From contig NZ_JAPCIA010000001.1 of assembly GCF_026107375.2 (NCBI RefSeq), positions 1,116,001 to 1,180,000 of the forward strand: a DNA stretch of 64,000 nucleotides, given 5' to 3'. Made by a program: the position numbers and the translations under genes. This DNA comes from Sphingomonas sp. BT-65 (GTDB taxonomy: Bacteria > Pseudomonadota > Alphaproteobacteria > Sphingomonadales > Sphingomonadaceae). Below, in pieces: positions 1 to 64,000 of this stretch. The stretch's first letter is position 1. Each line of letters starts with the position of its first letter. Under the pieces are notes generated by a model. It was not told where the DNA came from. It worked only from the letters and a program-made list of their open reading frames with translations, and ran no database searches.

Positions 1-1049
1 CTTTCGGTCGCGACATAGACTTCGCCCGCGGGGACGTGGAAGCCCTCGGTATAGAGCTTGAAGTGGTGGATCAGCGCTTCCATCGAGCTCTTCATCTCGG
101 CGCGCTTGGGCGGCACCACCTTGCGGTCGAGCGAGGCGATCGGCCCGCCGGGCATCTCGTTGAGGCACTGCTTCATGATGCGCGCGGACTGATAGACTTC
201 CTCGACGCGGACCATGAAGCGGTCGTAGCAGTCGCCGCGCGTGCCGACCGGGATCTCGAAATCCATGCGATCATAGACGTCATAAGGCTGCGACTTGCGC
301 AGGTCCCACGGGATGCCCGCGGCGCGGATCATCGGGCCGGAGAAGCCCCATTTGATCGCGTCGTCGCGATTGACGATCGCGATGTCGACGTTGCGCTGCT
401 TGAAGATGCGGTTCTCCGCGACCAGGCTGATCGCATCGCCGAACAGCCGCGGCAGGCGCGTGTCGAGCCAGTCGGCGATGTCGGTGAGCAGCTTGAGCGG
501 CACATCCTGATGGACGCCGCCGGGGCGCAGGTAATTGTGGTGCATGCGCGCGCCGGACATGCGCTCGAAGAAGTTGAGACAGTCCTCGCGGATCTCGAAC
601 ATCCACAGGTTCGGCGTCATCGCGCCGACGTCCATCACGTGCGAACCGAGATTCAGCATGTGATTGCAGATGCGCGTCAGCTCAGCGAAGAACACGCGCA
701 GATACTGGGCGCGGACCGGCACTTCGAGGTCGAGCAGCTTCTCGACCGCGAGCACGAAGCTGTGCTCCATCGCCAGCGGCGAACAATAGTCGAGGCGGTC
801 CATATAGGGGAGCGCCTGGGTATAGGTCTTGTACTCGATCAGCTTCTCGGTGCCGCGGTGGAGCAGGCCGACATGCGGATCGATGCGCTCGATGATCTCG
901 CCGTCGAGCTCGGTGACGAGGCGCAGCACGCCGTGCGCCGCCGGATGCTGCGGGCCGAAGTTGATCGTGTAGTTGGCGATCTCCGTGTCGCCGACGGTGG
1001 GGTCGCTGTCGCTGGTGCGGCCGGCGATTTCGTCGAGATACTCGGCCAT
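1..1049 (-). CDS. nuoD: NADH-quinone oxidoreductase subunit D (partial, C-terminus outside window)
   Basis: The 49-kDa subunit of respiratory complex I. With NuoB it forms the quinone pocket in the peripheral arm at the inner membrane. The first 349 residues are visible and the frame stays open to the left edge, so the C-terminal part is outside the window. The family signature [14 protein letters not shown] is at residues 31-44, followed by [14 protein letters not shown] at about 62-75. The ATG shares its A with the TAA stop of nuoC (TAATG), so translation is probably coupled. It is the fourth gene of the nuoABCD run, and nuoE onward should follow outside the window. Confidence 0.97.
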
Positions 1050-1957
1050 TATGCTTCACCCTCCCCCTTCTTCGCGCGCGGCTTGGCGGGCTTGCGGGGC
1101 TTCTTCACGACATCGGGGTCGGCGGGCTTGGCACCGGCCTCGGGCGAGGCCTTGCCGGCGCCCGTGTCGGCGGGGCTGTCGCTGGTCTTGGGCTTGCGCA
1201 CGCGCGCCCTGACCGGCTTGGCGGCAGCGTCGGCCTTGACCACCTGATCGGCGGTGACCGGCGAGGGCGCACCCTTCGCCTCGGGCACCGCGGCGACGGG
1301 TTTGGGAGGCGGCGGTGCGGGCGCGGCGGCAGTGGGCGGCGGAGGCGCCTTCTCGTCGCCCGGTAGCACGTACTGCGCGCCCTCCCACGGGCTCATGAAG
1401 TCGAAGTTGCGGAAATCCTGCGCGAGCTGGACCGGCTCGTACACCACGCGCTTGGCCTCTTCCGAATAGCGCAGCTCGACATAGCCCGAGAGCGGGAAGT
1501 CCTTGCGCTGCGGATGGCCGCGGAAGCCGTAATCGGTGAGGATGCGGCGCAGGTCCGAGTTACCCTCGAACAGCACGCCGTACATGTCGTAGACTTCGCG
1601 CTCGAGCCAGCCGGCGACCGGCCAGATGCCGGTGACGGTCGGCACCGGCTTCACCTCGTCAGTGGTCACGCGCACGCGGATGCGGTGGTTGCGGGTGTAG
1701 CTCAGCAGCATGTAGCAGACGTCGAACCGCTCGGGCCGCGCAGGATAGTCGACCCCGGCGATCTCCATCAGCGCCTGGTACTGCAGCATCGCGCCGTCGC
1801 GCAGCGCGATCATCGCCTCGACCAGGGACTCGCGCTTCACGGTCAGGTTGACCTCGCCAACCAGATCGGTCGCCTCGACCAGCATGTCGCCGAGCGCGGC
1901 CTGGGCAGCCGCGATCACGCCGTCATTGGCGGCATATTTCGGAGCGGGAGCCCTCAC
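1049..1957 (-). CDS. nuoC: NADH-quinone oxidoreductase subunit C with long C-terminal extension
   Basis: The 30-kDa subunit of complex I, in the peripheral arm. The conserved core covers roughly residues 25-195, with the family block [20 protein letters not shown] near residue 120, then [18 protein letters not shown] and the end of the fold at [12 protein letters not shown]. Family members usually stop soon after this. Here about 100 further residues follow, first Pro/Ala-rich and then Lys/Ala/Pro-rich ([16 protein letters not shown]), with no recognisable domain. The start overlaps the nuoB stop by four bases (ATGA) and the stop overlaps the nuoD start by one. The core assignment is certain; the role of the tail is unknown. 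Confidence 0.96.
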
Positions 1958-2526
1958 CGCGTCACCGTGCCCGAACGGCGGATCTTCCGCTGGAGCTGCA
2001 TCACGCCGTAGAGCAGCGCCTCGGCGGTCGGCGGGCAGCCCGGGACGTAGATGTCGACCGGGACGATGCGGTCGCAGCCGCGCACGACGCTGTAGCTATA
2101 GTGGTAATAGCCGCCGCCATTGGCGCAGCTGCCCATCGAGATGACGTATTTGGGCTCCGACATCTGGTCGTAGACGCGGCGCAGCGCCGGGGCCATCTTG
2201 TTGCACAAAGTGCCCGCGACGATCATCACGTCCGACTGCCGCGGCGAAGCGCGCGGGGCGGCGCCGAAGCGCTCCATGTCGTAGCGCGGCATGTTGACGT
2301 GGATCATCTCGACCGCGCAGCAGGCGAGGCCGAAGGTCATCCACCACAGCGATCCGGTGCGCGCCCACTGGAACAGGTCCTCGGTCGAGGTGACAAGGAA
2401 GCCCTTGTCGCCGAGCTCGCCGTTGAGGTCGTTGAAGAACGTCTGGTCGGGCGCCACCATCGGCTGTCCGGCCATCGGTTGCCCTTGGGCGTTCAGGATC
2501 GAAGAAGTCTGGTTCACGTCGCTCAT
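1954..2526 (-). CDS. nuoB: NADH-quinone oxidoreductase subunit B
   Basis: The 20-kDa (PSST) subunit of complex I, which carries the terminal [4Fe-4S] cluster N2 that passes electrons to quinone. It has 190 residues. The ligand pattern is present: tandem Cys69-Cys70 in [10 protein letters not shown], Cys134 in [10 protein letters not shown] and Cys164 in [14 protein letters not shown]. The frame is open upstream, but the start at MSDVNQ is supported by the ATGA overlap with the nuoA stop and by family length. The stop overlaps the nuoC start in the same way, giving a tightly coupled operon. Confidence 0.97.
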
Positions 2527-2897
2527 TCCCAATCCAGCGCCCCGACTTTCCACGCATAGGCGAGGCCCAGCGCGAGTTCGGCGATGAAGATCATCATCGA
2601 GATCCACGCCGCCCAGCCGAGCTCGAACACGGTGACCGCCCAAGGGTAGAGGAACGCCGCTTCGAGGTCGAAGATGATGAAGAGGATCGCCACCAGGTAG
2701 AAGCGCACGTCGAACTGGCTGCGCGAATCCTCGAACGCCGGGAAGCCGCACTCATATTCGGTGAGCTTCTCAGGGTATGGCTGGTGCGTGCCGGTGAAGC
2801 GCGCGGCGATCATCGGCAGGAACACGAAGGCGCTCGACAGCACCAGCGCGACCCCCAGAAACAGCAGGATCGGCAGATATTCTGACAGGTCGACCAA
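2523..2897 (-). CDS. nuoA: NADH-quinone oxidoreductase subunit A
   Basis: A small membrane subunit of complex I with 124 residues and three predicted transmembrane helices, near residues 8-30, 65-85 and 92-115. The conserved loop [24 protein letters not shown], with its Cys, lies between helices 1 and 2 as in the family. It is the first gene of the nuo operon in this window. The 159 bases upstream to the divergent gene at 3057 must hold the operon promoter, but I see no site I can name there. Confidence 0.97.
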
Positions 2898-3056
2898 GAC
2901 AGCTCTCGCGGTTGCGGAATCTCGGGGTCGCTTTAGGCCGATGGGTGGGGGGCATCAAGGGCGGAAACCCTTGAGAATCACTCGCAACTGGAGGGGTGGC
3001 AAAGCGCGTGCCGGGCACTATGGTCGCCCTTTGTTCGAATCCGGACTGGGGCGCTC

Positions 3057-3528
3057 ATGGGGAAGTTCAAACTCGCGACGCTAATCGCCGCGACGATCGC
3101 CGGCACGATGCCGGCCGGGGCGCAGATCATGACCTCTAGCGACCCGGAACTGGTCGCCGAGCTGCTGCGCAGCGAGGGGTATCGCGCGGAACTGGTCCCC
3201 GCAAAGGGGGACGACGCCCCCCTGATCCGCAGTGGTGCGGGCGGAGTCAATTTCAGCATCTTCTTCAACGATTGCACGAAGGGCAAGGCGTCAGTCCGTG
3301 CAATTCTACGCCGGTTTCAGCAAGACGAAGATGGACGCCGCCAAGATGAACGAGTGGAATCGCGACAAGCGCTGGGGCCGTGCCTATATCGACAAGGAGG
3401 GGGATCCGGTCATCGAGATGGACATCAACATGGCTCCGGGCGGCATGGAGCGCGCGCTGTTTGCCGACAGTCTGGATATCTGGTCAAAGTTGCTCGGCGA
3501 ATTTCGGACACGAGTGTTCGCCGACTAG
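3057..3528 (+). pseudogene. YbjN-like secreted protein, interrupted by a frameshift
   Basis: The first frame begins MGKFKLATLIAATIAGTMPAGAQ, a good Sec signal peptide cut after about residue 22, and runs through DPELVAELLRSEGYRAEL and NFSIFFNDCTKGK. It then loses similarity at about 3290. The second frame takes up the family pattern at QSVQFYAGFSKTK and ends cleanly at EFRTRVFAD near 3528. The two halves join into one YbjN-domain protein of about 155 residues if one extra base (or two missing bases) near 3288-3296 is corrected. YbjN domains are often annotated as type III secretion chaperone-like; the function is unknown. This is either a real inactivating frameshift or a sequencing error. 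Confidence 0.75.
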
Positions 3529-3548
3529 CCCAAGCACCCGGTCAGGCG

Positions 3549-4364
3549 TCAGCGCAGCGAATTCGCCAGCAGCTTGTGCAGCTTGGAATGGAGCTGGTCG
3601 TTGGCGGCGAGCACCTCGCCCTTGGCCAGCGCATTGTCCTGCCCGCGAAAGTCGGTGACGAAGCCGCCCGCTTCCCTGACGATCAGGATGCCCGCGGCGA
3701 TGTCCCAGGCGTTGAGCTTGCTCTCCCAGAAGCCGTCGAAACGGCCCGCCGCAACCCAGGCGAGATCGAGCGCGGCCGAGCCGAAGCGGCGGATGCCGGC
3801 GACCTCGGGCGCGACCGCGCCGAAGATGCGGCTCCACTCGGCGAAATTGCCATGGCCGAGGAACGGGATGCCGGTCGCGATCAGCGCGTCGGCCATGTCC
3901 TTGCGCGCCGAGACGCGCAGCCGCTGGTCCTGCAGCCAGGCGCCGCGGCCCTTCTCGGCCCAGAAGCTCTCGTCGGTGATCGGCTGGTAGATATAGCCAT
4001 GCGTGATCTCGGGCTTGCCCTGCGCGCCGCGGGGGTCCTCGACCGCGATCGACATGCAGAAATGCGGGATGCCGTGGAGGAAGTTGCTGGTGCCGTCGAG
4101 CGGATCGATGATCCAGCGCGGCTTGTCGGGGTCGCCCTCGATCACCCCGCCCTCTTCGAGCAGGAAGCCCCAGTCGGGCCGCGCCTTGCGCAATTCCTCG
4201 ACCAGGGTCTCCTCGGCGCGCTTGTCGGCCATCGACACGAAATCGGCCGGCCCCTTGCGGCTCACCTGGAGGTGCTGGACCTCGTTGAAGTCGCGTCGCA
4301 GCCGCGGCCCCGCCTTGCGCGCGGCGCGCTCGATGACGGTGATGAGGCCGGAGTGGGAAACCAT
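3549..4364 (-). CDS. Inositol monophosphatase family protein (SuhB-like)
   Basis: A Mg-dependent sugar/inositol phosphatase of the FIG superfamily with 271 residues, the usual family length. Metal-site motifs are visible: EEGG near residue 70, WIIDPLDGTSNFLHG at about 84-98, and the C-terminal signature LNAWDIAAGILIVREAGG at about 219-236. In proteobacteria such proteins include SuhB, which also binds the transcription machinery, and histidinol-phosphate or inositol phosphatases. The substrate cannot be told from sequence. It is cytoplasmic and convergent with the YbjN remnant. Confidence 0.93.
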   Translation of the reverse strand: MVSHSGLITVIERAARKAGPRLRRDFNEVQHLQVSRKGPADFVSMADKRAEETLVEELRKARPDWGFLLEEGGVIEGDPDKPRWIIDPLDGTSNFLHGIPHFCMSIAVEDPRGAQGKPEITHGYIYQPITDESFWAEKGRGAWLQDQRLRVSARKDMADALIATGIPFLGHGNFAEWSRIFGAVAPEVAGIRRFGSAALDLAWVAAGRFDGFWESKLNAWDIAAGILIVREAGGFVTDFRGQDNALAKGEVLAANDQLHSKLHKLLANSLR

Positions 4365-4373
4365 GGCAACTTT

Positions 4374-4519
4374 CTCCCCCTCCCTGGCAAGGGAGGGGCT
4401 AGGGGTGGGTCAGCGACGGCAAAGGCTCGATGCCTCCGGCGGCGCTCTATACGGGTGAGGGCGGAAAGGCGAGCTGCACTCGCCACCCACCCCCGACCCC
4501 TCCCTTGCAGGGAGGGGAG
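4374..4519. repeat. Imperfect inverted repeat between the phosphatase gene and efp
   Basis: The arm at about 4374-4410 (CTCCCTGGCAAGGGAGGGG then GGGTGGGT) is mirrored at about 4484-4519 (ACCCACCC then CCCCTCCCTTGCAGGGAGGGG). Each arm also contains its own short hairpin around CCCT..AGGG. It fills almost all of the space between two minus-strand genes. It resembles the palindromic intergenic elements common in sphingomonads and may fold in the efp 3' UTR. No transposase is nearby. Confidence 0.7.
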
Positions 4520-4524
4520 TTCAA

Positions 4525-5088
4525 TCAGTCAGCGCGCCGTACGTAGGTCTGCTCGTACACGTCAACGACGATGCGCGTGCCCGAAGCGATGTGCGGCGGG
4601 ACCATGATGCGCACGCCATTGTCGAGGATCGCGGGCTTGTAGCTCGACGAGGCGGTCTGGCCCTTCACCACGGCATCGGCCTCGACGATCGTCGCCTCGA
4701 TCGTGTCGGGCAGCTGGACACTGATCGCCTCTTCCTCATAGAGCTCCATGACCACGTCCATGCCGTCCTGCAGGAACGCCGCGGCGTCGCCGAGCAGGTC
4801 GCGCGGCAGCGTGGTCTGGTCATAGGTTTCCTTGTCCATGAAGACGAGCATGTCGCCCTCGGGATAGAGGAACTGGAAATCCTTGGTGTCGAGCCGGATG
4901 CGCTCGACGGTCTCGGCCGAGCGGAAGCGGACGTTGTTCTTGCGGCCGTCGCGCAGGTTCTTCATCTCGACCTGCATGTACGCGCCGCCCTTGCCCGGCT
5001 GCGTGTGCTGGATCTTGACCGCGCGCCAGATGCCGCCTTCATATTCGATGATGTTGCCGGGACGGATGTCCACGCCGCTGATCTTCAT
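4525..5088 (-). CDS. efp: Translation elongation factor P
   Basis: A ribosome-binding factor that relieves stalling at polyproline stretches. It has 187 residues and three beta-barrel domains, the standard EF-P length. The modified-lysine loop reads [10 protein letters not shown] with Lys33 at its tip. The C-terminal signature ([18 protein letters not shown]) ends the protein. The start [12 protein letters not shown] matches the family. No epmA/epmB modification gene is visible nearby. The frame is open upstream but overlaps the M23 peptidase region, so the ATG at 5088 is the proper start. Confidence 0.98.
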
Positions 5089-5129
5089 GGGATCGAACCT
5101 ATAGTGCTGAGAAAGAACAGGCGCGCGCC

Positions 5130-5729
5130 TTAGCGGGGAGACGGCGCTCCCGCAAGCAGCGGATAAGGGTCCACCGGCGTTCCCTGCCACCAGCGCTCGC
5201 CCGGCGCCATCGTCGCGACCGCGAAATGGAGGTGATAATTGCCCGGCCCGGCATTGCCGGTGTCGCCGACATAGGCGAGCGTCTCGCCCGCGCGGACCTG
5301 CCGTCCCTCGGCCATGCCCGGCGCATAGCCGCGCAGATGGGCATAGTAGAGCATCCAGCGCCCGCCCGCGGCGCGCTGGTAGAGCGTCACGCCCCCGCCG
5401 CCCTTGGAGAAATAGAGCTTCTCCACCATGCCGTCGGCCGCGGCGACCACCGGCGTGCCGGCAGGCGCCATGATGTCGAGACCCTGGTGCCCGCGCATGC
5501 CGCCGCGCGCCTCGCCCCAATTGCTGTGCAGCGTCGCGACGTCGACGCCCTGCACCGGCACGAGGAAGGCGGGTGCGGGTCCGGCTTCCACGACGGGAGG
5601 CGGCTCAGCACTCTGTGCAGGCGGCGCTTCGGGCTGCGGCTCGATGACGCGGATCGTCGCAGCGAGGAACAGGATCACGCCCGCAGCACAGGCGAACACG
5701 GTCCAGCCGACGATCCGCAGCACGCTCAT
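5130..5729 (-). CDS. M23 family (LytM-type) metallopeptidase, membrane-anchored
   Basis: A predicted peptidoglycan endopeptidase of 199 residues. An N-terminal membrane anchor at about residues 6-25 ([20 protein letters not shown]) and a proline-rich linker (31-55) precede a LytM/M23 domain. The zinc ligands are visible: His81 and Asp85 in [15 protein letters not shown] and His168 in NYHLHF, plus His131 in YYAHL. All key residues are present, so it should be active. The ATG overlaps the stop of the L,D-transpeptidase gene by four bases, pairing a cross-link cutter with a cross-link maker. Confidence 0.93.
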
Positions 5730-6772
5730 TCCTGGAACACCGCGGGCGTCCCCGGCTCGACCATCAGCGCCAGCCGCGCCGCGTCCCAGTTGGCCAGGCG
5801 GATGCAGCCATGGCTTTCGCTGCGGCCGATCAGATGGGGCTCGGGCGTGCCGTGGATGCCGTAATGCTCCTTGCTGAGATCGATCCACACCACGCCCACC
5901 GGACTGTTAGGGCCGGGCGGCAGCAACGCTTCAGGCTTCTTGTCGGAAACATCCCAGAAAAGCTTGGGATTATAGTGGAAATCCGGATTGGTCGCGATGC
6001 CGCGGACCTTCCAGCTGCCGATCGGCAGCGGATCTTTGGTGCTGCCCGTGGTGACGTTGAACTGCGCGGCGAGCTTGCCGTCCCTGCCGAACACGCGCAG
6101 CACCTTGTCGGACTTGTCGACGACGATGCGCCCTGCCTTGGGCTGGACGGCGTTGACGTTGAGGTCATCCAGCGTCTTGCGCCATTCGGGCTTCAGATCC
6201 GCCGGATAGTTGCGCGAGGCGGGGATGGCGTTGGGGAACTGCACCGGCACACCGGGCGCGAGATGGGTGTCGGGGCTGTTGAGCTCGATCAGCACCTCGG
6301 GCGTGGTGTGGAACATCTCCGCGAGCTTCTCCAGCGCCGAGCGATAGCCCATCGTCTTGAGCTTGGCCTGCGCCTGCGGGTCCTTGGGGAACGGCCGCAC
6401 ATAGGGGCCGGCGAGCATTTCGGGGGTGAGCCGGATGAAACGCGTCGGCCGGATCGCGCGGTGCTGATGCAGCGCCTGGAGCGTTAGCTGGTCGGCCTTG
6501 CCTGTCACCGGAAGCTGGCGCGAGATCTGGAAACCCTTGAGCGCGGCGGTGAGCGACTGGCCCTCGCGCCCATCGAGAACGCCGGGCGGGAAGCCGAGAT
6601 GGTCGAGGATGACCTGCACATGCAGGATATCCTGGCTGAGCACTGGGCGCTGCGCGGTCGCGGTCGCGGTCTTTTTCGGTTGGCTTGCCTGTTGCCCAAG
6701 CGCCGCCGTTCCGGCCAGCGCCACCGTCCCGACGATCCCCGCAATCACGCTTCGCACGCAACCTCTCCACAT
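5726..6772 (-). CDS. L,D-transpeptidase with peptidoglycan-binding domain
   Basis: An exported YkuD-family enzyme of 348 residues that makes 3-3 cross-links or attaches proteins to peptidoglycan. It has a signal peptide (residues 1-26), then a PG_binding_1-like repeat at about 44-102 (ILDHLGFPPGVLDG..LKGFQ), a short LysM-like middle part (MFHTTPEVLIELN) and the YkuD domain at about 213-346. The catalytic signature is complete: HGTPEPHLIGR from residue 307 and SHGCIRLANWD from 320, with Cys323 as nucleophile. It is the first gene of the pair with the downstream M23 peptidase. Confidence 0.95.
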   Translation of the reverse strand: MWRGCVRSVIAGIVGTVALAGTAALGQQASQPKKTATATAQRPVLSQDILHVQVILDHLGFPPGVLDGREGQSLTAALKGFQISRQLPVTGKADQLTLQALHQHRAIRPTRFIRLTPEMLAGPYVRPFPKDPQAQAKLKTMGYRSALEKLAEMFHTTPEVLIELNSPDTHLAPGVPVQFPNAIPASRNYPADLKPEWRKTLDDLNVNAVQPKAGRIVVDKSDKVLRVFGRDGKLAAQFNVTTGSTKDPLPIGSWKVRGIATNPDFHYNPKLFWDVSDKKPEALLPPGPNSPVGVVWIDLSKEHYGIHGTPEPHLIGRSESHGCIRLANWDAARLALMVEPGTPAVFQE

Positions 6773-6814
6773 TGTTTCAGGGAGATAACGAGGAAGCGCG
6801 CCCGCGGTTTCCCG

Positions 6815-7243
6815 TCAATAGCGCCGGCGCAGCCGCTCGACCGTCTCGGTGGGCTTGGGCTTGTGATAAACCTTTCCGCCCTCCTCCTCGATCCGGCACT
6901 CCTCCTCAAGGTCGTGGCGGATGCGCTCAATCTCGGTATCGCTCATATGCTCGATGCCGACGAACTGGCCGCGCGCCTTGTCGACCGCGCGGATCAGCTC
7001 GTCGAGCTTGGCCTGCATCGCCGCGGCGTCGCGATTCTGCGAGTTCTGGATCAGGAACACCATCAGGAAGGTGACGATCGTGGTCGAGGTGTTCACGATC
7101 AGCTGCCAGGTGTCCGAATAGCCGAACATCGGCCCGGTCGCGCCCCACACGATGATCAGCAGCACCGCGACGATGAAGGCGAGCGGCTGGCCGCTGAGCG
7201 CGGCGATGCGCCCGGCGACCACGGTGAAGATACGGTCGAGCAA
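6815..7243 (-). CDS. Low-affinity iron permease family protein
   Basis: 142 residues with two membrane helices (about 17-37 and 47-68), then a charged cytoplasmic tail. The segment IVWGATGPMFGYSDTWQLIVNTSTTIVTFLMVFLIQNSQNRD matches the bacterial half-size relatives of fungal Fet4 low-affinity Fe/Cu permeases. The bacterial members are conserved but poorly studied, so metal transport is a family-level inference. It lies 15 bp downstream of thiE on the same strand. Confidence 0.85.
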   Translation of the reverse strand: MLDRIFTVVAGRIAALSGQPLAFIVAVLLIIVWGATGPMFGYSDTWQLIVNTSTTIVTFLMVFLIQNSQNRDAAAMQAKLDELIRAVDKARGQFVGIEHMSDTEIERIRHDLEEECRIEEEGGKVYHKPKPTETVERLRRRY

Positions 7244-7258
7244 GGGCGCCTCCTGCCG

Positions 7259-7942
7259 TTACGCCCCCGCAAGGACGCGATGGAACCGCTGAACGGCCTC
7301 GGCTTCGTCGAAGTTCCATACCGCGCCCGACACCGCGAGGAAATCCGCCCCGGCAGCAACCAGCGGCGCGGCATTGTCCGCCGTGATCCCGCCGATCGCG
7401 ACGCAGGGCAACTCGAACAGCGTCGTCCACCACGACAGGATCGCCGGATCGGGGCGATGCGTCGTCTCCTTGGTCGTCGTCGGATAGAAGGCGCCGAACG
7501 CGACATAGTCGGCGCCCGCCTCCCCCGCTTCCATCGCGAGATGGCGGCTGTCGTGGCAGGTCACGCCGATCTGCGCCGAGGGGCCGAGGATCGCGCGCGC
7601 CTCGCGCGGGTCGCCATCGCCCTGCCCCAGATGCACGCCGTCGGCGCCGAGCCGCTTCGCCAGGCTGACGCTGTCGTTGACGATGAACGCGACCTCGCGA
7701 TCGGCGCAGACGCGCAGCAGCGGCTCGGCGAGACGCGCCGCCTCGTGCTGGTCGATGTCCTTCACACGGAACTGGAACGCCGCGACTGGGCCGGCGTCGA
7801 GCGCGCGGGCGAGCCGGTCGGCGAACCCGCCCGTCACGTCGAGCGGCGAGATCAAATAGAGCTGGCAGGCCGGGCGCTTATCGTCGCGCACGAACTGCGC
7901 GGCGAATTCGGGGCCGAGCGGAGGCAGATCGTCTTCGTCCAT
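7259..7942 (-). CDS. thiE: Thiamine phosphate synthase
   Basis: Couples HMP pyrophosphate with HET-phosphate to form thiamine monophosphate in the cytoplasm. It has 227 residues and a TIM-barrel fold. Family motifs are visible: FQFRVKD near residue 56, FIVND, GADGVHLGQGDGD (about 105-117), IGVTCHDSRH, ADYVAFGAFYPTTTKE (about 144-159) and the phosphate-binding IGGITADNA near 186. It has about 25 more N-terminal residues than minimal ThiE, so a later start is possible. No TPP riboswitch is visible in the 15-bp gap to the upstream MFS gene. Confidence 0.93.
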   Translation of the reverse strand: MDEDDLPPLGPEFAAQFVRDDKRPACQLYLISPLDVTGGFADRLARALDAGPVAAFQFRVKDIDQHEAARLAEPLLRVCADREVAFIVNDSVSLAKRLGADGVHLGQGDGDPREARAILGPSAQIGVTCHDSRHLAMEAGEAGADYVAFGAFYPTTTKETTHRPDPAILSWWTTLFELPCVAIGGITADNAAPLVAAGADFLAVSGAVWNFDEAEAVQRFHRVLAGA

Positions 7943-7957
7943 CGCGCCGCCCTATCT

Positions 7958-9538
7958 TCAGTAGCCCGACTTGTCGAACACATGGCCCTCGGGATCGAGG
8001 TCGCGCAGGTCGCGCCCGCGCGTCTCCTTGCCGAAGCGCCATACCAGCAGCAGCGCGAGCGCGGTGGGCAGCGCGATCAGCCAGGCCGAGGTGCCGAGCG
8101 CGGGGATCATCGCCGCGATGCTGAGCAATTGCGCGAACACCCCGCCGAGCTTGCTGCACGCCGCGATCCAGCCGGTCGCCCGCCCGCGGATGCGCAGCGG
8201 GAAACTCTCGGCGGCATAGGGCAGCAGCATCGCGATGATGCCGTTGCTCCCGACGATCAGCAGCGCGACGGGGAGCACCGGGCTGCCCCCGCCCGAATGA
8301 TCGAGCCACAGCACCCCGCCCAGCCCCGCCAGCGTCACCGCGATCGCCAGGATCAGCGAATATTTGGTGCTCCAGGCGTGATAGATCCACGCGACGAGGA
8401 ACACCGTGGGCAGCGCGATCAGTGCCGAGGCGGCGAGCAGGCCGCTGGACAGCTCCATCGAATAGCCGCGCGCGACCAGCTCGACCGGGAGCCACAGCAG
8501 CAGTCCGAAATTGACCAGGCCCCAGCAGATCGCGGCGAGGCTCAACGCGGCGAGCTTGCCGGCGAAGGCGCGGCCGGTGAGCGGTGTGGCGGTACCGCGC
8601 GCGGCTGCCGGGACTGCGGCCGTCGCGACCTTCTGCACCGCCGACCCGAACTGCGCCATCACGCGCTGCGCCTCTTCGGTGCGCCCGCGCGCCATCAGGA
8701 ACTTGGCGGATTCGGGGATCAGCCCGCCGAGCAGCACGAGCAGCAGCCCGCTCGGCAGATTGGCGAGCCACAGGATGCGCCAGCTGAACACCGGCTCGAG
8801 CCAGGTCGCGATCAGGCTCGCCGCGGCATAGCCGCCCACCGCGCCGAGCCCGCCGACCAGCACCAGGCTCCAGCCGCGGTGGCGGCTCGGCATCATCTCG
8901 GCGAGCAGCGCATAGGTGACCGGGAGCATGCCGCCCGCCGCCGCGCCCATCAGGAAGCACATGCCGACATTCCAGGCGAGCGAGGGCATCGCCCCGCAGA
9001 TCGAGGTGCCGACGAACATCACCGCGGAGAGCAGGATCGAGGCCTTGCGCCCGTAGAGATCGGCGACCCAGCCCCACAGGAACGAGCCGACCACGGTGCC
9101 GCACAATGCGAAGAACGGCACCAGCGAGACGGTCGCGCGCGGCACGCCATATTCGCGGATCATGCCTGGAATGGTGAAGCCGAGGCTGGCTGGCTTCATG
9201 ATGTCGATCACCAGCGCCACCACCAGCACCAGCATCAGCCGCCAATGCGCCCATGACAGCGGCGCATCCTCGGGCGCGGCAACCACCAGCCCCTCCGACG
9301 CGGCGCGCTGCGCGGCAAGGTTGCGCGGCAGCAGGCCATAGGCGGCGACGCCAATGCCGCCGATGATGATCCACATCCCCGCGATCATGCCGCTGTCCAT
9401 CGGCATTCCGGCCATGTGGAAGCCCATCGACCGGCCCATCCAGAACATCGGCAGGTGCAGCACGACACCGATCGTCACCGCGATCACGCCGATCGCGAAT
9501 GCCCATAGCCGCCGGTCCGAAAGTGCGATCCCTGCCAT
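7958..9538 (-). CDS. MFS transporter with two extra N-terminal membrane helices
   Basis: Major facilitator superfamily permease of 526 residues. The MFS signature between helices 2 and 3 reads GWVADLYGRKASI, and LIPESAKFLMARGRTEEAQRVM resembles the loop of the sugar/aromatic-acid porter branch. The region before the first canonical helix holds two additional hydrophobic segments (about residues 14-34 and 50-68) separated by a Met/Gly-rich stretch. The start at 9538 is preferred over the in-frame codon at 9571 because GGGGAG lies a few bases upstream. The substrate is unknown. It forms a minus-strand run with thiE. Confidence 0.88.
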   Translation of the reverse strand: MAGIALSDRRLWAFAIGVIAVTIGVVLHLPMFWMGRSMGFHMAGMPMDSGMIAGMWIIIGGIGVAAYGLLPRNLAAQRAASEGLVVAAPEDAPLSWAHWRLMLVLVVALVIDIMKPASLGFTIPGMIREYGVPRATVSLVPFFALCGTVVGSFLWGWVADLYGRKASILLSAVMFVGTSICGAMPSLAWNVGMCFLMGAAAGGMLPVTYALLAEMMPSRHRGWSLVLVGGLGAVGGYAAASLIATWLEPVFSWRILWLANLPSGLLLVLLGGLIPESAKFLMARGRTEEAQRVMAQFGSAVQKVATAAVPAAARGTATPLTGRAFAGKLAALSLAAICWGLVNFGLLLWLPVELVARGYSMELSSGLLAASALIALPTVFLVAWIYHAWSTKYSLILAIAVTLAGLGGVLWLDHSGGGSPVLPVALLIVGSNGIIAMLLPYAAESFPLRIRGRATGWIAACSKLGGVFAQLLSIAAMIPALGTSAWLIALPTALALLLVWRFGKETRGRDLRDLDPEGHVFDKSGY

Positions 9539-9613
9539 GCGTCTCCCCGTTCCCCAATTCGTTTCGAGCACGCATTCATGCGCGTGTCACCCGCGGCTGG
9601 CTAGACCCGTGCG

Positions 9614-9994
9614 ATGCACAAAGCGCTTGTCCTCACCGCAATTGCTTCGTTCGCGCTGACGGGATGCGCCGCAACCGCGGCGAACCCGCGCGAGGGCCCG
9701 GCACGGCTCGGGCAGACCGTCTATGTCGACGGCCCACGCGTGACGCCGGTTCGCGTGATCGAGGACAGCCGCTGCCCGGTCAATGTGAGCTGCATCTGGG
9801 CGGGCCGCGTCGTGCTGCGCGCCACGGTGCGCGGCGGCGCTTGGGCGCACACGATCGACCTGACGCTGGGCGAACCAGTGCAGGTCGCCGACGGCGCGCT
9901 GACCCTGACGTCAGTCACGCCCGGACGCCATGCCGACCGGCGGGTCGCCCCGCGCGACTATCGCTTCGCCTTCACCTTCCAGGGCGGGCTCTAG
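9614..9994 (+). CDS. Small secreted lipoprotein, unknown function
   Basis: 126 residues with a short signal peptide and a lipobox at FALTGC (Cys18), so it is probably anchored in the outer or inner membrane. The mature part is a single small domain containing a Cys pair (SRCPVNVSCIWAGRVVLRATV) that could form a disulfide. It resembles small conserved hypothetical lipoproteins of sphingomonads. I cannot name a function. It is divergent from the MFS gene, and its last 23 bases overlap the convergent gene at 9972. Confidence 0.8.
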   Translation: MHKALVLTAIASFALTGCAATAANPREGPARLGQTVYVDGPRVTPVRVIEDSRCPVNVSCIWAGRVVLRATVRGGAWAHTIDLTLGEPVQVADGALTLTSVTPGRHADRRVAPRDYRFAFTFQGGL

Positions 9995-10514
9995 CGTTCC
10001 GCTTCACGGCGCGCGAAACCAGTTGCGTGCCGAGCGCGGCAGCAAAGGCAGCCGGATCGTCGAGCCGATGCGCCAGATAGCGGACAGTGCGGCGCCCCAT
10101 CCGTGCCGGCGGATCAAGCGTGATCACGATATTGGGATAGGCAAGCAGCGCGCCGTTGAGAACGCCCGCATGCTTGAGATCGGCCAGCGTCCAGTCCGGC
10201 CGCAACCCGGCGACCTGCGCGCGCGGCACGGTCAGGCTGCGCAGAGACCCGATGCGCCACGTCAGGCTGGCGGAATCCAGGAGCACCGGCCGCCGCTTGA
10301 AGGACCGGATCAGGAGGATGAGCCAGACCAGCGCGGCGAGGCTGAACAGCGAGAGGATCAGCGCGGCGCGGCCGCTCCAGAGCGCAACCAGCAGGTGGAC
10401 GACCGCGGTCTCGACGACCATTAGGCCGACCAATATCCACAGCATCGGCGCGACCGCGCGATGATAGGAGAAGGCGGCGCCAGGCGGAAGTTCCACCCGC
10501 CCTGCGCCATCCAT
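9972..10514 (-). CDS. Two-helix membrane protein, unknown function
   Basis: 180 residues. After a short N-terminus (VELPPGAAFSYHRAVAPM) come two adjacent membrane helices at about residues 25-46 and 50-68, then a cytoplasmic beta-rich domain of about 110 residues. The layout resembles PH-like bacterial membrane proteins, but I cannot assign a family firmly. The start is chosen because it lies 5 bp after the aldolase stop; longer in-frame starts would run into fda. Probably co-transcribed with fda. Confidence 0.75.
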   Translation of the reverse strand: MDGAGRVELPPGAAFSYHRAVAPMLWILVGLMVVETAVVHLLVALWSGRAALILSLFSLAALVWLILLIRSFKRRPVLLDSASLTWRIGSLRSLTVPRAQVAGLRPDWTLADLKHAGVLNGALLAYPNIVITLDPPARMGRRTVRYLAHRLDDPAAFAAALGTQLVSRAVKRNARARPGR

Positions 10515-10519
10515 CGGGC

Positions 10520-11425
10520 TCAGGCCGCGACCGCCGTCTTGGCGGTCGACGCTGCGTGGATCTCGTCGATCGCGCCGCCGAGCGAGGCGTCGAACTCGCT
10601 CTCGCTCATGCCGTGGCGCAAATCCTCGAGCAGCGCGCGGCTGAAGCTCGCGATCATGCCGCGGTTCCTGGCCAGCTCGGCGCATGCCTCGGGCCGGCTG
10701 AACCCGCCCGAGAGGGCAACGACGCGCAGCACCTTGGGGTGGTCGACCAGCGCGTCGAACAGCCCGGCCTGGGCGGGGATCGACAGCTTGAGCATCACCT
10801 GCTGCCCCTCGGGCAGCGCGTCGAGCGCCTTCAGGATCTCGTCGCGCAGGATCGCGTCCGCCTGCGCCCGCTCGGGCGACTTGATGTTCACCTCGGGCTC
10901 GATGATCGGCATCATGCCGTGCGCGAGCACCTGCTGGCCGATCTCAAACTGCTGCGCGACGATCGCGGCGATGCCTTGCGGATTGGCGAGGTTGACCACC
11001 GAACGCTCCTTGGTGCCGAACACGCCGAGGCCCTTGGCGCGGACGAGCAGCGCGTCGAGCTCGGGCATCGGCTTCATCAGCTGCACGCCGTTCGCCTCGG
11101 CCTCCAGCCCCTTGTCGATCTTGATGAAGGGCACCACGCCGCGCTCGATCAGCGCCTGCGGGGTCGGCTTACCGTCGACCTTGCCGTCCATCGTCCGCTC
11201 GAACAGGATCGCGCCGATCACCTTGTCGCCGGTGAAGGCGGGTGAGGTGATGATGCGGCTGCGCATCGCGTGGATCAGGCCAAACATCTCCTCGTCGCCC
11301 GAATAGGCGTCTTCCTCGATGCCGTATCCCTTGAGCGCCTTGGGCGTCGACCCGCCGCTCTGGTCGAGCGCGGCGATGAAGCCGTTGCCCTGGGCGATCT
11401 TGGCGGTCATCTCGGCGGTGTTCAT
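10520..11425 (-). CDS. fda: Class I fructose-bisphosphate aldolase
   Basis: Cleaves fructose-1,6-bisphosphate into DHAP and glyceraldehyde-3-phosphate, or the reverse. It has 301 residues, the length of the bacterial metal-independent class I enzyme. Visible motifs are FIAALDQSGGSTPKAL (about 16-31), GVVPFIKIDKG, LMKPMPELD, IIEPEVNI, VMLKLSIPAQAG with the likely Schiff-base lysine, and RVVALSGGFSRPEA. In related genomes this gene directly follows pgk. Here the toxin/immunity pair lies between them on the other strand. Confidence 0.95.
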   Translation of the reverse strand: MNTAEMTAKIAQGNGFIAALDQSGGSTPKALKGYGIEEDAYSGDEEMFGLIHAMRSRIITSPAFTGDKVIGAILFERTMDGKVDGKPTPQALIERGVVPFIKIDKGLEAEANGVQLMKPMPELDALLVRAKGLGVFGTKERSVVNLANPQGIAAIVAQQFEIGQQVLAHGMMPIIEPEVNIKSPERAQADAILRDEILKALDALPEGQQVMLKLSIPAQAGLFDALVDHPKVLRVVALSGGFSRPEACAELARNRGMIASFSRALLEDLRHGMSESEFDASLGGAIDEIHAASTAKTAVAA

Positions 11426-11656
11426 CTGGTCCGTCCCCTGCTCTCGGCTTGTTTCTCGTCGCGACCTCGTTGAGTCGCTGATGACTGCCCGGGCCTATTG
11501 CAGCGCAGCAAGCGGGTGAAAAGCCTGACAACGCTGGCCAGCGACGAACCGCGCTGGAACCCTAGTCGATCCGATTAGGAATTTAGTCCGATCGAGGAGC
11601 CACCCGCCGCGTCCGCTCGCGTAATTTCCATTCACCAGGCGAAGAGGACAAGTCCC

Positions 11657-12958
11657 ATGGTGGATTCGGCAAGCGGCGCGGACCCAAGCTCCACCGGCCC
11701 CTCCCCGGGCGCTGCGACGAGCGTCGATCCGAATAGCGGCGCCTCGGTCTCCTCCCCGACCGAGGCCGCGGCCGGCATGGTCAGCGGCGCGACGTCGCCA
11801 GCCACCGGCACCGTCGATGTGAATGCGCTCGCCACCGATCTCCAGGCGCTCGACCCGCAGGACCCGCGCACGGCCGAGATCACGGCGGCGGTCGAGGCGC
11901 AGCTCTCCCCGGTGCAGCGCGGCGAACTCGCGGCGGCGCAGGATGCGGCGGCCGCCGCAACGGCCCAGACGGCGCCCGCGCGCCAGATCACGCTCAACGA
12001 CCAGACGGTGGTCACCGCGTTCCAGGGCCAGGTCGAAGGCGTCAAGACGCTGGCCGAGCTGCGCGACAGCCCGGTGGCGGAGGATCGCGCGACCTTCCAG
12101 TCGATCATGGACACCTATGGCAGCATCGAGGCGGCCGAACAGGCGATGTTCGGCCAGCCGACCACGCCGGCGAACGAGACGATCGAGCTCGATCCGATCA
12201 CCGTCACCGCCGATGCGCCGCCCGCCACGCCCACCGCTAGCCCGTCGCAGGAAGGCATAGGCTCCTTCTTCGAAGGGATGGTGATGGGCGACTTCTCCGA
12301 CAATCGCAGCTGGTCGGCGACCGCCGGGCAGGTGATCGGCGGCTTCATCCCGGGCCTCGGACAGGCGGGTGACGTGCGCGACACCGTTGCCGCGGTGAAC
12401 GCGCTGCGCAACGGCGAGCCCGGCGCCGGCTGGGGCCTCGCCGCGGCGATCGTCGGCTTCGCCCCCGGCGGCGACCTGGTGAAGGGCATGATCCGCGGCG
12501 AACGCGCGGTGGAGGGCGCGGGCGAAGTGCTGCAGGGCGCGGCGCGCAACGCCGATCCGGCCACGCCCGCCAGCCGGCCGACCTGGCGCCAGTCGGAGAA
12601 CGACGTCGGCGCGGACCTCGGCCCCGGCTACGACGCGCAGCGATCGTTCCGCGGCGGCCAGGAGGTGCCCTATGGCTCGCCCGGCAGCACACGCCCCGAC
12701 TTCTACACCTCTGGTCATAGCATCGAGGTGAAGAACTATCGCGTCGAGACCGCGGCACAGCGCAGCCGCCTTGTCGACAATATCTCGGCCCAGGCCATCA
12801 CCCGCGCGCGCGAGATGCCCGCGGGCACGCGCCAGTCGGTCGAGATCGACGTCCGCGGCCAGCAGCTTTCGCCTTCCGATGCGGCCCAGCTTGCCCGCGA
12901 CATTGAAAGCCGGTCGGGCGGCGCTATACGTGCGACAGACGTGACGATCCGGAGATAG
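11657..12958 (+). CDS. Polymorphic toxin: pre-toxin region plus PD-(D/E)xK nuclease-like C-terminal domain
   Basis: 433 residues with no signal peptide and no PAAR, Rhs or haemagglutinin repeats. Residues 1-110 are low-complexity Ser/Pro/Ala, and 111-220 are helical and acidic. Residues 224-275 are Gly/Ala-rich (GQVIGGFIPGLGQAGDVRD, then AAAIVGFAPGGDLVKG) and resemble the pre-toxin TG segment that precedes toxin domains. The C-terminal ~125 residues contain STRPDFYTSGHSIEVKNY, with Asp348, Glu357 and Lys359 spaced as in PD-(D/E)xK nucleases. The next gene, 3 bp downstream, is an Imm70-type immunity protein, which strongly supports a toxin. A GAGGAC Shine-Dalgarno precedes the ATG. The delivery route is unknown. 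Confidence 0.85.
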   Translation: MVDSASGADPSSTGPSPGAATSVDPNSGASVSSPTEAAAGMVSGATSPATGTVDVNALATDLQALDPQDPRTAEITAAVEAQLSPVQRGELAAAQDAAAAATAQTAPARQITLNDQTVVTAFQGQVEGVKTLAELRDSPVAEDRATFQSIMDTYGSIEAAEQAMFGQPTTPANETIELDPITVTADAPPATPTASPSQEGIGSFFEGMVMGDFSDNRSWSATAGQVIGGFIPGLGQAGDVRDTVAAVNALRNGEPGAGWGLAAAIVGFAPGGDLVKGMIRGERAVEGAGEVLQGAARNADPATPASRPTWRQSENDVGADLGPGYDAQRSFRGGQEVPYGSPGSTRPDFYTSGHSIEVKNYRVETAAQRSRLVDNISAQAITRAREMPAGTRQSVEIDVRGQQLSPSDAAQLARDIESRSGGAIRATDVTIRR

Positions 12959-12961
12959 TAC

Positions 12962-13420
12962 ATGGCCGTCGCACTCAAGGTCGACAGTGTCGCGACCGAG
13001 CTCGGCACCGACTCATTCGTGCACGCCTTCTTCTCGACCGCGTCCGCGCGGCTCGAGAACGGGACCTGGGGCTCGCGCTTCCCGGTCCTCATGAACGAAC
13101 TCTATCAGGGCAGTCTGGCCAAGGCGCATGCCCAGGCCGCGCTCGACGAACTCGCCGTCATCCACCGCGAGCTTGCGGCGTTCCCCCCGGCCGACGTGGT
13201 ATGGGACGTCGAGGATCGCACCGCCCGCCCGCCCTGGGGCGACAATATCGCGCCGACGATCACCAGCCTCGCCAATTATTTCGTGACCAGCACCGGCCGC
13301 GACATGTTCGAGGCGATCGAGGAGATGCTCGTCTTCCTGCGCGACGAGGGCGCGACTTGCGTCCTTACCAAGCTCCCCGCCGCCACCGCAGAGGCGCGCT
13401 GGTCGCCGTCCGCCGCCTAG
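12962..13420 (+). CDS. Immunity protein, Imm70 family
   Basis: 152 residues, cytoplasmic, no signal peptide. The Imm70 pattern is recognisable: VATELGTDSFVHAFFST near residue 10, TWGSRFPVLMNELYQG at 35-50, VVWDVEDRTARPPWGDNI at about 79-96 and SLANYFVTSTGRDMFEAI at about 102-119. Imm70 proteins neutralise toxins encoded directly upstream. Spacing to the toxin stop is 3 bp, with GGAG inside the toxin stop region as ribosome-binding site, so the two are translated together. It should bind the nuclease-like domain of the upstream protein. Confidence 0.88.
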   Translation: MAVALKVDSVATELGTDSFVHAFFSTASARLENGTWGSRFPVLMNELYQGSLAKAHAQAALDELAVIHRELAAFPPADVVWDVEDRTARPPWGDNIAPTITSLANYFVTSTGRDMFEAIEEMLVFLRDEGATCVLTKLPAATAEARWSPSAA

Positions 13421-13436
13421 GGCCTCCGCCCGGCCG

Positions 13437-14630
13437 CTAGCGCGACAGCGCCGCGACCCCGGGCAGTTCCTTGCCTTCCATCCATTCGAGGAACGCGCCG
13501 CCGGCGGTCGAGACGAAGCTCATGTCGCCCGCCACGCCCGCCTGGTTGAGCGCCGCGACGGTATCCCCGCCGCCGGCGACCGAGACCAGGCTGCCTTCCT
13601 TGGTCAGCGCCGCCACGGTGTGAGCGAGCGCCATCGTGGCGGTGTCGAATGGCTTGGTCTCGAACGCGCCGAGCGGGCCGTTCCACACCAATGTGCGGCA
13701 ATTCTTGAGCACGTCTGCCAGCGCCTCGCTCGCCGCCGGGCCGATATCGAGGATCATCTCGTCGGGCGCGACCTCGTGGACGTTGCAGGTGCGCAGTGAC
13801 GGCGGGTTGGCAGCGAATTCCTTCGCGACCACCACGTCGTAGGGCAGATGGATGGTGCAATTGGCCTTCTCGGCCGCGTCGAAAATCTCCTCGGCGGTGC
13901 CGGTGAGGTCATGCTCGGCGAGCGACTTGCCGACATTCACCCCGCGTGCGGCGAGGAAGGTGTTGGCCATGCCGCCGCCGATGATCAGGTGATCGACCCG
14001 GCCGACAAGGTGCTTCAGCACGTCGAGCTTGGTCGAGACCTTGGCGCCGCCGACCACCGCCGCGACCGGATGCTCGGGCTTGCCCAGCGCCTTGTCGAGC
14101 GCGTCGAGCTCGGCCTCCATCTGGCGGCCGGCGAACGCGGGAAGCTTGTGCGCCAGCCCCTCGGTCGAGGCGTGCGCGCGGTGCGCGGCGGAGAAGGCAT
14201 CGTTGACATAGAGATCGCCGAGCGCGGCGAAGCGCTCGACCACGGCGGGATCGTTCTTCTCCTCGCCACCGAAGAAGCGGGTGTTTTCGAGCACCGCGAT
14301 GTCGCCGGGCTGGAGCGTGGCGACCGCCTCGGCGTCACCCTCCCAGTCGACATAGCGCACCGGACGGCCGAGCACCTGGCTGAACGGGCGGACGAGCTGC
14401 GCGGTCGAGAGTTCGGGGCTCGGCACCTTGGGGCGGCCAAAATGCGCGAGGACGAGGACGATCGCGCCCTTGTCGGCGAGCTCGCTCACCGTCGGCACCG
14501 CGGCGCGGAACCGCGTGTCGTCGGTGACATGGCCGTCGCCCATCGGCACGTTCAGATCCTCGCGGACCAACACGCGTTTGCCGGTGACGTCGCCCATATC
14601 GTCGAGGGTCTTGAAGGCTCGCTCGGTCAT
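13437..14630 (-). CDS. pgk: Phosphoglycerate kinase
   Basis: Transfers phosphate from 1,3-bisphosphoglycerate to ADP. It has 397 residues, the standard length. N-terminal substrate motif [11 protein letters not shown] near residue 21, [33 protein letters not shown], the hinge [15 protein letters not shown], and C-terminal nucleotide-binding [11 protein letters not shown] and [20 protein letters not shown]. The ATG at 14630 overlaps the MOSC-gene stop (ATGA), which fixes the start although the frame is open further upstream. Confidence 0.97.
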
Positions 14631-15079
14631 TCTTCGATCCTGATCTCGTCGCCCACCCCGATCTCGCCGGGAGCGATCACCATCGTACATACCCCGCCGC
14701 GCCAGTCGGGCGTCAGCGCGGCGCGCAGCCCTTCGGCCAGGGCCTCCATCCGCTCGCACGGCTCGGTCTCGACCGTCACCTCGAGCACCACGTCGGCGCC
14801 GATGCGCAGCCGTTTGCCCGCAGCCTGCGGCAGGTCGAGCCCCTCGACCAGCAGATTGGCGCGGCGCTGTTCCCAGGGGATGTTGTGCCCCACCTGGTCT
14901 ATCGCCGCGGCCCAGTCGCCCGCCTCGATCAGCGTGACCTGGCGCTTGTGGGGCTTGCCCTTCATCGCGCCGCGGAAATCGCCGGCAATGCCGCCCTCCA
15001 GCGTCACCCGGGCGCGATCGATGGTCTCGATCGGCGCCTTGGCGAACGCGTGGCGGGCGATGCCGGCGATCCAGCCCAT
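14627..15079 (-). CDS. MOSC domain-containing protein
   Basis: 150 residues. The MOSC (molybdenum cofactor sulfurase C-terminal) fold is suggested by [44 protein letters not shown] and the Cys-containing [20 protein letters not shown], where the conserved Cys may carry a sulfide. Stand-alone MOSC proteins are thought to handle sulfur transfer or detoxify N-hydroxylated bases; the exact job here is unknown. It overlaps gap upstream (ATGA) and pgk downstream (ATGA), so it is embedded in the glycolytic operon. Confidence 0.88.
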
Positions 15080-16086
15080 CACCCCAGCTTCGCCATCGCG
15101 GCCGCGGTGTCGACCATGCGGTTCGAGAAGCCCCACTCGTTATCGTACCAGCTGACGACGCGCACCAGCTTGCCGTCGATCACTGCGGTCTCGAGGCTGT
15201 CGACGGTCGAGCTGAAGGGGGTATGGACGATGTCGATCGACACCAAAGGCTCGTCCGAGAAAGCGAGGATGCCCGCGAGCGGGCCGCTCTCCGACGCCGC
15301 CTTGAGGATCGAATTGACCTCCTCCTTGGTGGTGTCGCGCTTGGGCGTGAAGGTCAGGTCGATCAGCGAGCCGTCGGGCACGGGCACGCGCACCGACGAG
15401 CCGTCGAGCTTGCCCTTGAGCTCGGGCAGCACCTCGCCCACCGCGCGCGCGGCGCCGGTGGTGGTCGGGATCATGCTCATCGCGGCGGCGCGGGCGCGGC
15501 GCAGGTCCGAGTGGATCTGGTCTAGGATCTTCTGGTCGTTGGTATAGGCGTGGATCGTGGTCATCAGGCCGCGCTCGATGCCGATCGTGTCGTTGAGCAC
15601 CTTGGCCACCGGCGCGAGGCAGTTGGTGGTGCACGACGCGTTCGAGACGATCGTGTGACCCGCCTCGAGCTTGTCGTGGTTGACGCCAAAGACGACGGTC
15701 AGGTCGACGCCCTTGCCCGGGGCCGAGATCAGCACCTTCTTGGCGCCGGCGTCGAGATGCTTCTGGCAGCTCTCGCGGTCGGTGAAGAAGCCGGTGCACT
15801 CCAGCACCAGCTCGACGCCGTTGGCGGCGTGCGGCAGGTTGGCGGGGTCGCGCTCCTTGGTCACCTTGATGCGCTTGCCGTCGACGATCAGGTCGTCGCC
15901 CTCGGCCGAGACTTCGCCGGGATAGCGGCCATGCACGCTGTCGCGGCTGAACAGCCAGGCGTTCGACTTGGCGTCGGCGAGATCGTTGATCGTCACCAGC
16001 TCGAGCCCGCTGTCGGGCCGTTCGAGGATGGCGCGCGCCACCAGCCGGCCGATGCGTCCGAACCCGTTGATCGCAACCTTCGTCAT
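15079..16086 (-). CDS. gap: Glyceraldehyde-3-phosphate dehydrogenase, type I
   Basis: Oxidises glyceraldehyde-3-phosphate to 1,3-bisphosphoglycerate with NAD. It has 335 residues. [14 protein letters not shown] dinucleotide fold at the N-terminus ([15 protein letters not shown]), NAD-type acidic residue in TINDLAD, catalytic Cys152 in [12 protein letters not shown], and the C-terminal [12 protein letters not shown]. The ATG is preceded by a good ribosome site (AGGAGGAT on the coding strand). Co-directional with tkt 17 bp upstream. Confidence 0.98.
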
Positions 16087-16103
16087 CAATATCCTCCTAG
16101 GCC

Positions 16104-18080
16104 TTAAATCGTTCGATGCGGGTCGTACGACGAAAGTCGTTCGACGATCTGCGGGGTGATCGCCGCGGCGGTCAGCCCGAAATGTTCGTAGAGTTTGGGT
16201 CCGGGGCCCGAGGCGCCGAACCGGTCGATGCCGAAGCGCAGCCCGTGGATGCCGGTGTAGCGCTCCCAACCCGTCGTGACGCCCGCCTCGATCGAGACGC
16301 GCAGCACGTCGCGGGGCAGGATGTCGTCGTGATAGGCCGCGTCCTGCGCGTCGAAGCGCGACCAGCAGGGCAGCGAGATCACGTCGGCGCCGATCCCCTG
16401 CGCTTCCAGCTCCGCACGCACCGCAACCGCGATCTCGACCTCGGAGCCGGTGGCGATCAGCACGACCTTGCGCTCAGCCCCGGCCGCCTGGAGGCGATAG
16501 CCCCCCTTCGCGGCGCCGCCCGAGCTGAGCTGCGGCAGGTTCTGGCGCGACAGCGCGAGCAGCGAGGGTCCGTCCTTGCGCGCCACCGCTTCGCCCCACG
16601 CCTCGGCGGTCTCGACCGCGTCGCACGGGCGCCACAGCTCGAGGTTGGGCATCAGCCGCAGCGACATGACATGCTCGACCGGCTGATGGGTCGGACCATC
16701 CTCGCCGAGGCCGATCGAATCATGCGTCATCACATAGACGACGCGCGCGTTCTGCAGCGCCGAGAGGCGGATCGCCGGGCGGGCATAGTCCGAGAAGACC
16801 AGGAAGGTGCCGCCATAGGGCAGCACGCCGCCGTGCAGCGCCATGCCGTTCATCGCCGCGGCCATGCCGAACTCGCGAATGCCGTAGCGGACATAGCGGC
16901 CCGCCGGGTTCTCGGCGGTGAAGTCCTGCATGCCCTTGGTCAGCGTGTTGTTCGAGGGCGTCAGGTCGGCCGAGCCGCCGATCGTCTCGGGCAGCGCGGC
17001 GTTGATCACCTCGAGCGCCATCTGGCTGGCGCTGCGCGTCGCGACCTTCCTGGGCTCGGCGAGCAGGCTTTCGATATAGGCGTCGAGCGCGAAGCCGTTG
17101 GGCAGGTCGCCCGCCATTCGACGCGAGAACTCATCACGATCCGAATGGCTTGACAGACGATTGTTCCACGCGGCGTGAGGTTCTGCGCCACGCTTGCCGG
17201 CGTCCAGCCAGGCGGCACGGATGTCCGCGGGCACCTCGAACGGCGGATGGTTCCATCCGAGTTCGACACGCGCCGCCGCAACCTCGTCCGCGCCCAGCGC
17301 CGCGCCGTGGGTCGCCGAAGTGCCCTGCTTGTTGGGCGCGCCCTTGCCGATGACCGTCTTGCAGCGGACCAGCGAGGGCCGCGAGTCGGCGAGCGCGGCG
17401 TCGAACGCGCGGGCAATGCTCGCCGGGTCATGCCCGTCGCATTCGACGGTGTGCCAGCCGGTCGCTTCGTAACGCGCCGGGATGTCCTCGCTCGACGACA
17501 GCCCGACCTTGCCATCGATGGTGATGTTGTTGTCGTCCCACAGCACGATCAGCCGCCCGAGCTGCAGATGCCCGGCGAGTCCGATCGCCTCGTGGTTGAC
17601 GCCTTCCATCAGGCAGCCGTCGCCCGCCAGCACCCAGGTGCGGTGGTCGACCAGCGCGTCGCCGAACGCCGCGTTGAGATGGCGCTCGGCGATCGCCATG
17701 CCGACACCCATGGCGAGGCCCTGGCCGAGCGGACCGGTGGTGCATTCGACGCCCGGCAACTCGAAATTCTCGGGATGGCCCGCGCAGGGCGAGCCGACCT
17801 GGCGGAAGCTCGCAATGTCCGCGATCGTCGGGCGGGCATAGCCGGTGAGGTACAGCAGCGAATAGATCAGCATCGAGCCATGGCCCGCCGACAGCACGAA
17901 GCGGTCGCGATCGGCCCATTTGGGATCGGCCGGGTCGTATTTGAGGTAATCGCTGAACAGCACGGTGGCGACATCGGCCATGCCCATCGGCATGCCGGGA
18001 TGGCCCGAATTGGCGGCCTCGACCGCATCCATGGAGAGCGCGCGGATGGCGTTGGCGCGATCAACGAACGAAACGGTCAC
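16104..18080 (-). CDS. tkt: Transketolase
   Basis: TPP-dependent enzyme of the non-oxidative pentose phosphate pathway. It has 658 residues from a GTG start ([15 protein letters not shown]), the normal family length. The GTG is chosen because AGGGGA lies about 8 bases upstream and longer frames have no site. Motifs: [35 protein letters not shown]-binding [30 protein letters not shown], and the pyrimidine-domain signature [17 protein letters not shown]. First gene of the tkt-gap-MOSC-pgk run. Confidence 0.97.
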
Positions 18081-18214
18081 GGCAGGTCCCCTGATGCCGG
18101 GCCCGCATCCCGCCTGACCCGGCGAATCGAATGTGGCGTGCCAATGCGGCGGGCAGGCGCGCGCGTCAACACCGGGGGGTTGCAGCGCCCCTAAAGCGTG
18201 CCTATCCACGCCGG

Positions 18215-18400
18215 ATGGCGGAGGCGGTATCCCCTGCGCTCGACCGGATCGAGCGCGCAATCGCGCGGATCGAGGCAGCAGCGGCGAAGCGCGCCTTCGA
18301 GGCGGATCGGCTGGAGCACCGCCACGCCGCGCTGCGCGAGAAGGTCGAGAACGCGATCGAGGCGCTCGACGCGCTGATTGAAAAGCAGGCCGCGGAATAA
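18215..18400 (+). CDS. Small coiled-coil protein upstream of zapA (DUF4164-like)
   Basis: 61 residues, entirely predicted coiled coil (SPALDRIERAIARIEAAAAKR, then LREKVENAIEALDALIEKQ). Its stop overlaps the zapA ATG by one base (TAATG), so the two are translated together. Small coiled-coil genes of DUF4164 type sit just before zapA in many alphaproteobacteria, and a role in division is inferred only from that position. It is divergent from tkt. Confidence 0.8.
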   Translation: MAEAVSPALDRIERAIARIEAAAAKRAFEADRLEHRHAALREKVENAIEALDALIEKQAAE

Positions 18401-18702
18401 TGGGTCAGGTCACCCTCACCGTCGCCGGCCGCAGCCACAGCATCGCCTGCCGCGACGGCGAAGAGGTGCATCTCGAACGGCTGGAGCGCATGCTCAACCA
18501 GCATGCCGAGACCGCACTGCATGCATCGGGCGGACTCTCGGGCGAGCGCACGATGCTGTTCCTCGCGCTGATCCTCGCCGACCTGCTCGACGAGGCCGAG
18601 CGCAATCCGCCGGGCGGCGTCTCGCCGGTGCTGCTCGACAATCTCGCCGACCGGCTCGAATCGGTCGCCGTAGCCCTTGAGGATCGCGGCGAAAATACCT
18701 AG
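18400..18702 (+). CDS. zapA: Cell division protein ZapA
   Basis: 100 residues. Binds FtsZ and promotes filament bundling at the Z ring. The N-terminal ZapA head (VTLTVAGRSHSIACRDGEEVHLERLERMLNQH) is followed by a helical coiled-coil region (ERTMLFLALILADLLDEAER). The gene is followed by 6S RNA and the 5-FCL gene, the block order known from many proteobacteria (zapA-ssrS-fau). Confidence 0.93.
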   Translation: MGQVTLTVAGRSHSIACRDGEEVHLERLERMLNQHAETALHASGGLSGERTMLFLALILADLLDEAERNPPGGVSPVLLDNLADRLESVAVALEDRGENT

Positions 18703-18707
18703 ATTGC

Positions 18708-18876
18708 ATCGTGGCGGGCACTGCCCGGTACGAGCTAACGATCATCCCTGAGGCTATTCATCATCCACGGGGGCTGTCCCTGCGCAGATCCAGGTCTGAC
18801 GTATATGGTCCCCACCTGACGTTTTGGGCGTCAGTGGATATCACAGCAAACGGCCCACGGTGGTCCCGCCACACCT
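18708..18876 (+). ncRNA. ssrS: 6S RNA
   Basis: The 196-bp gap between zapA and the 5-FCL gene is where 6S RNA lies in proteobacteria. A closing stem is visible: GTGGCGGG at 18711-18718 pairs perfectly with CCCGCCAC at 18865-18872, enclosing about 145 nt that can form a long interrupted hairpin. 6S RNA mimics an open promoter and sequesters housekeeping RNA polymerase in stationary phase. The ends are estimated from the stem, and I could not run a covariance model. Confidence 0.8.
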
Positions 18877-18898
18877 TCGATTGAGCATTCGGAACGCG

Positions 18899-19450
18899 AT
18901 GGACGACAAACGGACCCTTCGCGCCCGCATGCGCGCCTTGCGCGACGAGTTCGCGATGACCATCGGCGGCGTGATCGAGCCACCCCCTGCCCTGCTCGCC
19001 CGCTTTGCGCCGGGCGTCACCGTCTCCAGCTACGTCCCCGTAGGCAGCGAGGCTGATCCCACCGCGATCGCCTTCGCCGCGCGCGAACGCGGCTGCGCGA
19101 TCGTCCTGCCGCATGTCACCAGCCGCGAGTCGCCGGTGCGCTTCTTCCACTGGACCCCGGAGCACCCGCTGATCGACGGGCCGCTCGGCTTGCGCCAGCC
19201 CTCGGACGATGGGGTGGAGGCCGAGCCCGACATCGTCCTCACCCCCCTCCTCGCCTTTGACGGCGCCATGAACCGGCTCGGGCAAGGCGCGGGCCATTAC
19301 GACCGCGTGTTCGAACGGCTGCCGGATGCCTGGCGGATCGGGATCGCCTGGTCGGTGCAGCAGGTCGAGGGACTCGTCACCGATTCCTGGGACGTGCCGC
19401 TCCACGGCGTCGTCACCGAAGCCGCGGCGTGGGGCGAGGCGGCGGCATGA
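18899..19450 (+). CDS. 5-formyltetrahydrofolate cyclo-ligase
   Basis: Converts 5-formyl-THF to 5,10-methenyl-THF with ATP. It has 183 residues. N-terminal basic segment DDKRTLRARMRALRD, the middle motif SSYVPVGSEADP, and the C-terminal signature TPLLAFDGAMNRLGQGAGHYDR at about 119-140. The family Gly-rich loop and terminal GIAWSVQQV..DVPLHGVVTE are all present. The start MDDKRT is at the normal family position; a longer frame would run into the 6S RNA. The next gene overlaps by four bases. Confidence 0.94.
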   Translation: MDDKRTLRARMRALRDEFAMTIGGVIEPPPALLARFAPGVTVSSYVPVGSEADPTAIAFAARERGCAIVLPHVTSRESPVRFFHWTPEHPLIDGPLGLRQPSDDGVEAEPDIVLTPLLAFDGAMNRLGQGAGHYDRVFERLPDAWRIGIAWSVQQVEGLVTDSWDVPLHGVVTEAAAWGEAAA

Positions 19451-19665
19451 CGCCAGCCCCCTCCTGGCGCAAACCCGTCGGCGCGCTCGCGATCATCGCG
19501 CTGATCGTGATCTGGTGCGTGCTCGTGGCGAGCCTGTCCGCGAGGGTCGGCGCCTGGCCGGTGCTCGTCCAGCTCGCCTTCTACGTCTTCACCGGAATCG
19601 TCTGGATCCTGCCGCTGAAGCCGCTGCTGCGCTGGATGGAGACCGGCCGCTGGCGATCTCCTTGA
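19447..19665 (+). CDS. DUF2842 small membrane protein
   Basis: 72 residues with two membrane helices (about 11-31 and 41-58). The end LPLKPLLRWMETGRWRSP matches the conserved tail of DUF2842 proteins, found mainly in alphaproteobacteria and of unknown function. The ATG overlaps the 5-FCL stop (ATGA), so it is coupled to that gene. Confidence 0.88.
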   Translation: MTPAPSWRKPVGALAIIALIVIWCVLVASLSARVGAWPVLVQLAFYVFTGIVWILPLKPLLRWMETGRWRSP

Positions 19666-19670
19666 TGGCG

Positions 19671-19752
19671 GCGGCACCGGCCCGCTCCCCCACCCGGCCA
19701 CCCAACGGCAGTATCATATGGGTGGCCGGGTGGGGGAGCGGGCCGGTGCCGC
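19671..19752. repeat. Perfect 33-bp inverted repeat (82-bp hairpin)
   Basis: Bases 19671-19703 are the exact reverse complement of 19720-19752, with a 16-base loop (AACGGCAGTATCATAT). The stem is almost pure GC and starts GCGGCACCGGCCCGCTCCCC. It lies directly after the DUF2842 stop and before the convergent PRC-barrel gene. It could block transcription in both directions, but it lacks a T-run, so it is a repeat element or structured spacer more than a classical terminator. Confidence 0.92.
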
Positions 19753-19773
19753 GGTCAGCGTAGCTGACCCTGC

Positions 19774-20136
19774 TCAGATGTAAGGGAAGCCGTAATAGGT
19801 GTAGACCTGCTCCTTGTAGTCGCGGTCGTATTTCGGCTCCTCGCCCTCGGCGTCATAGCCCGGCGCGCCCTCGATCTGCTCCTTTGTCACGTCAACCACA
19901 TAGCCGCCCTTTTCGGGCACATAGGTCAGCGCCTTCCACGGCAGCGGATAGTGGCGGTTGCCGATCCCGAACAGGCCGCCGAATGCGAGCACCGCATATT
20001 CCGCCTGGCCCGAGACCTTGTCGACCATGAAGCGCTCGACCGTACCCAGCCGGTCGCCCGCGCGGTTGTACACCGCGGTACCCTCCACCCTGTCCGATGC
20101 GATCATCGGATTGGGGCTGTCGATCGTATCGTTCAT
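19774..20136 (-). CDS. PRC-barrel domain protein
   Basis: 120 residues. The PRC-barrel fold covers about residues 10-85 (EGTAVYNRAGDRLGTVERFMVDKVSGQAEYAVLAFGG is the typical half-repeat), followed by HYPLPWKALTYVPEKGGYVVDVTKEQIEGAP and a Tyr/Asp-rich tail (YKEQVYTYYGFPYI). Such stand-alone proteins are common, often stress-related, and of unknown biochemical role. The start is fixed by the GAAGGAGA ribosome site just upstream. Confidence 0.9.
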   Translation of the reverse strand: MNDTIDSPNPMIASDRVEGTAVYNRAGDRLGTVERFMVDKVSGQAEYAVLAFGGLFGIGNRHYPLPWKALTYVPEKGGYVVDVTKEQIEGAPGYDAEGEEPKYDRDYKEQVYTYYGFPYI

Positions 20137-20181
20137 CGCAATTCTCCTTCCGGAGAACAACGCATGAGCGGCCAGTAAGTG

Positions 20182-20985
20182 TCAGCGCCCCAGCGCCGCG
20201 CGGGTCGCGGCGTCGGCCGGGTAGAAGGCCTCGATCGCCAGCTCCGAAAGCGTCACGTCCTGCGGTGTGCCGAACACCGTTGTAGTCGAGAGAAAGGACA
20301 ATTCGCCCACTTCTGAGCGCAATTTGAGCGGCACCACCGGGCTCGCGCTCACCACCGGCGGCTGGCGGCGCGGTTCGAGCGAGGGCATCGCTTCCAGCTC
20401 GGCCAGCAGCGCCTCGATCGCGGCGTCCCCCGTGGCCTTGGCCTCATGGCGCAGGCGCGAGAGGATATGCGCGCGCCATTCGCCATAGTTGACGATGCGC
20501 GGCCCCAGCCCTTCGCGATGCAGGCTGAGCTTGAGCACGTTGCACGGCCGCGCCAGCAGCCAGGGTGCCACGCCGACGAGCAGCGGCCCGACCGCATCAT
20601 TATGCGCGACGAGGTTCCACGCGCGATCGACCACCAACGCCGGGAATGGCTCGTGCCCCTTGAGGATCAGCAGCATCGCCGCGCGCACGTCGGCCAGCGC
20701 CTCGTCCTCCAGCGCATGCTCGGCGAAATGCGGCGCATGCCCCGCGCCGAGCAGCAGCCGGTTGCGCTCGCGCAGCGGCAGCTCGAGGCGCTCGGCGAGC
20801 AGCAGCACCATGTCGCGCCCCGGCCGCGAGCGCCCGCTCTCGACGAAGCTCAGATGCCGCTGCGAGATGCCCGCCTCCATCGCCAGGTCGAGCTGGCTGA
20901 GGCGCCGCCGCGCGCGCCAATGGCGAAGCTGCTCGCCCACCGGCTGGATGGTCTGGTTGGCGGTTTGCTGGATAACGTGCTGCAT
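20182..20985 (-). CDS. XRE-family transcriptional regulator with MmyB-like ligand domain
   Basis: 267 residues. N-terminal HTH at about 17-75 (LRHWRARRRLSQLDLAMEAGISQRHLSFVESGRSRP) and a C-terminal MmyB-like domain (ALVVDRAWNLVAHNDAVGPLL, then NVLKLSLHREGLGPRIVNYGEW), a PAS-related fold that may bind a fatty acid or similar ligand. Regulators of this type often control a neighbouring dehydrogenase. The closest divergent gene is the M1 peptidase 83 bp away. Target unknown. Confidence 0.92.
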   Translation of the reverse strand: MQHVIQQTANQTIQPVGEQLRHWRARRRLSQLDLAMEAGISQRHLSFVESGRSRPGRDMVLLLAERLELPLRERNRLLLGAGHAPHFAEHALEDEALADVRAAMLLILKGHEPFPALVVDRAWNLVAHNDAVGPLLVGVAPWLLARPCNVLKLSLHREGLGPRIVNYGEWRAHILSRLRHEAKATGDAAIEALLAELEAMPSLEPRRQPPVVSASPVVPLKLRSEVGELSFLSTTTVFGTPQDVTLSELAIEAFYPADAATRAALGR

Positions 20986-21068
20986 GGGGAGGAAACTATC
21001 GCCGCGATCCGCGCCGCACCACCCTCAACGGTTGCGGTCGATACCAACCCGTCCTAGCAACGCCATCC

Positions 21069-22940
21069 ATGCGTATCCTTGCCCTCGCAGCCCTGCTGCT
21101 CGCTTCCGCCGCTCCCGCATCCGCCCTTGCCCAGAAGGTCGCGCCGATCCTCACCACGCCCGAGGCGAAGGACGCCTGGACCCGTGCCCGCCCGGCCGAG
21201 GCGCGCGTGACTCATGTCGATCTCGACCTCGACGTGGATTTTGCGAGCAAGACGATCGCCGGCACCGCGACGCTCGACGTGCTGGCGGCCAAGGGCGCCA
21301 GGGAGATCGTGCTCGATACGCTCGACCTCGCGATCAGCTCGATCACCGACGAGAAGGGCCGCAGGCTCGTCTATAGGCTCGGCGAGAAGGACGAGCAGCT
21401 CGGTAGCGCGCTCACCATCCAGCTGGCCGGCGCAACGAAGATCCGCATCGCCTATGCCTCCAAGCCCGGCGCCCGCGCGCTGCAATGGCTCACGCCCGCG
21501 CAGACGTTGGGCAAGGCCAAGCCATTCCTGTTCAGCCAGGGCCAGGCGATCAACAACCGCAGCTGGATCCCGACTCAGGACAGCCCCGGCATCCGCCAGA
21601 CCTGGCATGCGACGATCCGCGTGCCCGACGGCATCGTCGCGGTGATGAGCGCCCGCGCCGACACGCCGGAGGGCGTCGCGGCGGCAGGCGGCAAACGCGC
21701 CTTCCGCTTCACCATGGAGAACCCGGTCCCGCCCTATCTGATCGCGCTCGCCGCGGGCGACCTCGCGTTCAAGGCGATCGGCCCGCGTTCGGGCGTGTGG
21801 TCGGAGCCGGGCATGCTCGACGCGGCGGTCGCCGAGTTCGGCGACGTCGAGAAGATGATCGACGCGGCGCAAGCGCTCTACGGCCCCTATCGCTGGGGCC
21901 GCTACGACATGCTGGTGCTGCCGCCCTCCTTCCCGTTCGGCGGGATGGAGAACCCGAACCTCACGTTTCTGACGCCCACGATCCTCACCGGCGACCGCTC
22001 GAACACCGACGTCGTCGCGCACGAGCTGGCGCACAGCTGGTCGGGCAACCTCGTCACCAACGCGACCTGGGCGGACGGCTGGCTCAACGAGGGGTTCACC
22101 ACCTATTTCGAGAACCGCATCATGGAGTCGCTCTACGGCAAGGAGCGCGCGGCGATCTATGCCGATCTCGACTATGCCGGGATGGTGCGCGACGTGAAGA
22201 ATGCCGGCGGCGATGCCGCGCCCTCGACTCGCCTCCACGGCGAGCCGGGCGACAGCGCCGGGCAGCTCGATTACCTCAAGGGCTCGACCTTCCTGCGCAC
22301 GATCGAGCAGGCGGTGGGGCGCGACCGCTGGGATCCGTATCTGCGCGGCTATTTCGACCGCCACGCCTTCCAGCCGCAGACCAGCGCCGGCTTCCTCGCC
22401 GACCTGCGCCAGCATCTGATCAAGGGCGACAAGGCGCTGGAGGCCAAGCTCCAGCTCGATCGCTGGGTCTATCAGCCGGGCATCCCGTCCAACGCGGTGC
22501 ATGTGACGTCAGCGACGCTGGCGCAGGTCGATGCGATGCTCGCCGCATTCAACGCGGGCGGCCCGGCCTCCGCGATCAAGACCGAGGGCTGGCAGACGCA
22601 GCAGTGGAAGCGCCTGCTCGACAACCTCCCCCGCCAGCAGAGCGCCGCGCGCCTCAAGGAGCTCGACGACGCGCTCGGGCTGACCAAGTCGACCAACGCC
22701 TATGTCCAGTCGGCGTGGTTCGATCTCGCCATCGCCAATCGCTACGAGCCCGTGGTGCCCGCGCTCGAGGAATATCTGACGCGCGTCGGCCGCAACCTGC
22801 TGGTGACGCCGCTCTATCGCGGGCTAAAGGCGCGAGGCGAATGGGGCGAGCCGATCGCGCGCCGCATCTTCGCCAGGGCGAAGCCCGGCTACCACCCGGT
22901 GACGGTCGGCGCGGTGACCCGGATCCTCGACGGGAGCTGA
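21069..22940 (+). CDS. M1 family zinc metallopeptidase, exported
   Basis: 623 residues with a signal peptide (about 1-21, ending ASALAQ), so probably periplasmic. Zinc site: His318-Glu319-x-x-His322 in VVAHELAHSWSGNLV and Glu341 in DGWLNEGFTTYFENR, 18 residues later as in the gluzincins. The substrate-binding GGMENPNLTF lies just before. The C-terminal helical domain of the leukotriene A4 hydrolase branch is present (PVVPALEEYLTRVGR). Predicted aminopeptidase acting on short peptides. Convergent with the next gene, with a 6-bp gap. Confidence 0.95.
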   Translation: MRILALAALLLASAAPASALAQKVAPILTTPEAKDAWTRARPAEARVTHVDLDLDVDFASKTIAGTATLDVLAAKGAREIVLDTLDLAISSITDEKGRRLVYRLGEKDEQLGSALTIQLAGATKIRIAYASKPGARALQWLTPAQTLGKAKPFLFSQGQAINNRSWIPTQDSPGIRQTWHATIRVPDGIVAVMSARADTPEGVAAAGGKRAFRFTMENPVPPYLIALAAGDLAFKAIGPRSGVWSEPGMLDAAVAEFGDVEKMIDAAQALYGPYRWGRYDMLVLPPSFPFGGMENPNLTFLTPTILTGDRSNTDVVAHELAHSWSGNLVTNATWADGWLNEGFTTYFENRIMESLYGKERAAIYADLDYAGMVRDVKNAGGDAAPSTRLHGEPGDSAGQLDYLKGSTFLRTIEQAVGRDRWDPYLRGYFDRHAFQPQTSAGFLADLRQHLIKGDKALEAKLQLDRWVYQPGIPSNAVHVTSATLAQVDAMLAAFNAGGPASAIKTEGWQTQQWKRLLDNLPRQQSAARLKELDDALGLTKSTNAYVQSAWFDLAIANRYEPVVPALEEYLTRVGRNLLVTPLYRGLKARGEWGEPIARRIFARAKPGYHPVTVGAVTRILDGS

Positions 22941-22946
22941 GTGGAT

Positions 22947-24569
22947 TCAAGCGATCGGCATCGCGCGCTCGATGATCGCGCGCGCGTCGATCGCCGCGTC
23001 GAACGCGCCATAGGCACTGCCACGCGGCGCCAGTCGCAGCCGGCAGAACGCCTCGGCCACCGGGCTCTCCCAGCCGAGCAGCACCGCCGCCTGCGCCGCG
23101 AGCGCGAGCCGCTCGACCAGCAGCCGCGCGTTCGCCTCATGCGCCGATTTGAGGTCGATCGCATCGATCCACGCGTCATAGAGCGGATCGCGCCCGCGCC
23201 GCACCTCGAGGAAACCCTGCAGCGCCTCGACGCCCTCCGGCTCGCGCGCGATGCCGCGGAGCAGGTCGAGCGCGATGACGTTTCCCGACCCCTCCCAGAT
23301 CGCGTTGAGCGGCGACTGGCGGAACAGCCGCGGCATCGGCCCCGCCTCGATATAGCCCGCGCCGCCATGGCACTCCATCGCCTCGTAGATCAGGCCGGGC
23401 GCACGCTTGCACACCCAATATTTCGCGATCGGCGTCAGCAGCCGCGCAACCGGATCCTCTTCGTCGAACGCCTCGGCGAGCCGCAGCGCGAGCGCGGTTG
23501 CCGCCTCGCTCTCCACCGCCAGGTCGGCGAGCACCGCGGCCATCGCCGGCTGGTCGATCAGCCGCCGCTGGAAGGCCGAACGGTGCGCGGTATGCCACAG
23601 CGCCTGCGCCAGCGCACCGCGCATCTGCTGCGCCGAACCGATCACGCAGTCGAGCCGGGTGTGCTGCACCATCTGAATGATCGTCGCGACCCCGCGCCCC
23701 TCATCCCCCAGCCGTTGCGCCAGCGCGCCATGATATTCGATCTCGGACGAGGCGTTGGAGCGGTCGCCGAGCTTGTCCTTGAGCCGCATCACGCGAAACC
23801 CAGCGTTGCGCGTGCCGTCGGGCAGCCAGCGCGGGACGAGGAAACAGGTCAGCCCGCCCTCGGCATAAGCGAGCGTCAGGAAGGCATCGCACATCGGTGC
23901 CGAGCAGAACCATTTGTGCCCGGTGAGGGCGTACCAACCGGCCTCCCCCGCCGGCTCGGCGCGCGTCGTATTGGCGCGCACGTCGGAGCCGCCCTGCTTC
24001 TCGGTCATCGCCATGCCGATCGTGACGCCGGCCTTGTCCGAAGCCGGGCGGAAGGCGGGATCGTAGCGGCCAGCGGTGATCCGCGGCACCCACGCTTCCG
24101 CCACATCGGGCTCGGCGCGCAGCGCGGGAACCGCGGCATAAGTCATCGTCATCGGGCAGCTCGTCCCCGAATCCGCCTGCCCGGTGAGGAACAAGATCGC
24201 GGCATGCGCGACATGCCCGGCGGGCGTGCCGTCCCACGCCACCGACGCGAGGCCGCTCTCCAGCCCCAGCCGCATCAGCTCGTGATAGGCCGGGTGGAAG
24301 CGCACCTCGTCGATGCGCTGGCCATAGCGGTCGAAGCTCTCCAGCACGGGGAGGTTGCGATTGGCCTCGAGGCCCCACTCGATCACCTCGGCCGATCCGG
24401 TCCGCGCGCCCAGCGCCGATAGCCGCTCGGCGTGCCGCGACCCGCCCGCGCGCGCCACCGCATCGGCGAGCGCGCGGTCGCCGGTGAACAGGTTCACCTC
24501 CTCGAACGGCGGCGGCTGGTTGAACACCTCGTGCGTGTCGAGCTCGACGATCGGGCGGATGCTGGACAT
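22947..24569 (-). CDS. Acyl-CoA dehydrogenase, AidB-like
   Basis: 540 residues, longer than ordinary acyl-CoA dehydrogenases (~380) and matching the AidB branch. Visible: the N-terminal AidB-type domain (TGDRALADAVARAGG), MAMTEKQGGSDVRANTT at about 190-206, ALTGHKWFCSAPMCDAF, and the flavin-domain CHGGAGYIE..LFRQSPLNAIWEGSGNV. AidB is part of the adaptive response to alkylation damage and binds DNA in E. coli, but many homologues act on isovaleryl-type substrates. No ada gene is nearby, so either role is possible. Confidence 0.9.
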   Translation of the reverse strand: MSSIRPIVELDTHEVFNQPPPFEEVNLFTGDRALADAVARAGGSRHAERLSALGARTGSAEVIEWGLEANRNLPVLESFDRYGQRIDEVRFHPAYHELMRLGLESGLASVAWDGTPAGHVAHAAILFLTGQADSGTSCPMTMTYAAVPALRAEPDVAEAWVPRITAGRYDPAFRPASDKAGVTIGMAMTEKQGGSDVRANTTRAEPAGEAGWYALTGHKWFCSAPMCDAFLTLAYAEGGLTCFLVPRWLPDGTRNAGFRVMRLKDKLGDRSNASSEIEYHGALAQRLGDEGRGVATIIQMVQHTRLDCVIGSAQQMRGALAQALWHTAHRSAFQRRLIDQPAMAAVLADLAVESEAATALALRLAEAFDEEDPVARLLTPIAKYWVCKRAPGLIYEAMECHGGAGYIEAGPMPRLFRQSPLNAIWEGSGNVIALDLLRGIAREPEGVEALQGFLEVRRGRDPLYDAWIDAIDLKSAHEANARLLVERLALAAQAAVLLGWESPVAEAFCRLRLAPRGSAYGAFDAAIDARAIIERAMPIA

Positions 24570-24596
24570 GGCTTCGATCCTCTACGATGGCGCAGC

Positions 24597-26111
24597 CTAT
24601 CGCGCCGCCTTCGCCGCTTCCAGCGCCCGCGCCTTCTCGCGCGCCGCGCGCCTCGCCCGCCGCTCGGCGACCAGCACCGCGGCGCGGCGGGGATTGTGAG
24701 TCAAGCTCGCGGTCGCGGTGGCGTCGGCCTCGACCAGAAAGCCCTCGGGCGCGATGCGCACCTCACGGATTTCGGCACGGCCCATCTCGCCCTTGAATAC
24801 GAAACCCTCGAACGGCTGCTCGGCCAGCCACCGATCGGCCTTGGCGAGGCCCTCGTCATAGTTCCTGGTGAAGTCATAGCGGATCGCCGCCATCATGCGC
24901 TGACGCAATGCGGTCTGGTTGACCATCTGCAGCAGCAGGTTGAACGCCTTGCTGTCCATGTCCCCCGCGACCACCAGATCGCGGACACCGACGATGCGCT
25001 TCTGGATATCGACCACCGGCGCGGCGACGAACCATACCGTCCCCTTGGTCGTCACCGTGCCGGTCTTGAGCGTCATGTCGACGCCCACCGCGACCTGGTT
25101 CTGCGGCGTGCCATAGATGGTGACGCTGTGATACTCCGCGTCCGCCTCCAGCCCGCCCTTGAGCTTGGCCGAAGCGAACTGGGGCTTCTGCAGCTCAGCC
25201 AGCGCGGCGCGTTCGAGCAGCGGGTAGAGCACCAGCACCGGCACATGCACGTTGATCCCGCGGCCGGGCAGATGGCCCATCAGATTAGGCAGTGGCGTCA
25301 CCGGCGGATCGGCGGGACGCTCGCCCAGCACCGTCTCGGTCTTGGCCTGCGCGGCGAAGCCCACGACGAGATTGCCGCCCTGCACCGAATAGCCCGAGAA
25401 ACCGACTCGCTCGGGCGTGAAGCGCGCCCAGATCTGCGGATCGGTCTTGACCCGCACCGAGGTGAAGCCCTTGGCCCAGACGTGCTGCACCTTGGACCGC
25501 GCCTGCACCTTGTCGAGGTGGCGCGGCAGCGTGCGTTCGAGATTGGCGAGCAGCTGGTGCAGCTTGGGATCGACCTTCGAGGCAAAGGTGATCCGCCGTC
25601 CGAGCAAGTCGATCCCGATCTTGTTGGTCCAGGCATAGTCCGCGGCGACCTTGGCATGCGGGCGCCAGTCCTTGCTCAGGCCAAGCGTTGCGCGAGCCGT
25701 CACGTTCATCGCGCCGGTCGCGGTCTCGTGCTTGATGATCTTGCCGATATTCTCCGCACGCACCGTGGCGTTCACCGGCATCGATATACGCAGGACATTG
25801 CCCGATCCGGTGAGGCGGATGTGTCCGCGGCGAACGCTGCCCACCAGCCGGCAGCTGATATCGGGCAGCAGCTTGCTCTTGGTCTTGATGCACGCCTGTT
25901 GCGGCTCGTCGATGCGATGCAGCTCCATCGGCACCTCGGCGTTGATCGCCTGCTCAAGCTCGGCCATCGGGATGGCGACGGGCAGGCGGATGGTCGACGC
26001 TTGTTCCTTGAGCACCAGCGGCTCGGTCAGACGCGGCGGCGCGGGATTGGATGCCTGGTCAGTGCACGCCGCCAGCTGCGCCGCGACGATCGCCAGCCAG
26101 CCGGGTCTCAT
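24597..26111 (-). CDS. DUF4403 family lipoprotein
   Basis: 504 residues. N-terminus MRPGWLAIVAAQLAAC gives a lipoprotein signal with a lipid-attachment Cys at residue 16. The body is a two-half beta-rich repeat seen in DUF4403 proteins (TIRLPVAIPMAELEQAINAEVP at the start, YHSVTIYGTPQNQVAVGVD late), distantly resembling lipid-binding tubular folds. The C-terminus is Arg/Ala-rich. The function is unknown; a cell-envelope role is likely from the lipobox. The start at 26111 is preferred because the longer frame overlaps the next gene. Confidence 0.85.
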   Translation of the reverse strand: MRPGWLAIVAAQLAACTDQASNPAPPRLTEPLVLKEQASTIRLPVAIPMAELEQAINAEVPMELHRIDEPQQACIKTKSKLLPDISCRLVGSVRRGHIRLTGSGNVLRISMPVNATVRAENIGKIIKHETATGAMNVTARATLGLSKDWRPHAKVAADYAWTNKIGIDLLGRRITFASKVDPKLHQLLANLERTLPRHLDKVQARSKVQHVWAKGFTSVRVKTDPQIWARFTPERVGFSGYSVQGGNLVVGFAAQAKTETVLGERPADPPVTPLPNLMGHLPGRGINVHVPVLVLYPLLERAALAELQKPQFASAKLKGGLEADAEYHSVTIYGTPQNQVAVGVDMTLKTGTVTTKGTVWFVAAPVVDIQKRIVGVRDLVVAGDMDSKAFNLLLQMVNQTALRQRMMAAIRYDFTRNYDEGLAKADRWLAEQPFEGFVFKGEMGRAEIREVRIAPEGFLVEADATATASLTHNPRRAAVLVAERRARRAAREKARALEAAKAAR

Positions 26112-26128
26112 CGCTGTTTCGCGCCAGC

Positions 26129-26632
26129 TCAACCGCGGCCACGCCCAGCCAGACGCTTCAACGCAGCAAGGTCTTTGGCCCTCACCTCGGGCCATGCTTT
26201 CGATTGACCGCAGGTATGGCGCACCTGCATTGCGTCCCGGGCCATCCTTGGTTTGCCCGGATGGGCCGGGATCCGGTTCAGAAACAGGAGGTAGCTGCCG
26301 CCGATGTCCGGCTTCATGCCCCGGTCCATGTAGAATGCTCCACTGTTCCTTTCCTGAAAAAACACGATCTCCCGCGGCGGTCTGCCCTTGTAGCTGTCCT
26401 GAACCCGGAGAACGTACCGGACGACCGGCCCTCCGTCGCCCCAAAGCCTGCGGTAGGTGGCGCCGGGATTGTCGTTGTAGCGGTTGATGGCGGAAACGAC
26501 CCGCGCGCGCACCACCCACTCCGCCTCGCGATACTCACGTTGGACGGACGCTCCACTGCACAATGCCGAAGCCGATCCGGGAAGAAGCATCCCGAGCAAT
26601 GATGACCACAGAAGCAGCACATTGCGTTTCAT
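26129..26632 (-). CDS. Secreted hypothetical protein
   Basis: 167 residues. A signal peptide covers about 1-23 (VLLLWSSLLGMLLPGSASA) and the mature protein starts with Cys (LCSGASVQREYREAEWVVRARVV). This beginning and the beta-strand pattern (VVRYVLRVQDSYKGRPP, SGAFYMDRGMKPDIGGSYLLFL) resemble netrin/TIMP-like OB-fold secreted proteins, and a second Cys lies in RHTCGQSK. I do not recognise a specific function. It lies 17 bp upstream of the DUF4403 gene on the same strand. Confidence 0.75.
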   Translation of the reverse strand: MKRNVLLLWSSLLGMLLPGSASALCSGASVQREYREAEWVVRARVVSAINRYNDNPGATYRRLWGDGGPVVRYVLRVQDSYKGRPPREIVFFQERNSGAFYMDRGMKPDIGGSYLLFLNRIPAHPGKPRMARDAMQVRHTCGQSKAWPEVRAKDLAALKRLAGRGRG

Positions 26633-26641
26633 CGGTCGAAT

Positions 26642-26974
26642 CTATCCCCTGACAGCACTCCACGCCAGCCACAGCCACCCGGCGATCAGCGCGGTTCCGC
26701 CGATCGGCGTGACCGCACCCAGCCAGCGCGGCCCGCCCAGCGCCATCGCATAGAGCGTCACCGCGAAAATCGCCCCGCCCGCGACGAACAGCCAGCCCGG
26801 CCCCTTCGCGCCCATCTGCGCCGCGACCAAAGCCGCCACCGCATGGATCATATGATATTGCGCGCCGGTCCTGAGCCACTCCTGCGCCTCGCCCGACGCA
26901 CCGTGCGCGCCGAACGCGCCCGCGCCCACCGCCAGCGCGCCCGACAGCGCCGCCAGGATCACCAGCCAGTTCAT
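26642..26974 (-). CDS. DUF423 membrane protein
   Basis: 110 residues with four hydrophobic helices. The pattern GAGAFGAHGASGEAQEWLRTGAQYHMIHAVAAL is the hallmark of DUF423 (YgdD-like) inner-membrane proteins, whose function is unknown. The start MNWLVILAALSGALAVGAGAFGAHG fits the family. It lies between the antiporter gene (10 bp upstream) and the secreted protein gene (9 bp downstream). Confidence 0.92.
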   Translation of the reverse strand: MNWLVILAALSGALAVGAGAFGAHGASGEAQEWLRTGAQYHMIHAVAALVAAQMGAKGPGWLFVAGGAIFAVTLYAMALGGPRWLGAVTPIGGTALIAGWLWLAWSAVRG

Positions 26975-26984
26975 GGCCGCCAAC

Positions 26985-28802
26985 TCATGGCCGGTCGTCG
27001 TCCGACACTTCCTCGGACGGAAGTGGCTCGGGCTGCTCGCGCCGCGCCGAGAAGCGCAGCTCGGGCCGCTGCGTGATCGCTTCGCGCGCGGCGAGCATAT
27101 CGCCCGCCTCATATTGCAGCCGCAGCCGTTCGCGGTCGCGCTTGCGGTAGAAATCCTCGGTCTTGTCGATCTCGCTCGGATCGACCCCGACCACCTCCAT
27201 CGCCAGCCGCGCCATCTTGATCGCCGATTCGAGCAGCTCGCGCACCACCCCGGTGGCGGGCGAGTCCTTGAGCTTGAGCAGCGCGCGCCGGTCGAATGCG
27301 CGGACGAAGATCGATGCCTTGGGGAACGCCTCGTGCACCGCCTCGACCAGCTCGGCGCTGACCTGGTCCTGGTCGAGACAGAACAGGATCAGCTCGGCCT
27401 CGCCCGCGCCGGCCTGGCGCAGCAGGTCGATCCGCGTGCCGTCGCCATAATAGACCTTGGCGCCGAATTGCCCTGCGACGTCGATCATCTCGATATCGGT
27501 ATCGACCAGGGTCACGCCGATGCCCTGGGCGCTGAGCATCTGGCCCACCGTCTGGCCGAAGCGGCCATAGCCGATGATGAGCGCATTCGACCCGTCCGAC
27601 ACCGGCCCCTCGCGTTCGCCCTGCGGCTCCGCTTGCTCGGCGCGGAAGCGGCGCGTGAGCATCATCAGGAACGGCGTGGTCGCCATCGACAGCGTCACCA
27701 CCGCGCTGAACACGCTGACCCCTTCAGGGGCGATCAGCATCGCGTTCTGCGCCTGCGCGAACAGCACGAAGGCGAACTCGCCGCCCTGGCTCAGCAGCAG
27801 CCCCAGCCCGAGCGCCTGGCGCCAGCCCATGCGGAAGGCGAGGCCGAGCCCGAAGATCACCACCGCCTTGGTCGCGATCAGCGCCAGCGCCATCGCGATC
27901 ACGAACAGCGGCCGCTCGGCGATCGCGGAGAGGTCGAGCAGCATGCCGACCGAGAGGAAGAACAGGCCGAGCAGGATCGAGCGGAACGGCTCGATGTCCG
28001 CCTCCAGCTCGTGGCGATACGGGCTGTCGGCGAGCATCACGCCCGCGACGAACGCGCCGAGCGCGGGGGAGAGGCCGAGCGCCTGCATCAGCGCCGCGCT
28101 CGCCACCACGGTGAACAGCCCGGCGAACACGAACAGCTCGCGCTCGCCCCAGTTACCGATCAGCCGGAACAGCGGGCGCAGCACGTAGCGCCCGGCGAGC
28201 ACGAGGCCGGTGATCGCGAGCATGGTGTAGAGCCCGAGCAGCCAGCCCGGCGGACCGCCGGCGTCGGCCGGGTTGCGGCTCATCACCGCGATGATCGTGA
28301 TCAGCGGGACGATCGACAGGTCCTGGAACAGCAGGATCGAGAAGGCGCGCTCGCCGAACGGGGTGCGCAACCGCCCGGCCGATTGCAGCATCGGCAGCAC
28401 CTGCGCGGTCGAGGAGAGCGCGAGCGGCAGCCCCAGCGCCAGCGCAGCGGCGCCCGAGAAGCCCGCGCCGAACGCGATCACCGCGCTGATCGCGATCCCG
28501 CACAGCACCACCTGGAGCAGCCCGAAGCCGAAAATGTCGTTCTTCATCCGCCACAGCCGCGCCGGGCTCAGTTCGAGCCCAACGAGGAACAGCAGCAGGG
28601 CGATGCCGAACTCGGCGATCACCATCTTGTTCTCGGCATCGCCGACCAGGTCGAGCAGCTGCGGCCCGACCAGCGCACCCGCGACGAGATAGCCCAGCGT
28701 GGCGCCCAGCCCCAAACGGCGGAAAATCAGCACGAACACCAGCGCAAAGCCGAACAGCGGCGCATATTCGGCGATGTAATTGTGGGCGCCGCCGTGCTCC
28801 AT
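26985..28802 (-). CDS. CPA2-family cation/proton antiporter (KefB/KefC-like)
   Basis: 605 residues. An N-terminal Na+/H+ exchanger domain of about 12 helices (residues 10-380; LFRRLGLGATLGYLVAGALVGP-type opening, LLLFLVGLELSP) is followed by a TrkA-N Rossmann domain from about residue 400 (NALIIGYGRFGQTVGQMLSAQGI). This is the plan of KefC-type K+ efflux systems gated by glutathione adducts. A kefF/kefG partner is not adjacent, though two GST genes occur 5 kb away. Its stop codon overlaps the Fe-S scaffold gene boundary. Confidence 0.93.
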   Translation of the reverse strand: MEHGGAHNYIAEYAPLFGFALVFVLIFRRLGLGATLGYLVAGALVGPQLLDLVGDAENKMVIAEFGIALLLFLVGLELSPARLWRMKNDIFGFGLLQVVLCGIAISAVIAFGAGFSGAAALALGLPLALSSTAQVLPMLQSAGRLRTPFGERAFSILLFQDLSIVPLITIIAVMSRNPADAGGPPGWLLGLYTMLAITGLVLAGRYVLRPLFRLIGNWGERELFVFAGLFTVVASAALMQALGLSPALGAFVAGVMLADSPYRHELEADIEPFRSILLGLFFLSVGMLLDLSAIAERPLFVIAMALALIATKAVVIFGLGLAFRMGWRQALGLGLLLSQGGEFAFVLFAQAQNAMLIAPEGVSVFSAVVTLSMATTPFLMMLTRRFRAEQAEPQGEREGPVSDGSNALIIGYGRFGQTVGQMLSAQGIGVTLVDTDIEMIDVAGQFGAKVYYGDGTRIDLLRQAGAGEAELILFCLDQDQVSAELVEAVHEAFPKASIFVRAFDRRALLKLKDSPATGVVRELLESAIKMARLAMEVVGVDPSEIDKTEDFYRKRDRERLRLQYEAGDMLAAREAITQRPELRFSARREQPEPLPSEEVSDDDRP

Positions 28803-29236
28803 CAGACGCGCTCGGCGGCTGCGAGCCGCGCGGCTTCGGCGATCGCCTCGAACCCGAGCCGGATCGACGGGTGACGCGCGCTGTGCGGCAGCGCCGGCGC
28901 GAAAATCTCCAGCCCCGGCCAGCCGGGCGGCACGTCTCGCTCACCGGCCAGCCAGGCGGTCAGCTCGTCACGCGCCGTCTCCAGCTCCGCGAGCGTCCGC
29001 CCCACCGCATGCGCCCCCATCAGCGCCGCGGAGGCCTGGCCGAGCGCACAGGCGCGCACGACCATCCCGATCGCGGCGACCCGGCCGTCGGCGTCGAGAT
29101 TGACGTCCACCGTCACCCGGCTCCCGCACACCGGCGAGCGCTTCTCGACGCTCGCCATCGGGCTTTCGAGCCGCTCGTGGAACGGGATCGACGCCGCGAG
29201 CCGCAGGATCTGGTTATTGTAGAGCGGCGCGTTCAT
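28802..29236 (-). CDS. Iron-sulfur cluster scaffold-like protein (IscU/NifU-N type) lacking the third Cys
   Basis: 144 residues. The IscU-type fold is recognisable from the N-terminus (APLYNNQILRLAASIP) and the two cluster-ligand cysteines Cys37 (SPVCGSR) and Cys63 (RACALGQASAALM). The third ligand Cys expected near residue 125 is absent: the region reads LPHSARHPSIRLGFEAI. Only two cysteines exist in the whole protein. It may still be a carrier, or have lost scaffold function. The gene overlaps the antiporter start and the cvpA stop (ATGA). Confidence 0.85.
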   Translation of the reverse strand: MNAPLYNNQILRLAASIPFHERLESPMASVEKRSPVCGSRVTVDVNLDADGRVAAIGMVVRACALGQASAALMGAHAVGRTLAELETARDELTAWLAGERDVPPGWPGLEIFAPALPHSARHPSIRLGFEAIAEAARLAAAERV

Positions 29237-29808
29237 TCGCCCGATGTATCCCCCACAGCCTCATTAGCAAGGCCGTCGCCGTCACTCTCGTTGCCGAACA
29301 CCGGTTCACCGCGCCGCCGCCGGTCGACGAACTCGGCGATGCTCGCGCTGGTCGCGTTGAGCAGCGGATAGGTGCGCGATTGCGTCATCCAGTCGGGCCG
29401 TTGCGCCGGACCGCCGCTCACCGTGTCGACCACCAACGTCACCAGCAGGAAGCCGAGGCTGACCAGAATCAGCCCCTTGAGCGCCCCGAAGCCGAATCCC
29501 AGCGCGCGATCGACCGGCCCGAGCAGCCCGCTGCGCACGCGCGACCCGATCGCGTTCGCCACCAGCCGCCCGCCGAAGAAGGTGATTCCCGCGATCAGCG
29601 CGAAGGCGAGCACCGCGGCGCCCTGCACCGTCCCCACCGCCCCCGCCAGCATCGCGGCCAGCGGCGTGTGGAGGAACTTCAGCGCCACCACCACGAACAG
29701 CCACGCCATCAGCGACAGCACTTCGGTGACGAAGCCGCGCATCACCCCCAGCACCGCCGCGCCGCCCACGGCGATCAGCACGATGATATCGATCGCGGTC
29801 AGTCCCAT
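29233..29808 (-). CDS. CvpA family membrane protein
   Basis: 191 residues with four membrane helices in the first 130 (DIIVLIAVGGAAVLGVMRGFVTEVLSLMAWLFVV is the typical start). CvpA proteins are linked to colicin V production and envelope integrity, but the molecular function is not settled. The charged C-terminal tail (EFVDRRRRGEPVFGNESDGDG) is not part of the fold. It heads a four-gene minus-strand run through the Fe-S scaffold, antiporter and DUF423 genes. Confidence 0.9.
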   Translation of the reverse strand: MGLTAIDIIVLIAVGGAAVLGVMRGFVTEVLSLMAWLFVVVALKFLHTPLAAMLAGAVGTVQGAAVLAFALIAGITFFGGRLVANAIGSRVRSGLLGPVDRALGFGFGALKGLILVSLGFLLVTLVVDTVSGGPAQRPDWMTQSRTYPLLNATSASIAEFVDRRRRGEPVFGNESDGDGLANEAVGDTSGE

Positions 29809-29890
29809 GCCCGTCCTGCCTTTGCCCAGTCAGGCTCATACCGCCCGTGCGGGACTTGTCGAAGCCCGTTTTGCCGCGAACCGTCGCAAT

Positions 29891-29953
29891 ATCGAATTTC
29901 GATAATATCGATTGACGATACGCCTGAGTGAGTATATCGATATTCGATATCGA
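29891..29953. promoter_or_regulatory. Cluster of TCGATA-type palindromes upstream of the DUF2975/HTH operon
   Basis: An AT-rich island in GC-rich DNA. It contains ATCGAATTTCGAT (29891-29903, perfect 6+1+6 palindrome), ATATCGATAT (29934-29943) and TCGATATCGA (29944-29953). They lie 18-80 bp before the DUF2975 start. Autoregulation by the small Cro/C1 protein of the operon is the likely purpose, inferred from position. Confidence 0.6.
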
Positions 29954-29970
29954 GCATATTGGAGGTCGAT

Positions 29971-30486
29971 ATGAATGCCGTTCGAGACCGTGATCCGCTG
30001 CTGGCGATCACCCAGTTCCTGCTGCGCCTGGGCATCGGCCTGATCGCGCTCGCCGCCGTCATCGTGGCGTTCGCTCTCGTCGCGCTGATTCTCGTCCCCG
30101 ACCAGCAGCTCCTCCCCCGCCTCTCGGCCGAGGGGACCCGGTGGTGGGTGGTCGCCGCCGTGGCGGTGAGCCTCGTCCTGCTCACGCTCTATCTGTTCTT
30201 CACGCTCAACCTCAGCCGGATCGTCGCCACCGTCGGCACCGGCGACCCCTTCCGGCCGGAGAATGCCGACCGGCTCGACCGCATGGCGTGGCTGACGCTC
30301 GGCAGCCAGGGCTGCCTGCTCGTGCTCGCCCCGCTGGTCGGGGTGATCGCGAGCCGGATCGACGAGCTGCGCGGCGATTTCGACCTTGGGCTCGACGGTT
30401 TCGTCATGGCGCTGGTGCTGTTCATCCTCGCCCGCGTCTTCCGCCACGGCACCGCGATGCGCGACGATCTCGAGGGGACGGTGTGA
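29971..30486 (+). CDS. DUF2975 membrane protein
   Basis: 171 residues with four membrane helices (about 15-40, 58-78, 100-120 and 135-152). The order of helices and the stretch LYLFFTLNLSRIVATVGTGDPFRPENADRLDRMAWL match DUF2975 proteins, which are almost always followed by a small HTH gene. The ATG follows GGAGG by five bases, which decides the start over a codon 12 bases upstream. The stop overlaps the HTH gene (TGATG). Role unknown. Confidence 0.9.
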   Translation: MNAVRDRDPLLAITQFLLRLGIGLIALAAVIVAFALVALILVPDQQLLPRLSAEGTRWWVVAAVAVSLVLLTLYLFFTLNLSRIVATVGTGDPFRPENADRLDRMAWLTLGSQGCLLVLAPLVGVIASRIDELRGDFDLGLDGFVMALVLFILARVFRHGTAMRDDLEGTV

Positions 30487-30695
30487 TGGCGATCACCGTG
30501 TTGCTCGACGATCTGCTGATCGAACGGCGGATGACCCTCACCGAGTTTGCCGAGCGGATCGACCTGACCCTCGCCAACGCCTCGATCCTCAAAACCGGCA
30601 AGGCCAGGGCGATCCGTTTCTCGACGCTGGAGGCGATGTGCCGCGTGCTGGAGTGCCAGCCCGGCGACCTGCTGCGCTACGAGCCGGACGCTTGA
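30486..30695 (+). CDS. Small Cro/C1-type (YozG-like) transcriptional regulator
   Basis: 69 residues, a single HTH domain (LLIERRMTLTEFAERIDLTLANASILKTGKARAIRFSTLEAMCRVLECQPGDLLRYEP). This matches the YozG/XRE type that accompanies DUF2975 membrane proteins. It overlaps the DUF2975 stop, so the two act as a unit, possibly with the membrane protein sensing a signal and the HTH repressing the shared promoter. Confidence 0.92.
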   Translation: MAITVLLDDLLIERRMTLTEFAERIDLTLANASILKTGKARAIRFSTLEAMCRVLECQPGDLLRYEPDA

Positions 30696-30800
30696 ACCCC
30701 GCCCGGACGGTCCTACGTGACCACCCGACGGCCACATCCTCCTCCCTGCCGCATGCAGGCATCAGGTCCGGGACGGCCCGGCAGCTGCACCAGGGGAGCT

Positions 30801-30858
30801 GGTGGAGGGGTAATCTCCACTCGCGGGCCGGTTCGTTTGTGGCAACTACCCCTCCACC
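30801..30858. repeat. 12-bp inverted repeat between the HTH gene and radA
   Basis: GGTGGAGGGGTA at 30801-30812 is matched exactly by TACCCCTCCACC at 30847-30858. A smaller CCTCCGGGGGAGG palindrome follows near 30875. It belongs to the palindromic intergenic elements of this chromosome and could fold downstream of both convergent genes. No T-run is visible. Confidence 0.65.
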
Positions 30859-30898
30859 GCCTGTGGCGGTCCCCCTCCGGGGGAGGAATGAGATGCCG

Positions 30899-32266
30899 TT
30901 ACCGCCCCAGCATATGCTCGACGAAGCCGCCGAGGTTCTTGAACCCGGTCAGCGCCATCGTGCCTTCCTTGGGCTGGCTCGCCGGCACCAGCGCACGCGT
31001 AAAGCCGAGCTTGCCGGCCTCCTTGAGCCGCAGCGCGCCATGCGCGACCGGACGCACTTCGCCCGACAGCGCGATCTCGCCGAACGCCACCGCGTCGGCC
31101 GCGACCGGCCGTTCGGACAGCGCCGAGACCAAAGCCGCGGCGACCGCCATGTCCGCCGCCGGATCCTGCACACGATAGCCGCCGGCGATGTTCAAATAGA
31201 CCTCGCTGGTCGAGAAGCTGAGGCCACAACGCGCCTCCAGTACCGCGAGGATCATCGCCAGCCGCCCCGAGTCCCAGCCCACCACCGCGCGCCGCGGCGT
31301 CGCGCCGCTCGCCAGCCGCACCACCAATGCCTGGATCTCGACCAGCACCGGCCGCGTCCCTTCCATCGCCGGGAACACCACCGTCCCGGTCACGCTCTCG
31401 TCGCGGCTGGTGAGGAACAGCGAGGAGGGGTTGCCGACCTCCGCCAGCCCGCCGGTCTCCATCGCGAACACGCCGATCTCGTCGGTCCCGCCGAAGCGGT
31501 TCTTGGTCGCGCGCAGGATGCGATACTGGTGGCTGCGCTCGCCCTCGAACGCCAGCACGGTATCGACCATATGCTCGAGCACGCGCGGCCCCGCGAGGCT
31601 GCCGTCCTTGGTGACGTGCCCCACCAGCACCACCGCGGTGCCACGTTCCTTGGCGAAGCGGATCAGCTCCTGCGCCGATGCGCGCACCTGGCTCACCGTG
31701 CCGGGCGCGCCCTCGATCAAGTCGCTGTGCATCGTCTGGATCGAGTCGATGATCAGCAGCCGCGGCGGCGCCCCGCCGCCCAGCGTGGTCAGGATATCGC
31801 GCACCGATGTCGCCGCCGCCAACTGCACCGGCGCATTGCCCAGCCCCAGCCGCCGCGCGCGCAGCCGCACCTGATTGGCCGCCTCCTCGCCCGAAACATA
31901 GGCGACGCCAAGGCCTTGCAGCGCCATCTTGGCAGCGGCCTGCAACAGCAAGGTCGACTTGCCGATCCCCGGATCGCCGCCGATCAGCGTCGCCGACGCC
32001 TCGACGAAGCCGCCGCCGAGCGCGCGGTCGAGTTCGGCGATTCCGGTCGGCATGCGATCGGGCAGCGGCACCTCAGCGTCGAGCCCGGAGAGCGAGATCA
32101 TCCGCCCGCCGCCCTGCAGATTATGCTTGGCCTGGAACACCGTAACCACCGCGCCGGCATCCTCGACCAGCGTGTTCCACTCGCCGCAATCGACGCATTG
32201 CCCCGCCCATTTGGACGAGACCGATCCGCATTGCTGGCAGACATAGCGCTTCTGGAGTTTGGCCAT
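30899..32266 (-). CDS. radA: DNA repair protein RadA
   Basis: 455 residues, standard length. N-terminal zinc finger with Cys10, Cys13, Cys24 and Cys27, RecA-like ATPase with Walker A GGDPGIGKST (about 96-105), the RadA-specific KNRFG motif in the middle, and the C-terminal Lon-protease-like domain (DPAADMAVAAALVSAL, GEIALSGEVRPV). RadA is a hexameric helicase that promotes branch migration in recombination repair. Confidence 0.98.
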   Translation of the reverse strand: MAKLQKRYVCQQCGSVSSKWAGQCVDCGEWNTLVEDAGAVVTVFQAKHNLQGGGRMISLSGLDAEVPLPDRMPTGIAELDRALGGGFVEASATLIGGDPGIGKSTLLLQAAAKMALQGLGVAYVSGEEAANQVRLRARRLGLGNAPVQLAAATSVRDILTTLGGGAPPRLLIIDSIQTMHSDLIEGAPGTVSQVRASAQELIRFAKERGTAVVLVGHVTKDGSLAGPRVLEHMVDTVLAFEGERSHQYRILRATKNRFGGTDEIGVFAMETGGLAEVGNPSSLFLTSRDESVTGTVVFPAMEGTRPVLVEIQALVVRLASGATPRRAVVGWDSGRLAMILAVLEARCGLSFSTSEVYLNIAGGYRVQDPAADMAVAAALVSALSERPVAADAVAFGEIALSGEVRPVAHGALRLKEAGKLGFTRALVPASQPKEGTMALTGFKNLGGFVEHMLGR

Positions 32267-32295
32267 CGCCGACCGCCTAGCAGAAACGGAACGAT

Positions 32296-32988
32296 TCAGG
32301 AACGGTATTTCGCTTCCATCATCTTGCGCCAGCGGTTCTGCAGCGCCGCCGGACGATCGGGATAGCGCTCCTCACGGAACGCAGCGGTCTCGATCCGGTC
32401 GATGCGGAAGCTGCGGAAATCCTGGCGCAGCTCGCACCAGGCGAAGACCATGCGCACCGCGTCACGATAGCCGACCAGGAACGGCCAGATGGTGCGCTGC
32501 GAGCGCCGCCCCTCGCCGTCGCCATAGTCGAGGTCGAGCTTCATCCCGCGCCGGCACCACAACCGCAATTGCGCCATGTCGAGCGGCTCGACCGGCTCCT
32601 CCCAGCGCGGGGGCGCCGCCACCACGGGTTCGAGCACGAGGGCCCGCAGATTCTCGGGCACGGTCGCGGCGAGCTTGGCGATCAAATCCTCCGCCGCCCG
32701 CGATAATTCCCGGTCGCCCTGCGCCTTGACCCATTGCGCGCCGAGCACCGCCGCCTCGACCTCGTCGGTGGTCAGCATCAGCGGCGGCAGGTCGAACCCG
32801 CCGTCGAGCACATAGCCGATCCCCGCCTCACCGCGGATCGGCACGCGCTGCGCCATCAGCGTGGCGATGTCGCGATAGATGGTGCGCTTGGAGGTCTCCA
32901 GCTCCTCGGCAATCACCTCGGCGGTCACCGGCTTGTTGTGCCGCCGCAGCAGCTGGATGATCTGGAACAGGCGGTCGGCGCGGCGCAT
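32296..32988 (-). CDS. YafY-family (HTH + WYL) transcriptional regulator
   Basis: 230 residues. N-terminal HTH_11 (ADRLFQIIQLLRRHNKPVTAEVIAEELETSKRTIYRDIATL) at about 3-45, then a C-terminal WYL-type ligand domain with the conserved run FRSFRIDRIETAAF. Proteins of this type regulate the divergent gene in response to small ligands. Here that gene is a GST, and a perfect inverted repeat lies between the two. Confidence 0.93.
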   Translation of the reverse strand: MRRADRLFQIIQLLRRHNKPVTAEVIAEELETSKRTIYRDIATLMAQRVPIRGEAGIGYVLDGGFDLPPLMLTTDEVEAAVLGAQWVKAQGDRELSRAAEDLIAKLAATVPENLRALVLEPVVAAPPRWEEPVEPLDMAQLRLWCRRGMKLDLDYGDGEGRRSQRTIWPFLVGYRDAVRMVFAWCELRQDFRSFRIDRIETAAFREERYPDRPAALQNRWRKMMEAKYRS

Positions 32989-33012
32989 GGGTTAGATACC
33001 TTCCTACTCGAT

Positions 33013-33119
33013 CGTCACCCCGGCCTCGTGCCGGGGTCCACCGGGCGGCACTCGATGCGCGAGCGGCTTGATTGCATCGCACTCGGCAACGTGGATCCCG
33101 GCACAAGGCCGGGATGACG
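33013..33119. repeat. Dispersed palindromic repeat, copy 1
   Basis: Starts CGTCACCCCGGCC and ends GGCCGGGATGACGG, with internal complementary segments (CCGGGGTCCAC against GTGGATCCCGG). A second copy with the same ends lies at 35994-36101. It fits the REP-like intergenic elements of sphingomonads. No coding sequence is inside. Confidence 0.8.
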
Positions 33120-33168
33120 GGAATTCAAAGTGCTCCGCATCTCCACCTCGATGTTCGTGAACTTAGTG

Positions 33169-33202
33169 CCATGCTGCTGACAGCATGTTGGCAGCAGCAT
33201 GG
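33169..33202. promoter_or_regulatory. 11-bp perfect inverted repeat, probable operator of the YafY regulator
   Basis: CCATGCTGCTG at 33169-33179 is repeated in reverse as CAGCAGCATGG at 33192-33202 around a 12-base spacer that itself contains CAGCAT. It lies 59 bp before the GST start and 180 bp before the divergent regulator start. That placement and the symmetry suggest dimer binding by the regulator; binding is not shown. Confidence 0.65.
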
Positions 33203-33261
33203 CAGTAGTCAATGTCTCGACGGCAGCGACTTACCGCCCGCCGGACAGGAGGACCGGACCC

Positions 33262-33861
33262 ATGCTTACTTTCTATCACGCCCCCGAAACCCGCTCGGGC
33301 CGCACCATGTGGCTGCTGGAGGAGAGCGGCCTCCCGTTCGAGACGCGCTACGTCAACGTCCAGCGCGCCGACGGCAGCGGCGCGTTCGACCCCGCCAATG
33401 TCCACCCCGACGGCAAGGTGCCGGCGATCGTCCATGACGGCGTGGTCATCTCTGAAAGCTATGCCATCGCCGTCTATGTCGCCGATCTCGCAACCGACTC
33501 CGGCCTCGGCGCCCCGGTCGGCTCGGCCGAGCGCGGCCCCTTCCTTGCCTGGCTGATGTGGCTCGCGACCGAGCTCGAGCCGGCGATCTTCATGCGCCTC
33601 TATGGCGGCGCCGAGGGCAATCCGATGGCCGAGAAGTCCTACCGCCAGGTCGTCCGGCGTCTCGAGCTCGCGCTCGCCAACGGGCCGTATCTGATGGGCC
33701 ACCGCTTCACCGCGGTCGACGTCATGGCGGGCTCGACCGTCGCCTGGGCGCGCCACGTCTTCCCCGAAAGCGCCGAGATCGACGCCTGGCTCGCGCGTAT
33801 CGCCGACCGCCCGGCGCACCAGCGCGCGTGCGAGAATGATGCGGAGCTGGTGGCGGCGTAA
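33262..33861 (+). CDS. Glutathione S-transferase family protein
   Basis: 199 residues. N-terminal thioredoxin fold (LTFYHAPETRSGRTMWLLEESGLPFE, then HPDGKVPAIVHDGVVISESYAIAVYV with the conserved cis-Pro and ES glutathione pair) and a C-terminal all-helical domain with YLMGHRFTAVDVMAG. The ATG is fixed by GGAGGA nine bases upstream. Divergent from the YafY regulator and likely its target. Confidence 0.93.
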   Translation: MLTFYHAPETRSGRTMWLLEESGLPFETRYVNVQRADGSGAFDPANVHPDGKVPAIVHDGVVISESYAIAVYVADLATDSGLGAPVGSAERGPFLAWLMWLATELEPAIFMRLYGGAEGNPMAEKSYRQVVRRLELALANGPYLMGHRFTAVDVMAGSTVAWARHVFPESAEIDAWLARIADRPAHQRACENDAELVAA

Positions 33862-33868
33862 ACAATGG

Positions 33869-34060
33869 CCCTCTCCCCTTGATAGGGGAGAGGGATAGCG
33901 CAGCTTGGCAGCTTGCTGCCTAGCGGAGGTTGGGTGAGGGGTAGAGCGGTGCGCCGCACCGCGCGGAGCTTTGCTCCGCACACCCCTCATCCAGCTCCGA
34001 CTAAGGCCTTGCTACGCAAGACCTAAGTCTGCGCAACCCTCTCCCCTGAAGGGGCGAGGC
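33869..34060. repeat. Palindrome-rich spacer between the two GST genes
   Basis: Begins with a perfect 11-bp hairpin (CCCTCTCCCCT, loop TGAT, AGGGGAGAGGG; 33869-33894) right after the GST stop, where it could end transcription. Further complementary pieces follow (GGTTGGGTGAGGGGT against ACCCCTCATCC; GCGGAGCTTTGCTCCGC), ending with ACCCTCTCCCCTGAAGGGG near 34036-34056. It is a composite palindromic element with no gene. Confidence 0.7.
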
Positions 34061-34071
34061 AATGAAGATGC

Positions 34072-34767
34072 CTATCCCTTCGCCGTCACCACCAGCCCGC
34101 GCTGCACGGCCGGCCGCGCCAGCCCCCGCTCGAGCCAGGCAGCGACGTTGGTGAAGGCATCGAACCCGACCAGCTCGCGCGCCTCGTAGAAGCCGATCAG
34201 GTTGCGCACCCAGCCGAGCGAGGCGATGTCGGCGATCGAATAGTCGCCCATGATCCACTCGCGGCCTTCGAGACGGCCATCCAGAACGCCCAGCAACCGC
34301 CTGGACTCGTTGACGTAACGCTCGAGCGGTCGCTTGTCCTCGATCTCCCGGCCGGCGAATTTGTGGAAGAAGCCGAGTTGCCCGAACATCGGCCCGATCC
34401 CGCCCATCTGCCACATCAGCCACGCGATCGTCTCGTAGCGCTGCGCCGGATCGAGGAACTGGCCCGTCTTCTCGGCGAGGTAGATCAGGATCGCCCCACT
34501 CTCGAACAGCGCCTGCGGGCGCCCGTCCGGCCCGTCGGGATCGATCATCGCCGGGATCTTGCCGTTGGGGTTGAGGCTCAGGAATTCGGGGGTCTTCTGG
34601 TCGTCGACCGTGATGTCGACGAGGTGCGGCTCATAGGGCAGCCCGGTCTCCTCCAGCATGATCCCCGCCTTCACCCCGTTCGGCGTGTTAAGCGAATAGA
34701 GCTGGATGCGGTCGGGATGCTGCGCCGGCCAGCGGCGGGTGATCGGGAACTGCGACAGATCGGTCAT
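34072..34767 (-). CDS. Glutathione S-transferase, YfcG/YghU-like
   Basis: 231 residues. The opening RIQLYSLNTPNGVKAGIMLEETGLPYEPHLVDI and LNPNGKIPAMIDPDGPDG match the nu-class GSTs (YfcG, YghU), which act as disulfide-bond reductases using two glutathiones. The C-terminal helical domain is complete (WIMGDYSIADIASLGWVRNLIGFYEA). The start MTDLSQFPIT is used because longer frames overlap the divergent gene. Confidence 0.93.
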   Translation of the reverse strand: MTDLSQFPITRRWPAQHPDRIQLYSLNTPNGVKAGIMLEETGLPYEPHLVDITVDDQKTPEFLSLNPNGKIPAMIDPDGPDGRPQALFESGAILIYLAEKTGQFLDPAQRYETIAWLMWQMGGIGPMFGQLGFFHKFAGREIEDKRPLERYVNESRRLLGVLDGRLEGREWIMGDYSIADIASLGWVRNLIGFYEARELVGFDAFTNVAAWLERGLARPAVQRGLVVTAKG

Positions 34768-34821
34768 TGGGGCGCCTCCTGCTTTGAGGCGGCGACATAG
34801 TAACGCCGCAATCGCCGCGCT

Positions 34822-35988
34822 ATGGGCGCACCGATGAATCCGACCGACCTTCGTGTCGCCCTGTTCAGCGGCAACTATAATTATGTCCGCGACGGCGCGA
34901 ATCAGGCGCTGAACAAACTCGTCCGCCATCTGCTCGACCGCGGCGTGCAGGTGCGCGTCTACTCGCCGACGACCAATACGCCCGCCTTCGCGCCGGAGGG
35001 CGATCTGGTCAGCGTCCCCGCCTGGCCCGTCCCCGGCGGGCGCGGCGAATACAAGATCGCGCTCGGCCTGCCCAAGGGGCCGCGCGCCGATCTCGAGGCG
35101 TTCAAGCCCAATCTCGTCCACGTCTCGGCGCCCGAATTCCTCGGCCACGCCGCCATCGCCTGGGCGCGCGATCGCGGCGTCCCGGCGGTCGCCTCGCTCC
35201 ACACGCGGTTCGAGACCTATCCGCGCTATTACGGCATCGGCTTCCTCGAGCCCTGGCTGATCCGCCGCCTCACCCGCTTCTACAACAAGTTCGACCGCGT
35301 CGTGGTGCCCGGCAACTCGATCGCCGATCTGATCAAGGACTGGGGCGTCATCACGCCAATCAGCATCTGGTCGCGCGGCGTCGATCACGCGCGCTTCAAC
35401 CCGGGTCGCCGCGACGATGCCTGGCGCCGCAGCCTCGGCATCCCCGACGACGTCGCGGCGATCGGCTTCCTCGGCCGGCTCGTGCTGGAAAAGGGCCTCG
35501 ACATCTTCGCCGAGGTCGCGCGCGAGCTGAAGCGCCGTGACGTGCCGCACCGCATCCTGGTGATCGGCGAGGGCCCGGCGCGCGACTGGTTCGCCGAGCG
35601 CGTGCCCGACGCGATCTTCACCGGCTTCCAGTCGGGCGACGATCTCGGCCGCGCGGTCGCCGGGATGGACGTGTTCTTCAACCCGTCGATCACCGAGACC
35701 TTCGGCAACGTGACCTCGGAAGCGATGGCGTGCGGCGTGCCCGTGGTCGCGGCCAAGGCGACCGGGGCGATGGACCTGGTCGAAGAAGGCGTGACGGGCT
35801 TCCTGGTACCGCCCCGCGCGGTCGAAGCTTATGCCGACGCGATCGAGCGCCTCGCCCGCGACGGCGCGATGCGCCGCAGCTTCGGCGCGGCCGGCCATGC
35901 CAGGATGCAGTCCCATGTCTGGGACCGCGTCAACCAGGCCGTGCTGGATGCCTATCTGGAGGTGATGGCGGCGCGCACACCCCGATAA
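34822..35988 (+). CDS. Glycosyltransferase family 4 protein
   Basis: 388 residues with two Rossmann-like halves of the GT-B fold. N-terminal acceptor half (VALFSGNYNYVRDGANQALNKLVRHLLDRG) and C-terminal nucleotide-sugar half (IGFLGRLVLEKGLDIFAEVA; the E-x7-E motif ETFGNVTSE in SITETFGNVTSEAMACGVPVVA). It resembles the mannosyl/digalactosyl-type lipid glycosyltransferases; donor and acceptor are not determinable. ATG codons at 34822 or 34834 are both possible. Confidence 0.92.
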   Translation: MGAPMNPTDLRVALFSGNYNYVRDGANQALNKLVRHLLDRGVQVRVYSPTTNTPAFAPEGDLVSVPAWPVPGGRGEYKIALGLPKGPRADLEAFKPNLVHVSAPEFLGHAAIAWARDRGVPAVASLHTRFETYPRYYGIGFLEPWLIRRLTRFYNKFDRVVVPGNSIADLIKDWGVITPISIWSRGVDHARFNPGRRDDAWRRSLGIPDDVAAIGFLGRLVLEKGLDIFAEVARELKRRDVPHRILVIGEGPARDWFAERVPDAIFTGFQSGDDLGRAVAGMDVFFNPSITETFGNVTSEAMACGVPVVAAKATGAMDLVEEGVTGFLVPPRAVEAYADAIERLARDGAMRRSFGAAGHARMQSHVWDRVNQAVLDAYLEVMAARTPR

Positions 35989-35993
35989 CCAAC

Positions 35994-36101
35994 CGTCACC
36001 CCGGACTTGTTCCGGGGCCCACCGCACCGCGAGCGATGCGCAAGAGCCTCTCGCGCATCGTCAGCCGCGCGGTGGATCCCGGCACGGAGGCCGGGATGAC
36101 G
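35994..36101. repeat. Dispersed palindromic repeat, copy 2
   Basis: Opens CGTCACCCCGGAC and closes GGCCGGGATGACG, the same ends as the copy at 33013-33119. Its centre holds GAGCGATGCGCAAGAGCC and CTCGCGCATCGTC, which also pair. It fills the gap between the glycosyltransferase and DUF2218 genes. Confidence 0.8.
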
Positions 36102-36108
36102 ATGGGAA

Positions 36109-36423
36109 TTAGCCCCACGCGTAGCTCAGCGGCGCCTCGCGGAACGCGAAGCGGTCGACATGCCGCTCGACCGCGCCCTTCAACCCTTCGAGCTGCCCCT
36201 CGGCGCTGGCGTCCACGCGGATCGCCAGCCCGTCGGGCTTCGCGTCGAGCGTGACCAGCCCGTCGCCGGGCCAGTCGGCGCCGCGCGCGTCCTTCGGGAA
36301 CACGATCGTGCCATGGTCGGGCGTGAACTCGACCTTGAGATTGTGCTCCCAATGCTCGCACAGCTGCTGGAGGTAGCGGCTCGCCTTGTCCGTCTTCGCG
36401 AACCCCGTCGAACTGAACGCCAT
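36109..36423 (-). CDS. DUF2218 protein
   Basis: 104 residues. The family pattern is clear: KASRYLQQLCEHWEHNLKVEF near residue 13, then GTIVFP and the Trp/Asp/Gly strand region, ending RHVDRFAFREAPLSYAWG. DUF2218 proteins are small, SHS2-like and of unknown function, often next to PadR regulators or siderophore genes. It lies 2 bp after the PadR stop. Confidence 0.88.
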   Translation of the reverse strand: MAFSSTGFAKTDKASRYLQQLCEHWEHNLKVEFTPDHGTIVFPKDARGADWPGDGLVTLDAKPDGLAIRVDASAEGQLEGLKGAVERHVDRFAFREAPLSYAWG

Positions 36424-36425
36424 GC

Positions 36426-37028
36426 TTACAGCCTCTCGATCTTGCGCGCCGCCTCGTCGATGATGTCGGCGACCGCATGCAGGGTCTCCTGGCTCACCTC
36501 GCCATCGCCCAGCCGGTGCTGGAGCACCTGGCGCAGGTTGCCCATCGCGCGCCGCACCGGGCTGCCATGGCTGCGCGAGCGCATCGTGCCGATCTCGGCC
36601 AGCCGCTCCATCAGCGCCTCGACCTCTTCCTCGCGCTCGGTCAGGTGCGCCTGGCCCGCGGTGGTGATCGCGAACACCTTCTTGGCGTCGTCGCTCGCCT
36701 GCTCGGCGATCAGCTCCATGTCGGCGAGCATCGTCAGCGTCGGATAGACCACGCCCGGGCTCGGCGCATAGGCGCCGCCGGTGCGCTCCTCGATCTCGCG
36801 GATCAGGTCATAGCCGTGGCGCGGCGCTTCCTCGATCAGCTTGAGCAGGATCAGGCGCAGTTCGTCGCCCTGGAACATGCGCCGCCGTCCGCGGCCGCCG
36901 CCCATGCCGTCGGTGCGCACGTCCCATTCCACCGTGAACGGCCCCCATTGGCGCCGTCCGCGCGGACCGAACCCGCCAAACTCCATGCCCCCACGCGGCC
37001 CGCAGCCGCGATGATGTCCTCGAAACAT
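36426..37028 (-). CDS. PadR family transcriptional regulator
   Basis: 200 residues. A Gly/Arg-rich N-terminal extension (residues 1-50, GHHRGCGPRGGMEFGGFGPRG) precedes the winged-helix PadR domain (ELRLILLKLIEEAPRHGYDLIREIEERTGGAYAPSPGVVYPTL) and C-terminal dimerisation helices. PadR proteins repress their own operon and open on a phenolic or other ligand. The ATG at 37028 follows GAAAGG. A palindrome 35 bp upstream is the probable operator. Confidence 0.93.
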   Translation of the reverse strand: MFRGHHRGCGPRGGMEFGGFGPRGRRQWGPFTVEWDVRTDGMGGGRGRRRMFQGDELRLILLKLIEEAPRHGYDLIREIEERTGGAYAPSPGVVYPTLTMLADMELIAEQASDDAKKVFAITTAGQAHLTEREEEVEALMERLAEIGTMRSRSHGSPVRRAMGNLRQVLQHRLGDGEVSQETLHAVADIIDEAARKIERL

Positions 37029-37062
37029 ACAATACCTTTCATATTCGAGTCGTGATGCGTCT

Positions 37063-37074
37063 AAGATATATCTT
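37063..37074. promoter_or_regulatory. AAGATATATCTT palindrome, probable PadR operator
   Basis: A perfect 12-bp palindrome in an AT-rich stretch, followed by TGAGATA, giving the half-site repeat (AGATA..TATCT) typical of PadR operators. It lies 35 bp before the padR start and 58 bp before the divergent rarA start, so it could affect both. Confidence 0.6.
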
Positions 37075-37131
37075 GAGATAGCTTGCACAAGCCCCTTCGC
37101 GAAACTTTTGGAAGTTCCTATATCGTTCCGC

Positions 37132-38454
37132 ATGGCCGACCTGTTCGGCGGGCTGGAGTCCGCCACCGCCCCTGACGATTCCGCCCCCGGCGGCCCGCTC
37201 GCCGACCGGCTGCGTCCGCAGCGGCTCGAGGACGTCGTCGGCCAGGATCACCTCACCGGCCCCGAGGGCGCGATCGGCCGCATGGTCGCCGCGGGCAAGC
37301 TCTCGTCGATCATCCTGTGGGGGCCGCCCGGCACCGGCAAGACCACGATCGCCCGGCTGCTCGCCGACGCGGTCGGCCTGCGCTTCGTCGCGATCAGCGC
37401 GGTGTTCTCGGGTGTCGCCGATCTCAAGAAGGTGTTCGCCGAGGCCAGGGAGCACGCGAAGCTCGGCAAGCGCACCTTGCTGTTCGTGGACGAGATCCAC
37501 CGCTTCAACCGCTCACAGCAGGACGGCTTCCTGCCCTTCGTCGAGGACGGCACCGTCATATTGGTCGGCGCGACCACCGAGAATCCAAGCTTCGAGCTCA
37601 ACGCCGCACTGCTCAGCCGCGCGCAAGTCCTCATCCTGCGCCGCCTTGACCACGCCGCGCTCACTCAGCTGCTCGACCGCGCCGAGGCCGTGGAGGAACG
37701 CCCCCTCCCCCTAACTCCCGAAGCACGCGACGCGCTGGTCGCCAGCGCCGACGGCGACGGCCGCTTCCTGCTCAACCAGGCCGAGACCCTGTTCTCGGTG
37801 GCCTTCGAGGCGCCGCTCGACCCGGCCGCGCTGGGCGACTTCCTCCAGCGCCGCGTCGCGGTCTACGACAAGGATCGCGAGGGGCATTACAACCTCATCT
37901 CCGCGCTCCACAAATCGATCCGCGGCAGCGATCCCCAGGCCGCGCTCTATTATCTCGCGCGGATGCTGACGGCGGGCGAGGAGCCGCTCTACGTGCTGCG
38001 CCGCCTCACCCGCGCCGCGGTCGAGGATGTCGGCCTCGCCGATCCCAACGCCCTCACCCAATGCATCGCCGCCAAGGACACCTACGAGTTCCTCGGCTCG
38101 CCCGAAGGCGAGCTGGCGATCGCCCAGGCTTGCCTCTACCTCGCCACCGCGCCCAAATCGAACGCCGCCTACACCGCGCAGAAGGCGGCATGGCGCTCGG
38201 CCAAGGAAACCGGCTCGCTGATGCCGCCGCAGAACATCCTCAACGCGCCGACCCGGCTGATGAAGGAGATCGGCTACGGCAAGGGCTATAGCTACGACCA
38301 TGATGCCGAGGGCGGCTTCTCGGGCGACAATTACTGGCCCGAGGAGATGGAGCCGCAGACCTTCTACGCCCCCACCGACCGCGGCATGGAAAAGCGCATC
38401 GCCGAACGCATGGCGTGGTGGGACGAGCGGCGGCGGGAGCTCAAGGGCGACTAG
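37132..38454 (+). CDS. rarA: Replication-associated recombination protein A (RarA/MgsA)
   Basis: 440 residues. AAA+ clamp-loader-like ATPase: Walker A GPPGTGKTT, Walker B LLFVDEIHRFNRSQQDGFLP, sensor 1 GATTENPSFELNAALLSR, then C-terminal tetramerisation domain with YHYNLISALHKSIRGSDPQAALYYLARM-type helices and the end PPQNILNAPTRLMKEIGYGKGY. Acts at stalled replication forks. The start is set at MADLFGG because upstream codons overlap the promoter region. Confidence 0.97.
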   Translation: MADLFGGLESATAPDDSAPGGPLADRLRPQRLEDVVGQDHLTGPEGAIGRMVAAGKLSSIILWGPPGTGKTTIARLLADAVGLRFVAISAVFSGVADLKKVFAEAREHAKLGKRTLLFVDEIHRFNRSQQDGFLPFVEDGTVILVGATTENPSFELNAALLSRAQVLILRRLDHAALTQLLDRAEAVEERPLPLTPEARDALVASADGDGRFLLNQAETLFSVAFEAPLDPAALGDFLQRRVAVYDKDREGHYNLISALHKSIRGSDPQAALYYLARMLTAGEEPLYVLRRLTRAAVEDVGLADPNALTQCIAAKDTYEFLGSPEGELAIAQACLYLATAPKSNAAYTAQKAAWRSAKETGSLMPPQNILNAPTRLMKEIGYGKGYSYDHDAEGGFSGDNYWPEEMEPQTFYAPTDRGMEKRIAERMAWWDERRRELKGD

Positions 38455-38462
38455 GCGCGGGT

Positions 38463-38855
38463 TCAGCTTGGAATTCGCGCGATGACCTTGATCTCGAAGT
38501 CGAACCCGGCGAGCCAGTTGACGCCGATCGCCGTCCAGTTCGGATAGGGCTGGTCGGGAAATACCTCGCCCTTGACCTTCATGATCGTGTCGAACTGGTT
38601 CTCGGGATCGGTGTGGAATGTCGTCACATCGACGATGTCGTCGAGCCCGCATCCGCCCGCCTTCAGCGTCGCCTCGAGATTGGCGAAGGCCAGCCGGACC
38701 TGCGCCTCGAAGTCCGGCTCGGGCGAACCGTCGCTGCGGCTGCCGACCTGACCGGACACGAACAGGAGGTCGCCCGACCGGATCGCCGCGGAATAGGTGT
38801 GTAAGTTATAGAGGTCATGCCGACCGGCGGGAAAAACGGCGTCACGCTTGGCCAT
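38463..38855 (-). CDS. RidA family protein
   Basis: 130 residues, the YjgF/YER057c/UK114 fold. Visible: YSAAIRSGDLLFVSGQVG, FEAQVRLAFANLEATLKAGGCGLDDIVDVTTFH and the end YPNWTAIGVNWLAGFDFEIKVIARI. The substrate-binding Arg of true RidA (R105) is not obvious: the aligned region reads PYPNWTAIGV, so this may be another YjgF subgroup and not a 2-aminoacrylate deaminase. Confidence 0.9.
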   Translation of the reverse strand: MAKRDAVFPAGRHDLYNLHTYSAAIRSGDLLFVSGQVGSRSDGSPEPDFEAQVRLAFANLEATLKAGGCGLDDIVDVTTFHTDPENQFDTIMKVKGEVFPDQPYPNWTAIGVNWLAGFDFEIKVIARIPS

Positions 38856-38983
38856 GTACAGTCTCCTGGAAAGGGGTGCCGGCAGGCCGATGCCCGCCGC
38901 GCGGTTTCAGATACGCGGCGTATGTAAGACGTGGCCTTCCGCCATCCAGCCCTGGTCACGGCCAATTTCTACTGGCTCATGGA

Positions 38984-39434
38984 CTAGCTCGCCTTCGCCG
39001 CCCCCGATGGCGACGGACTCGGGCTCGCCCCCGTCGCCTTGGGCAGGATCACCTCGACCCGCCGGTTGCGCTGCCGGCAAGCCTCGTCGTCGCTGCCGTC
39101 CGACTTGGCGTTGGGCGCCACCGGGCGCAGTTCGCCGAGCCCGATCGTCCGCATCCGCGCCGCCTCCACACCCTTGCCGGCGAGATAGGTCTTCACCGCC
39201 TCCGTCCGCGCCTCGGACAATTTCTTGTTATAGGCGTCGTCGCCCTTGGCGTCGGTATGCCCCTCGATCGTGATCGCTCCGCCGCCGCCCGCCGCGATGA
39301 GCTGCGCCAGGCGGTCGAGCGTGCCCTGCGCATCGGCGCGGATTCGCCCCATCGCGGCCCGGCTTCGGCGGCGAGCCGGGGTCGCCGCAGGACGAGGCGA
39401 GCACGGCGCTTCCCCTTCCAATGTTGGAATTCAT
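38984..39434 (-). pseudogene. OmpA-like domain lipoprotein, 5' end damaged
   Basis: The C-terminal OmpA peptidoglycan-binding domain is intact in one frame (AITIEGHTDAKGDDAYNKKL, then SEARTEAVKTYLAGKG, ACRQRNRRVEVILPKA). Its open frame begins at 39421 with no signal peptide. A neighbouring frame beginning ATG 39434 reads VLASSCGDPGSPPKPG, like the end of a lipoprotein signal and linker, and joins the OmpA frame if one base is shifted near 39345. The hydrophobic part of a signal is missing, so the 5' end looks truncated as well as shifted. A non-lipidated intact short protein is the alternative. Confidence 0.6.
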
Positions 39435-39450
39435 CTGCTCTCATCGGGGC

Positions 39451-40914
39451 ATGACCGAACCAGCCCAGCCGAGCCTTCACCCGCATTCGCCGTCGCTTGA
39501 CACGCCCCGCGCGACCCCTCGATTCCGTCAACTTTGTGAGTCAAGATTGTCAACTTTCCTGCTCGCGGCACTCGCGCTCGCTGTGCCCGCCGCTGCCCAA
39601 CAGGCACCCGAGCCCACGCCGCACCAGCGCGCCATCGCCGCGGGGTACAAGGCGGCGATGCTGTGCAGCGGCATCTTCAACGCCGGCCGCACCCCCGAGC
39701 AGGTCGAGGCGCTCGAGCTGACCGGCATCTATCCCGACTATCAGGCGCTGGTCGGCCTGCCCGCCAAGGTTGATTCAAGCAGACGCCTCGTCACCGTCGA
39801 ATGGGCCGACGCGATGCCGCCGCGCCGCGCCCAGTGGCGGCCCGGCACCGGCTGCACCAACGAACCGATCGGCGCGGTCGCCCCGCACGCAGCGACAAGC
39901 TATCCGCCGCTCGCCGCGGCGCAGCCCGATCCGCGCCCCTGGCCGCAGGGTGACGCAATACCCGCGATCCGCACCCCGCGCGCGCTCGAGCCCGTCGTTG
40001 CGGCGGCGTTCGACGGGACGAGCTACCGCGCCGGATCGCGCACCACCGGCGTCATCGTCCTCCGCGACGGACATATCGTCGCCGAGCGCTACGCTCCGGG
40101 TTTCGGGCCGCTCGTCTCGAACCGCACCTGGTCGGTGGCCAAGAGCATCAGCGGGACGCTCGTCGGGATCGCGGTACGCGACGGACTGGTCCGGGTCGAT
40201 CGCGCCGCGCGCATCCCCGCCTGGGCCGACGAGCCGCCCGGCGACGTCCGCCGCACGATCACGCTCGACCATCTCCTGCGCATGGCCAGCGGCCTGCACA
40301 GCGACACCGCCGGCAACCGCACCGACGAAGTCTATTTCGGTGGCACCGCGGTGACCGAGGAGACGGTCGGCTGGCCCTCGATCGCCCGGCCCGGCACGCG
40401 CTTCCGCTACGCCAACAACGACACGATGCTCGCCATGCTCTCGCTGCGCACGGCGATGGGCGACGCGCGCTACCGTGACTTCCCGGCCAAGGGGCTGTTC
40501 GAGCCGCTCGGCATGGCGCGCACCGTCGCGGAGACCGACTGGCGCGGCAACTACATCCTCTCCTCGCAAGTCTGGTCGACCGCGCGCGACCTCGCCCGGC
40601 TCGGCGAGCTGTGGCGCAATGACGGGGTGTGGCAGGGCAAGCGCGTCCTGCCCGAGGGCTGGGTGAAATACATGACCACCCCCAGCGGACCGCAGCCGGC
40701 CGGCGACGGCCCGGGCTATGGCGCGACGCTCTGGCTGTTCGGCCCGAAACAGGGCCTGCCCGAAGGCAGCTATGCCGCGCAGGGCAATCGCGGCCAGTTC
40801 ATCTTCGTCATCCCCTCCGCGAAGCTCGTCGTCGTCCGCCGCGGCGAGGACCCGGCGGGCAACGCGTTCGAAGCGCCGCGCTTCGTCGCCGATGTGCTCA
40901 AGGCGCTCGAATGA
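39451..40914 (+). CDS. Serine hydrolase, class C beta-lactamase-like, exported
   Basis: About 487 residues. A hydrophobic signal (STFLLAALALAVPAAAQ) sits about 35-50 residues from this ATG. Catalytic motifs of the family are present: Ser228-x-x-Lys231 in TWSVAKSISG and Tyr320-x-Asn322 in RYANNDTMLAML. This suggests an esterase, D,D-peptidase or amidase and not necessarily a beta-lactamase. Because the signal lies internally, the true start may be the TTG at 39547, which would also avoid overlap with the divergent OmpA-like gene. Confidence 0.88.
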   Translation: MTEPAQPSLHPHSPSLDTPRATPRFRQLCESRLSTFLLAALALAVPAAAQQAPEPTPHQRAIAAGYKAAMLCSGIFNAGRTPEQVEALELTGIYPDYQALVGLPAKVDSSRRLVTVEWADAMPPRRAQWRPGTGCTNEPIGAVAPHAATSYPPLAAAQPDPRPWPQGDAIPAIRTPRALEPVVAAAFDGTSYRAGSRTTGVIVLRDGHIVAERYAPGFGPLVSNRTWSVAKSISGTLVGIAVRDGLVRVDRAARIPAWADEPPGDVRRTITLDHLLRMASGLHSDTAGNRTDEVYFGGTAVTEETVGWPSIARPGTRFRYANNDTMLAMLSLRTAMGDARYRDFPAKGLFEPLGMARTVAETDWRGNYILSSQVWSTARDLARLGELWRNDGVWQGKRVLPEGWVKYMTTPSGPQPAGDGPGYGATLWLFGPKQGLPEGSYAAQGNRGQFIFVIPSAKLVVVRRGEDPAGNAFEAPRFVADVLKALE

Positions 40915-40924
40915 GGGACTGGCC

Positions 40925-41266
40925 ATGAAAGACTGGGACGAAGCCTGCGCCTATGCGCTCTCGCTCCCCGACGTCGAGATGGCGCTGTGGTGGGGCACGC
41001 CCTGCCCCAAGGTCAACGGCAAGGGCTTCATGTCTCCCAGCCGCGAGCCGGGCAGCTTCGCGCTCGCGGTCACTCACCCCGAGAAGCAGATATTGTTCGA
41101 GACCGACCCCGAGACCTTCTGGCAGACCGATCACTATCGCAACTATCCGATGCTGCTCGTGCGCTACGGCACCGATGCCCATGAGCGGATCGAGCTCTAT
41201 ATCCAGCGCGCCTGGTGGGACCGCGCCAAGGCTCCCCAACGCAAGACGTTCGGCGAGCGGCCCTAG
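40925..41266 (+). CDS. MmcQ/YjbR family protein
   Basis: 113 residues, CyaY-like fold. Pattern: ALSLPDVEMALWWGTPCPKVNGKGFM, ALAVTHPEKQILFETDPETFWQTDHYRNYPMLLVRYG and the end RAWWDRAKAPQRKTFGERP. These proteins are annotated as DNA-binding but the function is uncertain. It follows the serine hydrolase by 10 bp, and its stop overlaps the next GTG start. Confidence 0.88.
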   Translation: MKDWDEACAYALSLPDVEMALWWGTPCPKVNGKGFMSPSREPGSFALAVTHPEKQILFETDPETFWQTDHYRNYPMLLVRYGTDAHERIELYIQRAWWDRAKAPQRKTFGERP

Positions 41267-42126
41267 TGAACCGGCTTCGCTTCACCCGCTTCGCCGCGAT
41301 CGACTGGTCGGGCGCCAAGGGCAGCCGCCATCCGGGCATCGCGCTGGCGGTCTGCGAGGCCGGGAACGCAGCGCCCGAACTCGTCCCCCCACCCGCTCGC
41401 CATTGGTCGCGGACCGCCATCCGCGACTGGATCCTCGCCCGCGCCGCCGAGCCGCTGCTGATCGGCTTCGACATGAGCTTCTGCGCCCCGATCCTCGACC
41501 GCGGCGCCTATCTCCCCGGCGAGAGCAGCGCGACCGACGGCCGCGCCTTCTGGGCCTATGTCGATGCCCGGAGCGATGACGAGGACCTGGGTGCCGCGTC
41601 GTTCCTGGACATCCGCCGCGGCCGTCATTTCTACCTCGGTGCCGCCGACGGCCCCAAGGCGGACTTCATGCACTTCCGCCGCTGCGAGCAGCATTTCAAC
41701 GCCGGCGGCGGCGGCAAGGTCACCACCGTCTACGACGCGATCGGCGCCGCGCAAGTCGCCAAGGCGAGCTTCGCCGGGATGCGGCTGCTCCATGCGCTCG
41801 ACGGCAAGGTCGCAATCTGGCCGTTCGATCCGCTGCCGCTTGCGGGCGCGGTGGTGGTCGAGATCTACACCGCGATCGCCGCGCGCGCCGCCGGGCTGCG
41901 CAAGGGCCGATCCAAGCTGCGCGACACCACGACGCTCGACACCGCGCTCGCCACGCTGGGCTCGCGCCCGCACGCGCCGCTCGCCCGCTACGACGATCAT
42001 TCGACCGACGCGATCCTCACCGCCGCCTGGCTGCGCGCCAATGCCGGCCGCGCCGATCTCTGGCATCCGCCCGCCCTCACGTCGGAGATCGCGCGAACCG
42101 AGGGCTGGACCTTCGGCATCGCATGA
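41266..42126 (+). CDS. Conserved protein of unknown function with RNase H-like opening
   Basis: 286 residues from a GTG whose G is shared with the upstream stop (TAGTG). The N-terminus FAAIDWSGAKGSRHPGIALAV and ADRLRHE-like later strands suggest an RNase H-type fold as in DUF429 proteins (IDxSGA beta-turn, then LLIGFDMSF with a second acidic residue, and DDHSTDAILTAAWLRANA near the C-terminus). A predicted nuclease role is only fold-based. No signal or membrane segments. Confidence 0.75.
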   Translation: MNRLRFTRFAAIDWSGAKGSRHPGIALAVCEAGNAAPELVPPPARHWSRTAIRDWILARAAEPLLIGFDMSFCAPILDRGAYLPGESSATDGRAFWAYVDARSDDEDLGAASFLDIRRGRHFYLGAADGPKADFMHFRRCEQHFNAGGGGKVTTVYDAIGAAQVAKASFAGMRLLHALDGKVAIWPFDPLPLAGAVVVEIYTAIAARAAGLRKGRSKLRDTTTLDTALATLGSRPHAPLARYDDHSTDAILTAAWLRANAGRADLWHPPALTSEIARTEGWTFGIA

Positions 42127-42192
42127 CACGGATCGCCGCAAAACCGGCCGGTCTTGCACCGGCTGTTAACCTTGCCGGTGCAGAGTCCGGCC

Positions 42193-43395
42193 ATGCGACG
42201 TTCGGACCAGCAGCAGCGACTGAGGTCGCGTTGGAATCCGTTCCGCGAGAGCATCCCGCTCCCGCTTCCGGTCTATCGCGAGCTGATCGACACGCTGTTC
42301 GCCATGCGCCTGCCGATCATGGGACTGGGTCTGGTCTTCGCCCTTCTGGCGGGCCTCGTCGCCTACGAATGGCGCGATCCGGTGTTCGCTGCGATCGCCG
42401 CCGGCGCCTTGATCGTCACGGCGGGGCGCCTCGTCCTGCTCCAGGCCTATGCGCGCGAACCGCGCAAGAGCCAGGACGAGCTCGAGCGCTGGGAGCGGCG
42501 CTATGCGATCGGCAACTATGCGATCGCGCTGCTGCTCGCGGCGTTGAACCTGCAAGCACTCACCTATCATCTTCCGTTGCTTCACCTGCTCACCGTCAGC
42601 CTGGTGTTCGGCTTTGGCGCTGGGGTGGTGTCGCGAATCTCGGTGCGGCCGATGATCTGCGTCATCAGCCTGCTGCTCGCCACCGTGCCGACGGTGGCCG
42701 GGCTGCTCGCACACGCGCTCGTGCCGCACGCTGCGCCGCTCCATGCGGAGCTGTTCGCAATCGAGGGGGCGATGGTCGCGATGATCACCGGGCTCAGCCT
42801 CCATACCGTGGCACACCTCTACCGCTCGGCGGTCGAGCATCTCGTGGCACAGCATGACATGGCTCAGCTCGCCAAGCACGACGCGCTCACAGGCCTCGCC
42901 AATCGCCTGCTGCTGCGCGAGCGCTTCCACGACGCGAGCCAGGCCGCGCTGCGCGGCAACTCGCGGCTCGCCGTCCACTTCATCGATCTCGACGGCTTCA
43001 AGCCGATCAATGACGGCTATGGGCATCCGGCCGGCGACGCGGTGCTCCAGGAAGTCGCACGGCGGCTCGAATCCTCGCTCCGCATCGAGGACACGGTGGC
43101 ACGTCTCGGCGGCGACGAGTTCGTCATCCTCCAGGCCGATGTCGCGCACGACAGCGAGGCCGAGATGCTGGCGCGCCGCATCATCCGCGGGCTCAGCGCC
43201 CCCTATGCGATCGACGATGCGACCGTGCATCTCTCGGCCAGCGTCGGGATCGCGCTCGCACCCGATATCGGCTTCGATTTCGAGCGGCTGCTCGCCTGCG
43301 CCGATGCCGCGCTGTACCGCTCCAAGCTGGGCGGCAAGGCAAGGCTCAGCTTCTGCACGCGCGAGGACGCGGCCAATACCGAACTCGCCGCGTGA
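42193..43395 (+). CDS. Membrane-bound GGDEF diguanylate cyclase
   Basis: 400 residues. The N-terminal half has about five or six membrane helices (residues 36-215), followed by a GGDEF domain from about 230. The active site LGGDEF (residues 306-310 for GGDEF) is intact, and an inhibitory I-site RxxD (RIED) lies five residues before it, so it should make cyclic di-GMP and be product-inhibited. ATG 42193 is preferred over a TTG 39 bases upstream. No EAL domain follows. Confidence 0.92.
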   Translation: MRRSDQQQRLRSRWNPFRESIPLPLPVYRELIDTLFAMRLPIMGLGLVFALLAGLVAYEWRDPVFAAIAAGALIVTAGRLVLLQAYAREPRKSQDELERWERRYAIGNYAIALLLAALNLQALTYHLPLLHLLTVSLVFGFGAGVVSRISVRPMICVISLLLATVPTVAGLLAHALVPHAAPLHAELFAIEGAMVAMITGLSLHTVAHLYRSAVEHLVAQHDMAQLAKHDALTGLANRLLLRERFHDASQAALRGNSRLAVHFIDLDGFKPINDGYGHPAGDAVLQEVARRLESSLRIEDTVARLGGDEFVILQADVAHDSEAEMLARRIIRGLSAPYAIDDATVHLSASVGIALAPDIGFDFERLLACADAALYRSKLGGKARLSFCTREDAANTELAA

Positions 43396-43483
43396 GCCGC
43401 GCGCCTCCAGAATCCGCCTTGACCCGCGCCCATGGTTCGGCTCAAGACGCGCGGCCCGCGGAATTCCGTGGTTTGGTCTGAGT

Positions 43484-43559
43484 GCCGGTTTAGCTCAGCT
43501 GGTAGAGCAGCGGTTTTGTAAACCGAAGGTCGCGGGTTCGATCCCTGCAACCGGCACCA
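43484..43559 (+). tRNA. tRNA-Thr (anticodon TGT)
   Basis: 76 bases with encoded CCA. Acceptor GCCGGTT pairs with AACCGGC; D arm GCTCAGCTGGTAGAGC; anticodon loop TTTGTAA giving TGT; T arm GCGGGTTCGATCCCTGC. A single G-A mismatch closes the top of the anticodon stem. Confidence 0.96.
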
Positions 43560-43633
43560 TTTTATCGCTACCACCCCGCCTGCACGCATTTTGGTCTCGC
43601 CTTTCATCCCGCGCGCGGTATGTGTCGGTTAAT

Positions 43634-43647
43634 TGACAACGTTATCA
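43634..43647. promoter_or_regulatory. LacI-type operator TGACAACGTTATCA
   Basis: A near-perfect 14-bp palindrome (one mismatch) centred on AACGTT, as expected for LacI-family sugar regulators. It ends one base before the AGGAGAGG ribosome site of the sugar permease gene and thus lies over the leader or promoter. The cognate regulator is not in the window. Confidence 0.65.
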
Positions 43648-43658
43648 GGAGAGGGGCG

Positions 43659-44972
43659 TTGGCCGCACCCGTCACACCATTGAGCTCGACCGATCCTACG
43701 CTCGGCGAGGGGACTGCGCAGGGCATCAACGCGCCCGACCTCCAGGTCTTCGTCTTCGCGCTGTTCTTCATCTTCGGCGGCATCACCTCGCTCAACGACG
43801 TGATCATCCCGAAGCTCAAGGAACTGTTCACGCTCAACTACACCCAGGCGATGCTGGTGCAGTTCTGCTTCTTCACCGCCTATCTGCTGATCGGCATTCC
43901 CGGTGCGAAGCTGGTCAAGAAGCTCGGCTATATGCGCGGCGCGGTCGCCGGCCTGCTGACGATGATGGTCGGCTGCCTGCTGTTCATCCCCGCCTCGCAG
44001 AACGCCACCTACGGCCTGTTCCTGTTCGCGCTGTTCGTGCTGGCAAGCGGCGTGGTGATCGTCCAGGTCGTCGCCAACCCGCTGATCTCGCTGCTCGGCA
44101 AGCCCGAGACCGCGCACAGCCGCCTTACCTTCGCGCAGGCGTTCAATTCGTTCGGCACCTGGATTTTTCCGACTGTCGGCGCGGGCCTCATTTTGGGTTC
44201 GCTTCAGAATGTAAAAGCAGCCGACCTCTCGGGCCCCGCACTCGACGCATACCGTACCGCCGAGTCAGCAGTGATCCAGCACACCTATCTCGGCCTCGCC
44301 GCAGCGCTGATCGTGGTGGCAGGCGTGGTTTGGCTTTTTCGCAATCGCCTCAAGGGTGAACGCCATGAGGCCAGCGCTGGGCTTGCCGGCTTCGATCTAC
44401 TCAACCGCAAGCGTTTTGCCTTCGGCGCGCTGTGCATCTTCCTCTACGTCGGCGCCGAGGTCTCGATCGGCTCGCTGATCATCAACTATCTCGCGCTCGA
44501 GCGCGTGCTCGGCCAACCGGAGTCTGTGGTGGGCTGGATGATTGGCCTATACTGGGGCGGTGCGATGATCGGACGGGTCATCGGCTCGCTCCTCATGTAT
44601 CTGCGCGTCAGCCCAGGCAAACTGCTCGCCTTCGTCGCGGTGGGTGCGATCGCGCTGATCGTCATCAGCGCCAACTCGACTGGCAATGTCGCGGCCTACT
44701 CGCTGCTCGCGATCGGCCTGATGAACTCGATCATGTTCCCGACGATCTTCGCATTGGCGTCCGAGAAGCTTGGCGGCCGCGCGGCGGACGGATCGGGGAT
44801 CATCAACATCGCGATCTTCGGCGGCGCTGTGGTCCCGCTCGCGACCGGCGCGCTCGCCGATCTTACCGGCAGCCTCGGCCTAGCGTTGATCCTCCCCGCG
44901 CTCTGCTACGCGATCATCGCCGGGTTCGGCTATTACGCCCGTCGGCCCTATGACGGTCCGGTGGCGGGATGA
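43659..44972 (+). CDS. Sugar MFS transporter, FucP/GluP-like
   Basis: 437 residues from a TTG start. TTG is chosen because AGGAGAGG lies four bases upstream; the ATG at 43620 would put the ribosome site and the LacI-type operator inside the coding region. The 12-helix protein matches the fucose/glucose-galactose permease branch: FVFALFFIFGGITSLNDVIIPKLKELFTL at the N-terminus, IPGAKLVKKLGYMRG, and FLYVGAEVSIGSLIINYL and NSIMFPTIFALASEKLGGRA in the second half. A proton-coupled inner-membrane importer of a monosaccharide, probably for sugars released by the downstream glycosidases. Confidence 0.93.
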   Translation: MAAPVTPLSSTDPTLGEGTAQGINAPDLQVFVFALFFIFGGITSLNDVIIPKLKELFTLNYTQAMLVQFCFFTAYLLIGIPGAKLVKKLGYMRGAVAGLLTMMVGCLLFIPASQNATYGLFLFALFVLASGVVIVQVVANPLISLLGKPETAHSRLTFAQAFNSFGTWIFPTVGAGLILGSLQNVKAADLSGPALDAYRTAESAVIQHTYLGLAAALIVVAGVVWLFRNRLKGERHEASAGLAGFDLLNRKRFAFGALCIFLYVGAEVSIGSLIINYLALERVLGQPESVVGWMIGLYWGGAMIGRVIGSLLMYLRVSPGKLLAFVAVGAIALIVISANSTGNVAAYSLLAIGLMNSIMFPTIFALASEKLGGRAADGSGIINIAIFGGAVVPLATGALADLTGSLGLALILPALCYAIIAGFGYYARRPYDGPVAG

Positions 44973-44980
44973 TTCAACGG

Positions 44981-45003
44981 GCCGGCGAGTGATCCTCGCC
45001 GGC
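44981..45003 (+). terminator. Hairpin after the sugar permease gene
   Basis: GCCGGCGAG (44981-44989), loop TGATC, CTCGCCGGC (44995-45003): a perfect 9-bp stem just 9 bases after the permease stop, followed by TTATCC. The T-run is weak but the position suits termination between the permease and the converging tRNA-Leu. Confidence 0.7.
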
Positions 45004-45030
45004 TTATCCGCGCCGCCGCGAAGTTCCGAT

Positions 45031-45117
45031 TGGTACGGGTGGTCGGACTCGAACCGACAATCTGTTGCCAGAGGCGGATTTTGAATCCGCTGCGTCTACC
45101 AATTCCGCCACACCCGC
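45031..45117 (-). tRNA. tRNA-Leu (anticodon CAA)
   Basis: 87 bases with CCA. Acceptor GCGGGTG pairs with CACCCGT (one G-T wobble), D arm GGCGGAATTGGTAGACGC, anticodon stem GCGGA/TCCGC with loop TTCAAAA giving CAA, a long variable arm as expected for Leu, and T loop TTCGAGT. Confidence 0.95.
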
Positions 45118-45434
45118 ATGCCGACTGGCACCTTGGTAGCCAATGATCGACGTCGGGTTGCTATAGGCAGCGCTGCGACCGATTTCCAGACTGTATTACC
45201 GAAGATTGCGCCCTCCCCGCTGAATTCCGCGCTACGACCGACAAGGGCCGATAGCGGAACGACCGCTTGACGCCTGCACCGACCAGGGCGGACGTAAAGG
45301 TCATGAACGTCTACCGCCTCGGCTGGACAGCGGACGTCTGGATTAACGCCAAGGATTCTTCCAATCAGCACCACGTTGCTAATTTAGCAATAATGTGATT
45401 TCTCTGCCGCATCGAAAGCTGGCGATAGGGCAAT
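45118..45434. other. 317-bp intergenic region before the GH106 gene
   Basis: No convincing gene on either strand. The first 240 bases look like decayed or non-coding DNA (stretch GACCGACAAGGGCCGATAGC near 45235), with nothing I can identify. The last 60 bases hold the IclR-type palindrome (45376-45390) and an AT-rich promoter-like stretch ATAATGTGATTT. Confidence 0.6.
45376..45390. promoter_or_regulatory. TTGCTAATTTAGCAA operator, site 1
   Basis: A perfect 7+1+7 palindrome 44 bp upstream of the GH106 start. The same 15 bases occur at 56653-56667 before the DHDPS-family gene and a degenerate copy at 55788-55802, and both copies are followed by ATAATrTGATT. Probable binding site of the IclR regulator encoded at 55849. 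Confidence 0.75.
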
Positions 45435-48400
45435 ATGTTCAGGGACAACCGCGGCTGGAAAAGCGCTTTTGTGTTGGCTGCACTTGTGGTGACTGTTTGC
45501 CGACCCCTCTCTGCCAGCGAACTGGAGACCGGGTTCGCCTCGCCTCCACGCGAGGCCCGGCCGCTCGGCTGGTGGCACTGGATCAACGGCAACGTGACCA
45601 TCGATGGCATCGATGCCGATCTCCAGGCCGCGAAGGCGGCGGGGATGGGCGGCGTGCAGATGTTCGATGTCGAGATCTACGCCCCTCCGGGGCCGGTGCG
45701 GTACGGCTCCGATCGCTGGTTCGCGCATGTGCGTCACGCGATCCGGCGCGCCGCGGCGCTCGGGCTCGAATTCCATGCGATGAACACCCCCGGCTGGTCA
45801 GCGAGTGGCGGGCCGTGGGTTACGCCGCAACGCTCGATGAAGCGCCTGGTCTGGAGCGAGACCGATGTTTCAGGTGGCGCCGTGTCGGCATCTCTTCCGC
45901 GCCCGGATCTGACCCTCGCTTACCCCGAGCGCGCGGTCCCGGCACAGCCCTTCTACGCCGACATCGCCGTGATTGCAGTGCCTGCCGGGGTTCCGCGCAT
46001 CGCGGATATCGACAAGAAGATTGGCTGGGGCCGCAAACCCGTCACAAGGGACACGCGGACGCTGCCAGGGATCCCGGCGGATCGTGTCATCGTTCTTTCC
46101 GGCAAGATGGATGCTGCCGGAGGCCTAGTGACAAAGCTGCCGCGCGGAAACTGGACGATCCTCCGCTTCGGCTACACGACGACAGGCAAGACCAACCATC
46201 CTGCGCAACCCGAGGGCCACGGGCTTGAGATCGACAAGCTCGACGCCGCCGCCGTCGCCTTTCAGTTCGATCAATCGTTGGGGAGGATGATCCGCGAGGC
46301 CGGCCCGCTCGCTGGAAACACGTTCAACGCGATCCTGTTCGACAGTTTCGAAGGCGGATACCAGAACTGGACCGCCGCGATGCCGACGGAATTCGCACGG
46401 CTGAAGGGTTATTCGCTGCTTCGCTGGCTACCCGTTCTCACGGGGCGCGTCGTGGAATCCTCCGCGGCGAGCGAGGCGGTGCTGTGGGATTTCCGCCAGG
46501 TGATCGAGGAGCTGATCGCCGAAAACTATCTCGGCACGATGCATCGCCTGGCAGCCCGGCACGGGATGAAAATCTACTCCGAATCCCAGGGCGGTCCCCT
46601 CACGCCGATGTCGGCCAATCGACATGTCGACGTGCCGATGAACGAGTTCTGGATGCCCGACGCGACGCCACGCGCCGCCAGCATCCGGATGACGACCTCT
46701 GCGGCTACCTTCCTCGGCCGCAGGATAGTGGCAGCCGAGGCCTTCACCGCCACGCCAGAGAATGGACGATTCCAGAATACCCCGGCAAGCCTCAAGCGCG
46801 CGGGCGACCACGCCTTTGCGCTCGGGCTGAACCGGTTCGCCTTCCACAGCTACACGCACCAGCCAGTGACCGAGGCCGCGCCGGGGTTCGGCCTTGGCCG
46901 CTATGGCACGCATTTCGGCCGGCTCAACACTTGGTGGCCCTTTGCCGGCGCCTGGGTCGAATATGTCTCGCGCAGTCAGTTCCTGCTGCAGCAGGGCACC
47001 CGCGTCGCCGACGTCTGCTTCCTGGTCGACGAGGATCTGGGTTACGCGCTGCCCAAAGCCATTACGAGTTCACTGCCCGGCCACGACTTCGAGGTGGCTT
47101 ATCCCGCCGACGTGCGCGCCATGTCGGTCGAGCGTGGCGTGCTCAGACATCCGCAGGGCGCAGCATTCCGCCTGCTCGTCACGCCCGAGCCACAGACCTC
47201 CGCGGGCTGGGTCGCGGAGATCGCGACGCTCCGAAAACTCGTGTCGCTGGTTCGGGCAGGCGCCACGCTTGCCGGCCCCGCACCGGCCGCCCCTGCCGGC
47301 CTCAATGACGTCGAACGCCGGGAAGAATATGACCAGCTCGTCAGCGAGCTGTGGAGCGGATTGCCGACGCGCGGCTTCAAGCGTGTGGGCGAGGGCAAGG
47401 TCTATGCCGGCCTGACGCCTGCTGAAATTCTGCGTGCCGAGAAAATCGCGCCCGACATTCGCTGGGACGCACCGATGGAGCAGCTGCGCTTCCTCCATCG
47501 CCGAACGGGCGATGCCGATATCTATTTCGTGTTCAACTACTCGGATCAGCCGCGGCAATCCCGGCTCGAATTGCGCATCCCCGATCGCGTGCCTGAGATC
47601 TGGAATGCGATGCATGGAACGCGGGCCGACGCGCCGACGTTCGGGCGCACCGCCACAGGCGTGTCGGTGCCGGTGCAGCTCGAGCCCTGGGGCTCGACAT
47701 TCCTCGTTTTCCGCAGGCCGTTGGGAACCCGCTGGATTGCGGGCGCAAATGCCGCCGGCCTCAACTTGCTGGACCGGCCCGGCGCGATGCTGACGCAGGC
47801 GCGATCGGCACGGTTGAAGCTGTCGGATGGATCGGATCGCGACGTCTCGCTCCCCGCGCTTCCTGCGCCGGTGGCGCTCGACCGGGATTGGCGGGTGGAG
47901 TTTCCGACGCTGGGCACGGCAGGTGTATCTCGGCCCCTCGATCGGCTCGCATCATGGAGCGAAAACGCCGATCCGGCGATCCGCTACCATTCGGGAACGG
48001 GAGTCTACCGCACCCGCGTAGAGCTTCCGGCGGTGCGCGACGGAATCGTCGCGATGCTCGATCTCGGCCGCGTGGCGGACATCGCCCGCGTCAAAGTGAA
48101 CGGACGCGATGCCGGAATCGCGTGGAGCCCACCCTTCCGCTTGGACGTCACGCCCTATCTGCGTGCAGGCACCAACACGCTCGAAATCCACGTCGCGAAC
48201 CGCTGGGTCAACCGTCTGATCGGCGATGAGGCGATTCCCGTGAACCTGGAATATCAGAAAAATGGGAGCCGCTTCACCGACGGGCGCATCACCAGCCTTC
48301 CCGCTTGGCTTTATCGCCCAAATGGTCGCCGCGAATGGCCGCGGCACAGCTTCGCCACCTGGAAACACTATGAGGCCGGCGCATCGCTGCTGCCCGCTGG

Positions 48401-48458
48401 GTTGCTGGGGCCGGTGAAGATCGAATGGTGGCAGGAAATTTCGCCCGCCATCAAATAA
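45435..48458 (+). CDS. Alpha-L-rhamnosidase, GH106 family, secreted
   Basis: 1007 residues with a signal peptide (about 1-28, ending PLSASE). The N-terminal block PLGWWHWINGNVTIDGIDADLQAAKAAGMGGVQMFDVEIY and DRWFAHVRHAIRRAAALGLEFHAMNTPGWSASGGPW is typical of GH106 (family of the Sphingomonas rhamnosidase RhaM). A TIM-barrel-like core follows, then a C-terminal sugar-binding beta-sandwich (VKVNGRDAGIAWSPPFRLDVTPYLRAGTNTLEIHVANRW, about 885-925). It releases terminal L-rhamnose from glycosides or polysaccharides in the periplasm or outside. The 15-bp operator lies 44 bp upstream. Confidence 0.9.
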   Translation: MFRDNRGWKSAFVLAALVVTVCRPLSASELETGFASPPREARPLGWWHWINGNVTIDGIDADLQAAKAAGMGGVQMFDVEIYAPPGPVRYGSDRWFAHVRHAIRRAAALGLEFHAMNTPGWSASGGPWVTPQRSMKRLVWSETDVSGGAVSASLPRPDLTLAYPERAVPAQPFYADIAVIAVPAGVPRIADIDKKIGWGRKPVTRDTRTLPGIPADRVIVLSGKMDAAGGLVTKLPRGNWTILRFGYTTTGKTNHPAQPEGHGLEIDKLDAAAVAFQFDQSLGRMIREAGPLAGNTFNAILFDSFEGGYQNWTAAMPTEFARLKGYSLLRWLPVLTGRVVESSAASEAVLWDFRQVIEELIAENYLGTMHRLAARHGMKIYSESQGGPLTPMSANRHVDVPMNEFWMPDATPRAASIRMTTSAATFLGRRIVAAEAFTATPENGRFQNTPASLKRAGDHAFALGLNRFAFHSYTHQPVTEAAPGFGLGRYGTHFGRLNTWWPFAGAWVEYVSRSQFLLQQGTRVADVCFLVDEDLGYALPKAITSSLPGHDFEVAYPADVRAMSVERGVLRHPQGAAFRLLVTPEPQTSAGWVAEIATLRKLVSLVRAGATLAGPAPAAPAGLNDVERREEYDQLVSELWSGLPTRGFKRVGEGKVYAGLTPAEILRAEKIAPDIRWDAPMEQLRFLHRRTGDADIYFVFNYSDQPRQSRLELRIPDRVPEIWNAMHGTRADAPTFGRTATGVSVPVQLEPWGSTFLVFRRPLGTRWIAGANAAGLNLLDRPGAMLTQARSARLKLSDGSDRDVSLPALPAPVALDRDWRVEFPTLGTAGVSRPLDRLASWSENADPAIRYHSGTGVYRTRVELPAVRDGIVAMLDLGRVADIARVKVNGRDAGIAWSPPFRLDVTPYLRAGTNTLEIHVANRWVNRLIGDEAIPVNLEYQKNGSRFTDGRITSLPAWLYRPNGRREWPRHSFATWKHYEAGASLLPAGLLGPVKIEWWQEISPAIK

Positions 48459-48536
48459 ATTGCTTTTATAGTCACATTTAAGATATGCTCCGATCGCGAC
48501 CGGCACCACAAGCTGGCGCGAATCGGAGGAGAGGAA

Positions 48537-49928
48537 ATGACTAAACGTGCTAAGCTGCTCGTTGCCGGCGCAGTGTGCCTGACCGGCGCCGCGCTCGCAT
48601 CCTCTGTATCTATCATAGCGTCAAATACGACTGCGGACTCGGGCAGGATTGAGCTTCCGCCGTCGCAACCGCAAACAGCCTCGGCCGGTTCAGGGCCCGC
48701 CACCGGGGCGACCGCGATGTCCGTGACCAGCCTCGCGGCGCCCACACTACAAATCCCCAGCGGGTCGCCGATCGAGACCTTCCACGACGCCGATCTCGAG
48801 AAATGCGGGACGACGCCAGTCCGGCAGGACGGTCCGCTGCGCGTGTTCGAGGATCAGTTCAACGTTATCCACATGACGATGTCGAACGCCGACGCCAAGG
48901 GCTACCAGTGGACCGGATCGGTGACCGGTTTCACCAACAACCCCACGACCGCCGAACTCGACTGCACGCCAGTGATGATCGGCAATGTCGGCAACACCGA
49001 CGTCTCCAAATTCGACCAGAAAACCTGGATTCAGGGCTTCTACTTCGACGGCACCACCGCCTGGGCCTATGGGCACCAGGACTTTTGGGGCGGTCCGCCG
49101 CGTTCCACCAATCCCAACTGCCATGCGTCGGGCGTCGAGGATGACAAGAACGGCTGCTGGTACGCTTCGATCGCGACGTGGAAGGCGAACCCGGTGTCGA
49201 GCGCGGACCGGCACTTGAACTTTACCCGCAACGGCACGGCGCCGAACCACATCGCCATCTATCCGCACGTTCAGTACCCCGGCGACTTGCAAACCCCGAA
49301 ATCCGGCTGGATCGGCTATGGCGCGCCCTCCAACATCTTCCGCGGCCGCAACCAGGACGGCACGGTCGACGGCTATTGGTACATGTTCGTCTATACCAAC
49401 TCCGGCCACGGCGGGCAGGCGAAGGGGCAGTGCCTGTTCCGCAGCAGCAATCCCGCCGACCGGACGAGCTGGCGGGCATGGAACGGCAACACGACCACGC
49501 CGGGGTTCACCCAGGTCATGGGTAATCCCTACACCACCACCAACTCGACCTGCGCAGTGGTGCAGCCGACGCTGTTCAATACCTATGTTCGCAGCGTCGT
49601 GTGGCATAAGCCGTCACGCCACTATATCGCGATCTACCGCGTCGGCGCCGACGGGGTCTATTGGGCGACCTCGCCCGACATGCTCAATTGGACCCAAGGC
49701 GGGGAGTTGCTCGCTTCGGACAGCGACGCCGCGAGCTACCCGGTGCTGATCGATTTCGACGGCGGCGATTGGGGCGACAGCAATTTCGACCGCGCCTATG
49801 ACAACGGCAAGCTCTACCTCTTCTATCGCAAAAAGATCGCCGGGACGAACAACATCCGCATCACCCGGCGGCTGGTCGACGTGACCAACTATCCGGCCGA
49901 TCCGCCCAGCTCGAGCAATCCGGGCTGA
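48537..49928 (+). CDS. Secreted beta-propeller-like protein, possible glycoside hydrolase or lyase
   Basis: 463 residues. A signal peptide or membrane anchor (about 8-28, AGAVCLTGAALASSVSI) and a Ser/Thr/Pro-rich linker to about residue 75 precede a repeated-strand domain. Repeating short units such as TWIQGFYFDGTTAWAYGHQDFWGG, VDGYWYMFVYTNSGHG, HYIAIYRVGADGVYWATSPDMLNWTQGG and YDNGKLYLFYRKK look like blades of a five-bladed propeller as in GH43/GH32-type enzymes. I cannot assign a family or catalytic residues. A purine-rich GGAGGAGAGG site precedes the ATG. Cysteines are common, fitting disulfides outside the cytoplasm. Confidence 0.7.
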   Translation: MTKRAKLLVAGAVCLTGAALASSVSIIASNTTADSGRIELPPSQPQTASAGSGPATGATAMSVTSLAAPTLQIPSGSPIETFHDADLEKCGTTPVRQDGPLRVFEDQFNVIHMTMSNADAKGYQWTGSVTGFTNNPTTAELDCTPVMIGNVGNTDVSKFDQKTWIQGFYFDGTTAWAYGHQDFWGGPPRSTNPNCHASGVEDDKNGCWYASIATWKANPVSSADRHLNFTRNGTAPNHIAIYPHVQYPGDLQTPKSGWIGYGAPSNIFRGRNQDGTVDGYWYMFVYTNSGHGGQAKGQCLFRSSNPADRTSWRAWNGNTTTPGFTQVMGNPYTTTNSTCAVVQPTLFNTYVRSVVWHKPSRHYIAIYRVGADGVYWATSPDMLNWTQGGELLASDSDAASYPVLIDFDGGDWGDSNFDRAYDNGKLYLFYRKKIAGTNNIRITRRLVDVTNYPADPPSSSNPG

Positions 49929-49944
49929 CCGGGCAGAACCAACG

Positions 49945-49970
49945 CGCCCGCGCCCTTAGCGGCGCGGGCG
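49945..49970 (+). terminator. Terminator hairpin after the propeller-like gene
   Basis: CGCCCGCGCC (49945-49954), loop CTTAGC, GGCGCGGGCG (49961-49970), then TTT. A perfect 10-bp stem 16 bases after the stop at 49928. It overlaps the last bases of the convergent SGNH gene and may serve both directions. Confidence 0.75.
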
Positions 49971-51155
49971 TTTGGGATAGAGCAGGTCGAGCGGCACCGC
50001 CTGTGCCATTGCGCGATACCCGACGGGCCCCGGATGCAGCCGGTCGCCGCTGTCATAAGCCGGACGCAACGCCAGCGGATCAGCGGGATCGCCGCCGATC
50101 CGGTCGAAATCAATGACGGCGTCGTACAAAGGGCTCGCGCGGATGAACTGGTTGAGCGCGGCGCGCACCCCCTCGCGCTCAGCGGTAAAGCCTTGGCGGC
50201 GCGTGGGCAGCAGCGTCGCGCCGATCACGCGCAGGCCGCGAAGCCGCGCACGCAGCGCGAGCTGGGCATGCGCCTGGATCAGCGCCTCCGCGGCGATCGG
50301 CGTGCCGTAGATGTCGTTGATCCCCTCGAACAGCACAAGCGTGTGCACGCCGGGAAGCGCCGCGATATCGCGATCGAAGCGCGCGAGCGCGTTCGGGCCC
50401 GCACCTGGGCGCTGCGCCGTGATCCGATTACCCGAGATGCCGAGATTGGCGAGGCCCAGAGGCAACGCACCGGACGTTGCCGCCACGCGTCTGGCCAGGG
50501 AATCCACCCAGCCCTGATAGCCGCCGCGCGGCTCGGAGCCGCTGTCGGTGATCGAATCGCCGAGAAAGGCGACGGTGCCGGCATTGGACGCGCCCTCGCC
50601 CACCAGCGCATCGACGAAGAACCAGTGCGGCACGCGTGTCGGGAACGCCGCTGCGTCCTCCACCGCGTCGAAGTCGCCGGGCGCGGATAGCCACGACCAG
50701 TCCTTGGGACGCAGATGCCCGGTGACACCAGCCGGCCTTCCCCGCACCGCGACGCTCGCGAGCAGATCGCTCCCGGCTGCGACAGACAGCGGCGCCGGAT
50801 CGCTAATCACGCTCGCGCCCGCGGGAATGAGGATCGAGCGGCGGCCGCCGAGGGTGAGCGGGAGGTTCGTGCCGGGCCGCACCGTCGCGTCGGTCTGGCG
50901 GAGACCGAGATGCAGCGAAGCGATCTCGAGCGGCTCGACGCCAAAAGCATTGCTGATCCGCAGCCGCACCTTCGGCGCGCCTGCGGTGGCGCGTAGAGCG
51001 AGTCGCACCGTCTGGTCGGCAATCGCATAATCGAGCCGGTCGGTCGCGGTCGCCCAGAGCGTGAAGGGTGCTGGACCGGAACGCGCCGGTACGCGCGCGG
51101 CGGCTGCAATCGGGCAAGCGGCAATGGCGACGAGCAGCGCCCGCCGGTCGATCAT
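49956..51155 (-). CDS. SGNH/GDSL hydrolase, exported
   Basis: 399 residues. Probable signal peptide (about 1-21; possibly Tat-like, MIDRRALLVAIAACPIAAAA, with two Arg). An N-terminal beta domain (about 30-185) precedes the SGNH domain: block I FLGDSITDS with Ser201, block II NLGISGNRI, block III FEGINDI and block V DSGDRLHPG with the Asp/His pair. All four blocks are intact. Likely a carbohydrate esterase or acetylesterase acting on the imported glycan. Last gene of the overlapping operon (ATGA with dgoA). Confidence 0.92.
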   Translation of the reverse strand: MIDRRALLVAIAACPIAAAARVPARSGPAPFTLWATATDRLDYAIADQTVRLALRATAGAPKVRLRISNAFGVEPLEIASLHLGLRQTDATVRPGTNLPLTLGGRRSILIPAGASVISDPAPLSVAAGSDLLASVAVRGRPAGVTGHLRPKDWSWLSAPGDFDAVEDAAAFPTRVPHWFFVDALVGEGASNAGTVAFLGDSITDSGSEPRGGYQGWVDSLARRVAATSGALPLGLANLGISGNRITAQRPGAGPNALARFDRDIAALPGVHTLVLFEGINDIYGTPIAAEALIQAHAQLALRARLRGLRVIGATLLPTRRQGFTAEREGVRAALNQFIRASPLYDAVIDFDRIGGDPADPLALRPAYDSGDRLHPGPVGYRAMAQAVPLDLLYPKRPRR

Positions 51156-51793
51156 TGCGCCGGCTCGCCCAGCGCCCGCCAGCCGGCGACGACCGCCCGC
51201 GCACGCTCGGCGGTTTCCGCGACCGGCTGGTCCGGCCGGTAGAGCGCCGTGCCGATCCCGAAACCCGTGGCGCCCGCCTTGACGAACGCGGCATAGCCAT
51301 CCTCGGATATGCCGCCGACGGCATAGATGGGAAAGTGCTGCGGCAGCACCGCACGCCAGGCGGACAGCGTCTCCGCGCCGAGCGCACCGGCCGGGAACAG
51401 CTTGAGCGCCGCCGCGCCGGAATCGATCGCGGCAAAGGCCTCGCTGGCGGTCGCGACACCCGGCATGGCGGCGAGACCCAGCGATGCGGCACGCGCGATC
51501 ACCTGGCCATTTGTGTTGGGTGCGAGGATCAGCATGGCGCCCGCGTCAGCGGCGCGTTCAAGCGACGGCGTGTCCAACACCGTCCCCGCCCCGATCATCG
51601 CGCGATCGCCGAACGCTTCCGCCAGCGCCGCGATGCTAACGAAGGCATCGGGCGAGTTGAGCGGCACCTCGATCATGGTGAAGCCAGCGTCGAGCAACAC
51701 TGCGCCCGTCTCTACCGCTGCGTTCGGCGTGATCCCTCGCAGGATGGGAATCAGCGGCAGCCGCGCGCTCGCCTGTTCGAAGGATGGAGTCAC
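51152..51793 (-). CDS. dgoA: 2-dehydro-3-deoxy-6-phosphogalactonate aldolase (KDPG aldolase family)
   Basis: 213 residues from a GTG start, which overlaps the SDR stop (GTGA). Class I aldolase of the Eda/DgoA family: LPLIPILRGITPNAA, Glu42 in TMIEVPLNSP, GAGTVL, APNTNGQV and the Schiff-base Lys131 in AALKLFPAG. Splits a 6-phospho-2-keto-3-deoxy sugar acid into pyruvate and glyceraldehyde-3-phosphate. The DgoA assignment over Eda rests mainly on the neighbouring dgoK. Confidence 0.9.
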   Translation of the reverse strand: MTPSFEQASARLPLIPILRGITPNAAVETGAVLLDAGFTMIEVPLNSPDAFVSIAALAEAFGDRAMIGAGTVLDTPSLERAADAGAMLILAPNTNGQVIARAASLGLAAMPGVATASEAFAAIDSGAAALKLFPAGALGAETLSAWRAVLPQHFPIYAVGGISEDGYAAFVKAGATGFGIGTALYRPDQPVAETAERARAVVAGWRALGEPAQ

Positions 51794-52521
51794 CGCCGCG
51801 TGATCCCCGCCCCGCCATCGATCCCGACCACGGTGCCGGTGATCCAGGCCGCGGCATCGGAGGACAGGAAGAGGATGAGGTCGGCCACTTCCTCCGCGGT
51901 GCCGAGGCGGCCCAACGGATGCCGGAGCACATTCGCGGCGCATGCCGCGGCGGGATCGGGCGCGCGAGCGAACGAGGCGCGGAGCATCGGGGTATCCACT
52001 GACGCCGGCGCGACTCCGTTGGCGCGGATGCCGCTGTCGGCGACTTCGAGCGCGAAGGTCTTGAGGAAGGTCTCGAGCCCGCCCTTGGAGGCGGCATAGG
52101 CGGCGAGCCCTGGCGCGCCCATCCGCGCATTGATCGACGAGACAAAGGTAAACACCCCCTTCCCCGCGCGCTGCATATCCGGCGCGAAGGCCTGCGCGAG
52201 GCGGAGGGCGCCGCCGACATTCACGTCGTACACGCGCAAGAAGGCGGCCGGCGACGACTGCAAGGTGCCCGCAAACTCGGTCGTCGCGGCGGCGTGGACG
52301 ACGATCGTCGGCGCGCCGAGTCGTGCCCGGACCGTCTCTGCCGCAGCCGTCACCGCATCATCGTCCGCCAGATCGCAGGCAAGCGCCACATCGCCGACGG
52401 ACGGTACCCGGAGGTCGAGCGCGGCGACGCGCGCGCCGGCGGCGGCGAACCGCGCGCAGACCGCTGCGCCGATCCCACCCGCGCCGCCGGTCACCACCGC
52501 AATCTCCCCGTCAAGCCGCAT
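51790..52521 (-). CDS. SDR family oxidoreductase, probable sugar dehydrogenase
   Basis: 243 residues. NAD(P)-binding TGGAGGIG at about 11-18, Ser near 129, and catalytic Tyr142-x3-Lys146 in AAYAASKGG. C-terminal ITGTVVGIDGGAGITRR is typical of classical SDRs. An ATG six bases further upstream exists, but GGAAGG sits six bases before the chosen codon. From context it may oxidise an aldose to the lactone for the galactonate-type pathway; this is inference. Confidence 0.88.
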   Translation of the reverse strand: MRLDGEIAVVTGGAGGIGAAVCARFAAAGARVAALDLRVPSVGDVALACDLADDDAVTAAAETVRARLGAPTIVVHAAATTEFAGTLQSSPAAFLRVYDVNVGGALRLAQAFAPDMQRAGKGVFTFVSSINARMGAPGLAAYAASKGGLETFLKTFALEVADSGIRANGVAPASVDTPMLRASFARAPDPAAACAANVLRHPLGRLGTAEEVADLILFLSSDAAAWITGTVVGIDGGAGITRR

Positions 52522-53578
52522 CGACATCCTTCCAGCTCAGCGCGCCGCCCCATGCCACATCGCGCACGGACCGCCCATCGGCCGTGAACAACGTGGCTTC
52601 GATCCGCGTCGCGCGGCGCTCGCCCGGAACGAGGGTGATCGCGGTCCCGCGCGCGGCAGCATCTGCCAAAGACGGCAAGTCACAGCATGGTTCGAGCGCC
52701 AGCATCGTCCGCGCGCCATACCATGGATAGCCGTCGCCGCCGCCGAGCAGACGCCAATAGCCGAGCAGCGGGAAGAGCGTCTCGTCCCAGCGCACCGCCA
52801 CGCCCGCACCGCGCCGTGGATTTCGCACCGCGAACCAGCCGCTCGCCATCTCCTCGCAACGCACGAAGTCCTGGGCGTTGTCGCGGTCACCCGGGATGAT
52901 CGACAAATCCTGGTCGACGAGCGTCGGCCAGGCCGCGCGCGTGCCCGGTTCGAGGGTTGCAGCAGGCGGCGGGGTCTCGGCAGTGACGATGGTGCAGGCG
53001 GGCAGGTCCACCGCGCTGCCCGCTTCGATCAACGGCGCGCCGAAGGTCGGATGATGCCCCCACAGTACCTCCAGCGGGTGCGCCGCTTCGCTCGAGACCG
53101 CCTCGTCGATGATCAGCGTGGCGCCCGCTCCATCCAGCGCGATACGCCGCTCAATCACCACCGGCGTCCGCCGGAGCCGCGCCCAGGTCCGAATAGCGAC
53201 GCCGCATTCGTCGTCGCGTTCGATCGCATATTCCCAAGCGAGGAAGGTTGCTTCGCCGTGCTGCCCATAACTCGCGCCGCGATGCTCGCAAGGGCCGGGA
53301 CCATTGGGTAGCATCACATACCAGCCGCCGGGGAACTGGTCGCGAAAGGCGCCGACCGCCAGCGATGACGAGGCAATGGCTCCAGGCGGCGCCAGCCCTG
53401 CGGGTGCCAGGTGAAGCGTCTCGGTGTCGCTGGGCTTGTGGGTGAGTTCGACGAGATCGCAACCCTTGTCGAGCACGAAGACCGCGCGCAGCAGCGCATT
53501 CTCAAGGCTGACGCAGCGATGGCCGCGCCAGACGAACTCGCGCAGCCGGGCGCCATGATTGCGGTGCGGACCGGTCAC
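52511..53578 (-). CDS. Aldose 1-epimerase-like protein (DUF4432-type)
   Basis: 355 residues, beta-supersandwich fold. Supporting pieces: FVLDKGCDLVELTHKPSDTE, GGWYVMLPNGPGPCEHRGASYGQHGEATFLAWEY, VLWGHHPTFGAPL with the paired His expected in the active site, and LFPLLGYWRLLGGGDGYPWYGARTMLALEPCC. DUF4432 proteins act on sugars in catabolic operons, but reactions differ. The ATG overlaps the MFS stop by four bases, and its own stop overlaps the SDR start. Confidence 0.85.
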   Translation of the reverse strand: MTGPHRNHGARLREFVWRGHRCVSLENALLRAVFVLDKGCDLVELTHKPSDTETLHLAPAGLAPPGAIASSSLAVGAFRDQFPGGWYVMLPNGPGPCEHRGASYGQHGEATFLAWEYAIERDDECGVAIRTWARLRRTPVVIERRIALDGAGATLIIDEAVSSEAAHPLEVLWGHHPTFGAPLIEAGSAVDLPACTIVTAETPPPAATLEPGTRAAWPTLVDQDLSIIPGDRDNAQDFVRCEEMASGWFAVRNPRRGAGVAVRWDETLFPLLGYWRLLGGGDGYPWYGARTMLALEPCCDLPSLADAAARGTAITLVPGERRATRIEATLFTADGRSVRDVAWGGALSWKDVDAA

Positions 53579-54795
53579 TGGCGTGCCTCCACCGGTTTGC
53601 CTGCAGTCGCGCGCGCGATCAGCCAGCCGATCGGGTGCAACGCCGCCATCACCAGAAAGACGGTGCCATAGTCGCGCGTCGCGGCGAAAGCGCCGACGAG
53701 CTGGGTCGAGATAATGCCGCCGATCCCGCTGCCGGCGGCGATCAGCCCGAAGATCGTCGCCACCCGCGCCTGAGGGAAACGATCGACCGCGAGCGTGGTC
53801 AGGTTACCGAGGAACATCATATGCGACAGCGCCACCAACGCGGCGAGCCCGTAGGTAACCGGAAGCGAAGGCTGGAATGCGATCAGCGCCCCCAGCGGCG
53901 CCAGGCAGGCGCCCATCCCCATCACCCTGAGGCGCGACGCGATCGGCGCCGCGCCACGGCGGACGAATCGGCCCGACAGCAGCCCACCGCCCACGCTCCC
54001 GATATCCGCGGCGAGATAGACGAGCCAGGCCGTCGCGGCGATCGCAGCGAGCGGAAGCCCGCGCGCGTCTCCCAGATATTTGGGGAACCAGAACAGGTAG
54101 AAATACCAGACCGGATCGGTGATCGTCCGCGCGAGCGCGAGACCCCAGACCGACTTGTCGCTGAGGATCGCCCCAATCGAAGGTTTCTCGGCCGCTGCGC
54201 CGACGGCCGTCTGGCTCGGCTGGCCATGGCGCAGCACCAGCCACGCCGCCATCCACACGAATCCCAGCGCACCGGTCGCCACGAACGCCGTGCGCCAGCC
54301 ATAGCTGAGCGCGAGCCAGCCGATCAGCGGCGGCGCGATGGTCGCGCCCACCATTGCCCCGGCGGTATAGACGCCGACCGCGAAGCCGCGTTCGTGCGGC
54401 GCATAATGTTCGGAGACTGCCTTGGGCGCGGCGACGTAGTTGCCCGCCTCGCCAAGCCCGAGCGCGAAGCGCGCCGCGCCGAGCTGGCCGGCGCTATGGA
54501 CCAGCCCCGTCACCATATTGGCAATCGACCACCAGCCGACGAACAGCGCCAATGCGAGCTTCGAATCGAGCCGGTCGGTGATCCATCCGACGACGAAATA
54601 GGCGAGCGTATAGGCGATCAGGAAGAGCTGGACGACATGCGCGTAGCCGATGTCGTCGATCCCAAGGTCAGCCTGGATCGTGGTCGCCAGGATCGAGAGC
54701 GTCTGGCGATCAACATAGTTGAGGACGGTCGAGAAGAAGAGCAGCGCGAGAATCGCCCAGCGCACCTTCGAACCTGGCTTGGCGCCAGCGCTCAT
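53575..54795 (-). CDS. MFS transporter, ACS (galactonate/hexuronate) family
   Basis: 406 residues, 12 helices. NYVDRQTLSILATTIQADLG at the start, the MFS signature GWITDRLDSKLAL and LGLGEAGNYVAAPKAVSEHYAPHERGFAVGVYTAGAMVG match the anion:cation symporter branch (DgoT, ExuT). A proton-coupled uptake of D-galactonate or a related sugar acid is likely. The start at 54795 is fixed by the ATGA overlap with dgoK; the longer frame simply reads through dgoK out of phase. Confidence 0.92.
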   Translation of the reverse strand: MSAGAKPGSKVRWAILALLFFSTVLNYVDRQTLSILATTIQADLGIDDIGYAHVVQLFLIAYTLAYFVVGWITDRLDSKLALALFVGWWSIANMVTGLVHSAGQLGAARFALGLGEAGNYVAAPKAVSEHYAPHERGFAVGVYTAGAMVGATIAPPLIGWLALSYGWRTAFVATGALGFVWMAAWLVLRHGQPSQTAVGAAAEKPSIGAILSDKSVWGLALARTITDPVWYFYLFWFPKYLGDARGLPLAAIAATAWLVYLAADIGSVGGGLLSGRFVRRGAAPIASRLRVMGMGACLAPLGALIAFQPSLPVTYGLAALVALSHMMFLGNLTTLAVDRFPQARVATIFGLIAAGSGIGGIISTQLVGAFAATRDYGTVFLVMAALHPIGWLIARATAGKPVEARQ

Positions 54796-55739
54796 GCCGA
54801 CACCGGTTGCGTATGTCCGGCCAGCGCGGCAAGTCCCGCCAGGCTGGCTGCATGGACGTCCGCCATCGCGTGGACAACCCCGAGGCGATCGAGCACGGCC
54901 GCATAGAGCAGTGAGAGTGCCGGAGCGCCAATCAGGGTGACATGATCCACGGGCTCGCCCGCTGCCGCCAGTGCGGCGAGGGCGTCGCGTATCTCGCAGC
55001 CGATTAGCAGACCGGATAGATAGGGACGCGCGGCTTGAGGCGATAGCGATCCGGTGACGCGCAGGCTGCGCGCGGAAAAGATGGCGTGCTCGACTGCGAG
55101 CCGCGGGTCCGACACGGCGATCTCGACGCCGCGAACGAAGGCGGGGTCGCCTGCCTCGATTGCAGTCCCCGGCGTCATGTCGCGGCCGACCAGGCTGTGC
55201 GCGACGAGGATCTCGAACATCTCGCCGGTCATGCTGGTGAAGAAGCGCGTGACGCGCGCGTCCGTGACGCTGCACCACTTGGCATGAGTGCCGGGCAGGC
55301 ACAGCGTCCGGCGCCCCCCTGCCCCGGCCTGCGCCAGCCACCCGAAGACCTGCGCCTCCTCGCCGCGCATCACGTCCGGCAGGCCGAAGATGTTGGTGCA
55401 GGACAGCCCCGGCACGATCGCCACCGGCACCCCTCGCACCTCGAAGCGCGTCATTCGCGCCGCAAGGTCGTCGAGGCCCGCCGGGCACGGCGCATAGGGG
55501 CAATCGACCCAGCCGATGTTCGATCCCACCATCCCGGCCAGCACGACCGGCAATGGACCATCGCGATCGATCCATGCACCCGCGACATCGAAAAACGCCG
55601 CTTCAGGATTGTCGCAGAATTTGATGCCCAGCCCGCTGGCGGTTTCGAGAATCCGTGCGGGCGCGCCGGTCTCGCAGAGGTACAGACGCATGAAGCTGGA
55701 GCCCCAGTCGCCCGCGATGAAACGCCCTGCTGCTGCCAC
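54792..55739 (-). CDS. dgoK: 2-dehydro-3-deoxygalactonokinase
   Basis: 315 residues from a GTG start; GGGAGG lies five bases before it. Phosphorylates 2-keto-3-deoxygalactonate at C6. The family features are clear: FIAGDWGSSFMRLYL at the N-terminus, ETASGLGIKF, VVLAGMVGSNIGWVDCPYAPCPAG, DVMRGEEAQVFGWL, LCLPGTHAKWCSV and a glycine-rich LSGLLIGCEIRDAL near the end. First gene of the six-gene overlapping operon. An operator-like palindrome lies 48 bp upstream. Confidence 0.95.
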   Translation of the reverse strand: MAAAGRFIAGDWGSSFMRLYLCETGAPARILETASGLGIKFCDNPEAAFFDVAGAWIDRDGPLPVVLAGMVGSNIGWVDCPYAPCPAGLDDLAARMTRFEVRGVPVAIVPGLSCTNIFGLPDVMRGEEAQVFGWLAQAGAGGRRTLCLPGTHAKWCSVTDARVTRFFTSMTGEMFEILVAHSLVGRDMTPGTAIEAGDPAFVRGVEIAVSDPRLAVEHAIFSARSLRVTGSLSPQAARPYLSGLLIGCEIRDALAALAAAGEPVDHVTLIGAPALSLLYAAVLDRLGVVHAMADVHAASLAGLAALAGHTQPVSA

Positions 55740-55787
55740 GCACACCTCCCACATACGGCCCCAACGCCGGCCTCTGCGCGATAAATG

Positions 55788-55802
55788 TTGCGAATTTAGC
55801 GA
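55788..55802. promoter_or_regulatory. TTGCGAATTTAGCGA, degenerate IclR-type operator, site 2
   Basis: Matches the consensus TTGCTAATTTAGCAA with two changes (T to G at position 5 and A to G at position 14) and lies in the divergent region, 48 bp before dgoK and 46 bp before the IclR start. Position and spacing suit autoregulation and control of the operon. Confidence 0.65.
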
Positions 55803-55848
55803 CAAGTCAATCCGAGCTTGCCATAGATCGATTGCGCTCGGCAGTCGC

Positions 55849-56619
55849 ATGGATCATGTCTGCCGTGCGAGTGACCATGTGAAGGAAGCGCCGGCAGTGC
55901 GGCCCAAACCTAACGCCCAACCCAACCAGAGCCTTATCGACGGCATTGCCACGCTCCAGGCGCTGGCCGTCTCACCGGAGCCGATCGGGAATCGCGAGCT
56001 TGCCCGCAAGCTCGGCTTCAACCCCACTCGCGTCAACCGGCTGCTCAAGACGCTCGCCTATCTGGGGATCGCGCGGCAGACCGCGAACCGCAAATACACC
56101 GCGGGTCCTGGCATGCATGTGCTTGCGGCACAAAGCCTTTTCGCATCGCGCTTCGTGCAGAACGCCATGCCCGCGCTCGAGGAGCTGCGGCGCTTCGGAC
56201 TCACCATTGCAATGGGCGTATTGTGGAACCACGATGTGAGCTACCTGTTCCACGCGCCGCCAGGGATGGAGACGGCGCAGGCGCTTGGCCGCATCGGCCT
56301 GCTTCCGGCAAGCGAGAACGGCATTGGCGTCGCCCTGCTTGCGGGGTTCGACGACGCGCACGTCGTCGAGCTCTACGAAGGCGAGGACGTCCCGGGCTAT
56401 CCGCGCGGGGTAAACGACCTGCTCAACACCCTCGCCGAGACGCGCGCGCAAGGATATGCGCGCGTTCGCGTCGGCGAGAACCAGGACCGGCACACCATTG
56501 CGATCGGCGTCTCCGATCCAGCTTTCGCGGCGATCGGCATGTCGGGATGGATTCCAGAGGAAGCCACGCCCGAAATCGTCACCGCCTTGCGCGAGGCAGC
56601 CGCCAAGATCGCCGAATGA
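55849..56619 (+). CDS. IclR family transcriptional regulator
   Basis: 256 residues. N-terminal winged HTH at about 27-85 (SLIDGIATLQALAVSPEPIGNRELARKLGFNPTRVNRLLKTLAYLGIARQ) and a C-terminal GAF-like effector domain (LGRIGLLPASENGIGVALLAGF; RVGENQDRHTIAIGVSDPAFAAIGMSG). IclR proteins bind short palindromes and respond to sugar acids or pathway intermediates. The three palindromes described above are its probable targets. The ribosome site is weak. Confidence 0.93.
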   Translation: MDHVCRASDHVKEAPAVRPKPNAQPNQSLIDGIATLQALAVSPEPIGNRELARKLGFNPTRVNRLLKTLAYLGIARQTANRKYTAGPGMHVLAAQSLFASRFVQNAMPALEELRRFGLTIAMGVLWNHDVSYLFHAPPGMETAQALGRIGLLPASENGIGVALLAGFDDAHVVELYEGEDVPGYPRGVNDLLNTLAETRAQGYARVRVGENQDRHTIAIGVSDPAFAAIGMSGWIPEEATPEIVTALREAAAKIAE

Positions 56620-56652
56620 GCGTTCATTGTTGCGACCACTGAAACATTTTAA

Positions 56653-56667
56653 TTGCTAATTTAGCAA
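56653..56667. promoter_or_regulatory. TTGCTAATTTAGCAA operator, site 3
   Basis: Identical to the site at 45376-45390, also followed by ATAATrTGATT. It lies 33 bp after the IclR stop and 52 bp before the DHDPS-family start, giving that two-gene unit its own promoter. Confidence 0.75.
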
Positions 56668-56719
56668 TAATATGATTGGACATCCCCGCGCCAGGGAGCG
56701 CACATGGTGAGGGATGAAC

Positions 56720-57646
56720 ATGTCGACGATCAACGGGGCTTTTCCGGTCTTGCCGACCATCTTCACCGACGAGGGTATGGTGGACGAAGCCGGGGTCCGC
56801 GCTGTCACCGATTGGGCACTCGATTGTGGTGTCGATGGCGTCGTCTTTCCCGGGCTTGCGAGCGAGTATGACCATCTCACGCTCGATGAGCGGCTACACC
56901 TGATCGGACTGATCGGCGAGCGCGTCGTGGGCCGTGCCGCGTTCGTGTGCGGCGCGGGCGGCAAGAGCGACGAAGAGAGCGAAGCGGTGATCGCCGCCGC
57001 GGCGCGCGCCGGTGCCAGCGCCGCGATGGTAGTGACCCCCGGTCGCGATGGCGTCGACAGGGACGGCCTTGCCGGCTTCTACCGACGGCTTACGGCCGCG
57101 GCGGACGTGCCGATCATGCTCCAGAACGCGCCGGCACCGATGGGCCTCGGCCTCTCCCCCGAGGCGGTGCTCGATATCGTGCGCGCAGCGCCGGGCATCC
57201 GTTATGTGAAGGAGGAGACCGTTCCCTGCGGTCAGCGCATCACTGCGTTGCGTGAGCAGGGCGAAGGACTGCTTGAGGGCGTGTTCGGGGGCGCCGGCGG
57301 CCGCTACATCACCGACGAGCTGGCACGCGGCGCGATCGGCACCATGCCTGCGGTCGAGATCGCGGATCTGCATGTCCAGCTCGTCGCGGCCCATCGCGCA
57401 GGCGATTGGGCGCGCGTGCGCTGGCTGTTTGAGCGCACGTTGCCATTGCTCAACATGCAGGCGATTTATCGCTGGCGGCTGACCAAGGAAGTGCTTCGCC
57501 GCCGCGGCCTGATCGCGAGCGCCTTCGTCCGTGCGCCGGGGCCGGCACTCGACAAGCACGACCTGCGCGAGCTCGACGAACTGCTCGAAAGCCTCGCAGA
57601 CCTGTTGACGCCCACCGAGGCCATCGCCCAACGTCGCGCCGGCTGA
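56720..57646 (+). CDS. DHDPS/NAL family enzyme, 2-keto-3-deoxy sugar acid dehydratase or aldolase
   Basis: 308 residues, TIM barrel. The Schiff-base Lys164 is in RYVKEET. The conserved Tyr of DHDPS and aldolases (YN.P motif) is replaced by Gln135 in PIMLQNAPAPMG. As far as I remember, L-2-keto-3-deoxyarabonate dehydratase has IQDAP at this point, and also shares the opening GAFPVLPTIFTDEG. So it is probably a 2-keto-3-deoxy-aldonate dehydratase and not dapA. The ATG at 56720 is preferred over one six bases upstream because GGTGAGGG needs spacing. Forms an operon with the next gene. Confidence 0.85.
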   Translation: MSTINGAFPVLPTIFTDEGMVDEAGVRAVTDWALDCGVDGVVFPGLASEYDHLTLDERLHLIGLIGERVVGRAAFVCGAGGKSDEESEAVIAAAARAGASAAMVVTPGRDGVDRDGLAGFYRRLTAAADVPIMLQNAPAPMGLGLSPEAVLDIVRAAPGIRYVKEETVPCGQRITALREQGEGLLEGVFGGAGGRYITDELARGAIGTMPAVEIADLHVQLVAAHRAGDWARVRWLFERTLPLLNMQAIYRWRLTKEVLRRRGLIASAFVRAPGPALDKHDLRELDELLESLADLLTPTEAIAQRRAG

Positions 57647-57662
57647 CCCGAGGAAGACACCG

Positions 57663-58832
57663 ATGGACGACCGGATCGAACGCATCGAAGCCTTCGTGGT
57701 CACCATTCCACGCGACACGCCCTATCTCGGGCCGCTCGGCGCGGGCGAGCAGGTCAATACGCGCGGCTATTTCGTGCGCAAGTCCAATCGCACCATCTAT
57801 CCGACGCAGGACCGTTCGGTGGTCGTCCGGGTCACCACGCGCAACGGCGTGGTCGGCTGGGGCGAGACCTATGGCCTCACCGCCCCGAAAGTGATCGGCA
57901 CCTTCATCGATGACCTGATCGCGCCGATCGTCACCGGCCGCGACCCGTTCGACGTCGCGGTGCTGTGGGAGGACCTCTACGACATCCTGCGCGTGCGCGG
58001 CTATGGCGGGGGCTTCTACCTCGATGCGGTGGCCGCGGTGGACATCGCGCTGTGGGACATCTGCGGCCGCATCGCCGGCCTTCCGATCCGCAAGCTACTC
58101 GGTGGCGAGCGGCGCCAGTCGATCCCCGCCTACATCTCCGGGCTGCCGCGCGCGACGCTCGACGAGCGCGTGGCGCTGGCGAAGAACTTCGCCGACCAGG
58201 GCTTCACCGCGTTCAAGATCGCCGCGGCGGTGAGCTGGGACGGGCTCGACCGCGAACTCGGCGCGCTGCGCGAGGCGCTGGGTCCCGAGGCGCGGCTGAT
58301 GGTCGATTTCCACTGGATGCACGGCCGCGGCGACGCCGCCCAGCTGATCCGGCGGCTCGAACGCCACGACCTCGCCTTCGCCGAAGCGCCGCTGAAGACC
58401 GAGGATGTGGCCGGGCTCGCTTATGTCGCGCGCTCGGTCACGACACCGATCGCTGCGGGCGAGGAGTGGCGCACGGTCTACGACGCCGAGCCGCGGCTCA
58501 CCGCCGGCGCGGTCGCGATCGTCCAGCCCGAGATGGGCCATACCGGCATCACCCAGTTCATGCGTATCGCCCAGCTCGCAAGCGCGCACCACATTCCGAC
58601 GATTCCGCACGCGACGATCGGAACCGGAATCTTCCTTGCCGCCAGCCTTCAGGCATCGGCGGCGATCCTCGATCTGCCGATGCACGAGTATCAGCATTCG
58701 ATCTTCGACCGGAACGCGGCGCTGCTCGACGGCGCTCTGGCATGCGAGGCGGGCGCCTATCGCCTGCCCGAGGGACCGGGCCTGGGCGTGGCGCCGGGCG
58801 AGGGCCTCTGGAGCTACGCCGAGGCGATCTGA
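57663..58832 (+). CDS. Enolase-superfamily sugar-acid dehydratase (mandelate racemase / DgoD-like)
   Basis: 389 residues. N-terminal capping domain and a C-terminal barrel. Metal-site candidates are Asp215 in MVDFHWMHG (with His217), Glu241 in FAEAPL and Glu267 in AAGEEW. A catalytic His316 lies in IPHATIG. The Lys185 of FKIAAA is not followed by the second Lys (no KxK). The DFH..H motif resembles D-galactonate dehydratase, so dehydration of an aldonate to its 2-keto-3-deoxy form is likely. The GAGGAAG site sits 9 bases before the ATG. Confidence 0.88.
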   Translation: MDDRIERIEAFVVTIPRDTPYLGPLGAGEQVNTRGYFVRKSNRTIYPTQDRSVVVRVTTRNGVVGWGETYGLTAPKVIGTFIDDLIAPIVTGRDPFDVAVLWEDLYDILRVRGYGGGFYLDAVAAVDIALWDICGRIAGLPIRKLLGGERRQSIPAYISGLPRATLDERVALAKNFADQGFTAFKIAAAVSWDGLDRELGALREALGPEARLMVDFHWMHGRGDAAQLIRRLERHDLAFAEAPLKTEDVAGLAYVARSVTTPIAAGEEWRTVYDAEPRLTAGAVAIVQPEMGHTGITQFMRIAQLASAHHIPTIPHATIGTGIFLAASLQASAAILDLPMHEYQHSIFDRNAALLDGALACEAGAYRLPEGPGLGVAPGEGLWSYAEAI

Positions 58833-58861
58833 GCGACAGGACGCCCGGGCATCCATCCTAA

Positions 58862-58980
58862 TTCCCCCGCCAGGGGGAGGTGGCGCGTGAAGCGCGGAGG
58901 GGGAGGAGGCACGCCGCCATCGTTCTGGCATCCGCCCCTCCGTCAGCCTGCGGCTGACACCTCTCCCTGGCGGGGGAGGA
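58862..58980. repeat. Inverted repeat element after the dehydratase gene
   Basis: TTCCCCCGCCAGGGGGAGGTG (58862-58882) is mirrored by CACCTCTCCCTGGCGGGGGAGG (58958-58979). The 75 bases between contain another weak hairpin (GCGCGTGAAGCGCGG). Same type of composite palindrome as elsewhere in the window. Confidence 0.75.
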
Positions 58981-59018
58981 TAGAAGCGATTCTCTGGCGT
59001 TGTCGGTGCCGATATTGC

Positions 59019-61829
59019 CTAGCGTCCCAGAACGCCGCGGCTCGTCTTGCGGCTTCCGTCCACGCGCTCGGCCGAAAGCTCGAAGTCGAAACCTCCGTTG
59101 CCCAGCCCCTCGACGGTGAACTCGAACGGATAAGCCGTGTCGGTCAGCCGCTGCTGCTTGCCTGAAGCGTCGCGATAGCTGAGCGTGACGCCGCGCACCT
59201 TGCTGTCGTCGTCGCGGCAATAGACGAACGCGCGTCGACCGAGACCGCCGAAGCCGAGCAGCGCACTGCGCGCGTCGCACGCGGCAAGCGCGACATGATC
59301 GTTGGGGATACGCTCGGCCTTGGCAAGCAGCTTCTTCTGAAAGGCGGCCTTGGGCTGCGCACCCTCGATCTTCAGCGCCGTGATCCCGCCCGCGGGAACC
59401 ACGATCTCGAAACCTTCGGCTCCCTTGGATGCCGCCTCGCCCTCCGCTGAGAGCTTCACGATCCGGCCCGCCACCGATACACGCGCGGGGTCGAGCGTGA
59501 CGCGGCTGCGCACCGGCTGCTGCGACTGGTTGGCGAAGGCGAGGTAGAGCGCGCCCCCACGATAGCCCGCGATATAGTTGAGCTCCACCGAGTCCGCGCG
59601 GACCAGCCCCCTGGGCATCCACAGCTGCACGCCTTGATCGTCGTAGAAGCGGCCCGGGCGATGCCCGTAGAAGCTGTTCTGCAGATAGGCATAGCCTTCG
59701 ATATACTCGGCCGGGAAATCGATCTGACCGCGCGAACGGACGTGCGCGTCGCTCACCAGATAGTCGAGCAGCATCGTCGCCATCGGCCAGATATGGTTGT
59801 AGTGGAAGGAGTTGACGCTCAACTCCTCGTGGCGATGGAGCGGATAGTCGGCGCGCTCGTAGATGTTCGTCCGCGCGGTGTTGATGTGGTAGCCGGGGAA
59901 GCTGCGATAGCGCCCGATCGTCGCCGCCTTCGCAACCTGCTGGAGGAAGGCGTCCCCGGTCTCGGCGCCGATGCGCAGCATCCACGGTGCGTAATTGGCC
60001 ATGAAGATGCCGCGGTGCCCGCTCGCCGTGCCCGAGGATTCGGGCGTGAGGCCGATCTCCGAGAGGCGCCAGGCCGGCACCTGTTCCTCGGGCGCGGTCA
60101 TCGGCTTGAACCCCTTGGACTTGAGATACCAGTAGACCGGCGCCTTGCCGCCCGGATTGACCGTGACGTTTTCGTCGGGGATCCGCGGTGCCATCCAGGT
60201 GAACATGGTGTAGCGGCGCGCGGCGATGTGCGCAGCGTCGAGATAGCGCCGCTTCTTGGTCACCTCGTACAGCCGGAAGAGGTTGATGAAGTCCGGCACG
60301 AAGCCGGTCCAGAAGAACTGCGCCGAGCCGTCGAACGACTTCGACGGCGAATCCACGCGTTCCTTGAGATAAGCGTCGGCGCCCGCGACCGCGGCGTCGA
60401 GATAGCGCCTCTCGTCGGTCGCGAGATAGAGGTTGAGCGCATTCTGCCAACGGTCCCCCTGCTCGGCGACGTCGAGGTTGCGCACCCGCGTCGTGCCATA
60501 GGCCTCGCGCGCGAGATCGAGGAACAGCGGGTTGGCGCGGCCGAAGATGTTGTAGAGCGCGGTGAGCTCGGAGAGCGGCGCGGCCGGCCCCTTGAGCGCG
60601 CGCGACGGGTCCTGGATCTTCTGCTTGGGATCGAGGCTGAACAGGAATTTCTCGCGCGAAAGCTGATACTCGATCACCGGCGCCGCGCGCCCCTCGAACA
60701 GCTCGGGCCGGTCCGCGACCAGCGCCAATTCGAGCGGGTTGAGGCTGCTGACATTCTTCACCGCACCGGGCACGTCGGTCGAATAGGACGGCCCCTTCAG
60801 CTCGGCGATCCAGTTGGCATATTCGGTCAGCGAATAATCGACGATATTGTCGAACGCGGTGTTGAGCGAGGCGATCGAATTGTGGCGATAGTCGCGAAAG
60901 CCGTAGATGTCGCGGGCGAGCTTCTCATAGGTCCGGGTGATGTCGCTCGCGCGTTCGGCGACGGTGTAGAAGCTGAAGCTGGTGGTCTCGCCCGGCTTGA
61001 GCTGCGATCCCTTCCCGCCAATCACCGGCGCGAAGATTGTCGGCTGGGCGCGCCCGTCCTCGCCGCGCACCGCGATGCCGAAGCGGCTGTTGTCGGCGAG
61101 CGGCAGCGGCTGGAAGGGGAACTCCTCGGCCGCGGCGAGCGCGCCATAGACGCGGTCGCCCTTGCGGACGAGCGCGGTCGGCAGCGTCGCCTGATAGGCG
61201 AGCGTCAGGTAGCTGTTCGCCGGCATCCGGCGCTCCTGCCAGATCAGCGATTGCCAGACCTCGTCGGCCTTGGCTGCATCGTGCGCCGGCGCGCCGACAT
61301 AGCCGACCGAAAAATAGCCCGGCCTCTTCGCCTTCAGCCGGTAACGGACGAGCGGGTATGGCTTGTCCTTGGTGACCACCTCCGCCTCGAGCGTGAAACG
61401 GGGGTCGTCGGGAAAGGCGAGCATCCAGCCCTGCGCGGTCCGCGTGACGCTGCTGGGCTTCAGGGAGATCCGTTCGCCGCTGTTGAAATAGTTCGCGGTG
61501 CGCGCTTCGGCCGAGGCATCGAGGATGCGATCGTCGAAGCCGTCGCCCTGCGTGGCTGCCGCGCGTTTCACGCCGGTCAGGTCGGCGCGCGCCGGATCCT
61601 GCGCAAGCCAGGTGGCGACATTGTAAGGCGTCCTGGGAATGCCCGCCGGACGCAATGCCATCTTCGGATCGGTCTCGCGGTAGAGCACGACGAACTCGAG
61701 CCCGAACTCGCCAAGCGGCGGTGTTTCGGCAACGGCATCGGTGCGCGGGCTCGCCTGGAGCGGGGTGGACGGGTGGAACATCGACACCGCGGCCACGCCC
61801 GCCGCCAACAGTCCCAGGTTACGCAGCAT
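59019..61829 (-). CDS. Large secreted protein of unrecognised family, possible polysaccharide-active enzyme
   Basis: 936 residues with a signal peptide (about 1-27, ending PLQASP). A beta-rich N-terminal half (to about 290) is followed by an all-helical central part with repeated pairs such as YLDAAVAGADAYLKERV, RRYLDAAHIAARRYTMFTW and ASGHRGIFMANYAPWMLRIGAETGDAFLQQVAKAATIGRY, as in (alpha/alpha)6 toroids, and then a C-terminal beta sandwich. This plan occurs in polysaccharide lyases and some hydrolases. I recognise no catalytic motif; a DUF5695-like identity is possible but from memory only. It sits 58 bp after the TonB receptor, separated by a terminator, and probably acts on the same glycan. 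Confidence 0.75.
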   Translation of the reverse strand: MLRNLGLLAAGVAAVSMFHPSTPLQASPRTDAVAETPPLGEFGLEFVVLYRETDPKMALRPAGIPRTPYNVATWLAQDPARADLTGVKRAAATQGDGFDDRILDASAEARTANYFNSGERISLKPSSVTRTAQGWMLAFPDDPRFTLEAEVVTKDKPYPLVRYRLKAKRPGYFSVGYVGAPAHDAAKADEVWQSLIWQERRMPANSYLTLAYQATLPTALVRKGDRVYGALAAAEEFPFQPLPLADNSRFGIAVRGEDGRAQPTIFAPVIGGKGSQLKPGETTSFSFYTVAERASDITRTYEKLARDIYGFRDYRHNSIASLNTAFDNIVDYSLTEYANWIAELKGPSYSTDVPGAVKNVSSLNPLELALVADRPELFEGRAAPVIEYQLSREKFLFSLDPKQKIQDPSRALKGPAAPLSELTALYNIFGRANPLFLDLAREAYGTTRVRNLDVAEQGDRWQNALNLYLATDERRYLDAAVAGADAYLKERVDSPSKSFDGSAQFFWTGFVPDFINLFRLYEVTKKRRYLDAAHIAARRYTMFTWMAPRIPDENVTVNPGGKAPVYWYLKSKGFKPMTAPEEQVPAWRLSEIGLTPESSGTASGHRGIFMANYAPWMLRIGAETGDAFLQQVAKAATIGRYRSFPGYHINTARTNIYERADYPLHRHEELSVNSFHYNHIWPMATMLLDYLVSDAHVRSRGQIDFPAEYIEGYAYLQNSFYGHRPGRFYDDQGVQLWMPRGLVRADSVELNYIAGYRGGALYLAFANQSQQPVRSRVTLDPARVSVAGRIVKLSAEGEAASKGAEGFEIVVPAGGITALKIEGAQPKAAFQKKLLAKAERIPNDHVALAACDARSALLGFGGLGRRAFVYCRDDDSKVRGVTLSYRDASGKQQRLTDTAYPFEFTVEGLGNGGFDFELSAERVDGSRKTSRGVLGR

Positions 61830-61845
61830 CACTTGCAATCCTCGG

Positions 61846-61876
61846 AAAAAAGCCGCGGCGCCACGGGGCGCCGCGG
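61846..61876 (-). terminator. Rho-independent terminator between the receptor and the large secreted protein
   Basis: On the coding (minus) strand: CCGCGGCGCC, loop CCGT, GGCGCCGCGG, then CTTTTTT. A perfect 10-bp stem with a real T-run, 11 bases after the receptor stop. Transcription of the next gene must come from read-through or its own promoter inside the terminator region; its ribosome site GAGGATT lies just after. Confidence 0.9.
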
Positions 61877-61887
61877 TAGAGGGGATG

Positions 61888-64000
61888 TTACTTGCCGAAG
61901 CGGACGCGCACGCCAGCGGTGAAGGTGCGCCCGCCGAGCCGGTAGGTTTGCGTCGCCTCCTCGAACACACTGTAGCGGCGGTTCGGCGTGTTGGTGAGGT
62001 TGGTCGCCTCGAGATAGAATTTCACATTCTTGTTGAGGTCGAAGTTCATCGACGCCGAGAGGCTGTCATAGGGACGATAATAGGTACCGCTGCCGCCAGA
62101 CGAGATGCTGGAGAGATATTTGCTCCGCCAGTTCCAGGCGAGCCGCACGCCGATCGGCCCCTTCTCATAATAGCCGACGAGATTGACGTTGTATTTCGAA
62201 AGCCCCTGCAGCGGCAGATCCTCGCCGGTGCGCACGTCGGGGATACCGGTGCTGCTGTCGACATAGGTGAAGGTGGCATTGACCCCGAGCCCGTCGAGAG
62301 GACCCGGCAGGAAGCTCAGCGGCTGGCTCATCTGGGCCTCGAGGCCCTTGATCTTGCCGCCCTGGCCGTTGACCGTGCGGGTGATCGCGAAGAGGCCGTC
62401 GGGATTGTTCACCGGGTCCGGCGTGAAACCCGGAATCTCCTCAAAGAAGACACGCCGGTAGAGGAAGGTTTCGACGTCCTTGTAGAAAAGGGCGACCGAA
62501 TAGATCGCGCCCTTTGTCGGATAGAATTCAAGCGAAGCGTCGAGAGAGTTGACGCGGAACGGCTCGAGAGCTGGATTGCCGGCCGTAGCGACGCCCGAGG
62601 ATTCGACGACCGAAAAGGACGGCGTCAGGTCGGTGGTGTCGGCGCGCGCCATGCTGCGCGCGGCGCCCAGGCGGAGCAGCGTCCGCGGCGCCACCTCGAA
62701 GCGCAGCGACGCACTCGGCAGCCAGTCGTCATAGCGCACGAACTGGTTGTTGGGGCGCACGCTGTCGGGATCGTAGCGGACGCCGGCCCAGCCGAATGCG
62801 TCGACCTCGTTGCGCACATAGCGCAGCCCGACATTGCCCGAGAAGGGAATGCCGAACAGCGACGAGCGGAAATCGGCCTGGCCATAGGCCGCGTAGGTGG
62901 TCTCGACGAGCCGGTAGGACGAGGTCGGATCGAACAATTGGGGCTCGCACGTCGCCACGATCGCCTCGCACACATAGTCCGAGGTCCCGAGCGGCACGCC
63001 GGTCATGTAGGCGCGCGGGAAATTCCCCTCCACGCCCTCCAGGAAGTCGGGATATTCCGCGACGCGCCAGTTGCCCGGAAAGTTGGTCACCGGCGCCGAG
63101 GTGCCCGAGAAGATGACCTGATTGCGATAGGTGCCGCGATCGGAATCGACCCGGTTGTAGCGCACACCCAGCTTCACGTTGCGCAGGAAGCCGTCCAGTT
63201 CCTGGACGACATCGAGCTTCCCCGACACCTCCTTTGACGCATAGTCGAAGAAATTGTCGAACGAGGTGTTGAACACGAAGTTCGCCGGATTGGTGAGATC
63301 GAGGCCGTTGGGGAAGGTGACCGCCGGCACCAGCGCGTCGCGGAAATCGAAGGCGACGACCTGCTGGGTGCGCGTTTTGGTACTCAGATAGGACTGGGTA
63401 TAGTCCTGACTCGCCTCGGAATAGGCGAACTCGCCCGAGATCGTCAGCCGGTCGGTCACGTCCCAGCTGCCGCCCACCGCGCCCGAATAGATGTTGGTGG
63501 GGAGTTGGATGACCTCGCCATTCCCCTGGATGTTGGTCGCGCGGAAGGTGCCGGCGATCAGGTTCTCATTCTCATCGACTGTGAGCTGGGTATAGGCGCT
63601 CCCGGTGGGCTGCAGGGGGATGGCGAGCCAGTTTCGGTCGCGCACGGTATTGGCGCGCGCATAGAGGAAATCGAAATAGCCACGGAACCGCGATGACGGC
63701 GTCCAGTTGACGCTCGCCACGAGGCCAAGCTTTTCGCGCTCTTCCTCAAGGACCTGGAACCGCAAGTCGTTGATCCAGTGAACCGGCGATCCGTCGCCGT
63801 TCGGGTCGAGTGGAATGCCCGCGGGATTGTTGTTGAAACGGCTGTCGAACGGCCGGAAGCCCGTGGCGCTGTCGAACGAATCAGTGCGGATATTGAGCTT
63901 CTGATAGTTGATGCCGAACGACACGCCGAGCGTGCCGTCGAACAGCGACTTGGAGACCAGCGCGGTGCCGCGCCCGGAGAATTTGCCCGACTTGTCCTTG
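61888..64000 (-). CDS. TonB-dependent receptor (partial, N-terminus outside window)
   Basis: About 704 C-terminal residues of an outer-membrane beta-barrel receptor. The frame stays open to the right edge. Alternating aromatic/polar strands and Asn/Asp-rich loops (PLDPNGDGSPVHWINDLRFQVLEEER; GVNATFTYVDSSTGIPDVRTGEDLPLQGLSKYNVNLVGYYEKGPIGVRLAWNWRSKYL) match large receptors of Sphingomonas and Caulobacter that import oligosaccharides. The TonB box and plug domain are beyond the edge. Likely transports the substrate of the glycan cluster. Confidence 0.95.
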   Translation of the reverse strand, partial: KDKSGKFSGRGTALVSKSLFDGTLGVSFGINYQKLNIRTDSFDSATGFRPFDSRFNNNPAGIPLDPNGDGSPVHWINDLRFQVLEEEREKLGLVASVNWTPSSRFRGYFDFLYARANTVRDRNWLAIPLQPTGSAYTQLTVDENENLIAGTFRATNIQGNGEVIQLPTNIYSGAVGGSWDVTDRLTISGEFAYSEASQDYTQSYLSTKTRTQQVVAFDFRDALVPAVTFPNGLDLTNPANFVFNTSFDNFFDYASKEVSGKLDVVQELDGFLRNVKLGVRYNRVDSDRGTYRNQVIFSGTSAPVTNFPGNWRVAEYPDFLEGVEGNFPRAYMTGVPLGTSDYVCEAIVATCEPQLFDPTSSYRLVETTYAAYGQADFRSSLFGIPFSGNVGLRYVRNEVDAFGWAGVRYDPDSVRPNNQFVRYDDWLPSASLRFEVAPRTLLRLGAARSMARADTTDLTPSFSVVESSGVATAGNPALEPFRVNSLDASLEFYPTKGAIYSVALFYKDVETFLYRRVFFEEIPGFTPDPVNNPDGLFAITRTVNGQGGKIKGLEAQMSQPLSFLPGPLDGLGVNATFTYVDSSTGIPDVRTGEDLPLQGLSKYNVNLVGYYEKGPIGVRLAWNWRSKYLSSISSGGSGTYYRPYDSLSASMNFDLNKNVKFYLEATNLTNTPNRRYSVFEEATQTYRLGGRTFTAGVRVRFGK

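Follow-up and report, generated by a model that had tools for sequence, protein, structure and literature searches.

Does a short palindrome that recurs at this locus mark the operators of the IclR-family regulator encoded beside it, and how far does the regulon extend? We analysed a window of 64,000 bp (C1:1116001-1180000) and scanned the 4.08-Mb genome to which it belongs. A sequence scan confirmed the positions reported in a preliminary description for two exact copies of a 15-mer and one variant. TTGCTAATTTAGCAA, a perfect odd-length palindrome, occurs on the plus strand without mismatches at 45376-45390 (predicted operator 1), 44 bp upstream of a GH106 ATG at 45435, and at 56653-56667 (predicted operator 2), upstream of a DHDPS-family gene whose start lies 52 bp away (ATG 56720), or 46 bp if an in-frame ATG at 56714 is used. 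The variant TTGCGAATTTAGCGA at 55788-55802 (predicted operator 3), with 2 mismatches and two mismatched arm pairs, lies between the divergent genes dgoK and iclR, 48 bp from the dgoK start (GTG 55739, minus strand) and 46 bp upstream of the start of iclR (ATG 55849), the regulator gene adjoining this third site as described. The distances of 44, 52 and 48 bp given earlier hold with the start codons used there. No further match to the 15-mer at ≤3 mismatches was found in the window, and the 6 strand-wise matches at these 3 places compare with a shuffle mean of 0.13 and a shuffle maximum of 2. In the whole genome, matches with ≤2 mismatches were confined to the cluster rather than spread over many unrelated loci: they comprise operators 1-3 and a predicted operator 4, TTGCTAATTTAGCCA, which starts 673 bp beyond the window end (C1:1180673-1180687, window-extended 64673-64687), 49 bp upstream of the ATG of a TonB-dependent receptor gene. 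Three more places in the genome match at exactly 3 mismatches; these are at chance level, because at ≤3 mismatches the motif gave 11 strand-wise matches and a reversed control pattern gave 9. We consider it probable (roughly 0.8) that the 15-bp palindrome is the operator of the adjacent IclR-family protein, which would act as the repressor of a cluster regulon of about six operators and be released by a sugar acid.

On its plus strand the cluster has a GH106 alpha-L-rhamnosidase-family gene (45435-48458; PF17132, 606.5 bits) and a gene for a secreted beta-propeller protein without a Pfam family (48537-49928; model pLDDT 86.9). A minus-strand run with overlaps of 4-17 bp is led by dgoK (54792-55739; 2-keto-3-deoxy-galactonokinase family, PF05035, 275.4 bits) and continues with an MFS transporter (53575-54795), whose best NCBIfam match, a D-galactonate transporter subfamily, is below cut-off (200.6 versus 395 bits), a DUF4432 gene (52511-53578; PF14486), an SDR dehydrogenase (51790-52527), a KDPG/KHG (KDPG-type) aldolase-family gene (51152-51793; PF01081, 79 bits, scored on a longer ORF) and a GDSL lipase/esterase-family gene (49956-51155). 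The regulator, a 256-aa protein encoded on the plus strand (55849-56619), carries the IclR family domains PF09339 (32 bits, cut-off 22) and PF01614 (31.3 bits, cut-off 24), both scored on a longer ORF, and falls short of the KdgR, BhcR and E. coli IclR equivalogs (32.6 of 275, 52.9 of 350 and 32.8 of 380 bits, respectively). Plus-strand genes for a DHDPS-family enzyme (56720-57646; PF00701) and an MR_MLE (enolase superfamily) acid-sugar dehydratase-like protein (57663-58832; PF13378/PF02746) follow. On the minus strand, the TonB-dependent receptor gene (61888-64000, continuing to 64623 past the window; TIGR01782, 396.5 bits, cut-off 310) has downstream of it a gene for a 935-aa protein (59019-61826; model pLDDT 83.6), which matched no Pfam family above cut-off and had 806 homologs scored at E ≤ 1e-3. 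From GH106 through to the receptor, the scanned ORFs encode no regulator apart from IclR. A TetR gene beyond the receptor adjoins an efflux system and was set aside as a candidate regulator of the cluster.

Conservation of the motif was assessed in 35 loci with relatives of the IclR protein (55-94% identical), taken from named genomes by protein similarity alone and representing Sphingomonas, Sphingobium, Sphingopyxis, Stenotrophomonas, Lysobacter, Luteimonas, Dyella, Luteibacter, Massilia, Pelomonas, Brevundimonas and others. Homologs of the DHDPS, MR_MLE, MFS, SDR, DgoK and TonB receptor genes recur around iclR in several gene orders, and the motif travels with promoters across them. In the nearest sphingomonads it lies 3′ of iclR and 5′ of DHDPS; xanthomonads have it between iclR and the MFS gene, with a second copy between divergent DHDPS and receptor genes; and locus L042 has a predicted site 5′ of a propeller homolog as well. 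The exact 15-mer is matched at ≤3 mismatches in 29 of the 35 stretches, where some 3-mismatch matches may be chance. The six stretches that have no such match include a fragment (L043), three loci with diverged sites found by matrix (L014, L035 and L037) and two with half-sites recognized by eye only (L033 and L044). Unseeded palindromic EM on 69 upstream regions (some divergent regions counted both ways) from 19 representatives, the window included, with IclR proteins <88% identical pairwise, returned TTGCTAAATTAGCAA, extended to TG-TTGCTAAATTAGCAA-CA, with a log-likelihood ratio of 314.9, versus 39.2-56.0 for 8 dinucleotide-shuffled sets run from 30 random starts rather than the 120 used for the real set. 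In leave-one-locus-out scoring, 15 of the 19 loci were above all 300 shuffles; one shuffle of the 300 reached each of L039 and L040, 6 reached L035 and 35 reached L037, the last two loci being weak.

Removal of the window, L046 and divergent duplicates left 46 regions and an unchanged consensus. With the resulting held-out matrix, the four strong operators and two weaker predicted sites took the first six places among 80,986 positions, both exact sites scoring 28.2. The weaker sites are TTGCTTTTATAGTCA at 48460-48474 on the plus strand (score 16.7, rank 5), 62 bp upstream of the propeller gene and 4 mismatches from the 15-mer described earlier, and a site on the receptor side past the window end (window-extended 64810-64824; score 14.3). 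Scores of ≥16 were reached by 5 real windows versus 0.3 in control, but because the best scores of 200 column-permuted control matrices averaged 13.8 and reached 25.4, the site at 48460 weighs little by itself. The three sites of the preliminary description thus stand, but its three-promoter regulon was an undercount: the data support a predicted IclR regulon with at least four promoters, served by four strong operators plus two weaker ones.

Promoter geometry bears on the sign of regulation. Of 46 promoter readings taken towards the gene, which are not independent, 9 have a hexamer that matches TTGACA at ≥5 of 6 positions and stops exactly 2 bp short of the site. For each of 19 other offsets the number is 0-2, and the other 37 readings lack a 5-of-6 match at the 2-bp offset. 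The most TATAAT-like position is, by a modest margin, the hexamer immediately after the site. In this cluster the promoter sequence is TTGACT-TG-[site]-CATTTA for dgoK and TTGACA-GA-[site]-CATTAT for the receptor, each with a 17-bp spacer. Since the operator fills the -35/-10 spacer in these nine readings, exclusion of RNA polymerase is the best mechanism for repression, and the position of operator 3 between dgoK and iclR implies autoregulation. Activators exist within the IclR family, and the cluster protein might instead bind these sites as an activator, of some promoters or of all, that brings in polymerase where a good -35 is missing. The GH106 and DHDPS promoters fit this picture, having -10-like TAATGT and TAATAT, respectively, after the site and no recognisable -35 at the fixed offset. 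Activation is nevertheless improbable, as protein bound within the TTGACT/TTGACA promoter spacers of dgoK and the receptor should block polymerase, and the same spacer-filling arrangement appears in the nine readings above.

We favour repression, and from sequence we infer both binding by the IclR protein and the negative sign of its action. In the proposed scheme, the uninduced protein would sit on about six operators across 19.4 kb and, at several promoters, occupy the 17-bp spacer and keep RNA polymerase off. The units held in check would be (i) the operon of the TonB-dependent receptor, (ii) GH106 with the propeller gene, (iii) the dgoK-MFS-DUF4432-SDR-aldolase-GDSL run together with iclR itself, and (iv) DHDPS with MR_MLE. 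An intermediate of the sugar-acid kind, perhaps a 2-keto-3-deoxy acid, would release the protein, allowing saccharide uptake, hydrolysis and oxidative De Ley-Doudoroff-like breakdown.

The link between motif and regulator was examined in genomes with and without iclR. Across 17 genomes, TTGCTANNNTAGCAA at ≤1 mismatch has 29 occurrences, 20 of them inside IclR loci where 0.13 would be expected from length, and all 7 perfect near-palindrome copies are inside IclR loci; a reversed control pattern was commoner than the motif in 16 of the 17 genomes and is therefore no measure of clustering. The IclR gene is rare: searches found it in 2 genomes of 199 from the family (E 1e-20) and in 3 of 398 from the phylum (E 1e-40), with its own genome counted in both; TTGCTANTTTAGCAA is matched at ≤1 mismatch in 36 of the 199 family genomes and with zero mismatches in its own genome only. 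Five loci have DHDPS/MR_MLE homologs (45-59% identical) and no IclR gene, as judged over the whole genome at E 1e-40 for two of them and over a 19-20-kb stretch for the other three. None has a site before DHDPS or MR_MLE, and their best whole-stretch scores, 6.6 to 14.4, were within block-shuffle range. Two IclR relatives outside the training set, 47 and 52% identical, gave mixed results. In one, L101, three sites at 8496-8661 (scores 17.6, 14.4 and 11.5) lie about 1.1 kb upstream of the DHDPS gene, and the best of them was barely above the maximum of 100 block shuffles, 17.5; a convincing site was not found in the other, L102, where the best score, 14.7, fell inside a receptor homolog.

The published IclR consensus types fit the motif in part only, as they would if a different regulator, encoded elsewhere, bound the motif and the IclR gene were merely a neighbour. 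We regard this as quite unlikely, since the motif is concentrated in loci gathered purely by IclR similarity, the site is missing upstream of DHDPS and MR_MLE in comparable loci that lack IclR, and no other regulator was encountered among the ORFs scanned across the cluster. Chance repeats, or the recent copying of some small mobile sequence, for which the 19 identical bases of operators 1 and 2 (TTGCTAATTTAGCAATAAT) might be cited, are scarcely credible given the window shuffles, the lack of any extra genome copy within 2 mismatches, the de novo motif in relatives and its recurrence across genera, which also bear out the original judgement that the repeat is unlikely by chance. Confinement to the cluster, de novo discovery, co-occurrence with iclR and absence before the shared genes of the five IclR-less loci together support the proposal that the palindrome marks an IclR regulon.

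Effector and substrate we infer from gene content and protein relationships. A De Ley-Doudoroff kinase gene and a KDPGal-type aldolase gene (predicted activities) are indicated by PF05035 and PF01081, both above Pfam cut-offs, making 2-keto-3-deoxy-galactonate a plausible effector. The MR_MLE enzyme falls below the galactonate dehydratase cut-off (184.2 versus 311 bits). One SDR in the cluster could represent a sugar dehydrogenase; no lactonase was found among the window ORFs scanned, and in Lysobacter locus L016 an SMP-30/gluconolactonase domain follows the aldolase within one ORF. Sequence searches of solved structures gave 3DZ1 and the L-2-keto-3-deoxyarabonate dehydratase 7C0C as relatives of the DHDPS-family enzyme, and 4H1Z/2PPG and 2NQL/4DN1 as the closest chains to the MR_MLE enzyme. 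Fold searches with the two structure models returned weak resemblance of the beta-propeller to sialidase, GH117 and GH43 folds (query TM ≤ 0.45 among the 50 matches listed) and query TM ≤ 0.30 among the 50 matches listed for the 935-aa protein. As clues to the substrate, these structure-based comparisons yielded weak resemblances only.

These results supply a testable predicted operator for a regulator common to sphingomonads, xanthomonads and some betaproteobacteria. They delimit a regulon, larger than first described, that holds two families without assigned function, those of the 935-aa protein and the beta-propeller, and an enzyme of the enolase superfamily with structurally solved relatives that bear no specific function name. 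Identifying the derepressing molecule would point to the substrate of those proteins; the uncharacterised sugar and its enzymes are the more interesting part.

Comparison with described IclR-family operators places the motif close to, and outside, the main types given in PMC8222616, GKTYCRYW3-4RYGRAMC and TGRAACAN1-2TGTTYCA. Like group 1, whose GTT-11-AAC subgroup has the consensus GTTYCRYW3RYGRAAC (Suvorova and Gelfand 2021, PMC8222616), it is a 17-bp odd-length palindrome with a GTT...AAC frame and the inner C/G kept; unlike group 1, it has by eye G, T and A in place of three letters per arm (Y, R and Y). By eye, then, neither the group 1 nor the group 2 consensus as given in that source describes it, and because those consensuses are main types rather than a strict definition, family membership rests on the protein. 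In PMC8222616 the centre of most sites falls 20-80 nt upstream of the gene start, which also holds for the operators predicted here. A literature search found no paper describing the cluster regulator, which may be listed in the supplementary tables of PMC8222616 or in RegPrecise.

Within the group, the recognition helix reads TK[IV] in 9 of 36 IclR proteins and TRV in the others, and at the A after TTGCT the 14 sites of TK[IV] proteins carry 0.2 bits, versus 1.2 bits for the 26 sites of TRV proteins. By-eye alignment would equate the varying residue (R/K in PT-R/K-V/I-NR) with TtgV Thr49, a direct contact according to PMC8222616. Because the tree needs 2 changes of helix label and one origin is possible, co-divergence of helix and operator is suggestive only. 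A wider interpretation is accordingly offered tentatively, and we think it rather doubtful as a whole: that the operators of this IclR orthologous group form a class beyond the two main types published and lie inside the -35/-10 spacer; that helix and operator changed in step, TRV going with strict palindromes and TK[IV] with relaxed ones; and that the regulator governs a patchily distributed module, probably spread by horizontal transfer, for an uncharacterised sugar, with a dehydratase (a 2PPG/2NQL relative) and a DHDPS-like enzyme without assigned function.

Among carbon-use regulators of the IclR family, E. coli IclR, KdgR and AllR likewise have palindromic operators (listed in PMC13273656), but their consensus sites score -6.2, -29.0 and -5.1, respectively, on our matrix. 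PheR, which represses phenanthrene catabolism in Sphingobium and belongs to the IclR family (PMC13273656), resembles the predicted repressor described here in being a sphingomonad protein, with a GCAACG core and a footprint in which TGCTA...GCAAC stand at the spacing seen in our motif. It differs from the cluster regulator in its aromatic effector and in a footprint from -21 to +23 of the transcription start. That footprint scores a weak 6.4 on our matrix, a value reached by 96 of 5000 shuffles, but its half-sites are a precedent for those seen here. IclR genes also adjoin dgoK/De Ley-Doudoroff loci in Rhodobacteraceae, and a predicted GalR is described for Salinivirga fredricksonii HL-109 (PMC5507952). 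The transporters of those loci differ, and the likeness is one of gene content, in that in both cases an IclR-family gene is clustered with dgoK and its product is proposed to sense a sugar acid.

The edge of the sugar cluster is marked by two features that begin directly past the TonB-dependent receptor gene: a gene of the TetR family and an RND efflux system of HlyD/AcrB type (L008:2924-9551).

Two secreted-type proteins encoded in the cluster were analysed by homology and structure. The secreted beta-propeller (48537-49928, after GH106) had 60 homologs at E <= 1e-3, found in Sphingomonas, Stenotrophomonas, Luteimonas, Kribbella and others, and a fold search gave sialidase, GH117 and GH43 types as weak pointers. 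For the 935-aa protein encoded downstream of the receptor gene (59019-61826), a Pfam scan returned no family above the cut-off, and a homolog search scored 806 homologs (E <= 1e-3), some of them with names from Bacteroidota; PF07944 occurs in a few of the homologs listed. Its structure model predicts beta parts at both termini with a helical region between them, and this predicted fold found weak matches in the PDB.

Comparison loci showed further arrangements. In three loci lacking an IclR gene, the MR_MLE gene is adjoined by a second, distant DHDPS-family homolog (L105:10909-11790, L106:10644-11294 and L107:10690-11616; 26–29% identical). In Lysobacter prati, a KDPG/KHG aldolase domain and, after it, an SMP-30/gluconolactonase domain are encoded by a single open reading frame (L016:18922-20400). 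In Sphingomonas sp. Root241, VirB4/TrbE-like and TrbL-like conjugation genes (L010:14035-17711) adjoin the IclR locus, a neighbourhood that may be relevant to how patchily the module has spread.
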